Shown here in pieces: positions 1-41,033 of a stretch of 41,033 nucleotides of DNA. Positions within the stretch are counted from its first letter, which is position 1; each line of letters starts with the position of its first letter. This DNA comes from a virus, in the IMG/VR virus record IMGVR_UViG_3300032931_000250, positions 1 through 41,033 of that record; one strand, given 5' to 3'. The position numbers and the translations under genes are program-made. The notes below the pieces were generated by a model. It was not told the origin of the DNA. It saw only the letters and a program-made list of their open reading frames with translations, and searched no databases.

Positions 1-27
1 CCAGCCCCTGTTGGGTACAGGGGCTGG
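1..27. terminator. Perfect 10-bp stem-loop at the window start
   Basis: CCAGCCCCTG pairs perfectly with CAGGGGCTGG around a 7-nt loop. It lies downstream of the minus-strand gene ending at 56. If the window is circular, it also lies just after the plus-strand gene ending at 41027, so it would separate two convergent operons. No long T-tract is visible on either side, so its role as a bidirectional terminator is inferred from position and stem strength. Confidence 0.6.
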
Positions 28-55
28 CTTGAAGGGGGTGGATAGCTGATTTATA

Positions 56-901
56 TTACACTTGTTCTACTTTGTCAAGTCTCTGGCTCTCACTATGGCT
101 CGAAATCATAGCCGCCGGGCGCGACCATGTACGCGCTAATTGTTTCCACGTTTGTGGATAATCAATAAATCTGTCAGCAGGCTGGTACAGTTGAGCGAAT
201 GGCATACCACCTATCTCCCAAATTATCTCAAGCCGCTCTGTTGCCTGTTCTATTGTTTCGTTCAATCCGATCATGGTATAGACTCTTAATTTGCGTCGAT
301 CAAAAAACCTAAGTTTATCAATCGCCCTTTCGAGTGGTCTCAACGCGCTCATTGTATCGGCTGCAAGAAATAGATAATCTACCCGGATAGTCCTAAGCTT
401 CTCTACAAACCAGTCGTCAATCAAACTAGCCTGCAATCCGCCTGCGAATATCGCCGCCTTATGTTGCGCCTTGAGCATATCAAATACCCTTGATATGTGA
501 TTTCTGCTAGCTTGTAAAAGATTATTGTCCTGGATAATATAACCCGGTGCAAAATCTTCTAGCTCAATCAGTTCGCCTTCTCGACTTGGAACTAGACACC
601 ATGGACATTGGTTGTCACAACCCCTTGTCGTGAAAGTTACACCGTATTTTATATACTTGCCAGGAATAAATCGCCCATTAGAATTACCAAACGCCGGACC
701 GCCCAACTTAACATCGGAATAATATTTTCCCCAGGCGTCCAACAGTCGCCTACCCTCTTTGATGTCCCAAGAGAATGTTACCGAAATGTGCACCTTGCCC
801 CTCTCTGGTCTAAATAATGGTGGGTCGCCAATAAATACATTAGTATCTATTGGCGTGTATGATGTCCTGCGAGGAAATACGCGGATTAGATCGTCTTTCA
901 C
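56..901 (-). CDS. Radical SAM domain protein
   Basis: This is a 281-residue protein with the cysteine motif CxxxCxxC (C95, C99, C102, in the context TTRGCDNQCPWC). In radical SAM enzymes this motif holds the [4Fe-4S] cluster that splits S-adenosylmethionine. The spacing and the following VPSREG segment resemble B12-domain and MiaB-like radical SAM proteins, but neither a cobalamin-binding nor a TRAM domain is present. The protein is about one catalytic barrel long. The substrate is unknown; nucleic-acid or metabolite modification is possible. The start appears to be GTG at 901, with a GGAGATAAGG stretch farther upstream than usual, so the start is uncertain. It is the last gene of the leftward three-gene operon driven from the divergent promoter region near 1790. 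Confidence 0.8.
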   Translation of the reverse strand: MKDDLIRVFPRRTSYTPIDTNVFIGDPPLFRPERGKVHISVTFSWDIKEGRRLLDAWGKYYSDVKLGGPAFGNSNGRFIPGKYIKYGVTFTTRGCDNQCPWCLVPSREGELIELEDFAPGYIIQDNNLLQASRNHISRVFDMLKAQHKAAIFAGGLQASLIDDWFVEKLRTIRVDYLFLAADTMSALRPLERAIDKLRFFDRRKLRVYTMIGLNETIEQATERLEIIWEIGGMPFAQLYQPADRFIDYPQTWKQLARTWSRPAAMISSHSESQRLDKVEQV

Positions 902-905
902 TTTT

Positions 906-1241
906 TTATTTTACCTTATCTCCCAGCGTCGCCACCACGATAGTCAGCTTCCCATTCGGCGCCCGGCCAGGTCGAAGGATCACCTTCGTTCCCACCCACT
1001 TGCTAAACTCCTCCGTCCCTGCGATCTGCGCCATAGCCATGGCCTGGGTCTTGTTCAGTAGCAGCCCTTTCTCTGCGTGCTCAAACCACACGCACGCTTT
1101 GGTCTCATCCTGCTTCGTGAAGTAATCCCGCACCACCTCGAAGCTCACATCTCTCACTGTCAGGCTGAACGTCTTGCCTTGCAAATCCTCGCACGATATG
1201 TACTTGCTTGGAAATAGTTCGCTTACGGTCTTGGGTTGCAT
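906..1241 (-). CDS. Conserved small phage protein, single-domain
   Basis: This 111-residue protein has the pattern FPSKY...DLQGK...LTV near its start and EKGLLLNKTQAMAMAQIAG followed by WVGTKVILRPGR. I recognise this layout from many phage early regions, where it is annotated only as a hypothetical protein. A beta-rich fold is likely. The start is supported by GGAAGGAG six bases before ATG. It overlaps the upstream gene by 19 bases and is followed after 4 bases by the radical SAM gene, so the three genes are one operon. A nucleic-acid-binding role is possible but unproven. Confidence 0.75.
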   Translation of the reverse strand: MQPKTVSELFPSKYISCEDLQGKTFSLTVRDVSFEVVRDYFTKQDETKACVWFEHAEKGLLLNKTQAMAMAQIAGTEEFSKWVGTKVILRPGRAPNGKLTIVVATLGDKVK

Positions 1242-1726
1242 CGTATGCTCCTTCCCGGTATCATCATCTTCCGCTCAATTCGTCCGATAGTCCTGCTCTT
1301 CTCGTTCACAATGATCTCGATCCACTCACCCAGCTCACGCTCACGCTCGGGCAGGATCTCGAAGAAGTCAGCAATCGCCTTCGCCACTGCCCTGCCGGCC
1401 AGCCCCGTGCCCATGTACACCGCCTCGTGCAAGATGTCCTGCACCACCGCCCGCTGGTCCATGGTGGTTGGGTAGCCATTCTGCATCCAGCTCACCGGCG
1501 CCCCCGCCACGTTCACCACGATCCACAGCCGGCAGCGCGTCAGGTCTTCGATCAGCCCCGGCTGCAGCTCCAGCCAGGCCTCCCAAAGCGGCCGGCACTC
1601 TAAGCACAAATACCCGCCGCCGTTTGGCTTGATCCAATGCGGGTTCAGCTCCGTCCATCTCTCCCCCTCGCCTATCGACAAGTCCTTGCCGCACTGCCGA
1701 CACTTGGCTATCTTCGCGTTCTTCAT
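1223..1726 (-). CDS. Hypothetical protein with N-terminal zinc-finger-like cysteines
   Basis: This 167-residue protein carries CRQCGKD at residues 9-15 and CLEC at residues 41-44, a four-cysteine arrangement typical of a zinc ribbon. The remaining roughly 120 residues are helical with no recognised motif and end in a basic RSIRCNPRP tail. The start is supported by GGAGAAACCGAG directly before ATG. It is the first gene of the leftward operon and lies about 40 bases from a near-consensus promoter (-10 at 1765-1770), so it should be an early gene. Nucleic-acid binding is the natural guess from the cysteines; function is otherwise unknown. Confidence 0.7.
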   Translation of the reverse strand: MKNAKIAKCRQCGKDLSIGEGERWTELNPHWIKPNGGGYLCLECRPLWEAWLELQPGLIEDLTRCRLWIVVNVAGAPVSWMQNGYPTTMDQRAVVQDILHEAVYMGTGLAGRAVAKAIADFFEILPERERELGEWIEIIVNEKSRTIGRIERKMMIPGRSIRCNPRP

Positions 1727-1764
1727 CTCGGTTTCTCCTTTTCTTTGTGTCTGATATTGCCTAT

Positions 1765-1793
1765 ATTTTATGTTATATCGTAATATTTGTCAA
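1765..1793 (-). promoter_or_regulatory. Leftward sigma70-type promoter
   Basis: Read on the minus strand, TTGACA (1788-1793) is followed after exactly 17 bases by TAAAAT (1765-1770). It faces the leftward operon starting at 1726. Its -35 box is one arm of the inverted repeat at 1788-1821. Confidence 0.75.
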
Positions 1794-1821
1794 GGGTATA
1801 ACATTGCGAAAAGCCTTGACA
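1788..1821. promoter_or_regulatory. Inverted repeat spanning both divergent -35 boxes (candidate operator)
   Basis: TGTCAAGG (1788-1795) and CCTTGACA (1814-1821) form a perfect 8-bp inverted repeat with an 18-bp spacer. Each arm contains the -35 hexamer of one divergent promoter. A protein bound across the repeat would control both operons. The HTH protein encoded just to the right is the obvious candidate; binding is inferred. Confidence 0.55.
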
Positions 1822-1843
1822 GAATAGCCTAGTTGGATATAAT
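1816..1843 (+). promoter_or_regulatory. Rightward sigma70-type promoter with consensus boxes
   Basis: TTGACA (1816-1821) and TATAAT (1838-1843) are both perfect consensus hexamers, separated by 16 bases. The predicted transcription start is near 1850. This rules out the TTG at 1833 and the ATG at 1845 as efficient starts and supports the GTG at 1890 for the HTH gene. Confidence 0.85.
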
Positions 1844-1889
1844 AATGTCCATGGATTTCCCTAACAGTTCAATATCACTGGAGGTAGCC

Positions 1890-2111
1890 GTGGGCAAACT
1901 AAAGAACCATGTCCCCGAGCTGCTGGCTGCAAAAGGCTGGAGCATAACTCATTTTGTTAAGCTCTGTATTCTGGCAGACCTAAGCCAGGATACTGCCTAT
2001 CGTTTGGCGCGCGGCGAGACCAACTTCAACTCCGAAACATTGAAGGAAATAGCCGTGATCTTTGGTTTATCTAGCATCGGTAAAGTAATCGATATCGCAG
2101 ACCAGCAGTAA
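1890..2111 (+). CDS. Cro/CI-type helix-turn-helix regulator
   Basis: This 73-residue protein is nearly all one XRE-family DNA-binding domain. It reads as helices around LKNHVPELLAAKGWSIT, then DLSQDTAYRLARGE as the turn and recognition helix, then NFNSETLKEIAVIFGL. The open frame extends upstream to a TTG at 1833, but that codon lies inside the promoter. GTG at 1890 has GGAGGT (1880-1885) at ideal spacing and is the chosen start. At this size, with no C-terminal dimerisation or peptidase domain, it resembles a Cro or a short repressor. It sits beside a divergent promoter pair, the classic place for a lysis-lysogeny switch protein. Confidence 0.85.
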   Translation: MGKLKNHVPELLAAKGWSITHFVKLCILADLSQDTAYRLARGETNFNSETLKEIAVIFGLSSIGKVIDIADQQ

Positions 2112-2307
2112 AAGGGAATAAAGAAACAGCCCTGCTGTCACGCAAGGCTGCCTCCACCATCGCTTCCTGCTCACTCGGACAAGAGAACGCAGGACGCACA
2201 TTCACCACCTTGGGAGTGGGTCATGCCGCATCAAAGCTTCCCCCCATATCGTCATCATCTTCAGCCAGTCCCGCCGGCGCGCCTGCCTTCGCGCGCTGGC
2301 CGCCTGG

Positions 2308-2691
2308 CTATAAACCTCCAGATAAATGGCACAAGAAAACCAGCCAGTACAAACCAGAGAAGATTGTCGCCATCCAGTTATACATTCGAGAACGCCCCAC
2401 CATTGTCGACTGCCAGGTGCGGCCATCTCTGGTTCCCTTCCAATTTAGGTACCAGGTCAACGGCAGTAACGCCAGTAACATTAGGTGAACGATCATCGGC
2501 AGATCGAATAACCCTATCGACACTGGCCGAAGCGCCCAGCTTCCCAACCATCCAAAGAAAGACGCGCCAACCTTGCTTCCGGCTTCTTCTATCTGACTCT
2601 CATATGTTGATAAGAGCAAAATGTAAAGCGGTATCCCGATCACCGCAGCCCAGATCAACCACCGCACCGACGATTGTTTCTTAGGTTCCAT
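2308..2691 (-). CDS. Small membrane protein, about three transmembrane helices
   Basis: This 127-residue protein has hydrophobic stretches at roughly residues 10-28, 61-82 and 106-122, and a charged N-terminus (MEPKKQSSVR). The first helix may be followed by a short external segment. GGAGGT four bases before ATG supports the start. It lies downstream of the integrase on the same strand, separated by the attP region, so in an integrated prophage the two would be parted. A role as a lysogenic-conversion or superinfection-exclusion protein is possible from this position but is only inference. The 196 bases between it and the HTH gene (2112-2307) show nothing recognisable. Confidence 0.65.
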   Translation of the reverse strand: MEPKKQSSVRWLIWAAVIGIPLYILLLSTYESQIEEAGSKVGASFFGWLGSWALRPVSIGLFDLPMIVHLMLLALLPLTWYLNWKGTRDGRTWQSTMVGRSRMYNWMATIFSGLYWLVFLCHLSGGL

Positions 2692-2734
2692 CGCTACCTC
2701 CGCACCTTACCAACCGCATAGCATTGTTTCCTAA

Positions 2735-2774
2735 TGACCCCGACAGGACTCGAACCTGTAACCAATTGTTTACG
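2735..2774 (-). other. attP: attP candidate: 3' part of a tRNA-Thr-like gene
   Basis: On the minus strand this segment reads as a tRNA from the anticodon CGT onward: an anticodon-stem 3' side ACAAT, a 5-nt variable loop TGGTT, a T-stem ACAGG/CCTGT around a TTCGAGT loop, an acceptor 3' strand CGGGGTC and discriminator A. No matching 5' half exists upstream, where the integrase gene ends, so this is not a functional tRNA. Tyrosine integrases commonly use tRNA 3' ends, and the fragment restores the tRNA after insertion. A host tRNA-Thr(CGT) gene is therefore the predicted attB. Confidence 0.75.
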
Positions 2775-2777
2775 GTT

Positions 2778-2804
2778 GACTCGTAAACTCATAGTTTACG
2801 AGTC
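2778..2804. repeat. 11-bp perfect inverted repeat at the int/attP junction
   Basis: GACTCGTAAAC and GTTTACGAGTC flank a 5-base centre that includes the integrase stop codon. The inner GTTTACG heptamer recurs at 2768-2774 at the anticodon position of the tRNA fragment. This fits an array of integrase core-binding sites. It could also act as a terminator hairpin for int. Confidence 0.6.
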
Positions 2805-3637
2805 ATCGCCCCATCCACCGGGTACCACCCATCCATATCCTCACACGTGATCGCCTGGGTGTAACGCTCCACCATCTCGATGTGCTTCCACCTGCCCGCC
2901 GCTTGCACCACCCGGCTCGGCGCACCCGCCCGGATCGCCAGCGTCGCAAACGTCCTTCTCAAATCGTGCGGGCTGAGCGCCGCCAGCCCCGCCGCCCTTG
3001 CCCATTCTCGCATCACCGCCCGCAAGCCCCCGGTCGTCAGCTTGCGCCCCGGCGTCGCTCCCCCGATCCCCACGAACAGCGCCCGTTCAGTCCGCACCGC
3101 CGCCCGCTCCCGCTCGACCTGCCATTGAGAATTGCAAGCCTCCGTGTACTCGCTGAACACAGCCGACGACCAGGCGCCGCCCTTGATCTTGACCGCCAGT
3201 TTGCGCTCCACCAGATCCACATGCGCCAAAGCTAGAGAGCACACCTCCGCCGACCGCAGCCCCGTATCCAGCATCAGCGTACACAGCGCCAGGTCTCGCC
3301 TGCCCTTCGCCGCCGATGTATCGAACGAACCCAGCAGCGCCTGCACCTGCGCCATCTTCAGCGATCGTTGCGGACCGCACTGCTGCCGCTTGATCTTCAG
3401 TGCCAGCGCCGGATGCTCACCACCATAGCGCCATCTCAAATAAGATTTCACCACGCACAGCGCCACCCACCTCAGGCTGTCCCCCCAGCCTTGTTTCCCT
3501 AGCCAATCACGCAAATCCTTGGCGCTCATCTGCTCCGGGCAGCACTCGCCCAGCAGCTTCACCAGCACTCGCTCATACTGCCGCTGAGTGCTCTCTGCCC
3601 ACCCGCCCGAGTTGATAAACTCCACCAGCTCCTTCAT
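2789..3637 (-). CDS. int: Tyrosine recombinase / phage integrase
   Basis: This 282-residue enzyme inserts and excises the phage by site-specific recombination. An N-terminal SAM-like core-binding domain spans about residues 1-85. The catalytic domain shows R128 (TGLRSAEV), K152 (KIKGGAW), H224 and R227 (SPHDLRRTF), W250 in the His/Trp position (GRWKH) and the nucleophile Y259 (VERYT). The frame extends seven codons upstream, but GGAGGA three bases before the ATG at 3637 fixes the start. The gene ends in the attP region. A terminator-like hairpin lies just upstream of its ribosome binding site. The divergent neighbour at 3750 reads the other way. Confidence 0.93.
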   Translation of the reverse strand: MKELVEFINSGGWAESTQRQYERVLVKLLGECCPEQMSAKDLRDWLGKQGWGDSLRWVALCVVKSYLRWRYGGEHPALALKIKRQQCGPQRSLKMAQVQALLGSFDTSAAKGRRDLALCTLMLDTGLRSAEVCSLALAHVDLVERKLAVKIKGGAWSSAVFSEYTEACNSQWQVERERAAVRTERALFVGIGGATPGRKLTTGGLRAVMREWARAAGLAALSPHDLRRTFATLAIRAGAPSRVVQAAGRWKHIEMVERYTQAITCEDMDGWYPVDGAMTRKL

Positions 3638-3648
3638 CGCTCCTCCTA

Positions 3649-3680
3649 CATAAAACAAAGCCAGGCTTAGTCAGCCTGGC
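3649..3680 (-). terminator. Terminator-like hairpin in front of the integrase
   Basis: On the minus strand GCCAGGCT pairs with AGCCTGGC around a 5-nt loop and is followed by TTTGTTTT, a typical intrinsic terminator. It lies between the divergent gene pair and only 12-15 bases upstream of the integrase start. It would either block read-through from minus-strand transcription or attenuate int. Confidence 0.65.
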
Positions 3681-3690
3681 ATTGATCTAA

Positions 3691-3729
3691 TCGGGCGCCC
3701 GTTATCCGCCAAGATCAGCGGACGCCCGG
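3691..3729. repeat. Interrupted GC-rich inverted repeat
   Basis: CGGGCG pairs with CGCCCG and an inner CCGC pairs with GCGG. The structure lies in the 112-bp region between divergent int and the 3750 gene, beside the terminator-like hairpin. On the minus strand a TATAAT (3738-3743) lies just beyond it and may serve int; no good -35 was found. Confidence 0.4.
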
Positions 3730-3749
3730 TTGAAAGGATTATAAATCCC

Positions 3750-4439
3750 ATGCGCCAATTCAACAATACCACAGTCGCCCCTCTAAATATACCCACAATC
3801 CCTCCGCCACCCTTGCCTTACATTGAAACGCCCTGGTTCAAGAGCACTTACACCGTCACCTTTTCCCAGCTCACCCGCGCCGCCCTGATCATCGGCCTGT
3901 CCGTCTTCCTGGTCGGCTCTGTACTGCTCGCCTGCCTGGTGCTCCTGTTGCAAGACCTGCGCCCTTACACCCTCCCGCTCTTCGCTCTGATCCTGGTCGC
4001 CAGCGTCATCACTGCCGGCGCGCTCACCATCCGCTGGAACCACGAGCTGGCCGTGCGCCATTGGCGTCTCGAAGACGAAGATCGCCAGGTGCGCCAGGCG
4101 CTATCCGTTACATCCACCGATCCCATCACCCTGCCCGCTACAGATCGTCCCGACTCCGACCGCCTGCGCCTGGCCGGTTACAACCTGCTCGCCCTGCACT
4201 ATGTCCACGGCCTGCAAGCCACCCGCCCCGAGTGCGAGCGCTCCCTGCACATGACCCAATCCGATTGGAATAGCATCAACCACCTGCTCAAGCTGCTCCA
4301 CATCAAGGATGAGCGCGGCTGGAACACCGAAGTCGATCACGTCGCCGCCCTGCTCCGCTGGACCAGCGACGTACAAATCACCCAGGACGCCGCCATGCTC
4401 CGCACCGGCCCCGGCGCCTGGAAGAGAGTAGAGCTGTAG
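3750..4439 (+). CDS. Hypothetical membrane protein with two transmembrane helices
   Basis: This 229-residue protein has a proline-rich N-terminus (residues 12-26), two adjacent hydrophobic segments at roughly 44-68 and 72-92, and a soluble C-terminal domain of about 130 residues. That domain looks helical, and its part from about residue 150 on (ERSLHMTQSDWNSINHLLKLL...) could be a small winged-helix-like fold. AAAGGA 11 bases before ATG supports the start. It is the first gene of the rightward early block. The family is not recognised. A membrane-tethered regulator or anchor is a reasonable but untested idea. Confidence 0.6.
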   Translation: MRQFNNTTVAPLNIPTIPPPPLPYIETPWFKSTYTVTFSQLTRAALIIGLSVFLVGSVLLACLVLLLQDLRPYTLPLFALILVASVITAGALTIRWNHELAVRHWRLEDEDRQVRQALSVTSTDPITLPATDRPDSDRLRLAGYNLLALHYVHGLQATRPECERSLHMTQSDWNSINHLLKLLHIKDERGWNTEVDHVAALLRWTSDVQITQDAAMLRTGPGAWKRVEL

Positions 4440-4460
4440 TTTCTTCTTCCTCCTTAGTCT

Positions 4461-4486
4461 CCCCTCCCCCACCCCGGGGAGGGGAC
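4461..4486. repeat. GC-rich hairpin between genes
   Basis: CCCCTCCCC pairs with GGGGAGGGG in the 60-bp gap before the methylase gene. There is no T-tract. It may be a weak terminator or a processing site. Confidence 0.4.
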
Positions 4487-4499
4487 AAGGAACATACCG

Positions 4500-5252
4500 T
4501 TGCCAAACCTAAACCGTAAACCCAACCATCCCGCTCTGCGTTACTTCGGTGGCAAGTGGCGTCTCGCCAAGTGGATCATCTCCCACTTCCCGTCCCACGT
4601 TACCTATGTCGAACCCTTTGGTGGCGCCGCCTCCGTGCTGCTGCTCAAGTCTCCCGCCTGGATCAGCGTCTACAACGACAAGTCCAGCCTGCTGGTCAAC
4701 TTCTTCCGCATGCTGCGCGAGCGTCCCGATGATCTCATCAAAGCCATCTCGCTTACCCCCTACTCCCGCAGTGAATATAAACTCAGCCAGGAACTATCCG
4801 AAGACCCACTCGAAAACGCCCGCCGCTTTTACATCTGGTGCTGGCAAGGTTTTGGTCGTGGTGGAGCAAAAGAATCGGGGGGCTGGCGCTTCGAGAAGTC
4901 TCACTCACGCGGTCAAACCACCATCGACGATTGGCTGCACGAGCACGATCTCTACCTGGTCGCCGGTCTCTTCCGCGCTGTGCAAATCGAGCACGACGAC
5001 GCCTTCCGGGTGATCCCCCGTTACGACACACCCGAAACTCTGTTCTTTATTGACCCGCCCTATGTCCACGACTCGCGCGGCAAGCGCTGGGGCATGTCCG
5101 CCTACCTGCACGAGATGAGCGACGACGAACACACCCGCCTGGCTGACATTCTCCACCACGTGCAAGGCAAGGTGCTGCTCTCCGGCTATGCTTGCGAGCT
5201 ACGACACACTCTATGCCGACTGGTGGACCGATCAAAAATCTCACTACCTTGA
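4500..5252 (+). CDS. dam: DNA adenine N6-methyltransferase, D12/Dam class, frameshifted near the 3' end
   Basis: The product methylates adenine in DNA using S-adenosylmethionine. Residues 10-60 carry RYFGGKWRLAKWI and VEPFGGAASVLL (the SAM-binding FxGG region) and NDKSSLLVNFFR. Motif IV is DPPY, followed by VQGKVLLSGYA, the usual region before the last helices. Codon 233 ends a good match. After it the frame reads an atypical tail and stops at 5252, while the next frame continues a proper Dam C-terminus up to 5340. The start is TTG with AAGGA upstream. The gene is probably used for protection from restriction or for control of replication, as in other phages. Activity of the shortened form is doubtful. 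Confidence 0.88.
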   Translation: MPNLNRKPNHPALRYFGGKWRLAKWIISHFPSHVTYVEPFGGAASVLLLKSPAWISVYNDKSSLLVNFFRMLRERPDDLIKAISLTPYSRSEYKLSQELSEDPLENARRFYIWCWQGFGRGGAKESGGWRFEKSHSRGQTTIDDWLHEHDLYLVAGLFRAVQIEHDDAFRVIPRYDTPETLFFIDPPYVHDSRGKRWGMSAYLHEMSDDEHTRLADILHHVQGKVLLSGYACELRHTLCRLVDRSKISLP

Positions 5253-5340
5253 GAGAAGTACGTATTCTGTCGAGAAAATCTGGATGAACTACCGCCCCAA
5301 TGCACAACCCTTATTTGACGAAAGGACCCCCCATGTCTAA
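5200..5340 (+). pseudogene. dam: Displaced C-terminal part of the Dam methylase
   Basis: From 5200 the frame reads YDTLYADWW, then KIWMNYRP and onward to a stop at 5338-5340. This is the expected end of a D12-class methylase, where SGY-x-SELYDxLYxxWW is typical. It lies one frame from the main gene after the GAG codon at 5196-5198, so one inserted or two deleted bases near 5199 would explain the break. The joined protein would be about 279 residues, the usual family size. I see no slippery heptamer. The stop overlaps the next gene's ATGTCTAA start. Confidence 0.7.
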
Positions 5341-5824
5341 GCTATCCGAACACCTGCTCTCCCTGCTCCTGCTCTTCACCTTCCTCACCTCCTGCGCGCA
5401 AACGCCCCTCGCCAATGGCGAGATCGCCGAGCTGGGCTTAGGCGCCACCCAATACGGCTTGCGCCTGGTGCAATCAGGTGATCCCCTGGTGCATGCCCTC
5501 TCCGATGGTCGCCTGGTCTTCGCCCAATGGCCGCTCACCAATGGCCTGTGGGGCAGCGTCTGCCTCAACTGCGCCGTGCGCGATCCCCTGGGCAACTTCA
5601 TCTTCAAGGCTGGTGGCCGCGGCATGGCCATGAACTACACCACCGCCAGCGAGACCACCCAATACCTTAAAGAGAACGGCTGGTACGAAATTCCCCGCCT
5701 CTCTATGCCCGCCATCATCACCGGCCTCGTCCACGCCTACGCCTCCATCGCCACCGCCGGCGCTATCGACTTCATGACCATCCCCTTCATCCCCGCCCAG
5801 GTGCTGCAAGGCCCGCAAACATAG
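5333..5824 (+). CDS. Predicted lipoprotein
   Basis: This 163-residue protein begins with MSKLSEH, a leucine-rich hydrophobic stretch and a lipobox LTSC (residues 18-21). It should therefore be exported, cleaved before the cysteine and lipid-anchored. The mature part has no motif I recognise and ends with a second hydrophobic segment around residues 120-150. AAGGA before the ATG at 5333 decides the start over the in-frame ATG at 5300. It overlaps the end of the methylase reading frame. Phage-encoded lipoproteins often act in superinfection exclusion or lysis (o-spanin-like), but it is longer than most o-spanins and no i-spanin is adjacent. Confidence 0.7.
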   Translation: MSKLSEHLLSLLLLFTFLTSCAQTPLANGEIAELGLGATQYGLRLVQSGDPLVHALSDGRLVFAQWPLTNGLWGSVCLNCAVRDPLGNFIFKAGGRGMAMNYTTASETTQYLKENGWYEIPRLSMPAIITGLVHAYASIATAGAIDFMTIPFIPAQVLQGPQT

Positions 5825-5914
5825 CAATCAATTGGAGACAGTTTCCGGCTTCATAGGACTGATGGTGGAGGAGCGTTGAACCGGGTCAAACGATGGGAAT
5901 TTCTTGGCAAGTCG

Positions 5915-5986
5915 GCAGGGATAGCTTAATGGAAAAGCCTGTGATTCTGCATCACAACCATGAGGGTCCGAGTCCCTCTCTCTGCC
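5915..5986 (+). tRNA. tRNA-Gln (anticodon CTG)
   Basis: The sequence folds as a complete cloverleaf. The acceptor is GCAGGGA/TCTCTGC with one G-T pair; the D-stem is GCTT/AAGC. The anticodon stem TGTGA/TCACA surrounds the loop TTCTGCA (anticodon CTG at 5947-5949). The variable loop is 5 nt and the T-stem GAGGG/CCCTC surrounds TCCGAGT. Base 37 is C, which is unusual for glutamine tRNAs, and C55 replaces the usual T. No CCA is encoded. It lies inside the rightward early block and is likely cut from the polycistronic transcript. Confidence 0.85.
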
Positions 5987-6007
5987 TTGAGGAAATGAGT
6001 GTCAAAC

Positions 6008-6133
6008 ATGATCGTAAAAGTCGCCCTCGGCCTGCTCTGTTTGCTCATCATCTTCGTCTTCATCTGCCTGTTCTGGTGCGCCCTCGCCCTGGGCGTCATG
6101 GCAGACCGCCGTACCTATAAAGAAAAGGATTAA
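6008..6133 (+). CDS. Small membrane protein, 41 residues
   Basis: This short frame begins MIVKVALG and continues with one strong hydrophobic helix rich in Leu, Ile, Phe and Cys (residues 4-32), then a basic tail RRTYKEKD. GAGGAAATGAG lies upstream. It ends one base before the next start at 6135, so translation is probably coupled. Single-helix proteins of this size are common in phage early regions. Function is unknown. Confidence 0.55.
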   Translation: MIVKVALGLLCLLIIFVFICLFWCALALGVMADRRTYKEKD

Positions 6134-6134
6134 T

Positions 6135-6401
6135 ATGTCCGAAACCACCCCTCCCTACAACACAAATCAAGACCCCCAGCGCGCCGAAATCGAGCTCCTG
6201 CTCGACATTGCCTTCCCCCTGCTCGGCAAAGAAGACCGCGGCCAGGCTTACCTCCAGACCGCCCTGGTCTCCGGTCTACTCCTACTCACTGACCGCCTGG
6301 CCAAGCTGATAGATACCATCGACAACCTCTCCAACCACCTGGGAGAACTACTCAATGATAACCCCCCCAATGACGCCCTACCTGGCTCAACACATAGCTG
6401 A
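6135..6401 (+). CDS. Hypothetical protein, 88 residues, helical
   Basis: This acidic, mostly helical protein contains AEIELLLDIAFPLLGKED, then a hydrophobic helix ALVSGLLLLTDRLAKLI and an amphipathic TIDNLSNHLGELL that may form a coiled coil. There is no cysteine or catalytic motif. It begins just after the 41-residue membrane protein and overlaps the next frame by 47 bases. Function is not recognised. Confidence 0.55.
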   Translation: MSETTPPYNTNQDPQRAEIELLLDIAFPLLGKEDRGQAYLQTALVSGLLLLTDRLAKLIDTIDNLSNHLGELLNDNPPNDALPGSTHS

Positions 6402-6606
6402 TCTGTCAATGGCCGAAGCGCTTTGTCACCGCGCCTGGTCCTTCGCCCTCGCCGGCGATCTCATCCAGGCTGAAACCTATCGCAACCTGATGGACAAAAT
6501 CTATCTCCGCCTGGAAGAGAGTTACCCAAAATGGAAGAAAGAACATGAGGTGAAGAAACCATGGCTAAATGTCAGCAACAAGCGCTCTTTCGTTACACCA
6601 ATTTGA
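6355..6606 (+). CDS. Hypothetical protein, 83 residues
   Basis: The frame starts at ATG 6355 with GGGAGA eight bases upstream, inside the end of the previous gene. The middle (AEALCHRAWSFALAGDLIQAETYRNLMDKIYLRLEE, given here as parts: AEALCHRAWSFALAGDL and AETYRNLMDKIYLRLEE) looks like a pair of helices as in TPR-like folds. The last 16 residues overlap another small frame at 6561, so the end may be misread. Function is unknown. Confidence 0.45.
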   Translation: MITPPMTPYLAQHIADLSMAEALCHRAWSFALAGDLIQAETYRNLMDKIYLRLEESYPKWKKEHEVKKPWLNVSNKRSFVTPI

Positions 6607-6620
6607 AGGAGGCTACATGA
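6561..6620 (+). CDS. Possible 19-residue peptide coupled to the next gene
   Basis: ATG at 6561 is preceded by GAGGTG and opens a 19-codon frame (MAKCQQQALFRYTNLKEAT). Its TGA overlaps the next ATG as ATGA. It could be a translational coupling leader. It overlaps the end of the 6355 frame, and only one of the two may be translated. Confidence 0.25.
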   Translation: MAKCQQQALFRYTNLKEAT

Positions 6621-6835
6621 TTTTCTTTTTCCGCGTCTCATTCACAGAAAAGAATACCATGTACTGGTCTCGGTTCGTTCCTACTTGGGTCGGCTACTGC
6701 GCTTTTTTCCATCCCGAAAACTCGCGCCATCACCCTCTGTCTCGACGCGATGATCCCGACCTATATCAGATGACTCAAAATCTGTCTTACCGAAAGGCCA
6801 GTTTATACTATGATCGAAAAGCTTTCAAGAACTAA
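6617..6835 (+). CDS. Hypothetical protein, 72 residues
   Basis: ATG at 6617 has a strong GGAGG four bases upstream, which selects it over an in-frame upstream start at 6569. The product begins MIFFFRVSF and is rich in aromatic and basic residues. No motif is recognised and codon use is less GC-biased than in the neighbours. It ends three bases before parA. Confidence 0.4.
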   Translation: MIFFFRVSFTEKNTMYWSRFVPTWVGYCAFFHPENSRHHPLSRRDDPDLYQMTQNLSYRKASLYYDRKAFKN

Positions 6836-6838
6836 CCC

Positions 6839-7584
<746 letters not shown>

Positions 7585-7585
<1 letters not shown>

Positions 7586-8106
7586 TGTTTCCTGGATTTG
7601 AATGGCTCACCGTGAAAGATGGAGACCCGCGCGCTTATGCACTCATGCGTCGGCATTATACCTTTCATGATTACAAGGATAACCGCCGCCGCCAGCTAAA
7701 CTACCGGAATCGAAACCTGTTTGCCGGACCCGGAGAAAAGTTAGTGCTCATCACCCCTGACCTCAGGGGCCTGTTCGTCTGGCGAAAGTTTATCGATCTT
7801 TCTGGACAATCAGGTGTCAACTGTGCTGTATTCAGAAACGAATCTACCTTACTGTCGAGTGATCTAATTCGAGCTGCCATGATATTAGCATGGGAACGTT
7901 GGCCTGGAGAAAGACTGTATACCTATGTCAACCAAAACAAAATCAAATCCAGCAATCCAGGCTACTGCTTTAAACAAGCTGGTTGGACTTACTGCGGAAC
8001 ATCAAAGAAACTAGGACTGCACATACTGGAAGTCTACCCCCAATCCGTTCAATCCGTTCCCGAAATCCGTTGCCAGGAAAGCTCCAAGAAAGGAGTAATA
8101 GGATGA
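7585..8106 (+). CDS. GNAT-like conserved phage protein
   Basis: This 173-residue protein contains RRHYTFHDY near the start, then GPGEKLVLITPDLRGLFVWRKF, CAVFRNES, and a C-terminal TYVNQNK...SSNPGYCFKQAGW. The strand-helix order and the NPGYCFKQAGW ending resemble acetyltransferase-fold proteins found in many phages, usually annotated only as hypothetical. I see no clear acetyl-CoA pyrophosphate loop, so enzymatic activity is not certain. It is translationally coupled on both sides: its start overlaps the parA stop and its stop overlaps the ATG at 8103. Confidence 0.6.
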
Positions 8107-8459
8107 CCCGCCAAACCCTCGCCCGCCCCGATCTCTCCGGCTTCATCGCCGCCCAGGCCCCCGCCTCACGTGATCGCACCTGGGAAAAGACCCACCCCAC
8201 CGTCAGCTATCGCCTGACCATCGACGTGCGTAACAAGATCACCCAGCTCGCCGCAGATCTGAACGTCCCCACCTCCGACCTGGCGCGTGCCTTCCTGGAA
8301 TACGGCATCGACGCCTTCCTGACCGGCGAGCTGGACCTCCATCCCCATCTCAAACAGGGCAAGTTCACCCTCTACGATCGAGGTAGGGGCGCACCGCGTG
8401 CGCTCCTACACGCTGCACGCGTGCGTCCGTTCACTTACATCCACAGAAAGGATAACTAA
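8103..8459 (+). CDS. Ribbon-helix-helix-like protein, candidate ParA partner
   Basis: This 118-residue protein starts at ATG 8103, overlapping the previous stop as ATGA. Residues 33-67 (TVSYRLTIDVRNKITQLAA, then DLNVPTSDLARAFLEYGID) match the pattern of a beta strand followed by two helices, typical of CopG/Arc/ParG DNA-binding proteins. Small RHH proteins serve as centromere-binding partners of short ParA proteins. The C-terminal end (GRGAPRALLHAARVRPF) is encoded by a dispersed palindrome at 8383-8409, so its tail looks altered by insertion. Partition function is inferred from domain and neighbourhood. Confidence 0.6.
   Translation: MTRQTLARPDLSGFIAAQAPASRDRTWEKTHPTVSYRLTIDVRNKITQLAADLNVPTSDLARAFLEYGIDAFLTGELDLHPHLKQGKFTLYDRGRGAPRALLHAARVRPFTYIHRKDN
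8383..8409. repeat. Dispersed palindrome, copy 1 (inside the RHH gene)
   Basis: GTAGGGGCGCAC-CGC-GTGCGCTCCTAC is an inverted repeat with one mismatch. It belongs to the GGGCGCA-type family also found at 9027, 24271, 30792, 31147, 34969 and 36346. It is read through in frame near the 3' end of the RHH gene. Confidence 0.7.
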
Positions 8460-8460
8460 A

Positions 8461-9021
8461 ATGAGTAATAGTAACGTACCCACTAACGTACTCACCTGGC
8501 CCGTAACTTCCGTCACCATCACCCAAGGCTTCGGCGAGAACCCCGACGACTACGCCCGCTTCGGCTACCCCGGCCATAACGGTCTGGATATGGTCGGCAA
8601 CTCCTCCATCCTCGACGCCCTGCTCGGAGTGGTAGAGAAGGTCGGCTGGGAAGAAGGCGGCTATGGCAAGTACATAGTCGTTAAGTCCGGTAATGTCTCC
8701 ACCTACTACGCCCACCTCTCCAACGTCTACGTCGCCCCCGGCGATCTGGTAGTCCCCGACCAGCCCATCGCCTTCATGGGCAGCACCGGCAACTCTACCG
8801 GCGTCCATCTCCACTTCGGCTTACGTATCGGCAAGCTCGGCGAGTACAAGGGCTTCGTCGATCCACTCCCATACCTGCAAGGCGAGCTTCTCCCGCCTTT
8901 TGGCCCGATCGTAATACCACCCACCGCCACTTACATCTTTCCGGTTTCTAAGCGTCGCGCCAAGACGGTCACACATGGCAAGCGCACCATGTACCCCAGC
9001 AAGAAACCCTTTTATTTCTAA
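8461..9021 (+). CDS. M23-family peptidoglycan endopeptidase (lysin)
   Basis: This 186-residue zinc metallopeptidase has the LytM/M23 motifs H39-x3-D43 (GHNGLDM), H85 (YYAHLSN) and H116-x-H118 (GVHLHFG). It should cut peptide cross-bridges in peptidoglycan. No signal peptide is visible, so it is probably released by the holin or acts inside the infected cell. The tail after residue 140 is short, basic and lacks a known wall-binding domain. The start at 8461 follows GAAAGGA. Lying in the early block rather than next to the holin is unusual. It is the only lytic enzyme I can see in the window. Confidence 0.88.
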   Translation: MSNSNVPTNVLTWPVTSVTITQGFGENPDDYARFGYPGHNGLDMVGNSSILDALLGVVEKVGWEEGGYGKYIVVKSGNVSTYYAHLSNVYVAPGDLVVPDQPIAFMGSTGNSTGVHLHFGLRIGKLGEYKGFVDPLPYLQGELLPPFGPIVIPPTATYIFPVSKRRAKTVTHGKRTMYPSKKPFYF

Positions 9022-9026
9022 CGTAG

Positions 9027-9045
9027 GGGCGCAACGCGTGCGCCC
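9027..9045. repeat. Dispersed palindrome, copy 2 (intergenic)
   Basis: GGGCGCA-ACGCG-TGCGCCC, perfect 7-bp arms, just after the M23 gene. It may double as a terminator, although it has no T-tract. Confidence 0.7.
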
Positions 9046-9104
9046 AGGAAAGGCCATACATCTATGCCGTCCACCAATTTCGCAATTTCTCACCCTTCCA
9101 AATT

Positions 9105-9184
9105 CATGCCGCTTGCGGCATGTAAGCGGCATGTAAGCGGCATGTATACGTCCCGCTTGAGTGCCGCAAGCGTCACCGCAAGCG
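9105..9184 (+). repeat. Cluster of short repeats: 11-bp iterons and CCGCAAGC boxes
   Basis: A hairpin CATGCCGC-TT-GCGGCATG (9105-9122) leads into three tandem copies of GCGGCATGTAA (9115-9125, 9126-9136, 9137-9147 with a final T). Then CCGCAAGCG occurs twice, 12 bases apart (9164 and 9176). The cluster fills most of the 241-base gap between the M23 gene and the next gene. It is a candidate centromere (parS) for the ParA/RHH pair or an accessory origin region; this is inference. Confidence 0.65.
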
Positions 9185-9262
9185 GCAGTATCGTCGTCAG
9201 GAAGGGCTAGGACGCACGCAAAATCGGATACATGGCATTTTATACCTTTGGAGAATAAAACC

Positions 9263-9550
9263 ATGAAATTGCGCCAAATAATCAACCAGCTAATCCTGCG
9301 TGCCAGGCTCAACAAAGACGCCACCGTCCACACCAACCTCAAGAATGGCCTGCGCCTTGATCTGCGTATCCACCGCACCGAGTATCTGCTCTGCTTTTCC
9401 CGCCTAGACGTCTTCCCCTCCGAGGTCGAGATACAAACCACCCTGGCCCACTGGCCCGAAGACCTGCCCCCTGCCGAAGACTTCAAGACCGGCGAGAGGC
9501 GTTACAACCGCTGGTATTCTAGGACTCTTGCTTGGGAGAAACCCACATGA
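9263..9550 (+). CDS. Hypothetical protein, 95 residues
   Basis: ATG at 9263 has GGAG upstream and decides the start over an in-frame codon at 9161. The protein is basic in its first half (MKLRQIINQLILRARLNK) and has alternating strands (GLRLDLRIHRTEYLLCFSR), then an acidic loop and a WYSRTLAW tail. No motif is recognised. It overlaps the initiator gene as ATGA, so it is probably co-translated with it and may have a replication-related role. Confidence 0.6.
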   Translation: MKLRQIINQLILRARLNKDATVHTNLKNGLRLDLRIHRTEYLLCFSRLDVFPSEVEIQTTLAHWPEDLPPAEDFKTGERRYNRWYSRTLAWEKPT

Positions 9551-10239
9551 ACGATCCCATCTCACTCCTGCGCTCAGTCGGTAAAGCCTTACCCGTGCTC
9601 GCGCTGCTGCACTTGCTACACCGCCCGCTCACTGCTGCCCGGGTCGCGGGCCATCTCCGCATTACCGAGAAAACCGCCCGCTCTTATCTGAAACACTTGC
9701 TCCGCATCACTGATCCACCGCTTGCCGCCGCCATCGGCCACGGACAATTCATCTCACTACCATCCGCTCAGCTACTGTTGCCCGTTTCTGTGGATAAACC
9801 TGTGGATAACTTGGGGATAGGGACGGTAAATTTTACCGTCGGACGGGAAATTTTACCGTCCCTTAAGTACTTAAGTAAGATAGATAGGCAGAAAGAATCT
9901 GACTCTGACTCTCTTACTGACTCTCTTTCTAAAACGGTAAAAATTACCGTCGATGAGGCTCAGACGGTAATTTTTACCGTTAACCCGGAGCTGTCCCAAA
10001 TGCTGCTGGTCCGGGGAGTTTACCAATCCGTCGCCAACCATCTGGTCTCGAAGAACTCACCCGAGCAGATCGCCGCCGCTGTCGCCTATTACGACCAGCT
10101 CAACGAGAAAGGCAAAGCCCGCGGCCCCGGCTTCCTGGTGCAGCTCCTGCGCGGTAACTGGCGCTTGCCTGAATCAGAAAGAGAGGTTGATGGCTGCGGC
10201 TATGCTACTGGCAAGTATGCCAATTTCGTGGAGCACTAA
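9547..10239 (+). CDS. Winged-helix replication initiator, lambda O-like architecture
   Basis: This 230-residue protein starts at ATG 9547, overlapping the previous TGA. Residues 1-60 form a winged-helix domain: LPVLALLHLLHRPLTAARVAGHL, then ITEKTARSYLKHLL as the recognition helix. The central part (about residues 80-150) is low-complexity, and its DNA holds two DnaA boxes and four 19-bp palindromes. The C-terminal part (SQMLLVRGVYQSVANHLVSK and onward to GPGFLVQLLRGNW) looks like the helical helicase-loader-interacting end seen in phage and plasmid initiators. In lambda, gene O likewise carries its own iterons. The gene ends convergently with the holin, overlapping it by 4 bases. Confidence 0.65.
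   Translation: MNDPISLLRSVGKALPVLALLHLLHRPLTAARVAGHLRITEKTARSYLKHLLRITDPPLAAAIGHGQFISLPSAQLLLPVSVDKPVDNLGIGTVNFTVGREILPSLKYLSKIDRQKESDSDSLTDSLSKTVKITVDEAQTVIFTVNPELSQMLLVRGVYQSVANHLVSKNSPEQIAAAVAYYDQLNEKGKARGPGFLVQLLRGNWRLPESEREVDGCGYATGKYANFVEH
9789..9809 (-). promoter_or_regulatory. Two consensus DnaA boxes
   Basis: TGTGGATAA occurs at 9789-9797 and 9801-9809, which is TTATCCACA on the minus strand, a perfect DnaA box twice at 12-bp spacing. They lie 12 bases before the first iteron. Confidence 0.8.
9822..9860. repeat. Iterons 1 and 2 (tandem 19-bp palindromes)
   Basis: GACGGTAAATTTTACCGTC (9822-9840) is palindromic around its centre base. GACGGGAAATTTTACCGTC (9842-9860) differs at one position. 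They are spaced exactly 20 bp apart, about two helical turns. Confidence 0.85.
9933..9981. repeat. Iterons 3 and 4 (19-bp palindromes)
   Basis: AACGGTAAAAATTACCGTC (9933-9951) and GACGGTAATTTTTACCGTT (9963-9981) share the ACGGTAA...TTACCGT arms of iterons 1 and 2. They start 30 bp apart. The arms code for varied peptides (TVKITV, TVIFTV), so DNA rather than protein sequence is the conserved part. Confidence 0.85.
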
Positions 10240-10634
10240 ACTTTCTTGCTGCTTTTTGCCGCTCCCAGAAATGGCCCTTGTCTCTTCCGCTGGCCCTCCA
10301 GCGCTACACCTGCCACGTATGTTCCAAGCGTGACGCAAATGTATATGATCGCTTCCTGCGGGATCTCCACCGGCAGCGTAAGGCCAAAGCCGTTTAGCAA
10401 CACCACCACCAGGCCCACGCCAGCCGCCCAAAACTTGCGGCTTTTGAACACGCCTCGCCAGCCGCCCGGCCCTGGGTCAATTGCCACACCCAGGATGTAG
10501 CTGAACACGATCACGGTCAGGCCAATGGCTGCTTCTTCGTCCAGCTTGAAATTCGGGAAGAAGAAGGCCGCAAACATAACCAGTAGCCCAATTACCAACG
10601 TCCAGAACTTACGAGATGTAAATATGTCTTTCAT
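10236..10634 (-). CDS. Holin-like membrane protein with an internal duplication
   Basis: This 132-residue protein consists of two homologous halves. Residues 7-53 begin SRKFW and end ILGVAID; residues 65-113 begin SRKFW and end VAGVALE. Each half has two hydrophobic helices, so four are predicted, with a basic C-terminal tail. This matches phage holins, which open the inner membrane at the end of the lytic cycle, although most are a single unit. It is the last gene of the late operon, after two small membrane proteins. The stop region overlaps the convergent initiator gene by four bases. Confidence 0.75.
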   Translation of the reverse strand: MKDIFTSRKFWTLVIGLLVMFAAFFFPNFKLDEEAAIGLTVIVFSYILGVAIDPGPGGWRGVFKSRKFWAAGVGLVVVLLNGFGLTLPVEIPQEAIIYICVTLGTYVAGVALEGQRKRQGPFLGAAKSSKKV

Positions 10635-10639
10635 GCTTA

Positions 10640-10990
10640 TTACTCCTTTTTTACTCGATTTCTTATTTTCACCGGCTTGCCATGCAGGGATATTACCTGC
10701 GCCACCAGCCGGTCAGCCCAGTCGCGCACGTCCCCGTTCTCCTCCCTTAGTTCCTGGTTCTCTTTGATCACTTCTTCCACTTTCTGTTGTAGATCCGACA
10801 CCTGTCGGCTCAGGCTTTGGGTCAGATCGTCGTAGCATTTCAACGCGTCTACCCTGATTTTCGTCGCGCTCATCCTGACTATCCTGGGAGAAAATATCTT
10901 GTCCCACCACAAAGGCGCTACTGCAATCAGTGCTATTATTATCGTAATGATTTGCGCTTGTTGTTCTTTTTCCACTGAGATTTTCTCCAT
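10640..10990 (-). CDS. Membrane-anchored coiled-coil protein, i-spanin-like
   Basis: The chosen start is the ATG at 10990 with GGAAAG upstream; the frame itself stays open farther. The 116-residue product has one N-terminal helix (ITIIIALIAVAPLWW, residues 14-28) and then a long coiled coil (SRQVSDLQQKVEEVIKENQELREENGDVRDW, in parts: SRQVSDLQQKVEE and ENQELREENGD). One membrane helix followed by a coiled coil next to the holin is the layout of an inner-membrane spanin. No embedded or adjacent o-spanin lipoprotein is evident, so the lysis role is tentative. Confidence 0.6.
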   Translation of the reverse strand: MEKISVEKEQQAQIITIIIALIAVAPLWWDKIFSPRIVRMSATKIRVDALKCYDDLTQSLSRQVSDLQQKVEEVIKENQELREENGDVRDWADRLVAQVISLHGKPVKIRNRVKKE

Positions 10991-11082
10991 CTTTCCGAAT
11001 CGATTAATAGCAGCCTGGTGATCGCCCACCAAAACACCACATAAGAAATGCCCATCGCCAGCCCCAGCAGCAAGGCTTTCAT
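10939..11082 (-). CDS. Small membrane protein, 47 residues
   Basis: ATG at 11082 overlaps the upstream gene's stop as ATGA, so translation is coupled. The product has one helix (ALLLGLAMGISYVVFWWAI, residues 3-21) and a strongly basic tail (RWRKSQWKKNNKRKSLR). It overlaps the coiled-coil gene by 52 bases. Position in the lysis cassette suggests an accessory holin or antiholin; function is unproven. Confidence 0.5.
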   Translation of the reverse strand: MKALLLGLAMGISYVVFWWAITRLLLIDSERWRKSQWKKNNKRKSLR

Positions 11083-11579
11083 ATCCAGTATCCAAAAATT
11101 TGAATGTACACATCCATCGTTGCCGCTCCAGAAGCCGCGCACGCATAATAAATGTCCCCATTGATATCGCAAGGGACTATGCCTGAGTTTTCTATCCAAT
11201 AATCGTCCGGTAAACCAGAGGGCCGAGCGGCAACCGCCGCTTCCCCGACTACATTGCTACATGACAATAAAAATATCAGACTATTCGTGGCTGCGCTCGC
11301 GCTGTCCCGCACCTGCATCCTCACAGCAATGGCTTTAACGCATGCCGGCAAGCCAAAAACAACCGACAAATCGATAAGTGTTCTGGCAATCGTGGAGAAC
11401 GAGTCCCCGTCCCAGGATGCCGACGTTAGTGGAGTTGTGAGCGGAACGAATGAATATCCTCTGGCTCCTGAAGCCCCTATATTACTGACGTAGGGAGCGT
11501 CTTTTAGCTGCCTAAGCTCGTCTTGCAAGCGCTTGATCTCATCCCAAATGCGATCCGTGTCGCCATACATTCCCATCAT
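11079..11579 (-). CDS. Virion protein, probably tail-fibre or tail-tip
   Basis: This 166-residue protein begins with a short coiled coil (IWDEIKRLQDELRQLKD, residues 11-27), followed by a beta-rich region with AVRMQVRDSASA and an aromatic C-terminus (GAATMDVYIQIFGYWI). Short trimeric coiled coils before beta domains are common in phage fibres. The C-terminal pattern resembles the ends of small tail-fibre-associated proteins. GGGGGTG lies before the ATG. The gene overlaps the nuclease-like gene's stop. Confidence 0.5.
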   Translation of the reverse strand: MMGMYGDTDRIWDEIKRLQDELRQLKDAPYVSNIGASGARGYSFVPLTTPLTSASWDGDSFSTIARTLIDLSVVFGLPACVKAIAVRMQVRDSASAATNSLIFLLSCSNVVGEAAVAARPSGLPDDYWIENSGIVPCDINGDIYYACAASGAATMDVYIQIFGYWI

Positions 11580-11944
11580 CCCGCCACCCCCAGCTTATCC
11601 TTTACCGCCTTCACCGCCGCCTTATAGCTGTTGCTCTCCTGCTCGAAGAACTCCACCGTCTTCACCTTGAAGATATTTTCCTCTATCGCCAGCTTCAGGA
11701 AGTCGTACTGCCCGCGCTCTCCGCTGTGCCAGATCCCCGCCTGCACTTCCACCGGTTGCTGGAAGGGCATGTAGCACAGAAAGTCCAGCACGATCCCGCC
11801 CCTCTCGCTGGTGCCGCCCACCAACGGCACCTGGTAATCGAAGCGTATCTTCCACTTGTCCAGCGCCGCCGCAATGTATGCCTCGTTGTGGCTGCCCGCT
11901 CGCCGCCCATGCACCATCACGATCTCGCCTGCTTCAAATTCCAT
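11576..11944 (-). CDS. PD-(D/E)xK-like nuclease-fold protein
   Basis: This 122-residue protein has E21 (HNEAYIAAALDKWK), D54 (GIVLDFLCYM) and E66-x-Q68 (PVEVQAG). The spacing matches the E...D...ExK/Q active site of restriction-endonuclease-fold proteins such as VRR-NUC and Holliday-junction resolvases, with Q in the lysine position. GGAGAG four bases before ATG supports the start. It sits among tail genes, which is odd for a DNA enzyme. It could process DNA at packaging or attack host DNA. Confidence 0.5.
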   Translation of the reverse strand: MEFEAGEIVMVHGRRAGSHNEAYIAAALDKWKIRFDYQVPLVGGTSERGGIVLDFLCYMPFQQPVEVQAGIWHSGERGQYDFLKLAIEENIFKVKTVEFFEQESNSYKAAVKAVKDKLGVAG

Positions 11945-12009
11945 TATGCTCTCCGCTCTTCCCTAAATAACTCTGCACTTCTCTGTGTCTCTGTGGTTTG
12001 CTCTTGCAC

Positions 12010-14781
12010 TTAGTCCACCTCATACGCCCCGAACTGCACAATGTACTCATTCCGCAGGTCATCCTGGAAGTGATTGAGATACCGTATCGGCATGCTGTCC
12101 AGCTTCAGTCGCTTCCCATCCAGCTCCGGGTCGAAGCAGTTGATCGTCACCGTCCCCGCCCCTTCGATCCACGTCTTCAGCAGCGCCAGCTTGACCGCCG
12201 CGGTCGGGATGTCGTCCGGCGTCCGCCCGTCCAGTTGCATGTCGTTGTCCGCGATCCGCACCGTGAAGGTGTCCCGGTAGCGCTGCGCCCCTATTGCCAG
12301 CGCTTCGAGCACCAGCGCTAATACTTTTGATCCCAGGTTCCGTGAAAGATAATCCCAAGTCAACAGGAATCTTATACGCCTGCTGATTACATCTGATGAT
12401 GTTAGTGAGGTCAATGGAGTGTCTGCATAATAATCGCCTATATCCAGGCTTACCAAGGACCAGGACGGGAAGTCATCCAGTTGATAAGCCAGCCCTATAT
12501 TTCCAGTACTATAGCCTTGTTCTTGTTCCTGTATGACCTGGATTGCATTGAACAATTTGTTCAGCAATCGCAATCCTAAATAAAACCAACCCGTTATGAT
12601 ATGAGCGCCCCGCGCGAAGTTCACCCAATAATAGTAGATGTCGGTCTGAACGCTCGTATAACCTGCTCCTTGCCAAACATACTTGTTCACCTTTGCCAGG
12701 TTGCCGTGGATCGGCAGCCATAGCAGGTTGCCCTGGCAGTTGAACCATAGCCTATCCACATTGTTCCCCGGCATCGGCTGCACCCAACCGTTCAGTATCC
12801 GCATCCCCACCGCCGGTCCCCGCCACATCTCGCAGTAGCCTGACCCGTTATAAACCACGATCGAGCTATAATTATCCTCCCCGCCATCCACGCACATTAC
12901 CAGCATCCCCTTGTAGTTGATCATCTGGCAGATATACCCTGCCCGGTCGGGTGGCAGCCCGGCGTCCAGGTTCGGCCCCACGCTTTCGAGTGTGTTGCGG
13001 TAGTATCGTTCCACCCCTGGCCCGTGGTTGAAATAAAGATAAGAACCCTTCACCAGGCTGGCGTACCCGTTGATCGGGTCTCTCACCGTCTGGAACTCGC
13101 TTACCCTCAGCTCTTGTGGAATATCGTTCTCCACCTTGTAAATGCTGCCTTCCTTCAGCACATACAGTGTCGGGTAGCTGTCCCCCGCCACCGCCAACCC
13201 GTTGATACGCTCATCCAGGTTGCCGCAGTTGATCGCCGTGTTGAACACCAGGCTGCCCACCGCCCCCGTCCCGGTGCAATCCAGCCCGGCTGTGTCCGCT
13301 CGGGCAATCGTTGATGGTCTGCCCCGGCTCCCTTTCCACACTTGCATGTTCCCGTTTGTCGCCAACGCCTTCAAGAGCGTCGCCCGGTTCCCGGTGTCGT
13401 CCCGCCACTGCGCGTAGGTCGCCGCCGCCCAATAGCGTCTCAGCCGGATCATGTCCACGCTGTCCCCGCATCCGTAATAGATCGCTCCGTTCACCGCCAG
13501 CGCGCACTTGATCTGCTCCCCCGCCCCCAGCCCGTGCCCGGTCACTTCGATCCACTCGTTGCTTCCCAAGATCACGTACTCGCTGGTCGCGTCCGGCGTG
13601 ATCTCCCAGGCTGGGGCAACCGTCAGCGTGTAGGTTGCACCCACCAGATCGGTGATCTTCCGCCATGGTTGCGCCGCGTCGCTGCCTCTGCCAGCCACGA
13701 TCATGCAAATGCAGTGATTGAACCGGTCGTTTGTCAAGTCGGCGTTGTTCGTGTCCACCAGCGTTGTGCCCGTTGCGGATGTCGCTGTTCCGCCTGTCCC
13801 ATTCTTATAGACCTTGCTTACCGTGCCGTCCAGGTACTCCACCCCGATGTAGTCCAACCCTTTCAGCGTGGCATGGTGCATCCTGGCCGGCGCGTTTTCC
13901 TCGGTTATACACAGGTAGATAGGATATTGTCCGTGCGTCCAGGTTGTCCCGTCCGGGCTACATGAGCTGGTTGGCTCATTCCAACCAGAGGTCATGGCTC
14001 CTATCTCCCAATAAAGCCCCGAGCTGTTGGATCCTGCAACCCAGCTTATCCAGTATTGGGTGCCTCCGGTCAATGCTCTCGCTGGAATGATTACCCTTCT
14101 CAAGTACCAACAATAGGGATATTCCAGATCGGTATTTGGAAGTGTGATAGTTTCTAACACCGCCCCCGGCTTTCCGGCATCATCGCTATGCAGATTGATT
14201 GTCAGGCTTGATGGTGATCCAATCTTGCGAATATAGAAAAATATATATCTGGCCGTAAATCCAGGGCTAGGCGTGAATTTTTGCGCCCAATATCTACGAC
14301 GGACCACTGGTGAGTCAGGGTTGTTATAATCAACACCTACTTGCCAATAGTTCGATCTTGCATCGTCATCCACCGTTCCAAACCCATACCAGCCAATGCC
14401 CGCCACGTGCTGATTACGTATTCCTTTAGACCAGCTCTCCAATCCCCACGGACTCATCTCCCCCGCCTGCGTCGTGTTCATTCGGTGATCGTCGAAGTAG
14501 CGCGTCGGGTCGTCGTCGAAAACTTCCATCCCCCTGCCCCCGCTCCAATCCTTCTGCGCCACGTCTCTCCAGGGTGGCACGTGGTCGCTGTATTGTTCCT
14601 CCCCGCTCATCACCTTCAGCACGCTGCCCGGTATCGGGTCGCGCTGCATCATCTTCTCGTTCAGCGTCCCATCCGCCTGGCACAGGTTCAGTCCCAGCTC
14701 GATAGTAGTCATATCGACTACATTCCACAGTCTCAGGTGGTGCGTGTTGCGTTTGCCCGTGTCACTTACGATAACTGTCAT
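12010..14781 (-). CDS. Large tail protein, 923 residues
   Basis: The N-terminal part has VPPWRDVAQKDWSGGRGME, a motif I associate with phage tail proteins whose next region is a beta-propeller-like repeat (for example LYVLKEGSIYKVENDIP, YLYFNHGPGVERYY, MLVMCVDGG). An inserted beta-sandwich at about residues 170-260 contains SSLTINLHSDDAGKPGAVLE and resembles carbohydrate- or surface-binding modules. The C-terminal 80 residues look like a compact attachment domain. GGAG five bases before ATG supports the start. Its size and place downstream of the 264-residue structural protein suggest a major tail or tail-hub component. There is no catalytic motif. Confidence 0.65.
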   Translation of the reverse strand: MTVIVSDTGKRNTHHLRLWNVVDMTTIELGLNLCQADGTLNEKMMQRDPIPGSVLKVMSGEEQYSDHVPPWRDVAQKDWSGGRGMEVFDDDPTRYFDDHRMNTTQAGEMSPWGLESWSKGIRNQHVAGIGWYGFGTVDDDARSNYWQVGVDYNNPDSPVVRRRYWAQKFTPSPGFTARYIFFYIRKIGSPSSLTINLHSDDAGKPGAVLETITLPNTDLEYPYCWYLRRVIIPARALTGGTQYWISWVAGSNSSGLYWEIGAMTSGWNEPTSSCSPDGTTWTHGQYPIYLCITEENAPARMHHATLKGLDYIGVEYLDGTVSKVYKNGTGGTATSATGTTLVDTNNADLTNDRFNHCICMIVAGRGSDAAQPWRKITDLVGATYTLTVAPAWEITPDATSEYVILGSNEWIEVTGHGLGAGEQIKCALAVNGAIYYGCGDSVDMIRLRRYWAAATYAQWRDDTGNRATLLKALATNGNMQVWKGSRGRPSTIARADTAGLDCTGTGAVGSLVFNTAINCGNLDERINGLAVAGDSYPTLYVLKEGSIYKVENDIPQELRVSEFQTVRDPINGYASLVKGSYLYFNHGPGVERYYRNTLESVGPNLDAGLPPDRAGYICQMINYKGMLVMCVDGGEDNYSSIVVYNGSGYCEMWRGPAVGMRILNGWVQPMPGNNVDRLWFNCQGNLLWLPIHGNLAKVNKYVWQGAGYTSVQTDIYYYWVNFARGAHIITGWFYLGLRLLNKLFNAIQVIQEQEQGYSTGNIGLAYQLDDFPSWSLVSLDIGDYYADTPLTSLTSSDVISRRIRFLLTWDYLSRNLGSKVLALVLEALAIGAQRYRDTFTVRIADNDMQLDGRTPDDIPTAAVKLALLKTWIEGAGTVTINCFDPELDGKRLKLDSMPIRYLNHFQDDLRNEYIVQFGAYEVD

Positions 14782-14782
14782 C

Positions 14783-15577
14783 TCAGCTCCACACCGGCGT
14801 AATGACTCTCGGCCCCGCCTTCGCCATCGGGTACAGCCGCCTCATCCTGCCCCGGTTCGCATCCGCCTCCACGATCAGGCTGCCGTATATCTTGTCGTTG
14901 CCCGCTCGCCGCTTGATGATCCACCTCAACGCTTCCACCGCCGCTTCCCACCCCAGCCGGTTCAGGTTGTAATACAGGTTCAGCGTGTCGGTGTCCGCTG
15001 TCAGCAGGGTCGTCTCGGGCACGTAGGTCAAGCGTATCGTGTACCCGCCCTCCGGCTCCCCGCCTGGTGTAAATTCCCAGGTCCCGTTCTTCTCCCGCCC
15101 GCGTCCCGTGTAATCCGCATACGCCAGTGGCGAGGTCTTCACGTTCGCCACCTCCAACTTCTTCACATTCCGCACCGTCGCCGGCAGGTTATAAACGAGC
15201 TGCGCCGTTACGCTGGTCAAGCTGGTATCGAAAGTCAGCAAGCCGCCCATGTTTCGTATCCCCTGGTTCACCTTCTGCCTCAGCAGCCAGGTCGGGAAGT
15301 CCGGCGGGCAAGCCGCATAACGGTCCAACGCCGCGTTCAGCAGGGTCATCGTCGCAAAGGTGAACACGCCGGTAGACCCCACGTACCCGCTGATCTTGGC
15401 GCACTTCCCGGCGTTGTTTCCAGAGAGTATCCAGATCGTGCCGTTAGTAAAGTAGTCATTCGGCTCGCTCACCGTCGTGTCGATCACCGTCGTAGCGCTG
15501 CCCCCGGTCGCCACGCTCTCGGTAACGATCTCCAAACACTTCGCCAGTTGTAAGGTCGCATCTGCCAGGGTTGTCAT
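14783..15577 (-). CDS. Structural protein, probably neck or tail adaptor
   Basis: GGAGGT six bases before the ATG at 15577 fixes the start over a longer frame. The 264-residue protein has an N-terminal helix (DATLQLAKCLEIV), then a beta domain with DYFTNGTIWILSGNNAGKCAKI, a pattern recurrent in phage head-tail and neck proteins, then a helical segment PTWLLRQKVNQGIRNMGG and a C-terminal helix with EALRWIIKRRAG. It ends two bases before the 923-residue tail gene. Function is inferred from composition and context. Confidence 0.55.
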   Translation of the reverse strand: MTTLADATLQLAKCLEIVTESVATGGSATTVIDTTVSEPNDYFTNGTIWILSGNNAGKCAKISGYVGSTGVFTFATMTLLNAALDRYAACPPDFPTWLLRQKVNQGIRNMGGLLTFDTSLTSVTAQLVYNLPATVRNVKKLEVANVKTSPLAYADYTGRGREKNGTWEFTPGGEPEGGYTIRLTYVPETTLLTADTDTLNLYYNLNRLGWEAAVEALRWIIKRRAGNDKIYGSLIVEADANRGRMRRLYPMAKAGPRVITPVWS

Positions 15578-15957
15578 TGCTTTACCTCCAAATCGTCTAC
15601 CGTCCAAAAGATCGCTTCGGTCAGCGATGTTGCCACGCGTTCTTCGTGGTGTATTCCGGTCTCGCGCATCTCGTTCACCAAGACATGCATCAGTTCATGG
15701 ACAATCATGCTTTCTGTCTTGCGCTCGGTCCAGCCCTTGAGAGCCGGCACATTGATATAAATAGTGGCTGTCCTATACTTCCAGTCTGCGTAGGTGCGCC
15801 CAATAATCGTCTCGCCCTTCTTAGTGTCCTTGTCTCTGAATACATCCTTGATCAGTTTTTTGTTGGTAGTTAGCACAAAAGTAACATGCCACCAACGCAG
15901 ACCCAGCCGGTAAGTCCATCTCTTGATTGCCTTTTTTAGTTGCTTCTTAGACTTCAT
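15574..15957 (-). CDS. Zincin-like metallopeptidase domain protein
   Basis: This 127-residue protein has the HExxH motif HELMH at residues 87-91 within a helix (SMIVHELMHVLVNEM), and later HHEERVATSLT, which could supply a third ligand. The preceding strand TATIYINVPAL fits the edge strand of minimal zincins such as SprT- or ImmA-like proteins. It overlaps the 43-residue gene's stop as ATGA. It lies within structural genes, so it may be a virion maturation protease or an anti-host peptidase. Substrate is unknown. Confidence 0.7.
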   Translation of the reverse strand: MKSKKQLKKAIKRWTYRLGLRWWHVTFVLTTNKKLIKDVFRDKDTKKGETIIGRTYADWKYRTATIYINVPALKGWTERKTESMIVHELMHVLVNEMRETGIHHEERVATSLTEAIFWTVDDLEVKQ

Positions 15958-16085
15958 CTCTTCCTGCGTTTCTTCTTCGCCTGCGCGTTCGATATGCGCG
16001 CCGCCTTGCCCTTGCTCATCCCCTTCGCTTTCAAGGCTTCATACACCTTCGGTCTTTTTATGCTGTGCCACTTTTTACCCGGCAT
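15954..16085 (-). CDS. Small basic phage protein, 43 residues
   Basis: The frame starts at ATG 16085 (MPGKKWHSIKRPKVYEALKAK) and continues GMSKGKAARISNAQAKKKRR. The motif of a Pro-rich start, YEALKxKGMSKxxAARISNAxA and a lysine/arginine tail recurs in phage and actinobacterial small proteins related to SAP/Rho-N-like helical domains. Its function is unknown. The stop overlaps the zincin start as ATGA. Confidence 0.7.
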   Translation of the reverse strand: MPGKKWHSIKRPKVYEALKAKGMSKGKAARISNAQAKKKRRKR

Positions 16086-16109
16086 CAATAATTTTCCTTA
16101 GCAATTCAC

Positions 16110-17390
16110 CTATATTTTCTCTACCACAAACGCCCCGAACTGTGGAAACGTAGTCGCTGGCGCAGTCCAGTTCACCGGAGCCGCCACCGTCCGATTCGTC
16201 GCTTGCATGTTCACCACAATCTTCTTATTTGCGTCCAATACCAATGTTTGAATGTCAGTAAAGTAATCCTGTGCATTGTGTACGCTGACGTTATCACTAG
16301 CCGCCAGTCCAGCAACCGAAGTTAAATCAACCTCGATTGTGTTCGCCAAAGCCCAGTTATAAATTGCCACATGCGCCCGGTCGGTTTGGTAGTCGTTTGG
16401 ATGAACTATAACGCGTGATCCAGACACTGGATAATCCGCCAGGGTTGTATTGTCTGGGAAATAGCTATCGTTATATGGCGCTCCAATCCAGGTATTGCCA
16501 TTGACTATGTTCAGCCCCCAATTGTCGCCAACAAAGTAAAATGGGTACTGTCCACCTGCTATATAATTCTCCTGAACAAAACAAGATTGTGAACCTGCTA
16601 AGCCTTGTCCAAGGCGCAGTCCAATCCCATCTGTAAAGTCTGGTATATATACTTCATTGCGAAGAATTTGACCATAAATTGGCCAAACTGGCCCTGTGCA
16701 TCCCAGTAAAATATTCGGGCAACGTCCACCGGACGGTTCTCCATTATGAAAGACAATATTTTCTGTTATTCGAGCATTATAAATATAATTATTTGCGTAA
16801 AAATGAATGCCCCACCCGAAGTTACAATAAACAATGTTATGCTTGACGGTGGGAATTATTGATTGATTTGGATTTCCTATATAGATACCATGCTCTTGTT
16901 GGGTTCCAGGATATTTGCTACCGTTGAACATAATGATACAACCATAGATATCGCCAACATATGCCAACACACCCGATCCACCTGAATCGTAAATAATACA
17001 GTTGATTAATTTACAGTGTTTTTCGTAAAAATTCACACCTGGTTTAGCAAGATGAGCATCTCTATCAGTGTTGGAACTATTAGTTACTATACAATTTTTC
17101 AATGTAACATAATCAGATAAAAACGCCAGCAAGCCATCAATTATTACAGTTGCCCCCGTAGCTGGCTGAATAGTCACATACCCCTGTGGGTTCCCAGAAA
17201 TAATTGAGTTAAAAAACTCTCCGGTATACGTTCCAGAGGCCAGTTCAATAGTAACTCCGGGCCAAAATGCCAGGATTATAGCTTTGGCTAATGTGATCGG
17301 AACAGTGCTACCGTTTCCATCCCCATTTCCATCGGTCGCGACTTTGCAAGCCGTTGAGATCATTTGATCTATATCATTTGCTACTGACAT
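16110..17390 (-). CDS. Tailspike-like protein with a parallel beta-helix
   Basis: This 426-residue protein shows the repeated turn pattern of right-handed beta-helix proteins: GYVTIQPATGATVIIDG, DYVTLKNCIVTNSS, CKLINCIIYDSGGSGV, DIYGCIIMFNGS, TVKHNIVYCNFGWGIHFY and ARITENIVFHNGE. Such domains bind or cut surface polysaccharides in phage tailspikes and pectate lyases. The C-terminal 90 residues form a separate beta domain. AGGATGAT precedes the ATG. The gene and its upstream neighbour are clearly more AT-rich than the surrounding late genes, which suggests recent exchange of receptor-binding modules. No catalytic residues can be assigned. Confidence 0.7.
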   Translation of the reverse strand: MSVANDIDQMISTACKVATDGNGDGNGSTVPITLAKAIILAFWPGVTIELASGTYTGEFFNSIISGNPQGYVTIQPATGATVIIDGLLAFLSDYVTLKNCIVTNSSNTDRDAHLAKPGVNFYEKHCKLINCIIYDSGGSGVLAYVGDIYGCIIMFNGSKYPGTQQEHGIYIGNPNQSIIPTVKHNIVYCNFGWGIHFYANNYIYNARITENIVFHNGEPSGGRCPNILLGCTGPVWPIYGQILRNEVYIPDFTDGIGLRLGQGLAGSQSCFVQENYIAGGQYPFYFVGDNWGLNIVNGNTWIGAPYNDSYFPDNTTLADYPVSGSRVIVHPNDYQTDRAHVAIYNWALANTIEVDLTSVAGLAASDNVSVHNAQDYFTDIQTLVLDANKKIVVNMQATNRTVAAPVNWTAPATTFPQFGAFVVEKI

Positions 17391-17396
17391 ATCATC

Positions 17397-18464
17397 CTAA
17401 TATATAGCAGATAAAGTCAAATCCCCAGGCCAAGCAACCAAATTACTTCCTGCGTGAGACGCTTTTATCCCTGTGGCGGTTTGGTTGAACGATGATGTAG
17501 CCACATGTTTGCCTGCATTATTTACGAACGTTCTAATCGAAGTGCCGTAAAACTGGATACAGACACGGTAAGAATTTCCAGCTACCCAGGTCTGTGTCTT
17601 TCCTGCATCGACCTCTGTATCAACCCCTCCCGTTCTGCTATATAACTTGATTGTTCCTCCAACTTGATCGCAGTCTATACGCCAAGTTTCGTCATCGGTC
17701 AATCGCCTGAACCAAATAGATTGAGTTACACCAGCCTGAGCAACTAAACCGAACTCAACAAAAGCATTCGCCTGTGATACTATTGTTTCTCCATCGCCCG
17801 GAACGGCGACTCTAGCAGTTGCAGAAACATAATCGCTGGAAAATTCTGGAATAGTATCGTATATGCACACGTTGTAGTATTTTCCGGTTGTGCTTCCGAG
17901 AGCATACAAATAGACAGCGCAATTGTCTTGAAGAACATTGGTCACATAGACGACTTGATAAACAGACCCGGAAATGTTCTTTAAGAACACATGCCCACTT
18001 GGTCGTGTAATTATTCCAAACCTGACCGGAGTAGTTGAAACGCCAGCGTCAATTGTTGATACCCCTATGCCTGCATCGTATTCAAGTTGAGTAACGGCAT
18101 TTAAGAATTTAATCATATCGCGCGCGGCGCCTGCTGAACTCAGGGACATTTTGAAAAAGTTCGCAGCTGTTGGATGGCTAACAGAAAAGAATAGTCCTAA
18201 TCCGGTTTTTCGTGTTATCGTTGCAGACAATGCAGTTGCAACTTCTGCTGCATTTGCAACCACCAAAATATTGCTGGCAATTGATAGTCGATTATCAACA
18301 TCCGTAATGGTCAATATTCCTGGCCCTGGCTCACATGTGCGCGGGCTAACAAGTGGAGCAAATTCGTTGGTCGTAAATACATCGCGCAAAAGAAACGTAG
18401 GCGAATACACCGCCCCTCCCACCAGCATCGCCGCAAATAGAGATAGCTTTTTTCTCCTACTCAT
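17397..18464 (-). CDS. Minor tail / receptor-binding protein, 355 residues
   Basis: The start MSRRKKLSLFAAMLVGGAVYS resembles a signal-like segment, followed by beta-rich sequence such as ITITDVDNRLSIASNILVV and a C-terminal jelly-roll-like part (ETWRIDCDQVGGTIKLYSR, NSYRVCIQFYGTSIRTFVNN) typical of concanavalin-like lectin folds. It lies between a small structural gene and the tailspike-like gene and shares their AT-rich composition. GGGAGCG lies before the ATG, which overlaps the previous stop (TAATG). Carbohydrate binding is the likely role. Confidence 0.5.
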   Translation of the reverse strand: MSRRKKLSLFAAMLVGGAVYSPTFLLRDVFTTNEFAPLVSPRTCEPGPGILTITDVDNRLSIASNILVVANAAEVATALSATITRKTGLGLFFSVSHPTAANFFKMSLSSAGAARDMIKFLNAVTQLEYDAGIGVSTIDAGVSTTPVRFGIITRPSGHVFLKNISGSVYQVVYVTNVLQDNCAVYLYALGSTTGKYYNVCIYDTIPEFSSDYVSATARVAVPGDGETIVSQANAFVEFGLVAQAGVTQSIWFRRLTDDETWRIDCDQVGGTIKLYSRTGGVDTEVDAGKTQTWVAGNSYRVCIQFYGTSIRTFVNNAGKHVATSSFNQTATGIKASHAGSNLVAWPGDLTLSAIY

Positions 18465-18754
18465 TACATCGCTCCCAGGATCAACCAGGATACGCCCTCT
18501 CCATTCACCGCGCTATCAACCATGATCGCTCTAAGGTCGCCTACATAAGCCAGCACAACCTGCTCTTTTGCGCTTAGTTGGAACCCCGTCGTGCTGGAAA
18601 CTGTTCCGTCGCCAGCGTTGCCGATGTATATCAACCCGGTATTCTCAGCATGTGCCTTAATTGCCACCGGCCCATTCGCGCGCACTTCCGTTGCCGTTAG
18701 AGGTAATTCCGTTCCTGCTGTTGCTACTGCTTTCTGTCCAGATAAAGCGCTCAT
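18464..18754 (-). CDS. Small virion-associated beta protein, 96 residues
   Basis: The sequence pattern GQKAVATAGTELPL, then NGPVAIKAHAENTGLIYIGN, and SWLILGAM at the end is one I have seen in small phage structural proteins with an Ig-like or decoration-protein fold. It lies between the membrane glycosyltransferase-like gene and the receptor-binding genes. Its stop overlaps the next start by one base. A decoration or fibre role is inferred. Confidence 0.55.
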   Translation of the reverse strand: MSALSGQKAVATAGTELPLTATEVRANGPVAIKAHAENTGLIYIGNAGDGTVSSTTGFQLSAKEQVVLAYVGDLRAIMVDSAVNGEGVSWLILGAM

Positions 18755-18765
18755 CGTAAACTCCT

Positions 18766-20001
18766 TTATGCCATCTTCCAGATACCCATGTTGCCACAGT
18801 TGGCAACGTTCTTGTAACCGTCACCCTTGAACTTGACTTCCATCTCCGGGCCTGTTACTACCCAATCCGGTGGGTTTTTCTTCCAGCCCTCCAGCATCAC
18901 TGCTCGCCTCTCATAGGCATTCTCGCGAATTTCTATTTGCTCCGCCAGCCCGTACTGCACTTTCTTGCGGGCGTAGATGTACACCGCGCTGTGAATATCT
19001 GCCACCCACAGCGTCCCCGGTTTGTCTCTCAGGTACTCTCCCACTTCCCTTGCCTGGCTGTTCATCGCGCGCAGCCCAGGGTAGAAGCGCAGCCACAGGT
19101 CGCCAAAATAAAATGCGCTGCTCAGCCAATCCACCAGCACCAGCACGATCACCGCCAGTGGAGCAATCCCGGCCGCCGCCACCCATCCAGCCAGGGGCAG
19201 CATGTGTATAGATCTCACGGCCACACCCAGGAACAGGAAAGCTACAAACACCAAGGGCGGCAGCCAGTAGCGCCAGTCCGGGTTGTAGATCATCCCCGCC
19301 GCCAGCCAGGGGAATGAGTACAGAAAACCCGTGGAGGTGTAGTATGGTACTATCACATCCCAAGACCAGTCTCTCAAGCGGCGCTTGGTCATGCGCTTGG
19401 GGATCGTGATATTAGCCTCGACCAGCCAGCCCCATACCTTCGGCAAAACCATGCGTAGAAACAAGATCATCAGCCCGGCGCATATTGCCAGAGCAATGGC
19501 CGGAGCATACCATTCCTTGAGCACGATCAGCAACACGATTGCGGGCGCCAGCTTAGGCTCGAATGCCACCGCGATCGCCAGCAGGAACACCGCCACCCAG
19601 CCGTTCTGGATCACCAGCGCCAGCAGGATCAATCCCGCCGCCTGTTGCCCAACGTTGCCATGAAAAGCATACAGAAAGCCGCTGTTGACGAATACAATAA
19701 ACGCCAGCGCGCTCCAAAAGTTTCCGGTCAGCAAGTAAAACGCAACCCCTGGCAGGCTGACTAGAACAGTATGCAAGCAGCGCACGCGCCAGATGTCCAC
19801 CCCCACAATCTTAGCCAGCAGCCAATACCAGGCATGGATGGTGGGCATCTTACAGTCCGCGAAGTCGCGTCCGTAAATAGACCCGCTAAACGCAGCCAAG
19901 TTGAACATAGCAAAGTCGGGGTCTATGGTTGTCCTGGCATAGCGCCAGGCATAAAAGACCGATAAGAGCAGCAGGCTACAAGACAATAGGAATACGTTCA
20001 C
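18766..20001 (-). CDS. Multi-pass membrane protein, GT-C glycosyltransferase-like
   Basis: This 411-residue protein has about 8-10 transmembrane helices in its first 300 residues and a soluble C-terminal part (ARKKVQYGLAEQIEIRENAYERR region). The first loop contains TTIDPDFAMFNLAAF, where an acidic loop residue after helix 1 matches the catalytic loop of GT-C enzymes (GT39/GT83/GT87 type), which use lipid-linked sugars. The start is GTG at 20001 within the end of the methyltransferase gene. Lying in a cassette with a GT-A enzyme, it could modify host surface glycans, as O-antigen converting phages do. Activity is inferred only. Confidence 0.6.
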   Translation of the reverse strand: MNVFLLSCSLLLLSVFYAWRYARTTIDPDFAMFNLAAFSGSIYGRDFADCKMPTIHAWYWLLAKIVGVDIWRVRCLHTVLVSLPGVAFYLLTGNFWSALAFIVFVNSGFLYAFHGNVGQQAAGLILLALVIQNGWVAVFLLAIAVAFEPKLAPAIVLLIVLKEWYAPAIALAICAGLMILFLRMVLPKVWGWLVEANITIPKRMTKRRLRDWSWDVIVPYYTSTGFLYSFPWLAAGMIYNPDWRYWLPPLVFVAFLFLGVAVRSIHMLPLAGWVAAAGIAPLAVIVLVLVDWLSSAFYFGDLWLRFYPGLRAMNSQAREVGEYLRDKPGTLWVADIHSAVYIYARKKVQYGLAEQIEIRENAYERRAVMLEGWKKNPPDWVVTGPEMEVKFKGDGYKNVANCGNMGIWKMA

Positions 20002-20584
20002 GGGGTTTAATCTCGATCCTCAAAGGCTGGTTCTCTTTGTCCTTGCGCGCCAGCATTACGTGTTGCGATGCAACGGTCTCTTTTTCGTTAATGAATACGT
20101 ACAGGGGCGTGCTCTTGAGCTGCATAAGCGTTAGCTCCAGCCGCTTTGCCATCACAGATAGGGCGGTCTTGGTGTATCCAGACTTGTGGTACATCCATTC
20201 GTTATCCTGCCCACCCCACAACACGGCCATTACGGATAAGTCGCACATGCCAGCTAAGACCTGCTTGCAGGCCCACTCCAGGTTCGGCACGATGATCAGG
20301 ATATATCCGCCAATCCTCAGCAGGCTCAGCAAGTTATTGACCACCGCCAGGCTGTCCCAAAAGGCGATGTGCTCAATGACGTGCGAGGCGTACACCACCT
20401 CATACTTGCCGCAGTGCTTCTTCGGAATGGGTCTGGTGATGTCTTGTAAGATGTCCGGGTCGGTTCCAGGGTCAGCATCCAGGCGTACAAACTCCAGGTC
20501 CTGCATGTCAGGCAGGTATTCGTTGATAAAGTCCTTGGCGTAGCGGCTGCCTTTCCCGCCGCCTACATCAACTATCTTTGTCAT
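19976..20584 (-). CDS. SAM-dependent methyltransferase
   Basis: This 202-residue class I methyltransferase has motif I VDVGGGKGSRY (residues 5-15), an acidic residue after the second strand (VRLDAD), and VVYASHVIEHI, the common motif II/III of Methyltransf_11 proteins, followed by LLRIGGYILIIVPN. It is one of two related methyltransferases in tandem; both contain VPxLEWACK. The ATG at 20584 has GGAG only three bases upstream. It overlaps the membrane gene by 26 bases and the upstream paralog by 17. In a glycan cassette it could methylate a sugar. Confidence 0.8.
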   Translation of the reverse strand: MTKIVDVGGGKGSRYAKDFINEYLPDMQDLEFVRLDADPGTDPDILQDITRPIPKKHCGKYEVVYASHVIEHIAFWDSLAVVNNLLSLLRIGGYILIIVPNLEWACKQVLAGMCDLSVMAVLWGGQDNEWMYHKSGYTKTALSVMAKRLELTLMQLKSTPLYVFINEKETVASQHVMLARKDKENQPLRIEIKPRERIPIVL

Positions 20585-21083
20585 TCTCCGCCATCCAATC
20601 TATCGCCTGGGCTGGGTCTTTCTTGTGCCACAAACCGATGATGATGTGCTGCTGGGCGCGCTCGGTCGCCTCGATGTCACCCTCTAAAAGGAACTTGAGT
20701 GTGTAGAAATCAGAACGCGCCTCGATCACCGTCAGGCCAGCCTCCTCGAACGACATGCGTAGCCATGGCATGGTGAAGCCGCACAGATATGGGACATCCG
20801 ACATCCCATACAGCGCGGTGTAGGGCGCCAGCCCCATGTTTTCTAGGTTGGCGGCGATCTCCTTGCAGGCCCACTCCAGGGCGGGCACTGTGGCAATGAT
20901 CCGTCCGCCATCCACCAGCTCGTCAGCCAGCTTGCTCAACACCTGCACCACATGCTGGCGCTGGACCGTCTGCAAATGTGTAGCCAAAAGAATGCAGTCG
21001 AACGGCCCCTGGTTGGCGTATTCCACATCATCCTCAAAGAATATCTTGCCTTGCTCAATGTCACCCAATATAAGGACTCTCAT
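20568..21083 (-). CDS. Methyltransferase paralog with degenerate SAM-binding motif
   Basis: This 171-residue protein shares with its neighbour the stretch VDGGRIIATVPALEWACKEI and the following MGL...LYGMSDV region, so they look like tandem paralogs. Its first strand reads LILGDIEQGKIF in place of a GxGxG loop, and the region between motifs is shortened. This may have lost SAM binding and could be a structural or regulatory partner of the intact enzyme. Its stop and start overlap both neighbours, including ATGA with the GT-A gene. Confidence 0.65.
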   Translation of the reverse strand: MRVLILGDIEQGKIFFEDDVEYANQGPFDCILLATHLQTVQRQHVVQVLSKLADELVDGGRIIATVPALEWACKEIAANLENMGLAPYTALYGMSDVPYLCGFTMPWLRMSFEEAGLTVIEARSDFYTLKFLLEGDIEATERAQQHIIIGLWHKKDPAQAIDWMAENDKDS

Positions 21084-22000
21084 GCTAAACCTGCTTTCTC
21101 ATTGGATGACTTCTTGTAGTCCTCGTAGGTGTAGGCTTTGTCTTTCCAGTGTTCGCATACAATCGACGTATCCACCCATGGTTTGATGCCAACAGGAGCA
21201 GCCAGCTCTGAGAAGTAGTGATCTTCCGTGCGCCCATATTCCATGCAGTAAAACGGGAACAGGCGCTGTCCGGTGCGTTCGTTGACCGTTGGCTTAATCA
21301 GTTTCATGTGCAGCCAGTCATTCTCAACGTACACGCTGGGCTTCTGGTCCTGCGGAAAGCCCGTGCTCTTGTAGACATTCTTCTTCAGTATAGGCACGAG
21401 CGATCCGGTCGGACGCTGGAATAGCTGGTAGGCATCCAGGATTTTTTCGTACACGCTGCGATGGATCAACGTGCAGCCCATCCCAACACTGTCCATCTCT
21501 AGCACCGACCCTACGCTGTAGTCCCACAGTGCAGTATAGAAGCCATCTCCGGCGTACTTGTATGCAATCGGGTTATATGGGTAGTTGCCATTGAAGTACA
21601 ACCCGGCGGAAAAATCCTTCTCCAGGCGTAGCAGCTTGCTGATCGTGCCATCCGGTGGAACCGTATCATCATCGATCCAGAATATCCAATCCGCCTTCGA
21701 GCCATGCTCAGACCCACCCAGGAATGAGCCTTTGCTTTCGTTGTCTCCAACGATCGTATCCCGGTTTGCATCGGTCAGATTGTTGCGCTTGCTTTCTTCA
21801 GGTGAGGCGAAGACGCCGCCCACACTATCGGTCTTGTTCACGTCCGGCATGGCCGATTGCCTGGTGATGATCTGGCTCAGATCAACCAGTCCCCGGTCTT
21901 TCTCTCGCAATAAAAATACGATGATGTTCGCCCACCACCTCGGCTTCTGCGCGCCAGAGCAGGCTATGCCAATATCTACCTTAGGAATCACGTCCACCAA
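21080..22000 (-). CDS. GT-A fold glycosyltransferase
   Basis: This 306-residue protein has the nucleotide-sugar binding DxD site as D110-D112 (WIFWIDDDTVPP). It then has SVGMGCTLIHRSVYEKI and a C-terminal EYGRTEDHYFSELAA...VCEHW region matching GT2-like enzymes found in phages and archaea, with acidic E/D pairs in the acceptor site. The first codons are TTG then GTG at 22000/21997, so the exact start is uncertain. It overlaps the Zn-ribbon gene by 20 bases. It opens the glycan cassette and probably transfers a sugar to a virion protein or host surface glycan. Confidence 0.8.
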   Translation of the reverse strand: MVDVIPKVDIGIACSGAQKPRWWANIIVFLLREKDRGLVDLSQIITRQSAMPDVNKTDSVGGVFASPEESKRNNLTDANRDTIVGDNESKGSFLGGSEHGSKADWIFWIDDDTVPPDGTISKLLRLEKDFSAGLYFNGNYPYNPIAYKYAGDGFYTALWDYSVGSVLEMDSVGMGCTLIHRSVYEKILDAYQLFQRPTGSLVPILKKNVYKSTGFPQDQKPSVYVENDWLHMKLIKPTVNERTGQRLFPFYCMEYGRTEDHYFSELAAPVGIKPWVDTSIVCEHWKDKAYTYEDYKKSSNEKAGLA

Positions 22001-22202
22001 ACCATTCTGGTAGTCTTCCTACCTGTATGTAATAGTTGCGCGCAGCCAGGCAGTCCTCGCAGTATGCGATCTCGCCCAGGTGCGCCATAATTCTGTGCAG
22101 CTTCTCTCCGCTTGCGTCCTTGTAAGTCTCGACATGCCGGGAGACCATAGGCTTTCCACAGCGCGGGCAATGCAGCACAGCCACAGTAGACATAATTGCC
22201 AT
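21981..22202 (-). CDS. Zinc-ribbon-like small protein, 73 residues
   Basis: CPRCGK (residues 12-17) and CEDC (residues 48-51) provide four cysteines for one zinc. AAGGGA before the ATG at 22202 supports the start. It follows the capsid gene after a strong hairpin and overlaps the glycosyltransferase gene. Function is unknown; many small phage zinc ribbons bind nucleic acids or other proteins. Confidence 0.65.
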   Translation of the reverse strand: MAIMSTVAVLHCPRCGKPMVSRHVETYKDASGEKLHRIMAHLGEIAYCEDCLAARNYYIQVGRLPEWFGGRDS

Positions 22203-22217
22203 AGTCTTTCCCTTCTA

Positions 22218-22247
22218 AGAGTGGGCAGGTTTACACCTGCCCACTCT
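22218..22247 (-). terminator. Perfect 13-bp hairpin after the capsid gene
   Basis: AGAGTGGGCAGGT and ACCTGCCCACTCT flank a TTAC loop. The hairpin is in the 58-base gap between the capsid stop and the next start. There is no T-tract on the minus strand, so it may lower read-through or stabilise the capsid mRNA 3' end. Confidence 0.65.
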
Positions 22248-22260
22248 CGAAACGCTCCAC

Positions 22261-23400
22261 TTATGATACTGCGGTTAAGAGCGCGTGGCTCTTCTGCTGC
22301 CGCAGGCATAGAGTGAACTCGCCAACCACTTCGGCGTGTTCGTAGTCACCGGTCACTGCCAGTGGTTTCTGCGTGAACGGGTAGTAAGTCATAAACCCAA
22401 CGTTGTTGGGGTCCAAGATCGGGATAGTGCCGGTCGGGCACCACCGATCCATCACCAGGGCAACCTTACCGAAAGGAGTGACGATGTTCTCGATGTCCAT
22501 ACCCACGGTGGTCTCGGTGCGATCCACGCGGAACACTGAGGTACTGGCTGTCCCGCCATAGTCGTACCAGTTTTTGATCTTCTGCTTGTTCTCCGGCGCT
22601 ACAAACGCCATGAGCTGAGCCGAGCCGCCGGCCTTATAGATCGACATAACCGCGGTCTCGAACTGCGATTGTGCCAGGGTCGCGCCGCTCACCAGGTTGG
22701 TCGTAATGAAACCCGGCAACCCTTTCATTGCACGCGGGGTAGAGACGCTGCCTATCTGCCCGGTCTTCACGATCAGGGCGTGCCGCTCGATCAGCCGCAT
22801 CAGCTCCGGCACAGCTTTGTCCGCATGGTAAGCCATGGTGTCGGCAATGCCATACTTCGACATCTGTTGCTCGGTACGAGTGACGTGCACTTCCCGGTGG
22901 AAAATCTGCGACCAGTTCGAGTTAGTGGTCAGTGGGTTGAAGCCCATGGTGGCGCTCTCCGCACCTTCCAAACGCGCCATACCAACCATGGTAATGACGG
23001 TTGAGCTGGTGTGGGTGGCAGCGGTAGATCCAAACTGCCCTCGACTCACGGTCAGGGTGTTTGTGTTAACTGCGCTGACCCACAGGTGCTCAGATTCGAT
23101 CTGGATGACATGCCCCACCTCGTACAGCGATCCGTCTGTAACCACCAGACTTACGCTATCCGAGGTGATGCTGATTGCAGTCATGGTATCGGCAATGGCA
23201 ATGAGGCTGTCCTCTAGCCATTCGACTACGGTGGACTTGCCACCGGTAAAGCGGAACTTGCCTGACGCTCCATCCAACCCGCCCAGTGCGTTGACCAGCG
23301 GTGTATCCGATGGATCAATCAGACTGACGAGATCGGTGATGACACGTACTTGAGCGCCAGTGTCACTATAGGTGGTGGCTGGGTAATCCTGTACAGCCAT
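22261..23400 (-). CDS. Major capsid protein, SU10-like (DUF5309) family
   Basis: This 379-residue protein matches the SU10/DUF5309 capsid pattern. There is a start SDTGAQVRVITDLVSLIDPSDTPL, an inserted beta module around residues 95-145 (VGHVIQIESEHLWVSAV, SRGQFGSTAATHT), then REVHVTRTEQQMSKYGIADTMAYH and LMRLIERHALIVKTG. It ends with the P-domain-like DIENIVTPFGKVALVMDRW. This is an HK97-fold shell protein. AGGAG five bases before ATG fixes the start. It lies right after the scaffold gene, the usual order. Confidence 0.88.
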   Translation of the reverse strand: MAVQDYPATTYSDTGAQVRVITDLVSLIDPSDTPLVNALGGLDGASGKFRFTGGKSTVVEWLEDSLIAIADTMTAISITSDSVSLVVTDGSLYEVGHVIQIESEHLWVSAVNTNTLTVSRGQFGSTAATHTSSTVITMVGMARLEGAESATMGFNPLTTNSNWSQIFHREVHVTRTEQQMSKYGIADTMAYHADKAVPELMRLIERHALIVKTGQIGSVSTPRAMKGLPGFITTNLVSGATLAQSQFETAVMSIYKAGGSAQLMAFVAPENKQKIKNWYDYGGTASTSVFRVDRTETTVGMDIENIVTPFGKVALVMDRWCPTGTIPILDPNNVGFMTYYPFTQKPLAVTGDYEHAEVVGEFTLCLRQQKSHALLTAVS

Positions 23401-23435
23401 GAGAACTCCTTAGCTGGCATTTCAGCCAGTTACAT

Positions 23436-24137
23436 TTATAAAACGACGCCTCGCTCGCGATACTTCTGCCTGATCCTTAGCTTCTCTTCCTGAGTTGCGT
23501 TATGATCGATAGCAGTACCCATCTCTTTTTTGTATTGCTCTGCGAGGCCGCCATCCACCCGCTGCCCGGCGCTCGGGCCTAAGCTCGGCGTTCTGGCAGT
23601 GGTGGTTTGCTGCGTCTGCCTTTGTGTTTGGTTTTGCGGCGCTGCAACCTGTTGTAAGGCTGCCGCCTTGGCCGCCGATTGTTCTTCGAGAGTTGCCAGA
23701 AACTGCCAGGCGCTTCCGTCCGATTGCACATTCTCGTAGAAGCCATCGCCCGGAACCAGGCTTACTCCGTACTTCTGTTGGATTTCACCGACCTGCTGCT
23801 GAATCATAGGCTGCAATTCTGCTTTCTTGTTGGCTGCCTGTGTCGCTTCTTGCGCCTGCGCCAGCGAAGACGCCAGCTCTGCCGGCACCTCCGCCCCGCT
23901 CTTCACCAGCTTCCCGATCTCGTCCTGGAGTCTGCTCACCTGCTCCGTCAACTCTTTCTGAACACGGCTTGACGCTTTGTCGGTCATGCTCTGCGACTGG
24001 CGGACCGCCTGGTCTATCAATCGCTGCACCTCGTCAAGGGTGACCAATTTCTGCGCTCCAGGAGCTTGCTCCGAGTCAGTACTCTGCCCCGAAGCCTGGC
24101 CGTTGCTCGCTGAACCTGATTGATCGCTCTCGTTCAC
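23436..24137 (-). CDS. Capsid scaffold protein
   Basis: The frame is open to 24170, but GTG at 24137 with GGAGGT five bases upstream is the better start, giving 233 residues. The product is rich in Gln, Ala, Ser and Glu, with an acidic, disordered N-terminus, a central coiled coil (KELTEQVSRLQDEIGKLVK) and a helical basic C-terminus (EEKLRIRQKYRERG) that could bind capsid subunits. Composition and position directly upstream of the capsid gene are typical of scaffolds. No protease motif is visible. Confidence 0.75.
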   Translation of the reverse strand: MNESDQSGSASNGQASGQSTDSEQAPGAQKLVTLDEVQRLIDQAVRQSQSMTDKASSRVQKELTEQVSRLQDEIGKLVKSGAEVPAELASSLAQAQEATQAANKKAELQPMIQQQVGEIQQKYGVSLVPGDGFYENVQSDGSAWQFLATLEEQSAAKAAALQQVAAPQNQTQRQTQQTTTARTPSLGPSAGQRVDGGLAEQYKKEMGTAIDHNATQEEKLRIRQKYRERGVVL

Positions 24138-24154
24138 TTTGACCTCCGTAATAT

Positions 24155-24204
24155 AAAAAAAGGGGCGCAACTTGTAGCGATGTACTCATCGCCAGTCGCG
24201 CCCC
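24155..24204 (-). terminator. Intrinsic terminator between giant-protein gene and scaffold gene
   Basis: On the minus strand GGGGCGC...GCGCCCC forms the outer stem, with an inner GCGATG-AGTA-CATCGC stem, followed directly by seven Ts (plus-strand A run 24155-24161). It stops or reduces transcription coming through the giant gene just before the scaffold start. Confidence 0.75.
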
Positions 24205-24241
24205 GGGCTTCTTGCTGCCACAGTCGGGCACAAAAATCAAT

Positions 24242-24252
24242 TCGATTATACC
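24242..24252 (-). promoter_or_regulatory. Candidate late promoter in front of scaffold/capsid
   Basis: The plus-strand TCGATTATACC is GGTATAATCGA on the minus strand, containing a consensus -10 TATAAT. The same 11 bases occur at 40221-40231 before the terminase module. There is no clear -35. It lies upstream of the terminator and the scaffold gene. Confidence 0.45.
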
Positions 24253-24270
24253 CTATAATCTTCCCCTCCG

Positions 24271-24343
24271 TTGGGGCGCACCGCGTGTTGGGGCGCACCG
24301 CGTGTTGGGGTGCACCGCGTGTTGGGGCGCACCGCGTGCGCCC
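24271..24343. repeat. Four tandem copies of a 17-bp dispersed-repeat unit
   Basis: TTGGGGCGCACCGCGTG is repeated at 24271, 24288, 24305 (one base changed) and 24322, closed by CGCCC. Each unit is the left half of the dispersed palindrome, so the array looks like a multiplied copy of that element. It ends three bases before the giant gene's stop codon region. Confidence 0.85.
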
Positions 24344-24345
24344 TG

Positions 24346-27300
24346 CTATTTACGAGTGATCGCCGCCAGCCATTCCTCGAAGCTGCCAAACGGCTCCCCC
24401 GCCCTCTCCCATTCCACTTCCAGCCACTGCCGTATCCCCGGCGTGAGCTGCTCATCGAACCCGGCGTACATCGCCAGTTGCATCTGTATCTCCTCCGGCC
24501 AGGTGCTCGGGTCGATCACGCCATACTTCTGTTTGTAGTCCTTCCCCAGCACGCCCTGCGCCACGCTCTCGCTTGATTTCACCCATGGGATGATCTCCGG
24601 GTGCCAGGCCAGGTACTCCCGCTGCCAGTCCCAATAGGCTGCCAGCTCCGGGTGTAGCTTCTTGAAGTAGCTCTTTTCCTTGCTGCTGCTCAGCGTGTAA
24701 TACTCATCCTGGATCGCAAAGATGTTGCCAAATTTCTGCCGCTCTGCCCGGTAAGCATACACCGCCTGCGCGGTCTCCATCGGCAGCCCGGCCAGCTTGT
24801 TCTCTTCGCCGGTCACAAACTCGATCACCTCCGGGTGCTGCGCCATGTACCGGTCTCGCCAGTTGTAATACTGGTCGATCTCCGGGTGCGCTTTCTTTAT
24901 CTGCTCCTGCTGCGCCGGCGTGGCCTGGAAGTATTCATCCAACACCTGCCCAATCCCTGGGAAGCGGCTGGTCATCTGGTCGTGGTATTGCTGGTAGATG
25001 TCCGCCGTCTTCTGCTCCGCCAGTTGCAGTTCCTGCCCCGGTATGTTCTTAAGCGCGCCAGGCGCGTACCCGCCCATGCTCTTCGCCCAGCTTGCCAGCG
25101 TCTCAGGCGAAAGGCTGTCATAGTCGCGCGTCTCTTCGCTCAGGAACTGTTCTAAGAACGTCTGCCCAAGCTGCTCCCTGGTCTGCTTCTTGTACAGGTC
25201 CTCCATCTGTGTGTAGCGCTCCCACACTTCCGAGATCAAGAATTGTTTCATCCGCTCTGCCGGCTTGTCATATAGCGCCAGCCGCGCCTCGTACTCCGGG
25301 TGCTCCAGGAAGAACTCCTTTAACGCTGCACCATCACCCGCCCGGTATGCTTTCCAGGCTGCGCTATATTCGTCCGATAATCCTCTCAGCTTAAGCTCGC
25401 CCGCTGGGAACAGCCCGCCGCTAAACAGTCCCAACACCCCCGCTTTCATCACCTCAGCCGCGCTCGCTCCCTGCTTTGCTGCGTAGATCGCCCCCATCCC
25501 CGGCTCCCGCATCGCCATCTCCAAGCGCACCCGCTCCATTGCCTTGTCGTATGCTGGACCTGTCTTCTCCATCATCGCAATGACCGAATCTCGATAGCTG
25601 ATTACTCCATCCGCCACCATGTTGCTTAGCTGTCGCTCCACGTAGTAATCGCCAAACTGTCCAAACTGGCTCATGCCCGCTTTCTGCCTGGCCTTCGCTT
25701 CTAAGTCCAGGTTGCCAATCCAATCCATGCCTGTCACCGCTGCCAGTCCTTGCAACAACCGGCTGCCAGGTAACACGCTGATCTTCTTGCCCTGGCCCGT
25801 GGCGAGCTGGTAAGGCACGGTCAGGTACATGGCCGGGTTGGTGAAGAGCTGCATATAGTCCAGCACATCCCCGCTGCCTTCCTCCTGGTTGGCCTGCGCC
25901 AGCGCCCGCTCCCAGGTTGCCCCGCTCTGGCTGGCGATCGCTGCCTGCGCCTCGTCTGCTGTGATCTGCCCCTTCCGGCTCCACTCCTGCACGAGCTGCT
26001 CTGCTATGCGCGCGCTGCGCTTCTGTTGGGTCATAAATTGGGTGATCGGCTGGGTGAACTCGCCCATCGGCACCGCCTTGCTTATCGGGTCCACAAACAG
26101 CCCGCCCCCCGCCCACTCCGGCAGCCATCTCACCGGTATCCTGATCCTGCCCCTAAGCCTGCTGGGCATGTTCTTGTCGTCGTCCTGCATGTCCTGCGCC
26201 ATCTGCGCGTAGCGTGCCATCCACGATAACCAGGCTGGTCGATCCATAAAGCGCATACTCCACTCGAACATCGCCCGGCTCGGCCAGAACATATACGGGT
26301 AGATCGACTGAACAACGTTATCAGACCCATAGCGCCTCGAATAGTTGTACAGGCTCATGTCACGCTTGCGCTCGCCCAGCCGGATCGCCGCCAGCTTGGC
26401 CGGTCCGATCTCCTGCTTCACCTTCCCCATCCACTGCCGGTACATCAGGTCGGTGTTGGCGTCGACTCCAGCCATACCCTTGATCCCGCCCTTGCGGCTG
26501 TCTTCCTGCATCCTGCGCTGGATGTAGTCCACCGCTGGCTTGGCATAGGTCTTATATCCATCCTCGCTGAACTGGCTGTCATACTGTGGCGTGGCGCCAT
26601 CCATCGCCCCCAGCGCCATCGGTCCCATGGCCGGCGTGTCGGTGGCTTCCATGCCTGGCGTCCCGCTCATCGGCTGGGTGCGCTTCTCGCCGTTCACCTC
26701 GAACACCCAATTGCCTTGCGGGTCGAAGCCCAGCAAGCGCGCCTTGCCTGCCTTGGTATCGAACTCCTTCAGGTAAGCAAACTTCTCCGGCACATACGCC
26801 ACGAACTTCTTGCCCTCGAACACGAACCCCACCACCTTCCAATCCATCCCGCCCATCTCGATATGGATCGTCCTGGGCAGCCGCATCGCGCTAAAGCTAT
26901 CCGGCGCAAACTTCCCGGCCGCCTTCATCGCTTCTTCGCTTGGCGTCGGCAGCCCCGGCTCTTCGCCCTCTGGAACCGGCGCCGTCATGCTCTGGTACTT
27001 GAGCTTCGGTTGCGACATCTCTCCGGTTGCCAGCTTGCCCTTGCTGCCATAGTTCCGCCTCGCCAGTTTACCGGCGAGATCATTGAACCGTTTATAGCTT
27101 TCATTCGCCGGCAGGCGTATCTGTCCCACGTCACTCCAGTACACAAACTCGCTTGGTACGAGCATCCCCCGCGCGCTCACCCGGTAAGTCATCTCTGTGT
27201 CGATCACCCACGCCCCGTCCTGCTCGATGTAGTGCGTAAAGCTGACTCTCAGCCCCTGCCCATCCTGTCCTGTCTCTATCACCAGCGGCTGGTACTTCCT

Positions 27301-30300
27301 GTTCTCCACCCGCGCGTAAAACCCAGGCTGTAACACCTTCTCCGCCAGCCCCAGCTCATCCAGCATCACCGTCACCTGCTGCGCCGCGTGCGGGAATTGC
27401 GTCTTGGATGGTGCAAGCCTGGCTGGAATAACCGGCCCTGGCTGCATCCTATCTGTCAGATCCGGATACTGAGCCAGAACTTCAGGCGGCACTGGCTGCC
27501 CCTCTGCCAATGCTTTCTCGATCACCTGGATATGGTCGGGTCGTAACATGCCAACCCCCATTTGGTTTCTCTCGCCTTCTACGCCATAGTTCAGGTAATT
27601 CGTTATATGTTCGTCAAAGCGTCCTGCATCATGAGCGCCAATCCATTCGTTCCGCGTCATCTGCCAGGGCTGCACAGTCTCAGGCGCTGGCTGATCGAAT
27701 AATGGCAAAACACCCACCTCCCCGCCCTCCTTTGCCCCGGCCATCTCCATAGCGACTCCGGTCGCCGGCTGCTCGAACCCCGGCATAGTTTCTTGCACGA
27801 TCGCAGCGACCGGTGCAAACGTTTTTGCCTCCGCTCTCTGCGCTGTCCCGCTGAATAGTGGCAGTTCCTCCCCGCTCGTGAACACCAGGAAGGGAGAGGG
27901 CCGGGGTGAGGGTAGTATCTCCGGCACATCACCCGTCATTGCCGCCATCTCCAGTGTCACCGGCGCCCCTGTGTGGGTGATCCCCTTCGCTAGTAGCTCC
28001 CGTATGCCAGGGTATTCGCCGATCACCCGCTCCGGCACTGGCTTGCCCTGCTTCATCGCCTTGAGCACTGCCTTCTGGTGCTGCTCGTGCACGTCTCTCT
28101 GCTTTTGTTTCAGCCCCTCCGTGTAATATTGCTCACGCGTGTACTCCGCCAGCGTCATCTCCCACGTATCCAGCTTGAACATGCGCACATACTGCGCCGA
28201 TTCATCCCCTGTCAGGTCAGCGTGCGGCTTCCAGGATGGCTCCAGTCCAAACTGCGCCCGCAATCTGTCCAGAACTTTCACCATAAATTCTCTGAAGTCG
28301 TTCCAGATCGCCCGTATCTTGGCCGTTGGCGCTTCCCCTGTCGTCCGGTACACCACGTACCCATTCGCCGCCGCTTCCTCATCCCCGTTGAAGTGGCTCA
28401 GGAACTCAACCCGCTCCCCCTCATCCAGGTGATCCAGGTACATGTGCAGCCCCTCGTGCAGCCAGCTATCCAGGTCGCCATGCTCCAGCGCATACACCAT
28501 CTTCTCCGCGCTGTCAAACGCTCCCCGTTTGATTGTTGTTGTCCTCTCTTCAACTTCGTGCACGCTGGGTGGTAGCTGCTTATCTACCCAGCCTTCGTTC
28601 GCATTCAGGTATTCTTTCCTGGCGATCTGCGCCAGGTCTGCCTCTTGCGTGCTCTCGCCAATCCCATGCCGGAAATCGAAACCGGTCAAGGCAATCGGCT
28701 TGCCATCCTTCTCCACTGGCAGCCGCTTGGCCAACATCGCTTCGTGCAGCTTGGTCATCGCCGCTTCTGCTTCTGCCCGTGTGTTGAAAATCGCCGTGAA
28801 CTCATCCCCGTGGTCATGGAACATCGTAATCCCCAGGTCATTTGCCGTTTCTGCGAACGTTCGCAGCAGCATATCTCCGGCCTCGTGCCCATACTTGTTC
28901 ATTGCCGTCAGCCCGGCCAGGTCCACCGCTGCCTTGATCGGCGCCGCATCCACCTCCGCCTGGTAGTGCTCCGTGATCCGCATCTCAGTGACCGGATTAG
29001 TCTTCAACCGCTCGATCTCTGCCCGCATCGCTCGGAACGGCGACCGCCGCCGTTCCCCCACCTCCACCATCCGCTGGTACATGATCCCGCCCCGCTCTGT
29101 GTTGATCGCCTCCAGCGCATCCACGATCTCGCCCGCCCGGATGGTCTTCCTGCCTTGTTTGTATCCCACCTCATATTGAATATCAACATTATCCACGCCC
29201 AGCCTTGCTACACTGGTAGCAATTGTTGCTAATTGTTTTGGATTTATCTTCTCGGCCAACTCTAGTCCAAGAATTAATGTTCCTGGTCTGGTCCATGTAT
29301 TCGCGTTGCTCACCCTAATTGCATGGGTATCATCCAGAAATTTAGCCACTGTCTGGTTATCGTTTAACCACTTAGACATCGGCACTTCTTCGCCTTGAAG
29401 ACCGTAGATATATTCCGCATGGATCATCGTTCGAATAGTCGCGCCCTTACTCAGGTCCAGCATCTCCCCATCTGCAAGCACAAAGCCCGCCTTCTTTAAA
29501 TCATCCGTCACCCCTTGCGCCTTGGCCTGGTTTACTAGATTCTGATCAATAGCTAGTTCTCTTAGCGTGATCGTCAGCGCGCTCAGCTTGATCTCGTTCT
29601 CCCCTTCCGGCAAGTCCCCCGCCTTCGCCTGCCGCGCCCGGTATCCTTCCCAATACTCCTGCGCCGTGCGCCCGTGCCGCCTGGCCCACACCTCCGCCAG
29701 CAGGTCGTCGATCACCAGCGCCCGGTCGGCCACATCCTCTGGCGTCTGGTATTGCTCGATCAGCAGCCTCCGCCGCTCCTCCACTTTGCTCAGGTCGTAC
29801 ATCTTCTCCGGCGCTTGCTCTGCCGGCAGCATCTCCACGCCCTCGTCAGTCACTTCCGCCTGGCTGGTGTTCTTGTCTCGGAACTCCTGCCCGCGTTCCT
29901 CCATGCCGTTCATGGCGTGCTCCACCTCCACCGTGGTCTTGAAGGCTGCCACGTCCGGCCCAATGTGCGGGTTCAGCTCCACCGGCGCAGGCTCTGGCTC
30001 TATCACCCGCTCCGCCATGTGATCCAACACCCGCAGCCAGTTATCCCTCGATCCGGTCAACTGAATCCAGTCCGCCTCATCGAAGTCATTTGTAATCCTG
30101 TGTTCCTGCCATTTCTCGTACACCTCCGCCGCCCGCCCTACATTGCCCTTCTCCAGCAGATCGGTGATCCTATCCAGACCGTACAGGTTGATGATCGACT
30201 CAGGGTTGAACTGATCCATCATCCGAAAGACATAGTTCTTCACGTCATCGATGGTCTGCTCGTAAAGCCCAATCCGGTCTTTGCCCTTGTCGTCGATAAT

Positions 30301-33300
30301 CCTTTGCAAGGCGTTGATCACCGTGTCCTTGCTCAGCTTCTTGCCCATTGCCTCATATTCGTTATACATATCCTGGTACCAGAGTGGGTTTTGGCTTTGC
30401 CTGAAGCCTCCCTTTCCGGTCTCGATCACTACAATGCTCTGGTCGCCTGGCGGTAATAGCTCCAGCATCTGCCCGGCTGTCCAGGCAATATCCCCCGAGA
30501 GCATATCCGCAAATTTCTCCGGCAGGTTCATCCGCTCGCCCAGCGTGTTCCGTGGCCCGTATAGCCCGGCGTTCTTATTCGCCAGATCCGTGGCTTTCTC
30601 CGCTGCGCTGTTCCCCTGCGCCGCGCTGTTCCCCTGCGCCGCTGCTCGCTCCTCCTCCAGGGTTGTTGGTCCACGCCTGCCCTCGTTGATATTCTGCCAG
30701 GCTTCCTCCGGCTTCATCTCCGCGATCTCATCCAGGTACCAGCCTAAGTCCTTCAGCCGGCGCCGCATCTCGCCGGTCATAAATACTGGTTGGGGCTCAA
30801 CGCTTGCGCCCCTCTCCGCTTGCGCCCGGTATTCATCCACCAGCGGTTTCCATTGATCCAGCCAGCTTTGCCGCCCTGTGTTGGTCTGCACGTCATCCAC
30901 TATATCCGCAATCGCTTTCCGCAAGGCGTTCTGCGCTCCCTCGGTATAGTCTTCGATCTTGCCGACTCCAATCAGCACCCGCTCTACTTCTTGATAAATA
31001 TTCGTCTCCAGTCTGCGCAATGCCGGCTGCTCCACGTCCGCCTTGCCTGGCACGTAGCCCTCTTCGCGCAGCTTCTGGAGTGATTCGTCGAAGTATTTCA
31101 GAACCGTTTCCCTGTGCTCTGCCTCGCCAGGCGCCGCCTTTTCGTTGGGGCGCAACGCTTGCGCCCCTTCCCTGTTCACGTCCTCGTACATCTTGGTCGC
31201 CCCATCCAGCCCCGCCCGGATGAACTCCGCTATCGTAGGCAGGTACAGCTTACGTAAGAACTCCGGCCACATCGCATGTTTCTGACTCGGGTGCGTGTTC
31301 CCCACGAACGCCATCACCTCCGGCATCTTCATCAGCTTGGCGTCGCCCCGCTCCCAGGCCCGGAAATCGCTCATCAGTTGCTGCCGGTGTACCGCCAGGT
31401 CGGCCGCGTTCTTCCACCACTCCGCCGCCCCCACCGCCCGCTCCGGCCCGAAGTGCGCGCTCCACATCTCCACAAATGCCGCCCCCATCGTCATGTTGAA
31501 GCGGTTCTCCTTAACCACGTAGGTGTCGTACATCTCGCTCAGCTTCAGTTGCAGATCGTGCCACATATCGTTCTTCGTCTTCTTGTCGGTCAAGCCCTCC
31601 ATCCGTCCGAAGTGCTCCTCGTACAGTCTGGCGCGCTCGATAAAATATTCCTTCCACGATTGGTGCAGATCCAACATCCCCTTGGCAAACTCCTGCGCCT
31701 GCGGGTTCAGCCTGCCCGCATCCGCCTGGTCGCCAAAGCCCAGCGCGCGCAGCACGCCATCATAAGTGCTCTCCACCCAAAGGTTATGCCGCTCAAACTC
31801 TGCCCGCGCCTCCCGCTCCCTGGCCCGCACCAGCGCGTTGTACTCCGCCTTGTCCTGCGCCACGCTCGCCAGCTCATACGTCCGCTCCCACTCGGCAAAG
31901 TGCCGCGTCCATACTTCCTCGGTCTTGAGCTGGATGTCCTTGAATATATCCATCGCTGCTACGAACCCGGTCGAGCGCACCTTCGCCTCCACCTCCGCTC
32001 CCCGCTCTTCCAGGTTGCGCGCCAGCTTCCGGTCCAGCGTGTTATCCAGCATCTCAGCCACGTTGCCGAAGGCCTGGGTTATCGTCTGTCCATCCTTCAG
32101 CTTCTGGTTGATCTGGTCGATCACCGGGTCGATCGCTTCCTTCAAATCCCCCAGCGGTATCTTTAGCTCCGCCGACGCCTCCGCCAGGTAAGCATCCGCC
32201 GAGCTTTGTGCCAGCCTCTGCTCCACTCCCCGGATCATGTCCAGCGCCCCATGGTTCTTGCTCTGCTCCACCGCCGCCAGGATCGCATCCGGCAGCCTGG
32301 CGTCGATCTTTGCCAGCGCCTGCCTCAGCTCGCCCGGCAGCCTGGGGATCAGCCCATCCCGCTGCCATAGCCTGCTCCAGGCCTGCTTGGTCGCCACGTA
32401 CATCACGTTTGCCGACTCGCTGCGCTCGTTCGCCTGCGCCAGCTTCGAGAAGATACCCAGCCGGCTTACCTTAGCCGCCACATCCTGGAACGCCTGCACC
32501 GCATCCTGGGCCGTGGTCGCCTTACGCAGCTCAGTCTCGGATTTAATCCGGGTCACTTCTTCCGCCCCCATCAATCCCTTCTGTTCGAAGGCTTGTTCTA
32601 AAGTCTGCGCCTTGCCCTTGGCTGTGATGTCCAGCCCCACATCCGCCGCGCCCACACCAGCCCGCAGCCGGTGCGGCTCGATCCCAAACTCTTTGAAGAA
32701 GCTGTCGATCTCGCTCTTGCTATAGAAACCGAAGATACCCTCCGCCGCGCGTGCCACCACGTTGCTGATTCCATTGTTGATCAGATACCTGGCGTTGAAG
32801 CCCAGCACGGCCAGGCTTTGAATGCTCTTGAGACCGCTAAAGAAACGGATCGTCTTGCTATCCGGCGTCACCCCGAAGTTCTTTATCATCCACTTATCCA
32901 TGCTGTCCAGCATCCGGTTGTGCAACACCGCCTGGAATGCCTCTGGCGTGCGCGCCCACCAGGTCTCCTTGAACACCTGCACCAGCTCGCTTAGCTTGTC
33001 CGCCGTGAAATCGCCTCCCAATAATCCTTGCTTGCCCTGTTCTGCCGCCTTCGCCTTGATCCTCTGGTACACGTTCAACAGATCCTTGTCGTTGCCCTGC
33101 AAATATTCCAGCGTCTTGCCCTCCCCCTCGCCCAGCACTTCGCTGATGTTCTCCAGGATCGTGCGCGGTCTGTCTGCCAATTCCCACAGCTTGCCCATCT
33201 CATCCGCAATCAGCCCGGCCCCTTCCAGCCCCTGCCTTACGGTGATCATCTCCGGCGTCCCCAGGTGCGCCGCAATCTTCGATGCTTCTGCCGGTGATAG

Positions 33301-35058
33301 TTCTGCCATCGCTTTCACCAGCTTCACCATCTCGTGTGGGTCGTTCTGTGCCTGTTGCAGCAACACGCCTATGTTCTCCTGCGCCATGCCGGCCAGCGCC
33401 CTGTACTTGCTGCCTGGAGTCAGCTCTTTCAACGATTGCCACCACGCCAGTGGGTTGAAGGGCTGCTCTGCAAATGTCAGCGCCGCCCTGGTCACCCTGC
33501 CCTTGGGTGTCAGCTCCTTGATCTCTCCCGTGGCCGTCAGCCCACCCAGCTTGATCTGTAGCTTGCTCATGTCCTGCGGCAATAGCTTGATCTTGTTACC
33601 CTGCGCGTCCAGCTTGAACGCCTCGCCCGATCTTAGCAGGTTGCTATACACCCGCATCGTACCAATCGCCCCCTCACCCACCGCGCTCCTGGCCGCCAGC
33701 TCCAAAGCCGGATCTCCCATCCACTTACTCGCCTGGATCACACCCTTGCGCTTGAAGAGCGGGATCACATTAAATGGGTCGGCTGCGTTCTGCGCCATCA
33801 TGTCGGCAAACTGTCCGCTAAATTGTAGCCTCTGCTGCCATTCTTCCACCACCTGCTGGCTGGTCTTGTTGCCCGCAATCATCTCTGCCAATGCCGCGTC
33901 TAGTATCTCTTGCCCCACCATGTCGATGTTGATTGGCTCTCTCTGCCCCAAGGCCCACACCTCGCCCGGCTTGCTCAGCCTGGCGTCAGATGTCCCGGTC
34001 TTGAGCTGCTCCAACATAAACGCCACCCCGCCCAAAGGCCCCAGCGCCAGCATCCACTTCGGCGCCTTGCCGCTTTGTATCTTGTCGTACAGTATCTCCA
34101 AGGCTGCCGGCGCATTGCCTATGTTCGGCGCTTGCACACCTGGCAGCATCTGCGCCCCGGTCCCGAAGACCACGTCATACCCCAGCTTAGAAGCTTCCGC
34201 CACCTTCGGGTAATTGTCGATCAGCCTGGCCAGCGCTCCATTCTTGAAGTACATATCCTGGATCGCCGCATTGCCAAACCAGCCCGCCATTGTCGCTCCC
34301 TGTTCGAGCTTACCGCTGGCAAAGTTGAGCGCGTTCATCGCCCAGCCTGCAAACCCTTGCAGTTTCTGTACCTGCTCAGGTGTATAACCAGCCGCCACCA
34401 GTCGATCATAATTCTTCGGGTCCATCGCCGCGCTCAATCCAAGTGCCGCAAACTGCGGCCACAGGAACCCGGCTACCGATCCAATCGGACCGCCTGCCGC
34501 AAACCCGCCCACCGCTCCAATCGTGCTCCACGGCAGCGCCTGGATCATACCCGTGAAATACTGGTTGCCCATCACGCTGCTCATTACCTTCTGCCAGGCC
34601 GGCAGGCTCTCGTAGTCCGGCTGTGTCCAATACTCTCCCCCTCCTGGACCGCCGCTTGGTTCTACTCCTGGCTGCTCCGGCCGTGTCATCTCCTCCGACC
34701 AGTCCATCACCGGCGTCTTCCACATGCTCTCGGTCGGTGGCGCGGGGGCGTCCTTGAAGGTCTGTAAGAATGGGTCATCCTCTTTCAGTGGCGCCCATTC
34801 CCACCACGGCTTGCCCCCGTTCTGCTCTTTGAAATACTTGAAGCTCCAGTCTACAAAGTCCGGGTCCCAGCCATATTGATTGCGCCAGTCATTCTCAGGG
34901 TAGATCTGCTGCGCCGTGTGGTGCATCGCGATATTCTCGGGATGCTCCCAATACGTCTTACCCTGTTGGGGCGCAAGGCTTGCGCCCGGTTGCTGGCCAG
35001 GCGGAGTATATTTCTTGCCGGTTGCTTCTTCCCAGGTCGGTACCCATCCAGTTGGCAT
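24346..35058 (-). CDS. Giant 3570-residue polyvalent virion protein with GGDEF-like and zincin-like domains
   Basis: A single open frame covers a quarter of the window; AAGGAG six bases before ATG fixes the start. Residues 170-215 are a Gly/Ala-rich hydrophobic segment. Around residues 2046-2160 is a GGDEF-like domain: D2046 (VDLAGLTAMNKYGHEAGD), N2054 and HGDEF at 2083-2087, then RHGIGE and an EADLAQIARKEY-type C-terminal helix. HEGLH at 2201-2205 is an HExxH zincin motif. The C-terminus has two HPE/WxWR repeats (3374-3412 and 3451-3489). Large multi-domain proteins of this kind (polyvalent proteins) are packed in capsids and injected with the DNA. Placement between portal and scaffold fits an ejected internal protein. 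Catalytic activity of either domain is untested. Confidence 0.8.
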   Translation of the reverse strand: MPTGWVPTWEEATGKKYTPPGQQPGASLAPQQGKTYWEHPENIAMHHTAQQIYPENDWRNQYGWDPDFVDWSFKYFKEQNGGKPWWEWAPLKEDDPFLQTFKDAPAPPTESMWKTPVMDWSEEMTRPEQPGVEPSGGPGGGEYWTQPDYESLPAWQKVMSSVMGNQYFTGMIQALPWSTIGAVGGFAAGGPIGSVAGFLWPQFAALGLSAAMDPKNYDRLVAAGYTPEQVQKLQGFAGWAMNALNFASGKLEQGATMAGWFGNAAIQDMYFKNGALARLIDNYPKVAEASKLGYDVVFGTGAQMLPGVQAPNIGNAPAALEILYDKIQSGKAPKWMLALGPLGGVAFMLEQLKTGTSDARLSKPGEVWALGQREPINIDMVGQEILDAALAEMIAGNKTSQQVVEEWQQRLQFSGQFADMMAQNAADPFNVIPLFKRKGVIQASKWMGDPALELAARSAVGEGAIGTMRVYSNLLRSGEAFKLDAQGNKIKLLPQDMSKLQIKLGGLTATGEIKELTPKGRVTRAALTFAEQPFNPLAWWQSLKELTPGSKYRALAGMAQENIGVLLQQAQNDPHEMVKLVKAMAELSPAEASKIAAHLGTPEMITVRQGLEGAGLIADEMGKLWELADRPRTILENISEVLGEGEGKTLEYLQGNDKDLLNVYQRIKAKAAEQGKQGLLGGDFTADKLSELVQVFKETWWARTPEAFQAVLHNRMLDSMDKWMIKNFGVTPDSKTIRFFSGLKSIQSLAVLGFNARYLINNGISNVVARAAEGIFGFYSKSEIDSFFKEFGIEPHRLRAGVGAADVGLDITAKGKAQTLEQAFEQKGLMGAEEVTRIKSETELRKATTAQDAVQAFQDVAAKVSRLGIFSKLAQANERSESANVMYVATKQAWSRLWQRDGLIPRLPGELRQALAKIDARLPDAILAAVEQSKNHGALDMIRGVEQRLAQSSADAYLAEASAELKIPLGDLKEAIDPVIDQINQKLKDGQTITQAFGNVAEMLDNTLDRKLARNLEERGAEVEAKVRSTGFVAAMDIFKDIQLKTEEVWTRHFAEWERTYELASVAQDKAEYNALVRAREREARAEFERHNLWVESTYDGVLRALGFGDQADAGRLNPQAQEFAKGMLDLHQSWKEYFIERARLYEEHFGRMEGLTDKKTKNDMWHDLQLKLSEMYDTYVVKENRFNMTMGAAFVEMWSAHFGPERAVGAAEWWKNAADLAVHRQQLMSDFRAWERGDAKLMKMPEVMAFVGNTHPSQKHAMWPEFLRKLYLPTIAEFIRAGLDGATKMYEDVNREGAQALRPNEKAAPGEAEHRETVLKYFDESLQKLREEGYVPGKADVEQPALRRLETNIYQEVERVLIGVGKIEDYTEGAQNALRKAIADIVDDVQTNTGRQSWLDQWKPLVDEYRAQAERGASVEPQPVFMTGEMRRRLKDLGWYLDEIAEMKPEEAWQNINEGRRGPTTLEEERAAAQGNSAAQGNSAAEKATDLANKNAGLYGPRNTLGERMNLPEKFADMLSGDIAWTAGQMLELLPPGDQSIVVIETGKGGFRQSQNPLWYQDMYNEYEAMGKKLSKDTVINALQRIIDDKGKDRIGLYEQTIDDVKNYVFRMMDQFNPESIINLYGLDRITDLLEKGNVGRAAEVYEKWQEHRITNDFDEADWIQLTGSRDNWLRVLDHMAERVIEPEPAPVELNPHIGPDVAAFKTTVEVEHAMNGMEERGQEFRDKNTSQAEVTDEGVEMLPAEQAPEKMYDLSKVEERRRLLIEQYQTPEDVADRALVIDDLLAEVWARRHGRTAQEYWEGYRARQAKAGDLPEGENEIKLSALTITLRELAIDQNLVNQAKAQGVTDDLKKAGFVLADGEMLDLSKGATIRTMIHAEYIYGLQGEEVPMSKWLNDNQTVAKFLDDTHAIRVSNANTWTRPGTLILGLELAEKINPKQLATIATSVARLGVDNVDIQYEVGYKQGRKTIRAGEIVDALEAINTERGGIMYQRMVEVGERRRSPFRAMRAEIERLKTNPVTEMRITEHYQAEVDAAPIKAAVDLAGLTAMNKYGHEAGDMLLRTFAETANDLGITMFHDHGDEFTAIFNTRAEAEAAMTKLHEAMLAKRLPVEKDGKPIALTGFDFRHGIGESTQEADLAQIARKEYLNANEGWVDKQLPPSVHEVEERTTTIKRGAFDSAEKMVYALEHGDLDSWLHEGLHMYLDHLDEGERVEFLSHFNGDEEAAANGYVVYRTTGEAPTAKIRAIWNDFREFMVKVLDRLRAQFGLEPSWKPHADLTGDESAQYVRMFKLDTWEMTLAEYTREQYYTEGLKQKQRDVHEQHQKAVLKAMKQGKPVPERVIGEYPGIRELLAKGITHTGAPVTLEMAAMTGDVPEILPSPRPSPFLVFTSGEELPLFSGTAQRAEAKTFAPVAAIVQETMPGFEQPATGVAMEMAGAKEGGEVGVLPLFDQPAPETVQPWQMTRNEWIGAHDAGRFDEHITNYLNYGVEGERNQMGVGMLRPDHIQVIEKALAEGQPVPPEVLAQYPDLTDRMQPGPVIPARLAPSKTQFPHAAQQVTVMLDELGLAEKVLQPGFYARVENRKYQPLVIETGQDGQGLRVSFTHYIEQDGAWVIDTEMTYRVSARGMLVPSEFVYWSDVGQIRLPANESYKRFNDLAGKLARRNYGSKGKLATGEMSQPKLKYQSMTAPVPEGEEPGLPTPSEEAMKAAGKFAPDSFSAMRLPRTIHIEMGGMDWKVVGFVFEGKKFVAYVPEKFAYLKEFDTKAGKARLLGFDPQGNWVFEVNGEKRTQPMSGTPGMEATDTPAMGPMALGAMDGATPQYDSQFSEDGYKTYAKPAVDYIQRRMQEDSRKGGIKGMAGVDANTDLMYRQWMGKVKQEIGPAKLAAIRLGERKRDMSLYNYSRRYGSDNVVQSIYPYMFWPSRAMFEWSMRFMDRPAWLSWMARYAQMAQDMQDDDKNMPSRLRGRIRIPVRWLPEWAGGGLFVDPISKAVPMGEFTQPITQFMTQQKRSARIAEQLVQEWSRKGQITADEAQAAIASQSGATWERALAQANQEEGSGDVLDYMQLFTNPAMYLTVPYQLATGQGKKISVLPGSRLLQGLAAVTGMDWIGNLDLEAKARQKAGMSQFGQFGDYYVERQLSNMVADGVISYRDSVIAMMEKTGPAYDKAMERVRLEMAMREPGMGAIYAAKQGASAAEVMKAGVLGLFSGGLFPAGELKLRGLSDEYSAAWKAYRAGDGAALKEFFLEHPEYEARLALYDKPAERMKQFLISEVWERYTQMEDLYKKQTREQLGQTFLEQFLSEETRDYDSLSPETLASWAKSMGGYAPGALKNIPGQELQLAEQKTADIYQQYHDQMTSRFPGIGQVLDEYFQATPAQQEQIKKAHPEIDQYYNWRDRYMAQHPEVIEFVTGEENKLAGLPMETAQAVYAYRAERQKFGNIFAIQDEYYTLSSSKEKSYFKKLHPELAAYWDWQREYLAWHPEIIPWVKSSESVAQGVLGKDYKQKYGVIDPSTWPEEIQMQLAMYAGFDEQLTPGIRQWLEVEWERAGEPFGSFEEWLAAITRK
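30605..30640 (-). repeat. 18-bp exact tandem duplication in the giant gene
   Basis: GCGCTGTTCCCCTGCGCC occurs twice in a row and encodes the doubled peptide AQGNSA near residue 1475. It lies in a low-complexity linker between domains and keeps the frame. Confidence 0.8.
30792..30812. repeat. Dispersed palindrome, copy in the giant gene (a)
   Basis: GGGGCTCAACGCTTGCGCCCC has one mismatch in the left arm. On the minus strand it encodes RGASVEP in a linker. Confidence 0.7.
31147..31167. repeat. Dispersed palindrome, copy in the giant gene (b)
   Basis: GGGGCGCAA-CGC-TTGCGCCCC has perfect 9-bp arms. On the minus strand it encodes GAQALRP, in a different frame from the other coding copies. Confidence 0.75.
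34969..34987. repeat. Dispersed palindrome, copy in the giant gene (c)
   Basis: GGGCGCAA-GGC-TTGCGCCC has perfect 8-bp arms. On the minus strand it encodes GASLAPQQ near residue 27. Confidence 0.75.
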
Positions 35059-35069
35059 ATCGAACTCCT

Positions 35070-35948
35070 TTAGTCTCTGCTCCGCCAGGTGATCAGGTCA
35101 TTAAGCCAGTTGCTGTTATAGGCAGCCCCCGGAGTTGTCCCGCCGCCTGCCTCGCCACCCCACGTCCTATCCATCAACCCTTGCAGTCTGTTTAAGTAGC
35201 CCACACGTCTAGCCCTCGCCCTCATCTTTGCCTGGTATCCTGGTTTGCCAGGATCACCGGTAGGATACGGGAAATTATCGAGTGATTTCTTTACGGCTGC
35301 TATCGTATCAATGAACCATTGCTGCCCCATCTCCTCCGCTGTGTGCGTTCCAAACCCAGCGCCTCGCGTTTGTCCCGGGTTGCGGTGCGGGCCACTGCCG
35401 AATGCCGGTGGTCGTGTACCCATCGGTTGCCCCCACTTGTTGAGCGCACCTGTTGTGTCATATCCGTACTCTCCACCAAATGGGTTATACCCACCCTTTA
35501 CCCAATTCAATCCGTAGTTCTTCCCGAGTTGATCCCACCAATCATAGTTAGGAGATTTCGGAAACAATCCTTCGGCCCCGCCAACAGATCCACCAGGTGG
35601 TTTCTCTTCATATTCGCCCGGTGCGTTAAGTGTTACTCCTGTGGCTGGGATGTATCCCTTGGAATAGCTCGCCACCCCCAGGTAATATTTCTGCTGCGCC
35701 GGGCTTAGTGTCGCCCACCAGTTAGGATTTACTCCGCCTGCAGCCGAAGCGCCTGGCATGCTCGGGAACGTTATGCCCTTATTGCCCTTGGGGTTTTTGC
35801 TGCTGGGTGCGCTTGTTGGGCCATACACGTTCACCCCTTGAAAGATCGGACCTTTCGGTTTGTTTGTTTGTGGGTTTATGGTGTGCGTACCAATCGTGTT
35901 TGGCGGTTTTTTCCATGGGCCTTCCAAATACTGCCTGTATCCAGCCAT
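35070..35948 (-). CDS. Gly/Pro-rich virion-associated protein, 292 residues
   Basis: The protein is rich in Gly, Pro, Asn and aromatic residues (for example NYGLNWVKGGYNPFGGEYGYD) and has little predicted regular structure apart from a helical stretch near residues 205-260 (FIDTIAAVKKSLDNF). AAGGAG eight bases before ATG supports the start. It lies directly upstream of the giant gene, ending 11 bases before it. It may be an internal virion protein packaged with the giant protein. No family is recognised. Confidence 0.6.
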   Translation of the reverse strand: MAGYRQYLEGPWKKPPNTIGTHTINPQTNKPKGPIFQGVNVYGPTSAPSSKNPKGNKGITFPSMPGASAAGGVNPNWWATLSPAQQKYYLGVASYSKGYIPATGVTLNAPGEYEEKPPGGSVGGAEGLFPKSPNYDWWDQLGKNYGLNWVKGGYNPFGGEYGYDTTGALNKWGQPMGTRPPAFGSGPHRNPGQTRGAGFGTHTAEEMGQQWFIDTIAAVKKSLDNFPYPTGDPGKPGYQAKMRARARRVGYLNRLQGLMDRTWGGEAGGGTTPGAAYNSNWLNDLITWRSRD

Positions 35949-35951
35949 CGC

Positions 35952-36185
35952 TCACTCTCCTTTTACAACCTTCATCAGCGCCTCAAAGCCTTCCGGGTCT
36001 TGCTGCGCGTACATCGCTGCGATCTGTGGCGGCATGGTTGCGATCATCTTCCGCATTTCAAACAGCATCGCTTCCTCCCCCATCATTGCTTCGAACTTAT
36101 TCTTCCACTTCTCGAACTTGGCCAGCCCGCCCGCAAACGCATCCTGAAAGCGCTTGGGTGGCACCGCATCAAGCTTGGGGAACAT
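35952..36185 (-). CDS. Small helical protein, 77 residues
   Basis: A methionine- and lysine-rich, all-helical protein (KFEKWKNKFEAMMGEEAM, RKMIATMPPQIAAMYAQQD). GGAGGAGG precedes the ATG at 36185. It overlaps the portal gene's end by 17 bases and ends three bases before the next gene, so it is part of the head module. Function is unknown; a small head or scaffolding accessory is possible. Confidence 0.6.
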   Translation of the reverse strand: MFPKLDAVPPKRFQDAFAGGLAKFEKWKNKFEAMMGEEAMLFEMRKMIATMPPQIAAMYAQQDPEGFEALMKVVKGE

Positions 36186-37950
36186 TGCTGCCTCCTCCTA
36201 CCCCGGGCATCTGTGGTGGCATTGGCTCGCCCATCCCGCCCTCCATCATCTCAGGCGAGACCAGCTCCCCGGCGCCTGCCTCTTCCATGCCTGGCTCGGT
36301 CATGCCTGGCGCCGCCGCTGCCATGGGTATCGGCCCGCCCTGTTGGGGCGCAACGCTTGCGCCCATCGCTGGCGGCTGCGGTTGCTGTGTAAAGCGCTGC
36401 TGCATGTAGTTCATGAACGCCGCCCACTGCGCCAGCTCAGTCATAATCTCGTCGTCCATCTCTTCGCTGTTCTCGATGTCCAGGAAGTTCTCCCGTATCC
36501 ACTCATTCCCGGCCAGTTGATCCTTCTTCAACATGTCCGCCATCTTCACGTTGCTCAGCTTATCCTGCGCCAGCGCCAGATCAAGCACCACCTCGATCTC
36601 GATGTGGTTGGGTATCTGGCTCGTGTCCACCTCGGCATACACCGATCCGCTGTCCACTGTCACACTCCCACCCTCTTCTTTGAGCAGCGCCAGCCCAACC
36701 TGGATCGCATCCCCCAGCGCCCAGGCTGCTTTACGCTGCAAGATCACCAGCGGCAGCCGGCCCATCTGCCCCAGCAGCGCGTAAGTCCCGTAAGCTGTAC
36801 CCTGTCCCATCGGTGCGCCCAGCGCCTGCCGGTTGATCGTGCTCTCTTCCACCTTCGCACTTGCCAGTTCGATTGCCCGGTAGGCCGCCTCGTCGATCAA
36901 ACCTTTTGCCGACCACGGCTCCAGCCTGCTCCCGGTTGGCTTGCGGATGAATGTCACCGGTCCTTCTGCGTCAATGGTCGGGCCTTCGTCTTCATCATCC
37001 AGCCCCTCGTAGATCATGGCTGGCTTCAATCCAAACTCTGCCACCTTGGTAAACAGGCTGGTGTAACCCAGGTTCTGCCGGTTCCACATCCCGCTCTCTC
37101 GCAGCGCATACAGTATCCCCTCCCGCTGGTCTTCCGGCTTGCTGAATAGCCGGCTGCCCTGCACCAGGTCTCCCACGATCGGGATCACCTTGCCCACCTG
37201 CTGCTGGAGGATCACTGTGTTGCTGCCCATGAAGTACACAAACCGGTTCTCAATATCGTAGAAGTCGCTGATGTCATACTCGTCATAGTCCGTCCGCCCG
37301 GTCTCCATCTCGAATTGCCCCAGCGCTTCCATGGCATACTCACCGAACACTTCCAGCAGCTCTATCTTTTGCAGCTTGTAGTCCTGGTGGAAGGCTTTCA
37401 ACCCCAGCATATCCCAATCCGGGAAGCCCAGCCGAGGATCGCGCACGTCATAGATCAATGGGCAATACTTGGCGATCTCCTGCGCCCGCTCCTTCCAACG
37501 GCCAGTTTGCAGCTCGCCCATCTGCTTGACGCTGTTCACGGCAATGTGCACCTCGTCGAAGATCGTCGCGCTGCGGAGCGCGTCGAAGTGCACCGGATCT
37601 CCCCTTCTCCTGCCGCTCGAACGCAGCGTAGCCTGGCATAGCTTCTCGATTTTGCTGCTCAGCGCCTTGTTGATCTGCCCCTCGATTGCCTTGGGCACCT
37701 TCACCTTCGGGTCGGTCGCGCACAATAGCCGCACGATTCCGTCGATCAGGTTCTTCGGGTCCGGCGACTTCGTGATGTAGATGCTCGGAAACTTGCTCTT
37801 TAGGAATGTCTCGTCCGCCCACCTCAGCTTATACATCGCCTCGTTCGCATCCATCATCAGGTTGCGCGTGCCGTGGATCTCTCGCAGGTGCTCGGCGTAG
37901 CTGCGCGCAATCGCAAATGCTTGCATGTCAAAGTTACGGTCTACTGTCAT
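36169..37950 (-). CDS. Portal protein
   Basis: This 593-residue protein follows terL, the standard place for a portal. It has typical segments: an N-terminal helical region, the wing and stem part with RSATIFDEVHIAVNSVKQM and DVRDPRLGFPDWDMLGL, a beta-rich clip region (DIENRFVYFMGSNTVILQQQ), the long helix EAAYRAIELASAKVEES and the C-terminal crown helices. The tail from residue 520 is Pro/Met/Gly-rich and disordered, and includes an in-frame palindrome copy (GASVAPQQ). The portal forms the dodecameric DNA channel. GGAGGAACCT before ATG fixes the start. Confidence 0.85.
   Translation of the reverse strand: MTVDRNFDMQAFAIARSYAEHLREIHGTRNLMMDANEAMYKLRWADETFLKSKFPSIYITKSPDPKNLIDGIVRLLCATDPKVKVPKAIEGQINKALSSKIEKLCQATLRSSGRRRGDPVHFDALRSATIFDEVHIAVNSVKQMGELQTGRWKERAQEIAKYCPLIYDVRDPRLGFPDWDMLGLKAFHQDYKLQKIELLEVFGEYAMEALGQFEMETGRTDYDEYDISDFYDIENRFVYFMGSNTVILQQQVGKVIPIVGDLVQGSRLFSKPEDQREGILYALRESGMWNRQNLGYTSLFTKVAEFGLKPAMIYEGLDDEDEGPTIDAEGPVTFIRKPTGSRLEPWSAKGLIDEAAYRAIELASAKVEESTINRQALGAPMGQGTAYGTYALLGQMGRLPLVILQRKAAWALGDAIQVGLALLKEEGGSVTVDSGSVYAEVDTSQIPNHIEIEVVLDLALAQDKLSNVKMADMLKKDQLAGNEWIRENFLDIENSEEMDDEIMTELAQWAAFMNYMQQRFTQQPQPPAMGASVAPQQGGPIPMAAAAPGMTEPGMEEAGAGELVSPEMMEGGMGEPMPPQMPGVGGGSNVPQA
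36346..36364. repeat. Dispersed palindrome, copy in the portal gene
   Basis: GGGCGCAA-CGC-TTGCGCCC has perfect 8-bp arms. On the minus strand it encodes GASVAPQQ in the disordered portal tail, the same peptide and frame as the copy at 34969. Confidence 0.75.
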
Positions 37951-39389
37951 AGGTTCCTCCGCAATCGCTTCCAGTCATCCATATCCTGCCGCCTCTTCCG
38001 CTCGTCTTTCTTCTTCACTGCCACCCCATAGTTGCTCAGCCCATACCGGAACGCATCATAGGCGTGGTCTTCCAGGTCGGTGTCCACGTCTTCCACCTTC
38101 ACCGGGTCATACACCAGCGTGCCGAGCTGCTCGATCAGGTTCACGCAGGTAGAGAAGATCATCACTCCCGGCTTGCCATCCGGCATCAGCGCCAGGGCAT
38201 TGTCCACCCGCCGCTTGCCCGGTATGCGTGCGTTGTCCGCCTTCTCCAGAAACACCCCCTTCTTGGCGTATTCCTGCACCGCCGTGTACCGCTGCCCCTC
38301 GAAGTTCTTCTCTTCCCAATAGCTGGCCGGGTCTGCCAGGCTGCGCGCAATCTTCTCGCTCGGGTCGGTCAGGTCCACGATCCGCTGCGCCTGTTGCAGA
38401 TCTGTCAGCCCCGCCGCATACGCCTCCCGGTACACGTATATCCTGTTCGTGTCCGGGTCTTTCGCAAACCACAGGCAGCACCACGGCTTTGCGCTGCCCC
38501 AATCCATCGCCCGCCATAGCAGGTACTTGCTCGGTATCTCGAAGGGCAGGCACACATGCGTGTTGTACACAAACTGGAATGCCATCCCCTCGAACACATC
38601 CCAATTGCACTCCCGCCAGGCCTCCGCCAGCGCCCCGTGCAGACCTTCCAGAAAGCGGTGGTAGCCTGCGTTCAGGTATGGGTTGCCCTTGTAGCTGGCC
38701 TCGATGTAGCGCGCAAACTTCCCAATCGTCCCCTCCCTGGTCGGGATCACAAACTTGGCCTTGAACCACTTTAATCCAATCCCATCCGCGTTGGTAGTGT
38801 AGTAAGTCCGTGGCCGCCAGTCCTTGCGGCTGGTTCGCACGCTGCCTTTGATCTTGTCGATCTTCGTCTCGCTTAGTTGTGTGGCTTCTTCCACCGTTGC
38901 CCCATCGTAGTCCAGCCCCAGGTACTTCTCGATGTCCGTCTCGTTGCGATATCCACCCAGTATGATCCGGCTGCCGTTGCTAAAGTTTACTCGCCTGTTG
39001 CTGGGCACGTACTCGTGCGGGATGTGTGCAAACACCCTGCCCACCAGGTCTTCCAGGCTTTCGGCTGCGCTGATCTGCACCTTGCGCAAGAACAGCCACT
39101 TGATCCCCGGCGCCCGCTGCAAATCATCAAGTCCCACCTGCGCCAGGCACGCATGGCTCTTGCCCGGTCCCCGTGTCCCGCCCACCCCAATGTCTTCCGG
39201 TCCATCCTCCGCATCCGCCTCCCGAGCTGCTCTATGCAGTGGCATCATTTGCAGCAGCGGGAAGTATTTAGCCTTAAGGAAATTCCTGGTCTGGTCTTCT
39301 GGCAGCCCCGCATCAGCGCAGGCCAGGATCATCTCCCTCTCCGCCTGGTTCAATCTGTGCTTGCTCTGTACCCTGGTCTCGCTTAGCAT
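37947..39389 (-). CDS. terL: Terminase large subunit
   Basis: This 480-residue packaging motor has an N-terminal ATPase with Walker A GGTRGPGKS (residues 70-78) and Walker B around ATVEEA (164-169). It then has a C-terminal RNase-H-fold nuclease with D296 (RAMDWGSAKPW) and DHAYDAF (441-447). It cuts concatemers and pumps DNA into the prohead through the portal. It overlaps the small subunit by 77 bases and the portal gene by 4. Confidence 0.93.
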   Translation of the reverse strand: MLSETRVQSKHRLNQAEREMILACADAGLPEDQTRNFLKAKYFPLLQMMPLHRAAREADAEDGPEDIGVGGTRGPGKSHACLAQVGLDDLQRAPGIKWLFLRKVQISAAESLEDLVGRVFAHIPHEYVPSNRRVNFSNGSRIILGGYRNETDIEKYLGLDYDGATVEEATQLSETKIDKIKGSVRTSRKDWRPRTYYTTNADGIGLKWFKAKFVIPTREGTIGKFARYIEASYKGNPYLNAGYHRFLEGLHGALAEAWRECNWDVFEGMAFQFVYNTHVCLPFEIPSKYLLWRAMDWGSAKPWCCLWFAKDPDTNRIYVYREAYAAGLTDLQQAQRIVDLTDPSEKIARSLADPASYWEEKNFEGQRYTAVQEYAKKGVFLEKADNARIPGKRRVDNALALMPDGKPGVMIFSTCVNLIEQLGTLVYDPVKVEDVDTDLEDHAYDAFRYGLSNYGVAVKKKDERKRRQDMDDWKRLRRNL

Positions 39390-39921
39390 AGGTGCTCACC
39401 AAAAATTGATTGGCCTCTTCCGGCAGCTCATCTTCTTGTTCTCTTTCCAAGGCGCTCTTGCCCAACGCCGCCGCCTGTAATTCGCTGGCCGACTCCAGCA
39501 TCCTGGCCACCTGCCCCGCCGTGATCCCCTTCTCGTCTATATTCCTGAGCTTGGTCAGCCACTCCCGCCCCAGCTTGCGCAGTCGCTCTCCATCCTCCCA
39601 TTGCTCGCGCCGCAGCTCCTGCCGCCGTTCTACCCAGGCATCTACCTCCGCCTGGATCAGCGCCTCGTCCCAGGCTCTTACTCGCTGCTGCCATTCCCAT
39701 TTGACGCTCCACTTTTGCAGCCTGGTTTGCTGCCTGGTCGGCACTCGAAAGCCTTCCTTGGCATTGTTCTGATAATCCCTGGCCAGGTCGCGCAAACTCC
39801 GCGACTCCTTCGCGACTCCTTCGCGTCTCCCTTGCTTCGCATAATCGACCAGCGCTTCAAATGCTTTAGTCGGTTCACCTTTGAGCCTGCCTAAGACTTC
39901 GATAAGTTTTTCTGCATCCAC
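39313..39921 (-). CDS. terS: Terminase small subunit
   Basis: This 202-residue protein has an N-terminal helical DNA-binding part (SRSLRDLARDYQNNAKEG, then RLQKWSVKWEWQQRVRAWDEA), a long central coiled coil (QELRREQWEDGERLRKLGREW) and an acidic disordered C-terminus. This matches terminase small subunits, which recognise the packaging site and load the large subunit. It directly precedes terL. GAGG about 11 bases before ATG is a modest ribosome binding site. A large hairpin lies just upstream. Confidence 0.8.
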   Translation of the reverse strand: MDAEKLIEVLGRLKGEPTKAFEALVDYAKQGRREGVAKESRSLRDLARDYQNNAKEGFRVPTRQQTRLQKWSVKWEWQQRVRAWDEALIQAEVDAWVERRQELRREQWEDGERLRKLGREWLTKLRNIDEKGITAGQVARMLESASELQAAALGKSALEREQEDELPEEANQFLVSTYAKRDQGTEQAQIEPGGEGDDPGLR

Positions 39922-39944
39922 GGGAAACCTCGGTTAAACCAAGA

Positions 39945-39991
39945 GCGGGATTATGGGTAGAATGCTGTTCTTAGCATTCCCACAATCCCGC
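39945..39991. repeat. Long interrupted hairpin upstream of terS
   Basis: GCGGGATT pairs with AATCCCGC, TGG with CCA and GAATGCT with AGCATTC, with only small bulges, around a GTTCTT loop. It lies between the 40022 gene and terS. The flanks carry a near-direct repeat CGGTTAAACCAA / CGGATTAAACCAA (39931 and 40010). It could be a packaging (pac/cos) site, a terminator or a 5' regulatory structure for terS. Confidence 0.65.
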
Positions 39992-40021
39992 AGGTCTCGC
40001 CTGACAGTCGGATTAAACCAA

Positions 40022-40213
40022 CTAACGCACTAACGCCTCACCAATCTTGCCGCACCGATCCTCCTGGAAGTCCTCTTCCAATCGAACCGATATGAAACGT
40101 GGCAATCCATTCTTCACGCTCACAACCACCTCCCCGTGTCCGATCCGGCAGACTTGCTGTACCAATTGCATCAGGTACTCTACCTGCCGCCTGCTCAATG
40201 GCTGCTCGCCCAT
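40022..40213 (-). CDS. DUF2292-like small protein
   Basis: This 63-residue protein has the pattern of DUF2292/YezE-like proteins: a short helix (LMQLVQQVCRIGHGEV), two strands with VVSVKNGLPRFISVRLEED and a charged end. Function is not known. It heads the leftward late block. A TATAAT (40224-40229) lies 11 bases before the ATG, so its mRNA leader would be very short and no ribosome binding site is evident. Confidence 0.6.
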   Translation of the reverse strand: MGEQPLSRRQVEYLMQLVQQVCRIGHGEVVVSVKNGLPRFISVRLEEDFQEDRCGKIGEALVR

Positions 40214-40220
40214 ATCACAA

Positions 40221-40231
40221 TCGATTATACC
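40221..40231 (-). promoter_or_regulatory. Candidate late promoter in front of the terminase module
   Basis: GGTATAATCGA on the minus strand holds a consensus -10 box. The same 11 bases occur at 24242-24252. There is no recognisable -35 hexamer at 16-18 bases, which fits dependence on a phage activator; that is inference. Confidence 0.5.
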
Positions 40232-40285
40232 TTAAATCAAACCCGCCCCCCCAGATTAGAGTTAGACGAGAATCCCCATTTCCCC

Positions 40286-40314
40286 TTGACATAACCTAAC
40301 GATAGGTATATACT
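40286..40314 (+). promoter_or_regulatory. Strong sigma70-type promoter with an operator-like inverted repeat
   Basis: TTGACA (40286-40291) and TATACT (40309-40314) are 17 bases apart. The spacer contains ACCTA-ACGA-TAGGT (40294-40307), a perfect inverted repeat placed to allow a repressor to block RNA polymerase. It faces the two plus-strand genes at 40333 and 40707. Confidence 0.75.
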
Positions 40315-40332
40315 ATAGCCAATCAGGAGATA

Positions 40333-40695
40333 ATGAAAATGGCAACCGAAAAACAAATCCAATACCTGCAAATACTGATAAGTGCTGCGCTAGACAGTTT
40401 TAGCAAATCGTATTTCTCGCCAGTCGATAAACTGCCCCTGTTTGCAGTGCGAGGAATCGCATTAGCCGGAGCAGACGAAAACCTTATTCTGGATAAAATC
40501 AATTGGGATGCAATCAGAACGGATATGGATAAATTCCTGAGTGGTCTACTGACAGTAGACCTCACCGTAGAGAAGGCATCAAAGATGATTGATTCAAATC
40601 TCTCTGGTTTGTTTTGGGAATACAAGGTCGGCGAAAAAATTACCTTCCAGAACGCCGAAAAACTTGGACGAATTATTTTAGAGTACGCGCGATAG
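40333..40695 (+). CDS. Hypothetical protein, 120 residues
   Basis: GGAGATA precedes the ATG at 40333. The product starts MKMATEKQIQYLQILISAALD, a short helical motif seen in several phage and plasmid proteins, and has no cysteines or catalytic motif. Later segments (DWDAIRTDMDKFLSGLLTVDL-like and VEKASKMID) are helical. It is the first gene behind a strong regulated promoter, so it is likely expressed early or during lysogeny. Codon use is less GC-biased than in the late genes. Confidence 0.6.
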   Translation: MKMATEKQIQYLQILISAALDSFSKSYFSPVDKLPLFAVRGIALAGADENLILDKINWDAIRTDMDKFLSGLLTVDLTVEKASKMIDSNLSGLFWEYKVGEKITFQNAEKLGRIILEYAR

Positions 40696-40706
40696 AGGAG
40701 ATAATC

Positions 40707-41027
40707 ATGAGAACCGAACAGCACTTTCGTAAAATGTTGGAACAGAACCCAAACGCCAGCATAGGTTTTACTCTGGCCGCCTCGATGATCTATGCCGCGC
40801 GATATGGCACGTGCGAGGCAGAACATCACGGCACGGATGACTGGAATAATATCGCACGCTCCCTGAAATCGAGATACGGCGAAACCGTGCCGGCTGATGA
40901 TGTCAGTACAGAGATGAACAAGGCCGGCAAATCCGCCGCCGCCGCCGCCCTCGGCTCTATCCGGTCCGACCGCAAGGCCGCCAGCAGCAGGGCAAACGGA
41001 CGCAAAGGCGGCCGCCCACGAAAATAG
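40707..41027 (+). CDS. Hypothetical protein with KKGGRPRK-type tail, 106 residues
   Basis: ATG at 40707 has GAGGAGATA upstream and is preferred over the longer frame from 40614. The N-terminal half is helical (ASIGFTLAASMIYAARYG). The C-terminus RKAASSRANGRKGGRPRK is a basic, AT-hook-like tail common in small phage and mobile-element proteins, suggesting DNA contact. It is co-transcribed with the 40333 gene after an 11-base gap. The stop lies six bases before the window end, and the hairpin at 1-27 would follow it on a circular map. Confidence 0.6.
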   Translation: MRTEQHFRKMLEQNPNASIGFTLAASMIYAARYGTCEAEHHGTDDWNNIARSLKSRYGETVPADDVSTEMNKAGKSAAAAALGSIRSDRKAASSRANGRKGGRPRK

Positions 41028-41033
41028 CACACA

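Follow-up and report, generated by a model that had tools for sequence, protein, structure and literature searches.

A divergent GGDEF domain in the cargo region of a giant phage protein

Introduction

Phages destroy or soak up immune nucleotides. Synthesis of a nucleotide by an injected enzyme would, if true, represent a different phage strategy, and the question raised by the locus described here is whether it encodes such an enzyme. The window, that is, the whole stretch of DNA analyzed, is a 41,033-base virus record (IMGVR_UViG_3300032931_000250), in which an earlier note had pointed out a GGDEF-like domain within a phage giant protein. An injected synthase had already been proposed in 2017 on the basis of a small number of examples (Iyer et al., PMC5512222), and the literature searched contained no test of this proposal. 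In that report, GGDEF domains in polyvalent proteins were regarded as not very widespread and were suggested to interfere with the response of the host or to act against competing elements, and no alignment of a phage GGDEF branch was found in its text (PMC5512222). The arrangement, of which the earlier note knew no well-studied phage example, is thus not without precedent, GGDEF domains of polyvalent phage proteins having been described in 2017. Neither is a GGDEF domain new to phages as such, because YuA gp44 (PMC10333796) and Bacillus phage G gp350 are already annotated as phage GGDEF proteins.

Results

The giant protein is encoded on the minus strand by a single open reading frame of 3570 aa (24346..35058) with no internal stops, as the earlier note had read it, and every motif quoted there was found in place. 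The gene lies among virion structure genes, all on the same strand, in the order terminase large subunit (37947..39389; PF04466, phrog_5653), probable portal protein (36169..37950), giant protein, probable scaffold protein (23436..24170) and SU10-type major capsid protein (22261..23400; PF17236, E 1e-60), which is identical to the order in MW202608.1. The portal protein, for which a family search gave no matches, was assigned by position only, with reference to the equal gene order of MW202608.1, and the scaffold protein by position and composition only. Within the giant protein, whose features are all given on the minus strand, a conserved N-terminal part (residues 1 to ~1310; 31129..35058) matches L003, L004, L007, L009 and L023 by blastp, and a conserved C-terminal part (residues 2802-3570; 24349..26655), the structure model of which was poor (pLDDT 66), closes the chain. 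The region between them (residues ~1311-2801; 26656..31128) is variable, with a length of 126-4932 aa in relatives of the protein. These relatives comprise MW202608.1 (an uncultured podovirus from Manatee Spring), 32 IMG/VR loci and two contigs of Chloroflexota metagenome-assembled genomes (MAGs). They make up a scaffold protein family with the middle serving as a cargo slot, which is newly described here. The cargo region also contains a DUF6908 domain (residues 2571-2638; 27145..27348; PF21849, E 5.6e-10, above the cut-off); the same stretch is matched by the GGDEF-bearing polyvalent proteins L070 and L097. With a GGDEF domain, a zincin HEGLH site, DUF6908, conserved ends and a variable cargo slot in one polypeptide encoded among virion genes, the giant protein is, as judged from its sequence, a polyvalent protein.

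Residues ~2006-2178 of the giant protein (28525..29043) form a GGDEF domain, according to PF00990, a leave-one-out profile, AlphaFold2 and Foldseek. The domain noticed earlier is real, and its true extent is slightly longer than the span first drawn; it contains D2046, N2054, YGHEAGD (2056-2062), HGDEF (2083-2087), FRHGIGE (2129-2135) and QEADLAQIARKEY (up to 2150). The isolated slice scored 21.0-21.6 bits (E 2e-4 to 3e-4) against PF00990, the curated cut-off of which is 23.8, and a PF00990 match at E <= 0.01 was obtained for all 74 of 74 family members, the best at 5e-19. Phmmer matched a T. maritima diguanylate cyclase (4urq) at E 2.6e-3. A leave-one-out profile of 73 phage relatives, from which the window sequence was excluded, gave the giant protein 94.2 bits (E 9e-28); when the domain was shuffled 2000 times, the highest score was 9.1 bits, and no other six-frame open reading frame of the window exceeded 5.5 bits. 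The AlphaFold2 model, for which the 74-sequence alignment A7 served as input, had a mean pLDDT of 93.3, a pTM of 0.84 and GGDEF topology, with the motif on a hairpin (model residues 94-98) between strands 2 and 3. The 50 PDB matches that Foldseek listed were without exception GGDEF/diguanylate-cyclase structures (best DgcB, 6ttr, E 2.4e-8), so the structure prediction proposed earlier as a check yielded the GGDEF fold. Because the model was built on GGDEF relatives, it partly depends on the sequence result; the A7 profile by itself matched DgcR, DosC and PleD, among others, with E values of about 1e-15 to 1e-19.

The residues of the active site were compared with those of DgcR, in which D174, E217 and E218 bind Mg, N182 and D191 contact guanine, K289 and R293 contact the gamma-phosphate, and K179 lies over the alpha-phosphate (PMC8041772). 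The metal- and guanine-binding residues are in place in the window copy, as the earlier note had claimed: the Asp and the (D/E)E pair of the metal site are D2046 (28921..28923; D174 of DgcR), D2085 and E2086, and the guanine-binding Asn and Asp are N2054 (28897..28899; N182 of DgcR) and D2062. The proposed conservation of D2046, N2054, D2085 and E2086 was borne out, each being invariant in 75/75 homologues, as are G2061 and G2084; the position of D2062 is D in 66 of the 75, N in 6 and T in 3. K2148 (28615..28617), which a profile alignment places at K289 of DgcR, is likewise conserved (71/75), and a loss of this phosphate Lys from the window copy was rejected on the basis of that alignment. 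The signature motif of the window copy is HGDEF (28798..28812), the cyclase consensus being (G/A/S)G(D/E)EF and the first position in the relatives being S (64), G (10) or Q (1). In VCA0965 of Vibrio cholerae, an AGDEF protein, an engineered HGDEF mutant was active (PMC3974145), so that the His occurring naturally in the window copy need not by itself abolish activity.

Several other residues are lost from the window copy. T2051 occupies the position of K179 of DgcR (Lys in 69/75 homologues) and L2151 that of R293 (Arg in 62/75), W2157 stands where 65/75 have Arg, and A2048 where 67/75 have Asp. The residue after N2054, an Asp in 74/75 relatives, is deleted, so that the N-D-x-x-G-H loop is one residue shorter. 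The RxxD inhibitory site (I-site) is absent from the window copy and was present at the canonical place in only 1 of 72 sequences. Since N2054 and D2062 are kept, GTP is the predicted substrate, and binding of GTP by the window copy appears likely. Cyclase activity of this copy is somewhat less likely than not, because it no longer has the Lys at T2051, the Arg at L2151 or the Asp that follows N2054.

Directly behind the GGDEF domain lies a zincin-like metallopeptidase domain (residues ~2180-2262; 28273..28521), recognized by HEGLH (residues 2201-2205; 28444..28458), a distal Glu and a GEAPTAKIR block, and matching the zincin of L049 by blastp (E 2e-8). Within the scaffold family, GGDEF domains occupy the cargo slot of the window protein, G003, G009/G010, G023, L040 and L049 (an Anaerolineales contig). 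The GGDEF domain precedes the zincin in the window and follows it in G010, L049, L040 and G023, as expected for shuffled cargo; no HExxH was found in G003, and G010 and L049 also gave an ART-PolyVal match below the cut-off. The Lys at the T2051 position is absent in five of these six GGDEF lineages and kept in the sixth, G023, an SGDEF relative. L040, the nearest relative of the window copy in its own protein family, has QGDEF, TQ for GH and VNG for VND. As a separate observation, the G023 locus L054 is an 86.7-kb viral contig on which a single 7021-aa frame combines the ends of the window protein with GGDEF and zincin. Residues 1763-1917 of the giant protein (29308-29772) match residues 1994-2164 of L009, the block standing behind GGDEF in L009 and before it in the window protein; judging from the sequence match, this is another shuffled cargo domain.

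Viral contigs, genome contigs and phage records all gave no matches when scanned for close relatives with the window domain alone, because the window copy is divergent. A distant scan of viral contigs seeded with G023 and YuA gp44 found 91 contigs encoding a GGDEF domain of this branch, of which 80 were kept. Almost every copy is part of a long frame, typically of 1500-4000 aa, and only 3 of the 80 are stand-alone YuA-like genes; the carriers are polyvalent proteins mostly unrelated to the window protein outside GGDEF. In full-length comparison, about 40 branch copies were matched by the window domain at E < 1e-5, most of them sharing nothing else with it. The typical motif is [YF]H[IVL]SGDEF, with Ser usual for the first Gly. 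This excess of Ser is partly due to the search pattern, and the 26 sequences found only by another pattern had 13 Ser and 7 Gly at this position. In the tree, the phage branch was separated from a set of nine cellular or cellular-type GGDEFs at an SH-aLRT of only 88, and we consider it likely from these sequences that the phage GGDEFs are one branch. The window copy grouped with L040, a grouping that may be false, as it joins two long branches. Seven PHROG families with unannotated function (e.g., phrog_5594) match 25 to 73 of 74 branch members.

Diguanylate cyclases release two PPi per product. A pyrophosphatase domain (PF18823) was found in the same frame as GGDEF in 11 of 50 GGDEF phage records, L063 and L064 being such pyrophosphatase-linked copies. 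The gap between the two domains was <=60 aa in 7 of the 11, upstream in some and downstream in others, as compared with about 5% expected under uniform placement, a figure uncorrected for sequence relatedness. Iyer et al. proposed that pyrophosphatase-type domains clear PPi from nucleotidyl transfer (PMC5512222). A pyrophosphatase would remove the PPi that a cyclase releases, which lends indirect support to real catalysis in the family, and the link suggests, as the best indirect sign available, that family members are active. The window protein itself gave no pyrophosphatase match, and neither did the 27 records that contain its relatives.

Discussion

The fold, the conserved metal, guanine and Lys residues, the gene position, the cargo architecture and the zincin were all established by computation. 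The reading that they support best, which we regard as evenly balanced between true and false, is that the window GGDEF may be an injected module for cyclic-dinucleotide synthesis, carried with other cargo domains by a polyvalent protein. Judging from N4, P1 and what is published on polyvalent proteins, the giant protein would most likely be built into the virion and enter the cell with the DNA. The adjoining zincin might then cut the chain and so release or activate the GGDEF domain, which could dimerize and bind Mg-GTP. In the family at large, the presumed product, c-di-GMP, would be made early in infection, and made without product inhibition because the RxxD site is missing, thereby shifting the surface or motility behavior of the host or stabilizing lysogeny.

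The most serious alternative, somewhat less probable than an injected synthase, is a degenerate GGDEF that has lost synthesis and, through the binding of GTP or of a cyclic dinucleotide, would serve as a sensor or sponge, or else would be a structural spacer in the giant protein. The changes in the window copy (T2051, the deleted Asp, L2151, W2157, A2048 and H2083), the similar alterations in L040 (QGDEF, TQ and VNG) and the long branches of both are consistent with such decay. However, the metal and guanine residues are all kept, DLAG is present in the T. maritima cyclase 4urq as well, and the I-site, the usual c-di-GMP binder of inactive GGDEFs, is absent. We think it improbable that the domain makes another product, such as cGAMP or a linear dinucleotide, against nucleotide-based defence or guard systems of the host. 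N or T replaces the D2062 residue in 9/75 relatives, at a position that we take to be the selectivity position of GacA, residue 347. The mixed product of Hypr GGDEFs is partly due to that position (PMC6456294). Two relatives match mCpol weakly (E 0.0025), and Panoptes is known for mCpol decoy nucleotides (PMC12657218); yet the window copy and 66/75 relatives keep the guanine-reading N and D, and no defence or nucleotide-receptor gene was recognized beside the window GGDEF. For the decoy role against CBASS that had been suggested earlier, or an inhibitor role, the window GGDEF showed no sequence signs. A chance resemblance with no GGDEF fold can practically be dismissed, for although the window copy alone scores below the Pfam curated cut-off, the 94 bits of the leave-one-out profile against 9 for the best shuffle, the confident GGDEF model and the Foldseek matches refute it.

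A wider proposal drawn from the branch sequences is rather unlikely in full: many uncultured phages might inject a cyclic-dinucleotide synthase free of feedback, often coupled to a pyrophosphatase that drives the reaction forward, presetting the host second messenger before phage expression, and the sub-branch of Chloroflexota phages, which lacks the catalytic Lys, may have another product or may instead hold nucleotides. The injected-synthase reading of the window copy can be placed beside known GGDEF proteins. Bacterial diguanylate cyclases (PF00990; PleD, DgcR, DgcB, T. maritima 4urg) share the fold, the metal and guanine residues and the Lys of the last helix, whereas in the window copy the first motif Gly is replaced, RxxD is missing, the N-D loop is short, a Lys and an Arg are lost, and no sensor domain was recognized. 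As described in the 2017 report, the GGDEF of Acetonema longum WP_004096050.1 likewise occurs together with a zincin and numerous other domains in a giant (pro)phage protein that is presumed to be injected. By that description, the present branch differs in covering 91 contigs, mostly SGDEF, nearly all without I-site and often beside a pyrophosphatase. YuA gp44 and other GGDEFs of Yuavirus and Vojvodinavirus fall in the same tree branch and share an RVSGDEF motif and the C-terminal R..RG.RPP block, but YuA gp44 is a stand-alone 156-aa gene adjoining an anti-restriction gene, unlike the window GGDEF within its giant protein. Biofilm formation is increased in lysogens of related Bordetella phages, the cause being unproven (PMC8471281). 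Bacillus phage G gp350 is also a phage-encoded GGDEF, but a canonical one with an I-site in a separate 254-aa protein, and it groups with cellular sequences in the tree. New here are how large the branch is and what signature it has, its almost complete lack of I-sites, and the pyrophosphatase neighborhood. The alignment defines the phage branch and makes clear active-site predictions, for which good test proteins are G023 and the copies of L063 or L064 that are linked to a pyrophosphatase, the window copy being a natural Lys-to-Thr variant.

As to the host, the window phage is probably a temperate tailed phage of Chloroflexota, the host being assigned from relatives only. The stretch at 2789-9021 encodes an integrase, a D12 adenine methylase, a ParA-type ATPase and an M23 peptidase; the integrase and ParA-type genes point to a temperate phage, perhaps with a plasmid-like stage. 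In the Chloroflexota MAGs with relatives, GGDEF matches number 22 and 12 (the latter including the phage copy itself), and PilZ receptor domains are present, so that c-di-GMP probably functions as a signal in hosts of this kind. Elsewhere in the window, a CDNQCPWC cysteine cluster marks a radical SAM-like protein (56-901; no Pfam match at 0.001), and another HExxH metallopeptidase-like motif, MIVHELMHVLVNE, is carried by a small protein at 15574-15957. A block of genes resembling surface modification (18766-22000) separates the capsid gene from those of the tail side and contains a glycosyltransferase-like gene (21080-22000), two methyltransferase-like genes (19976-21083) and a multi-spanning membrane protein (18766-20001).
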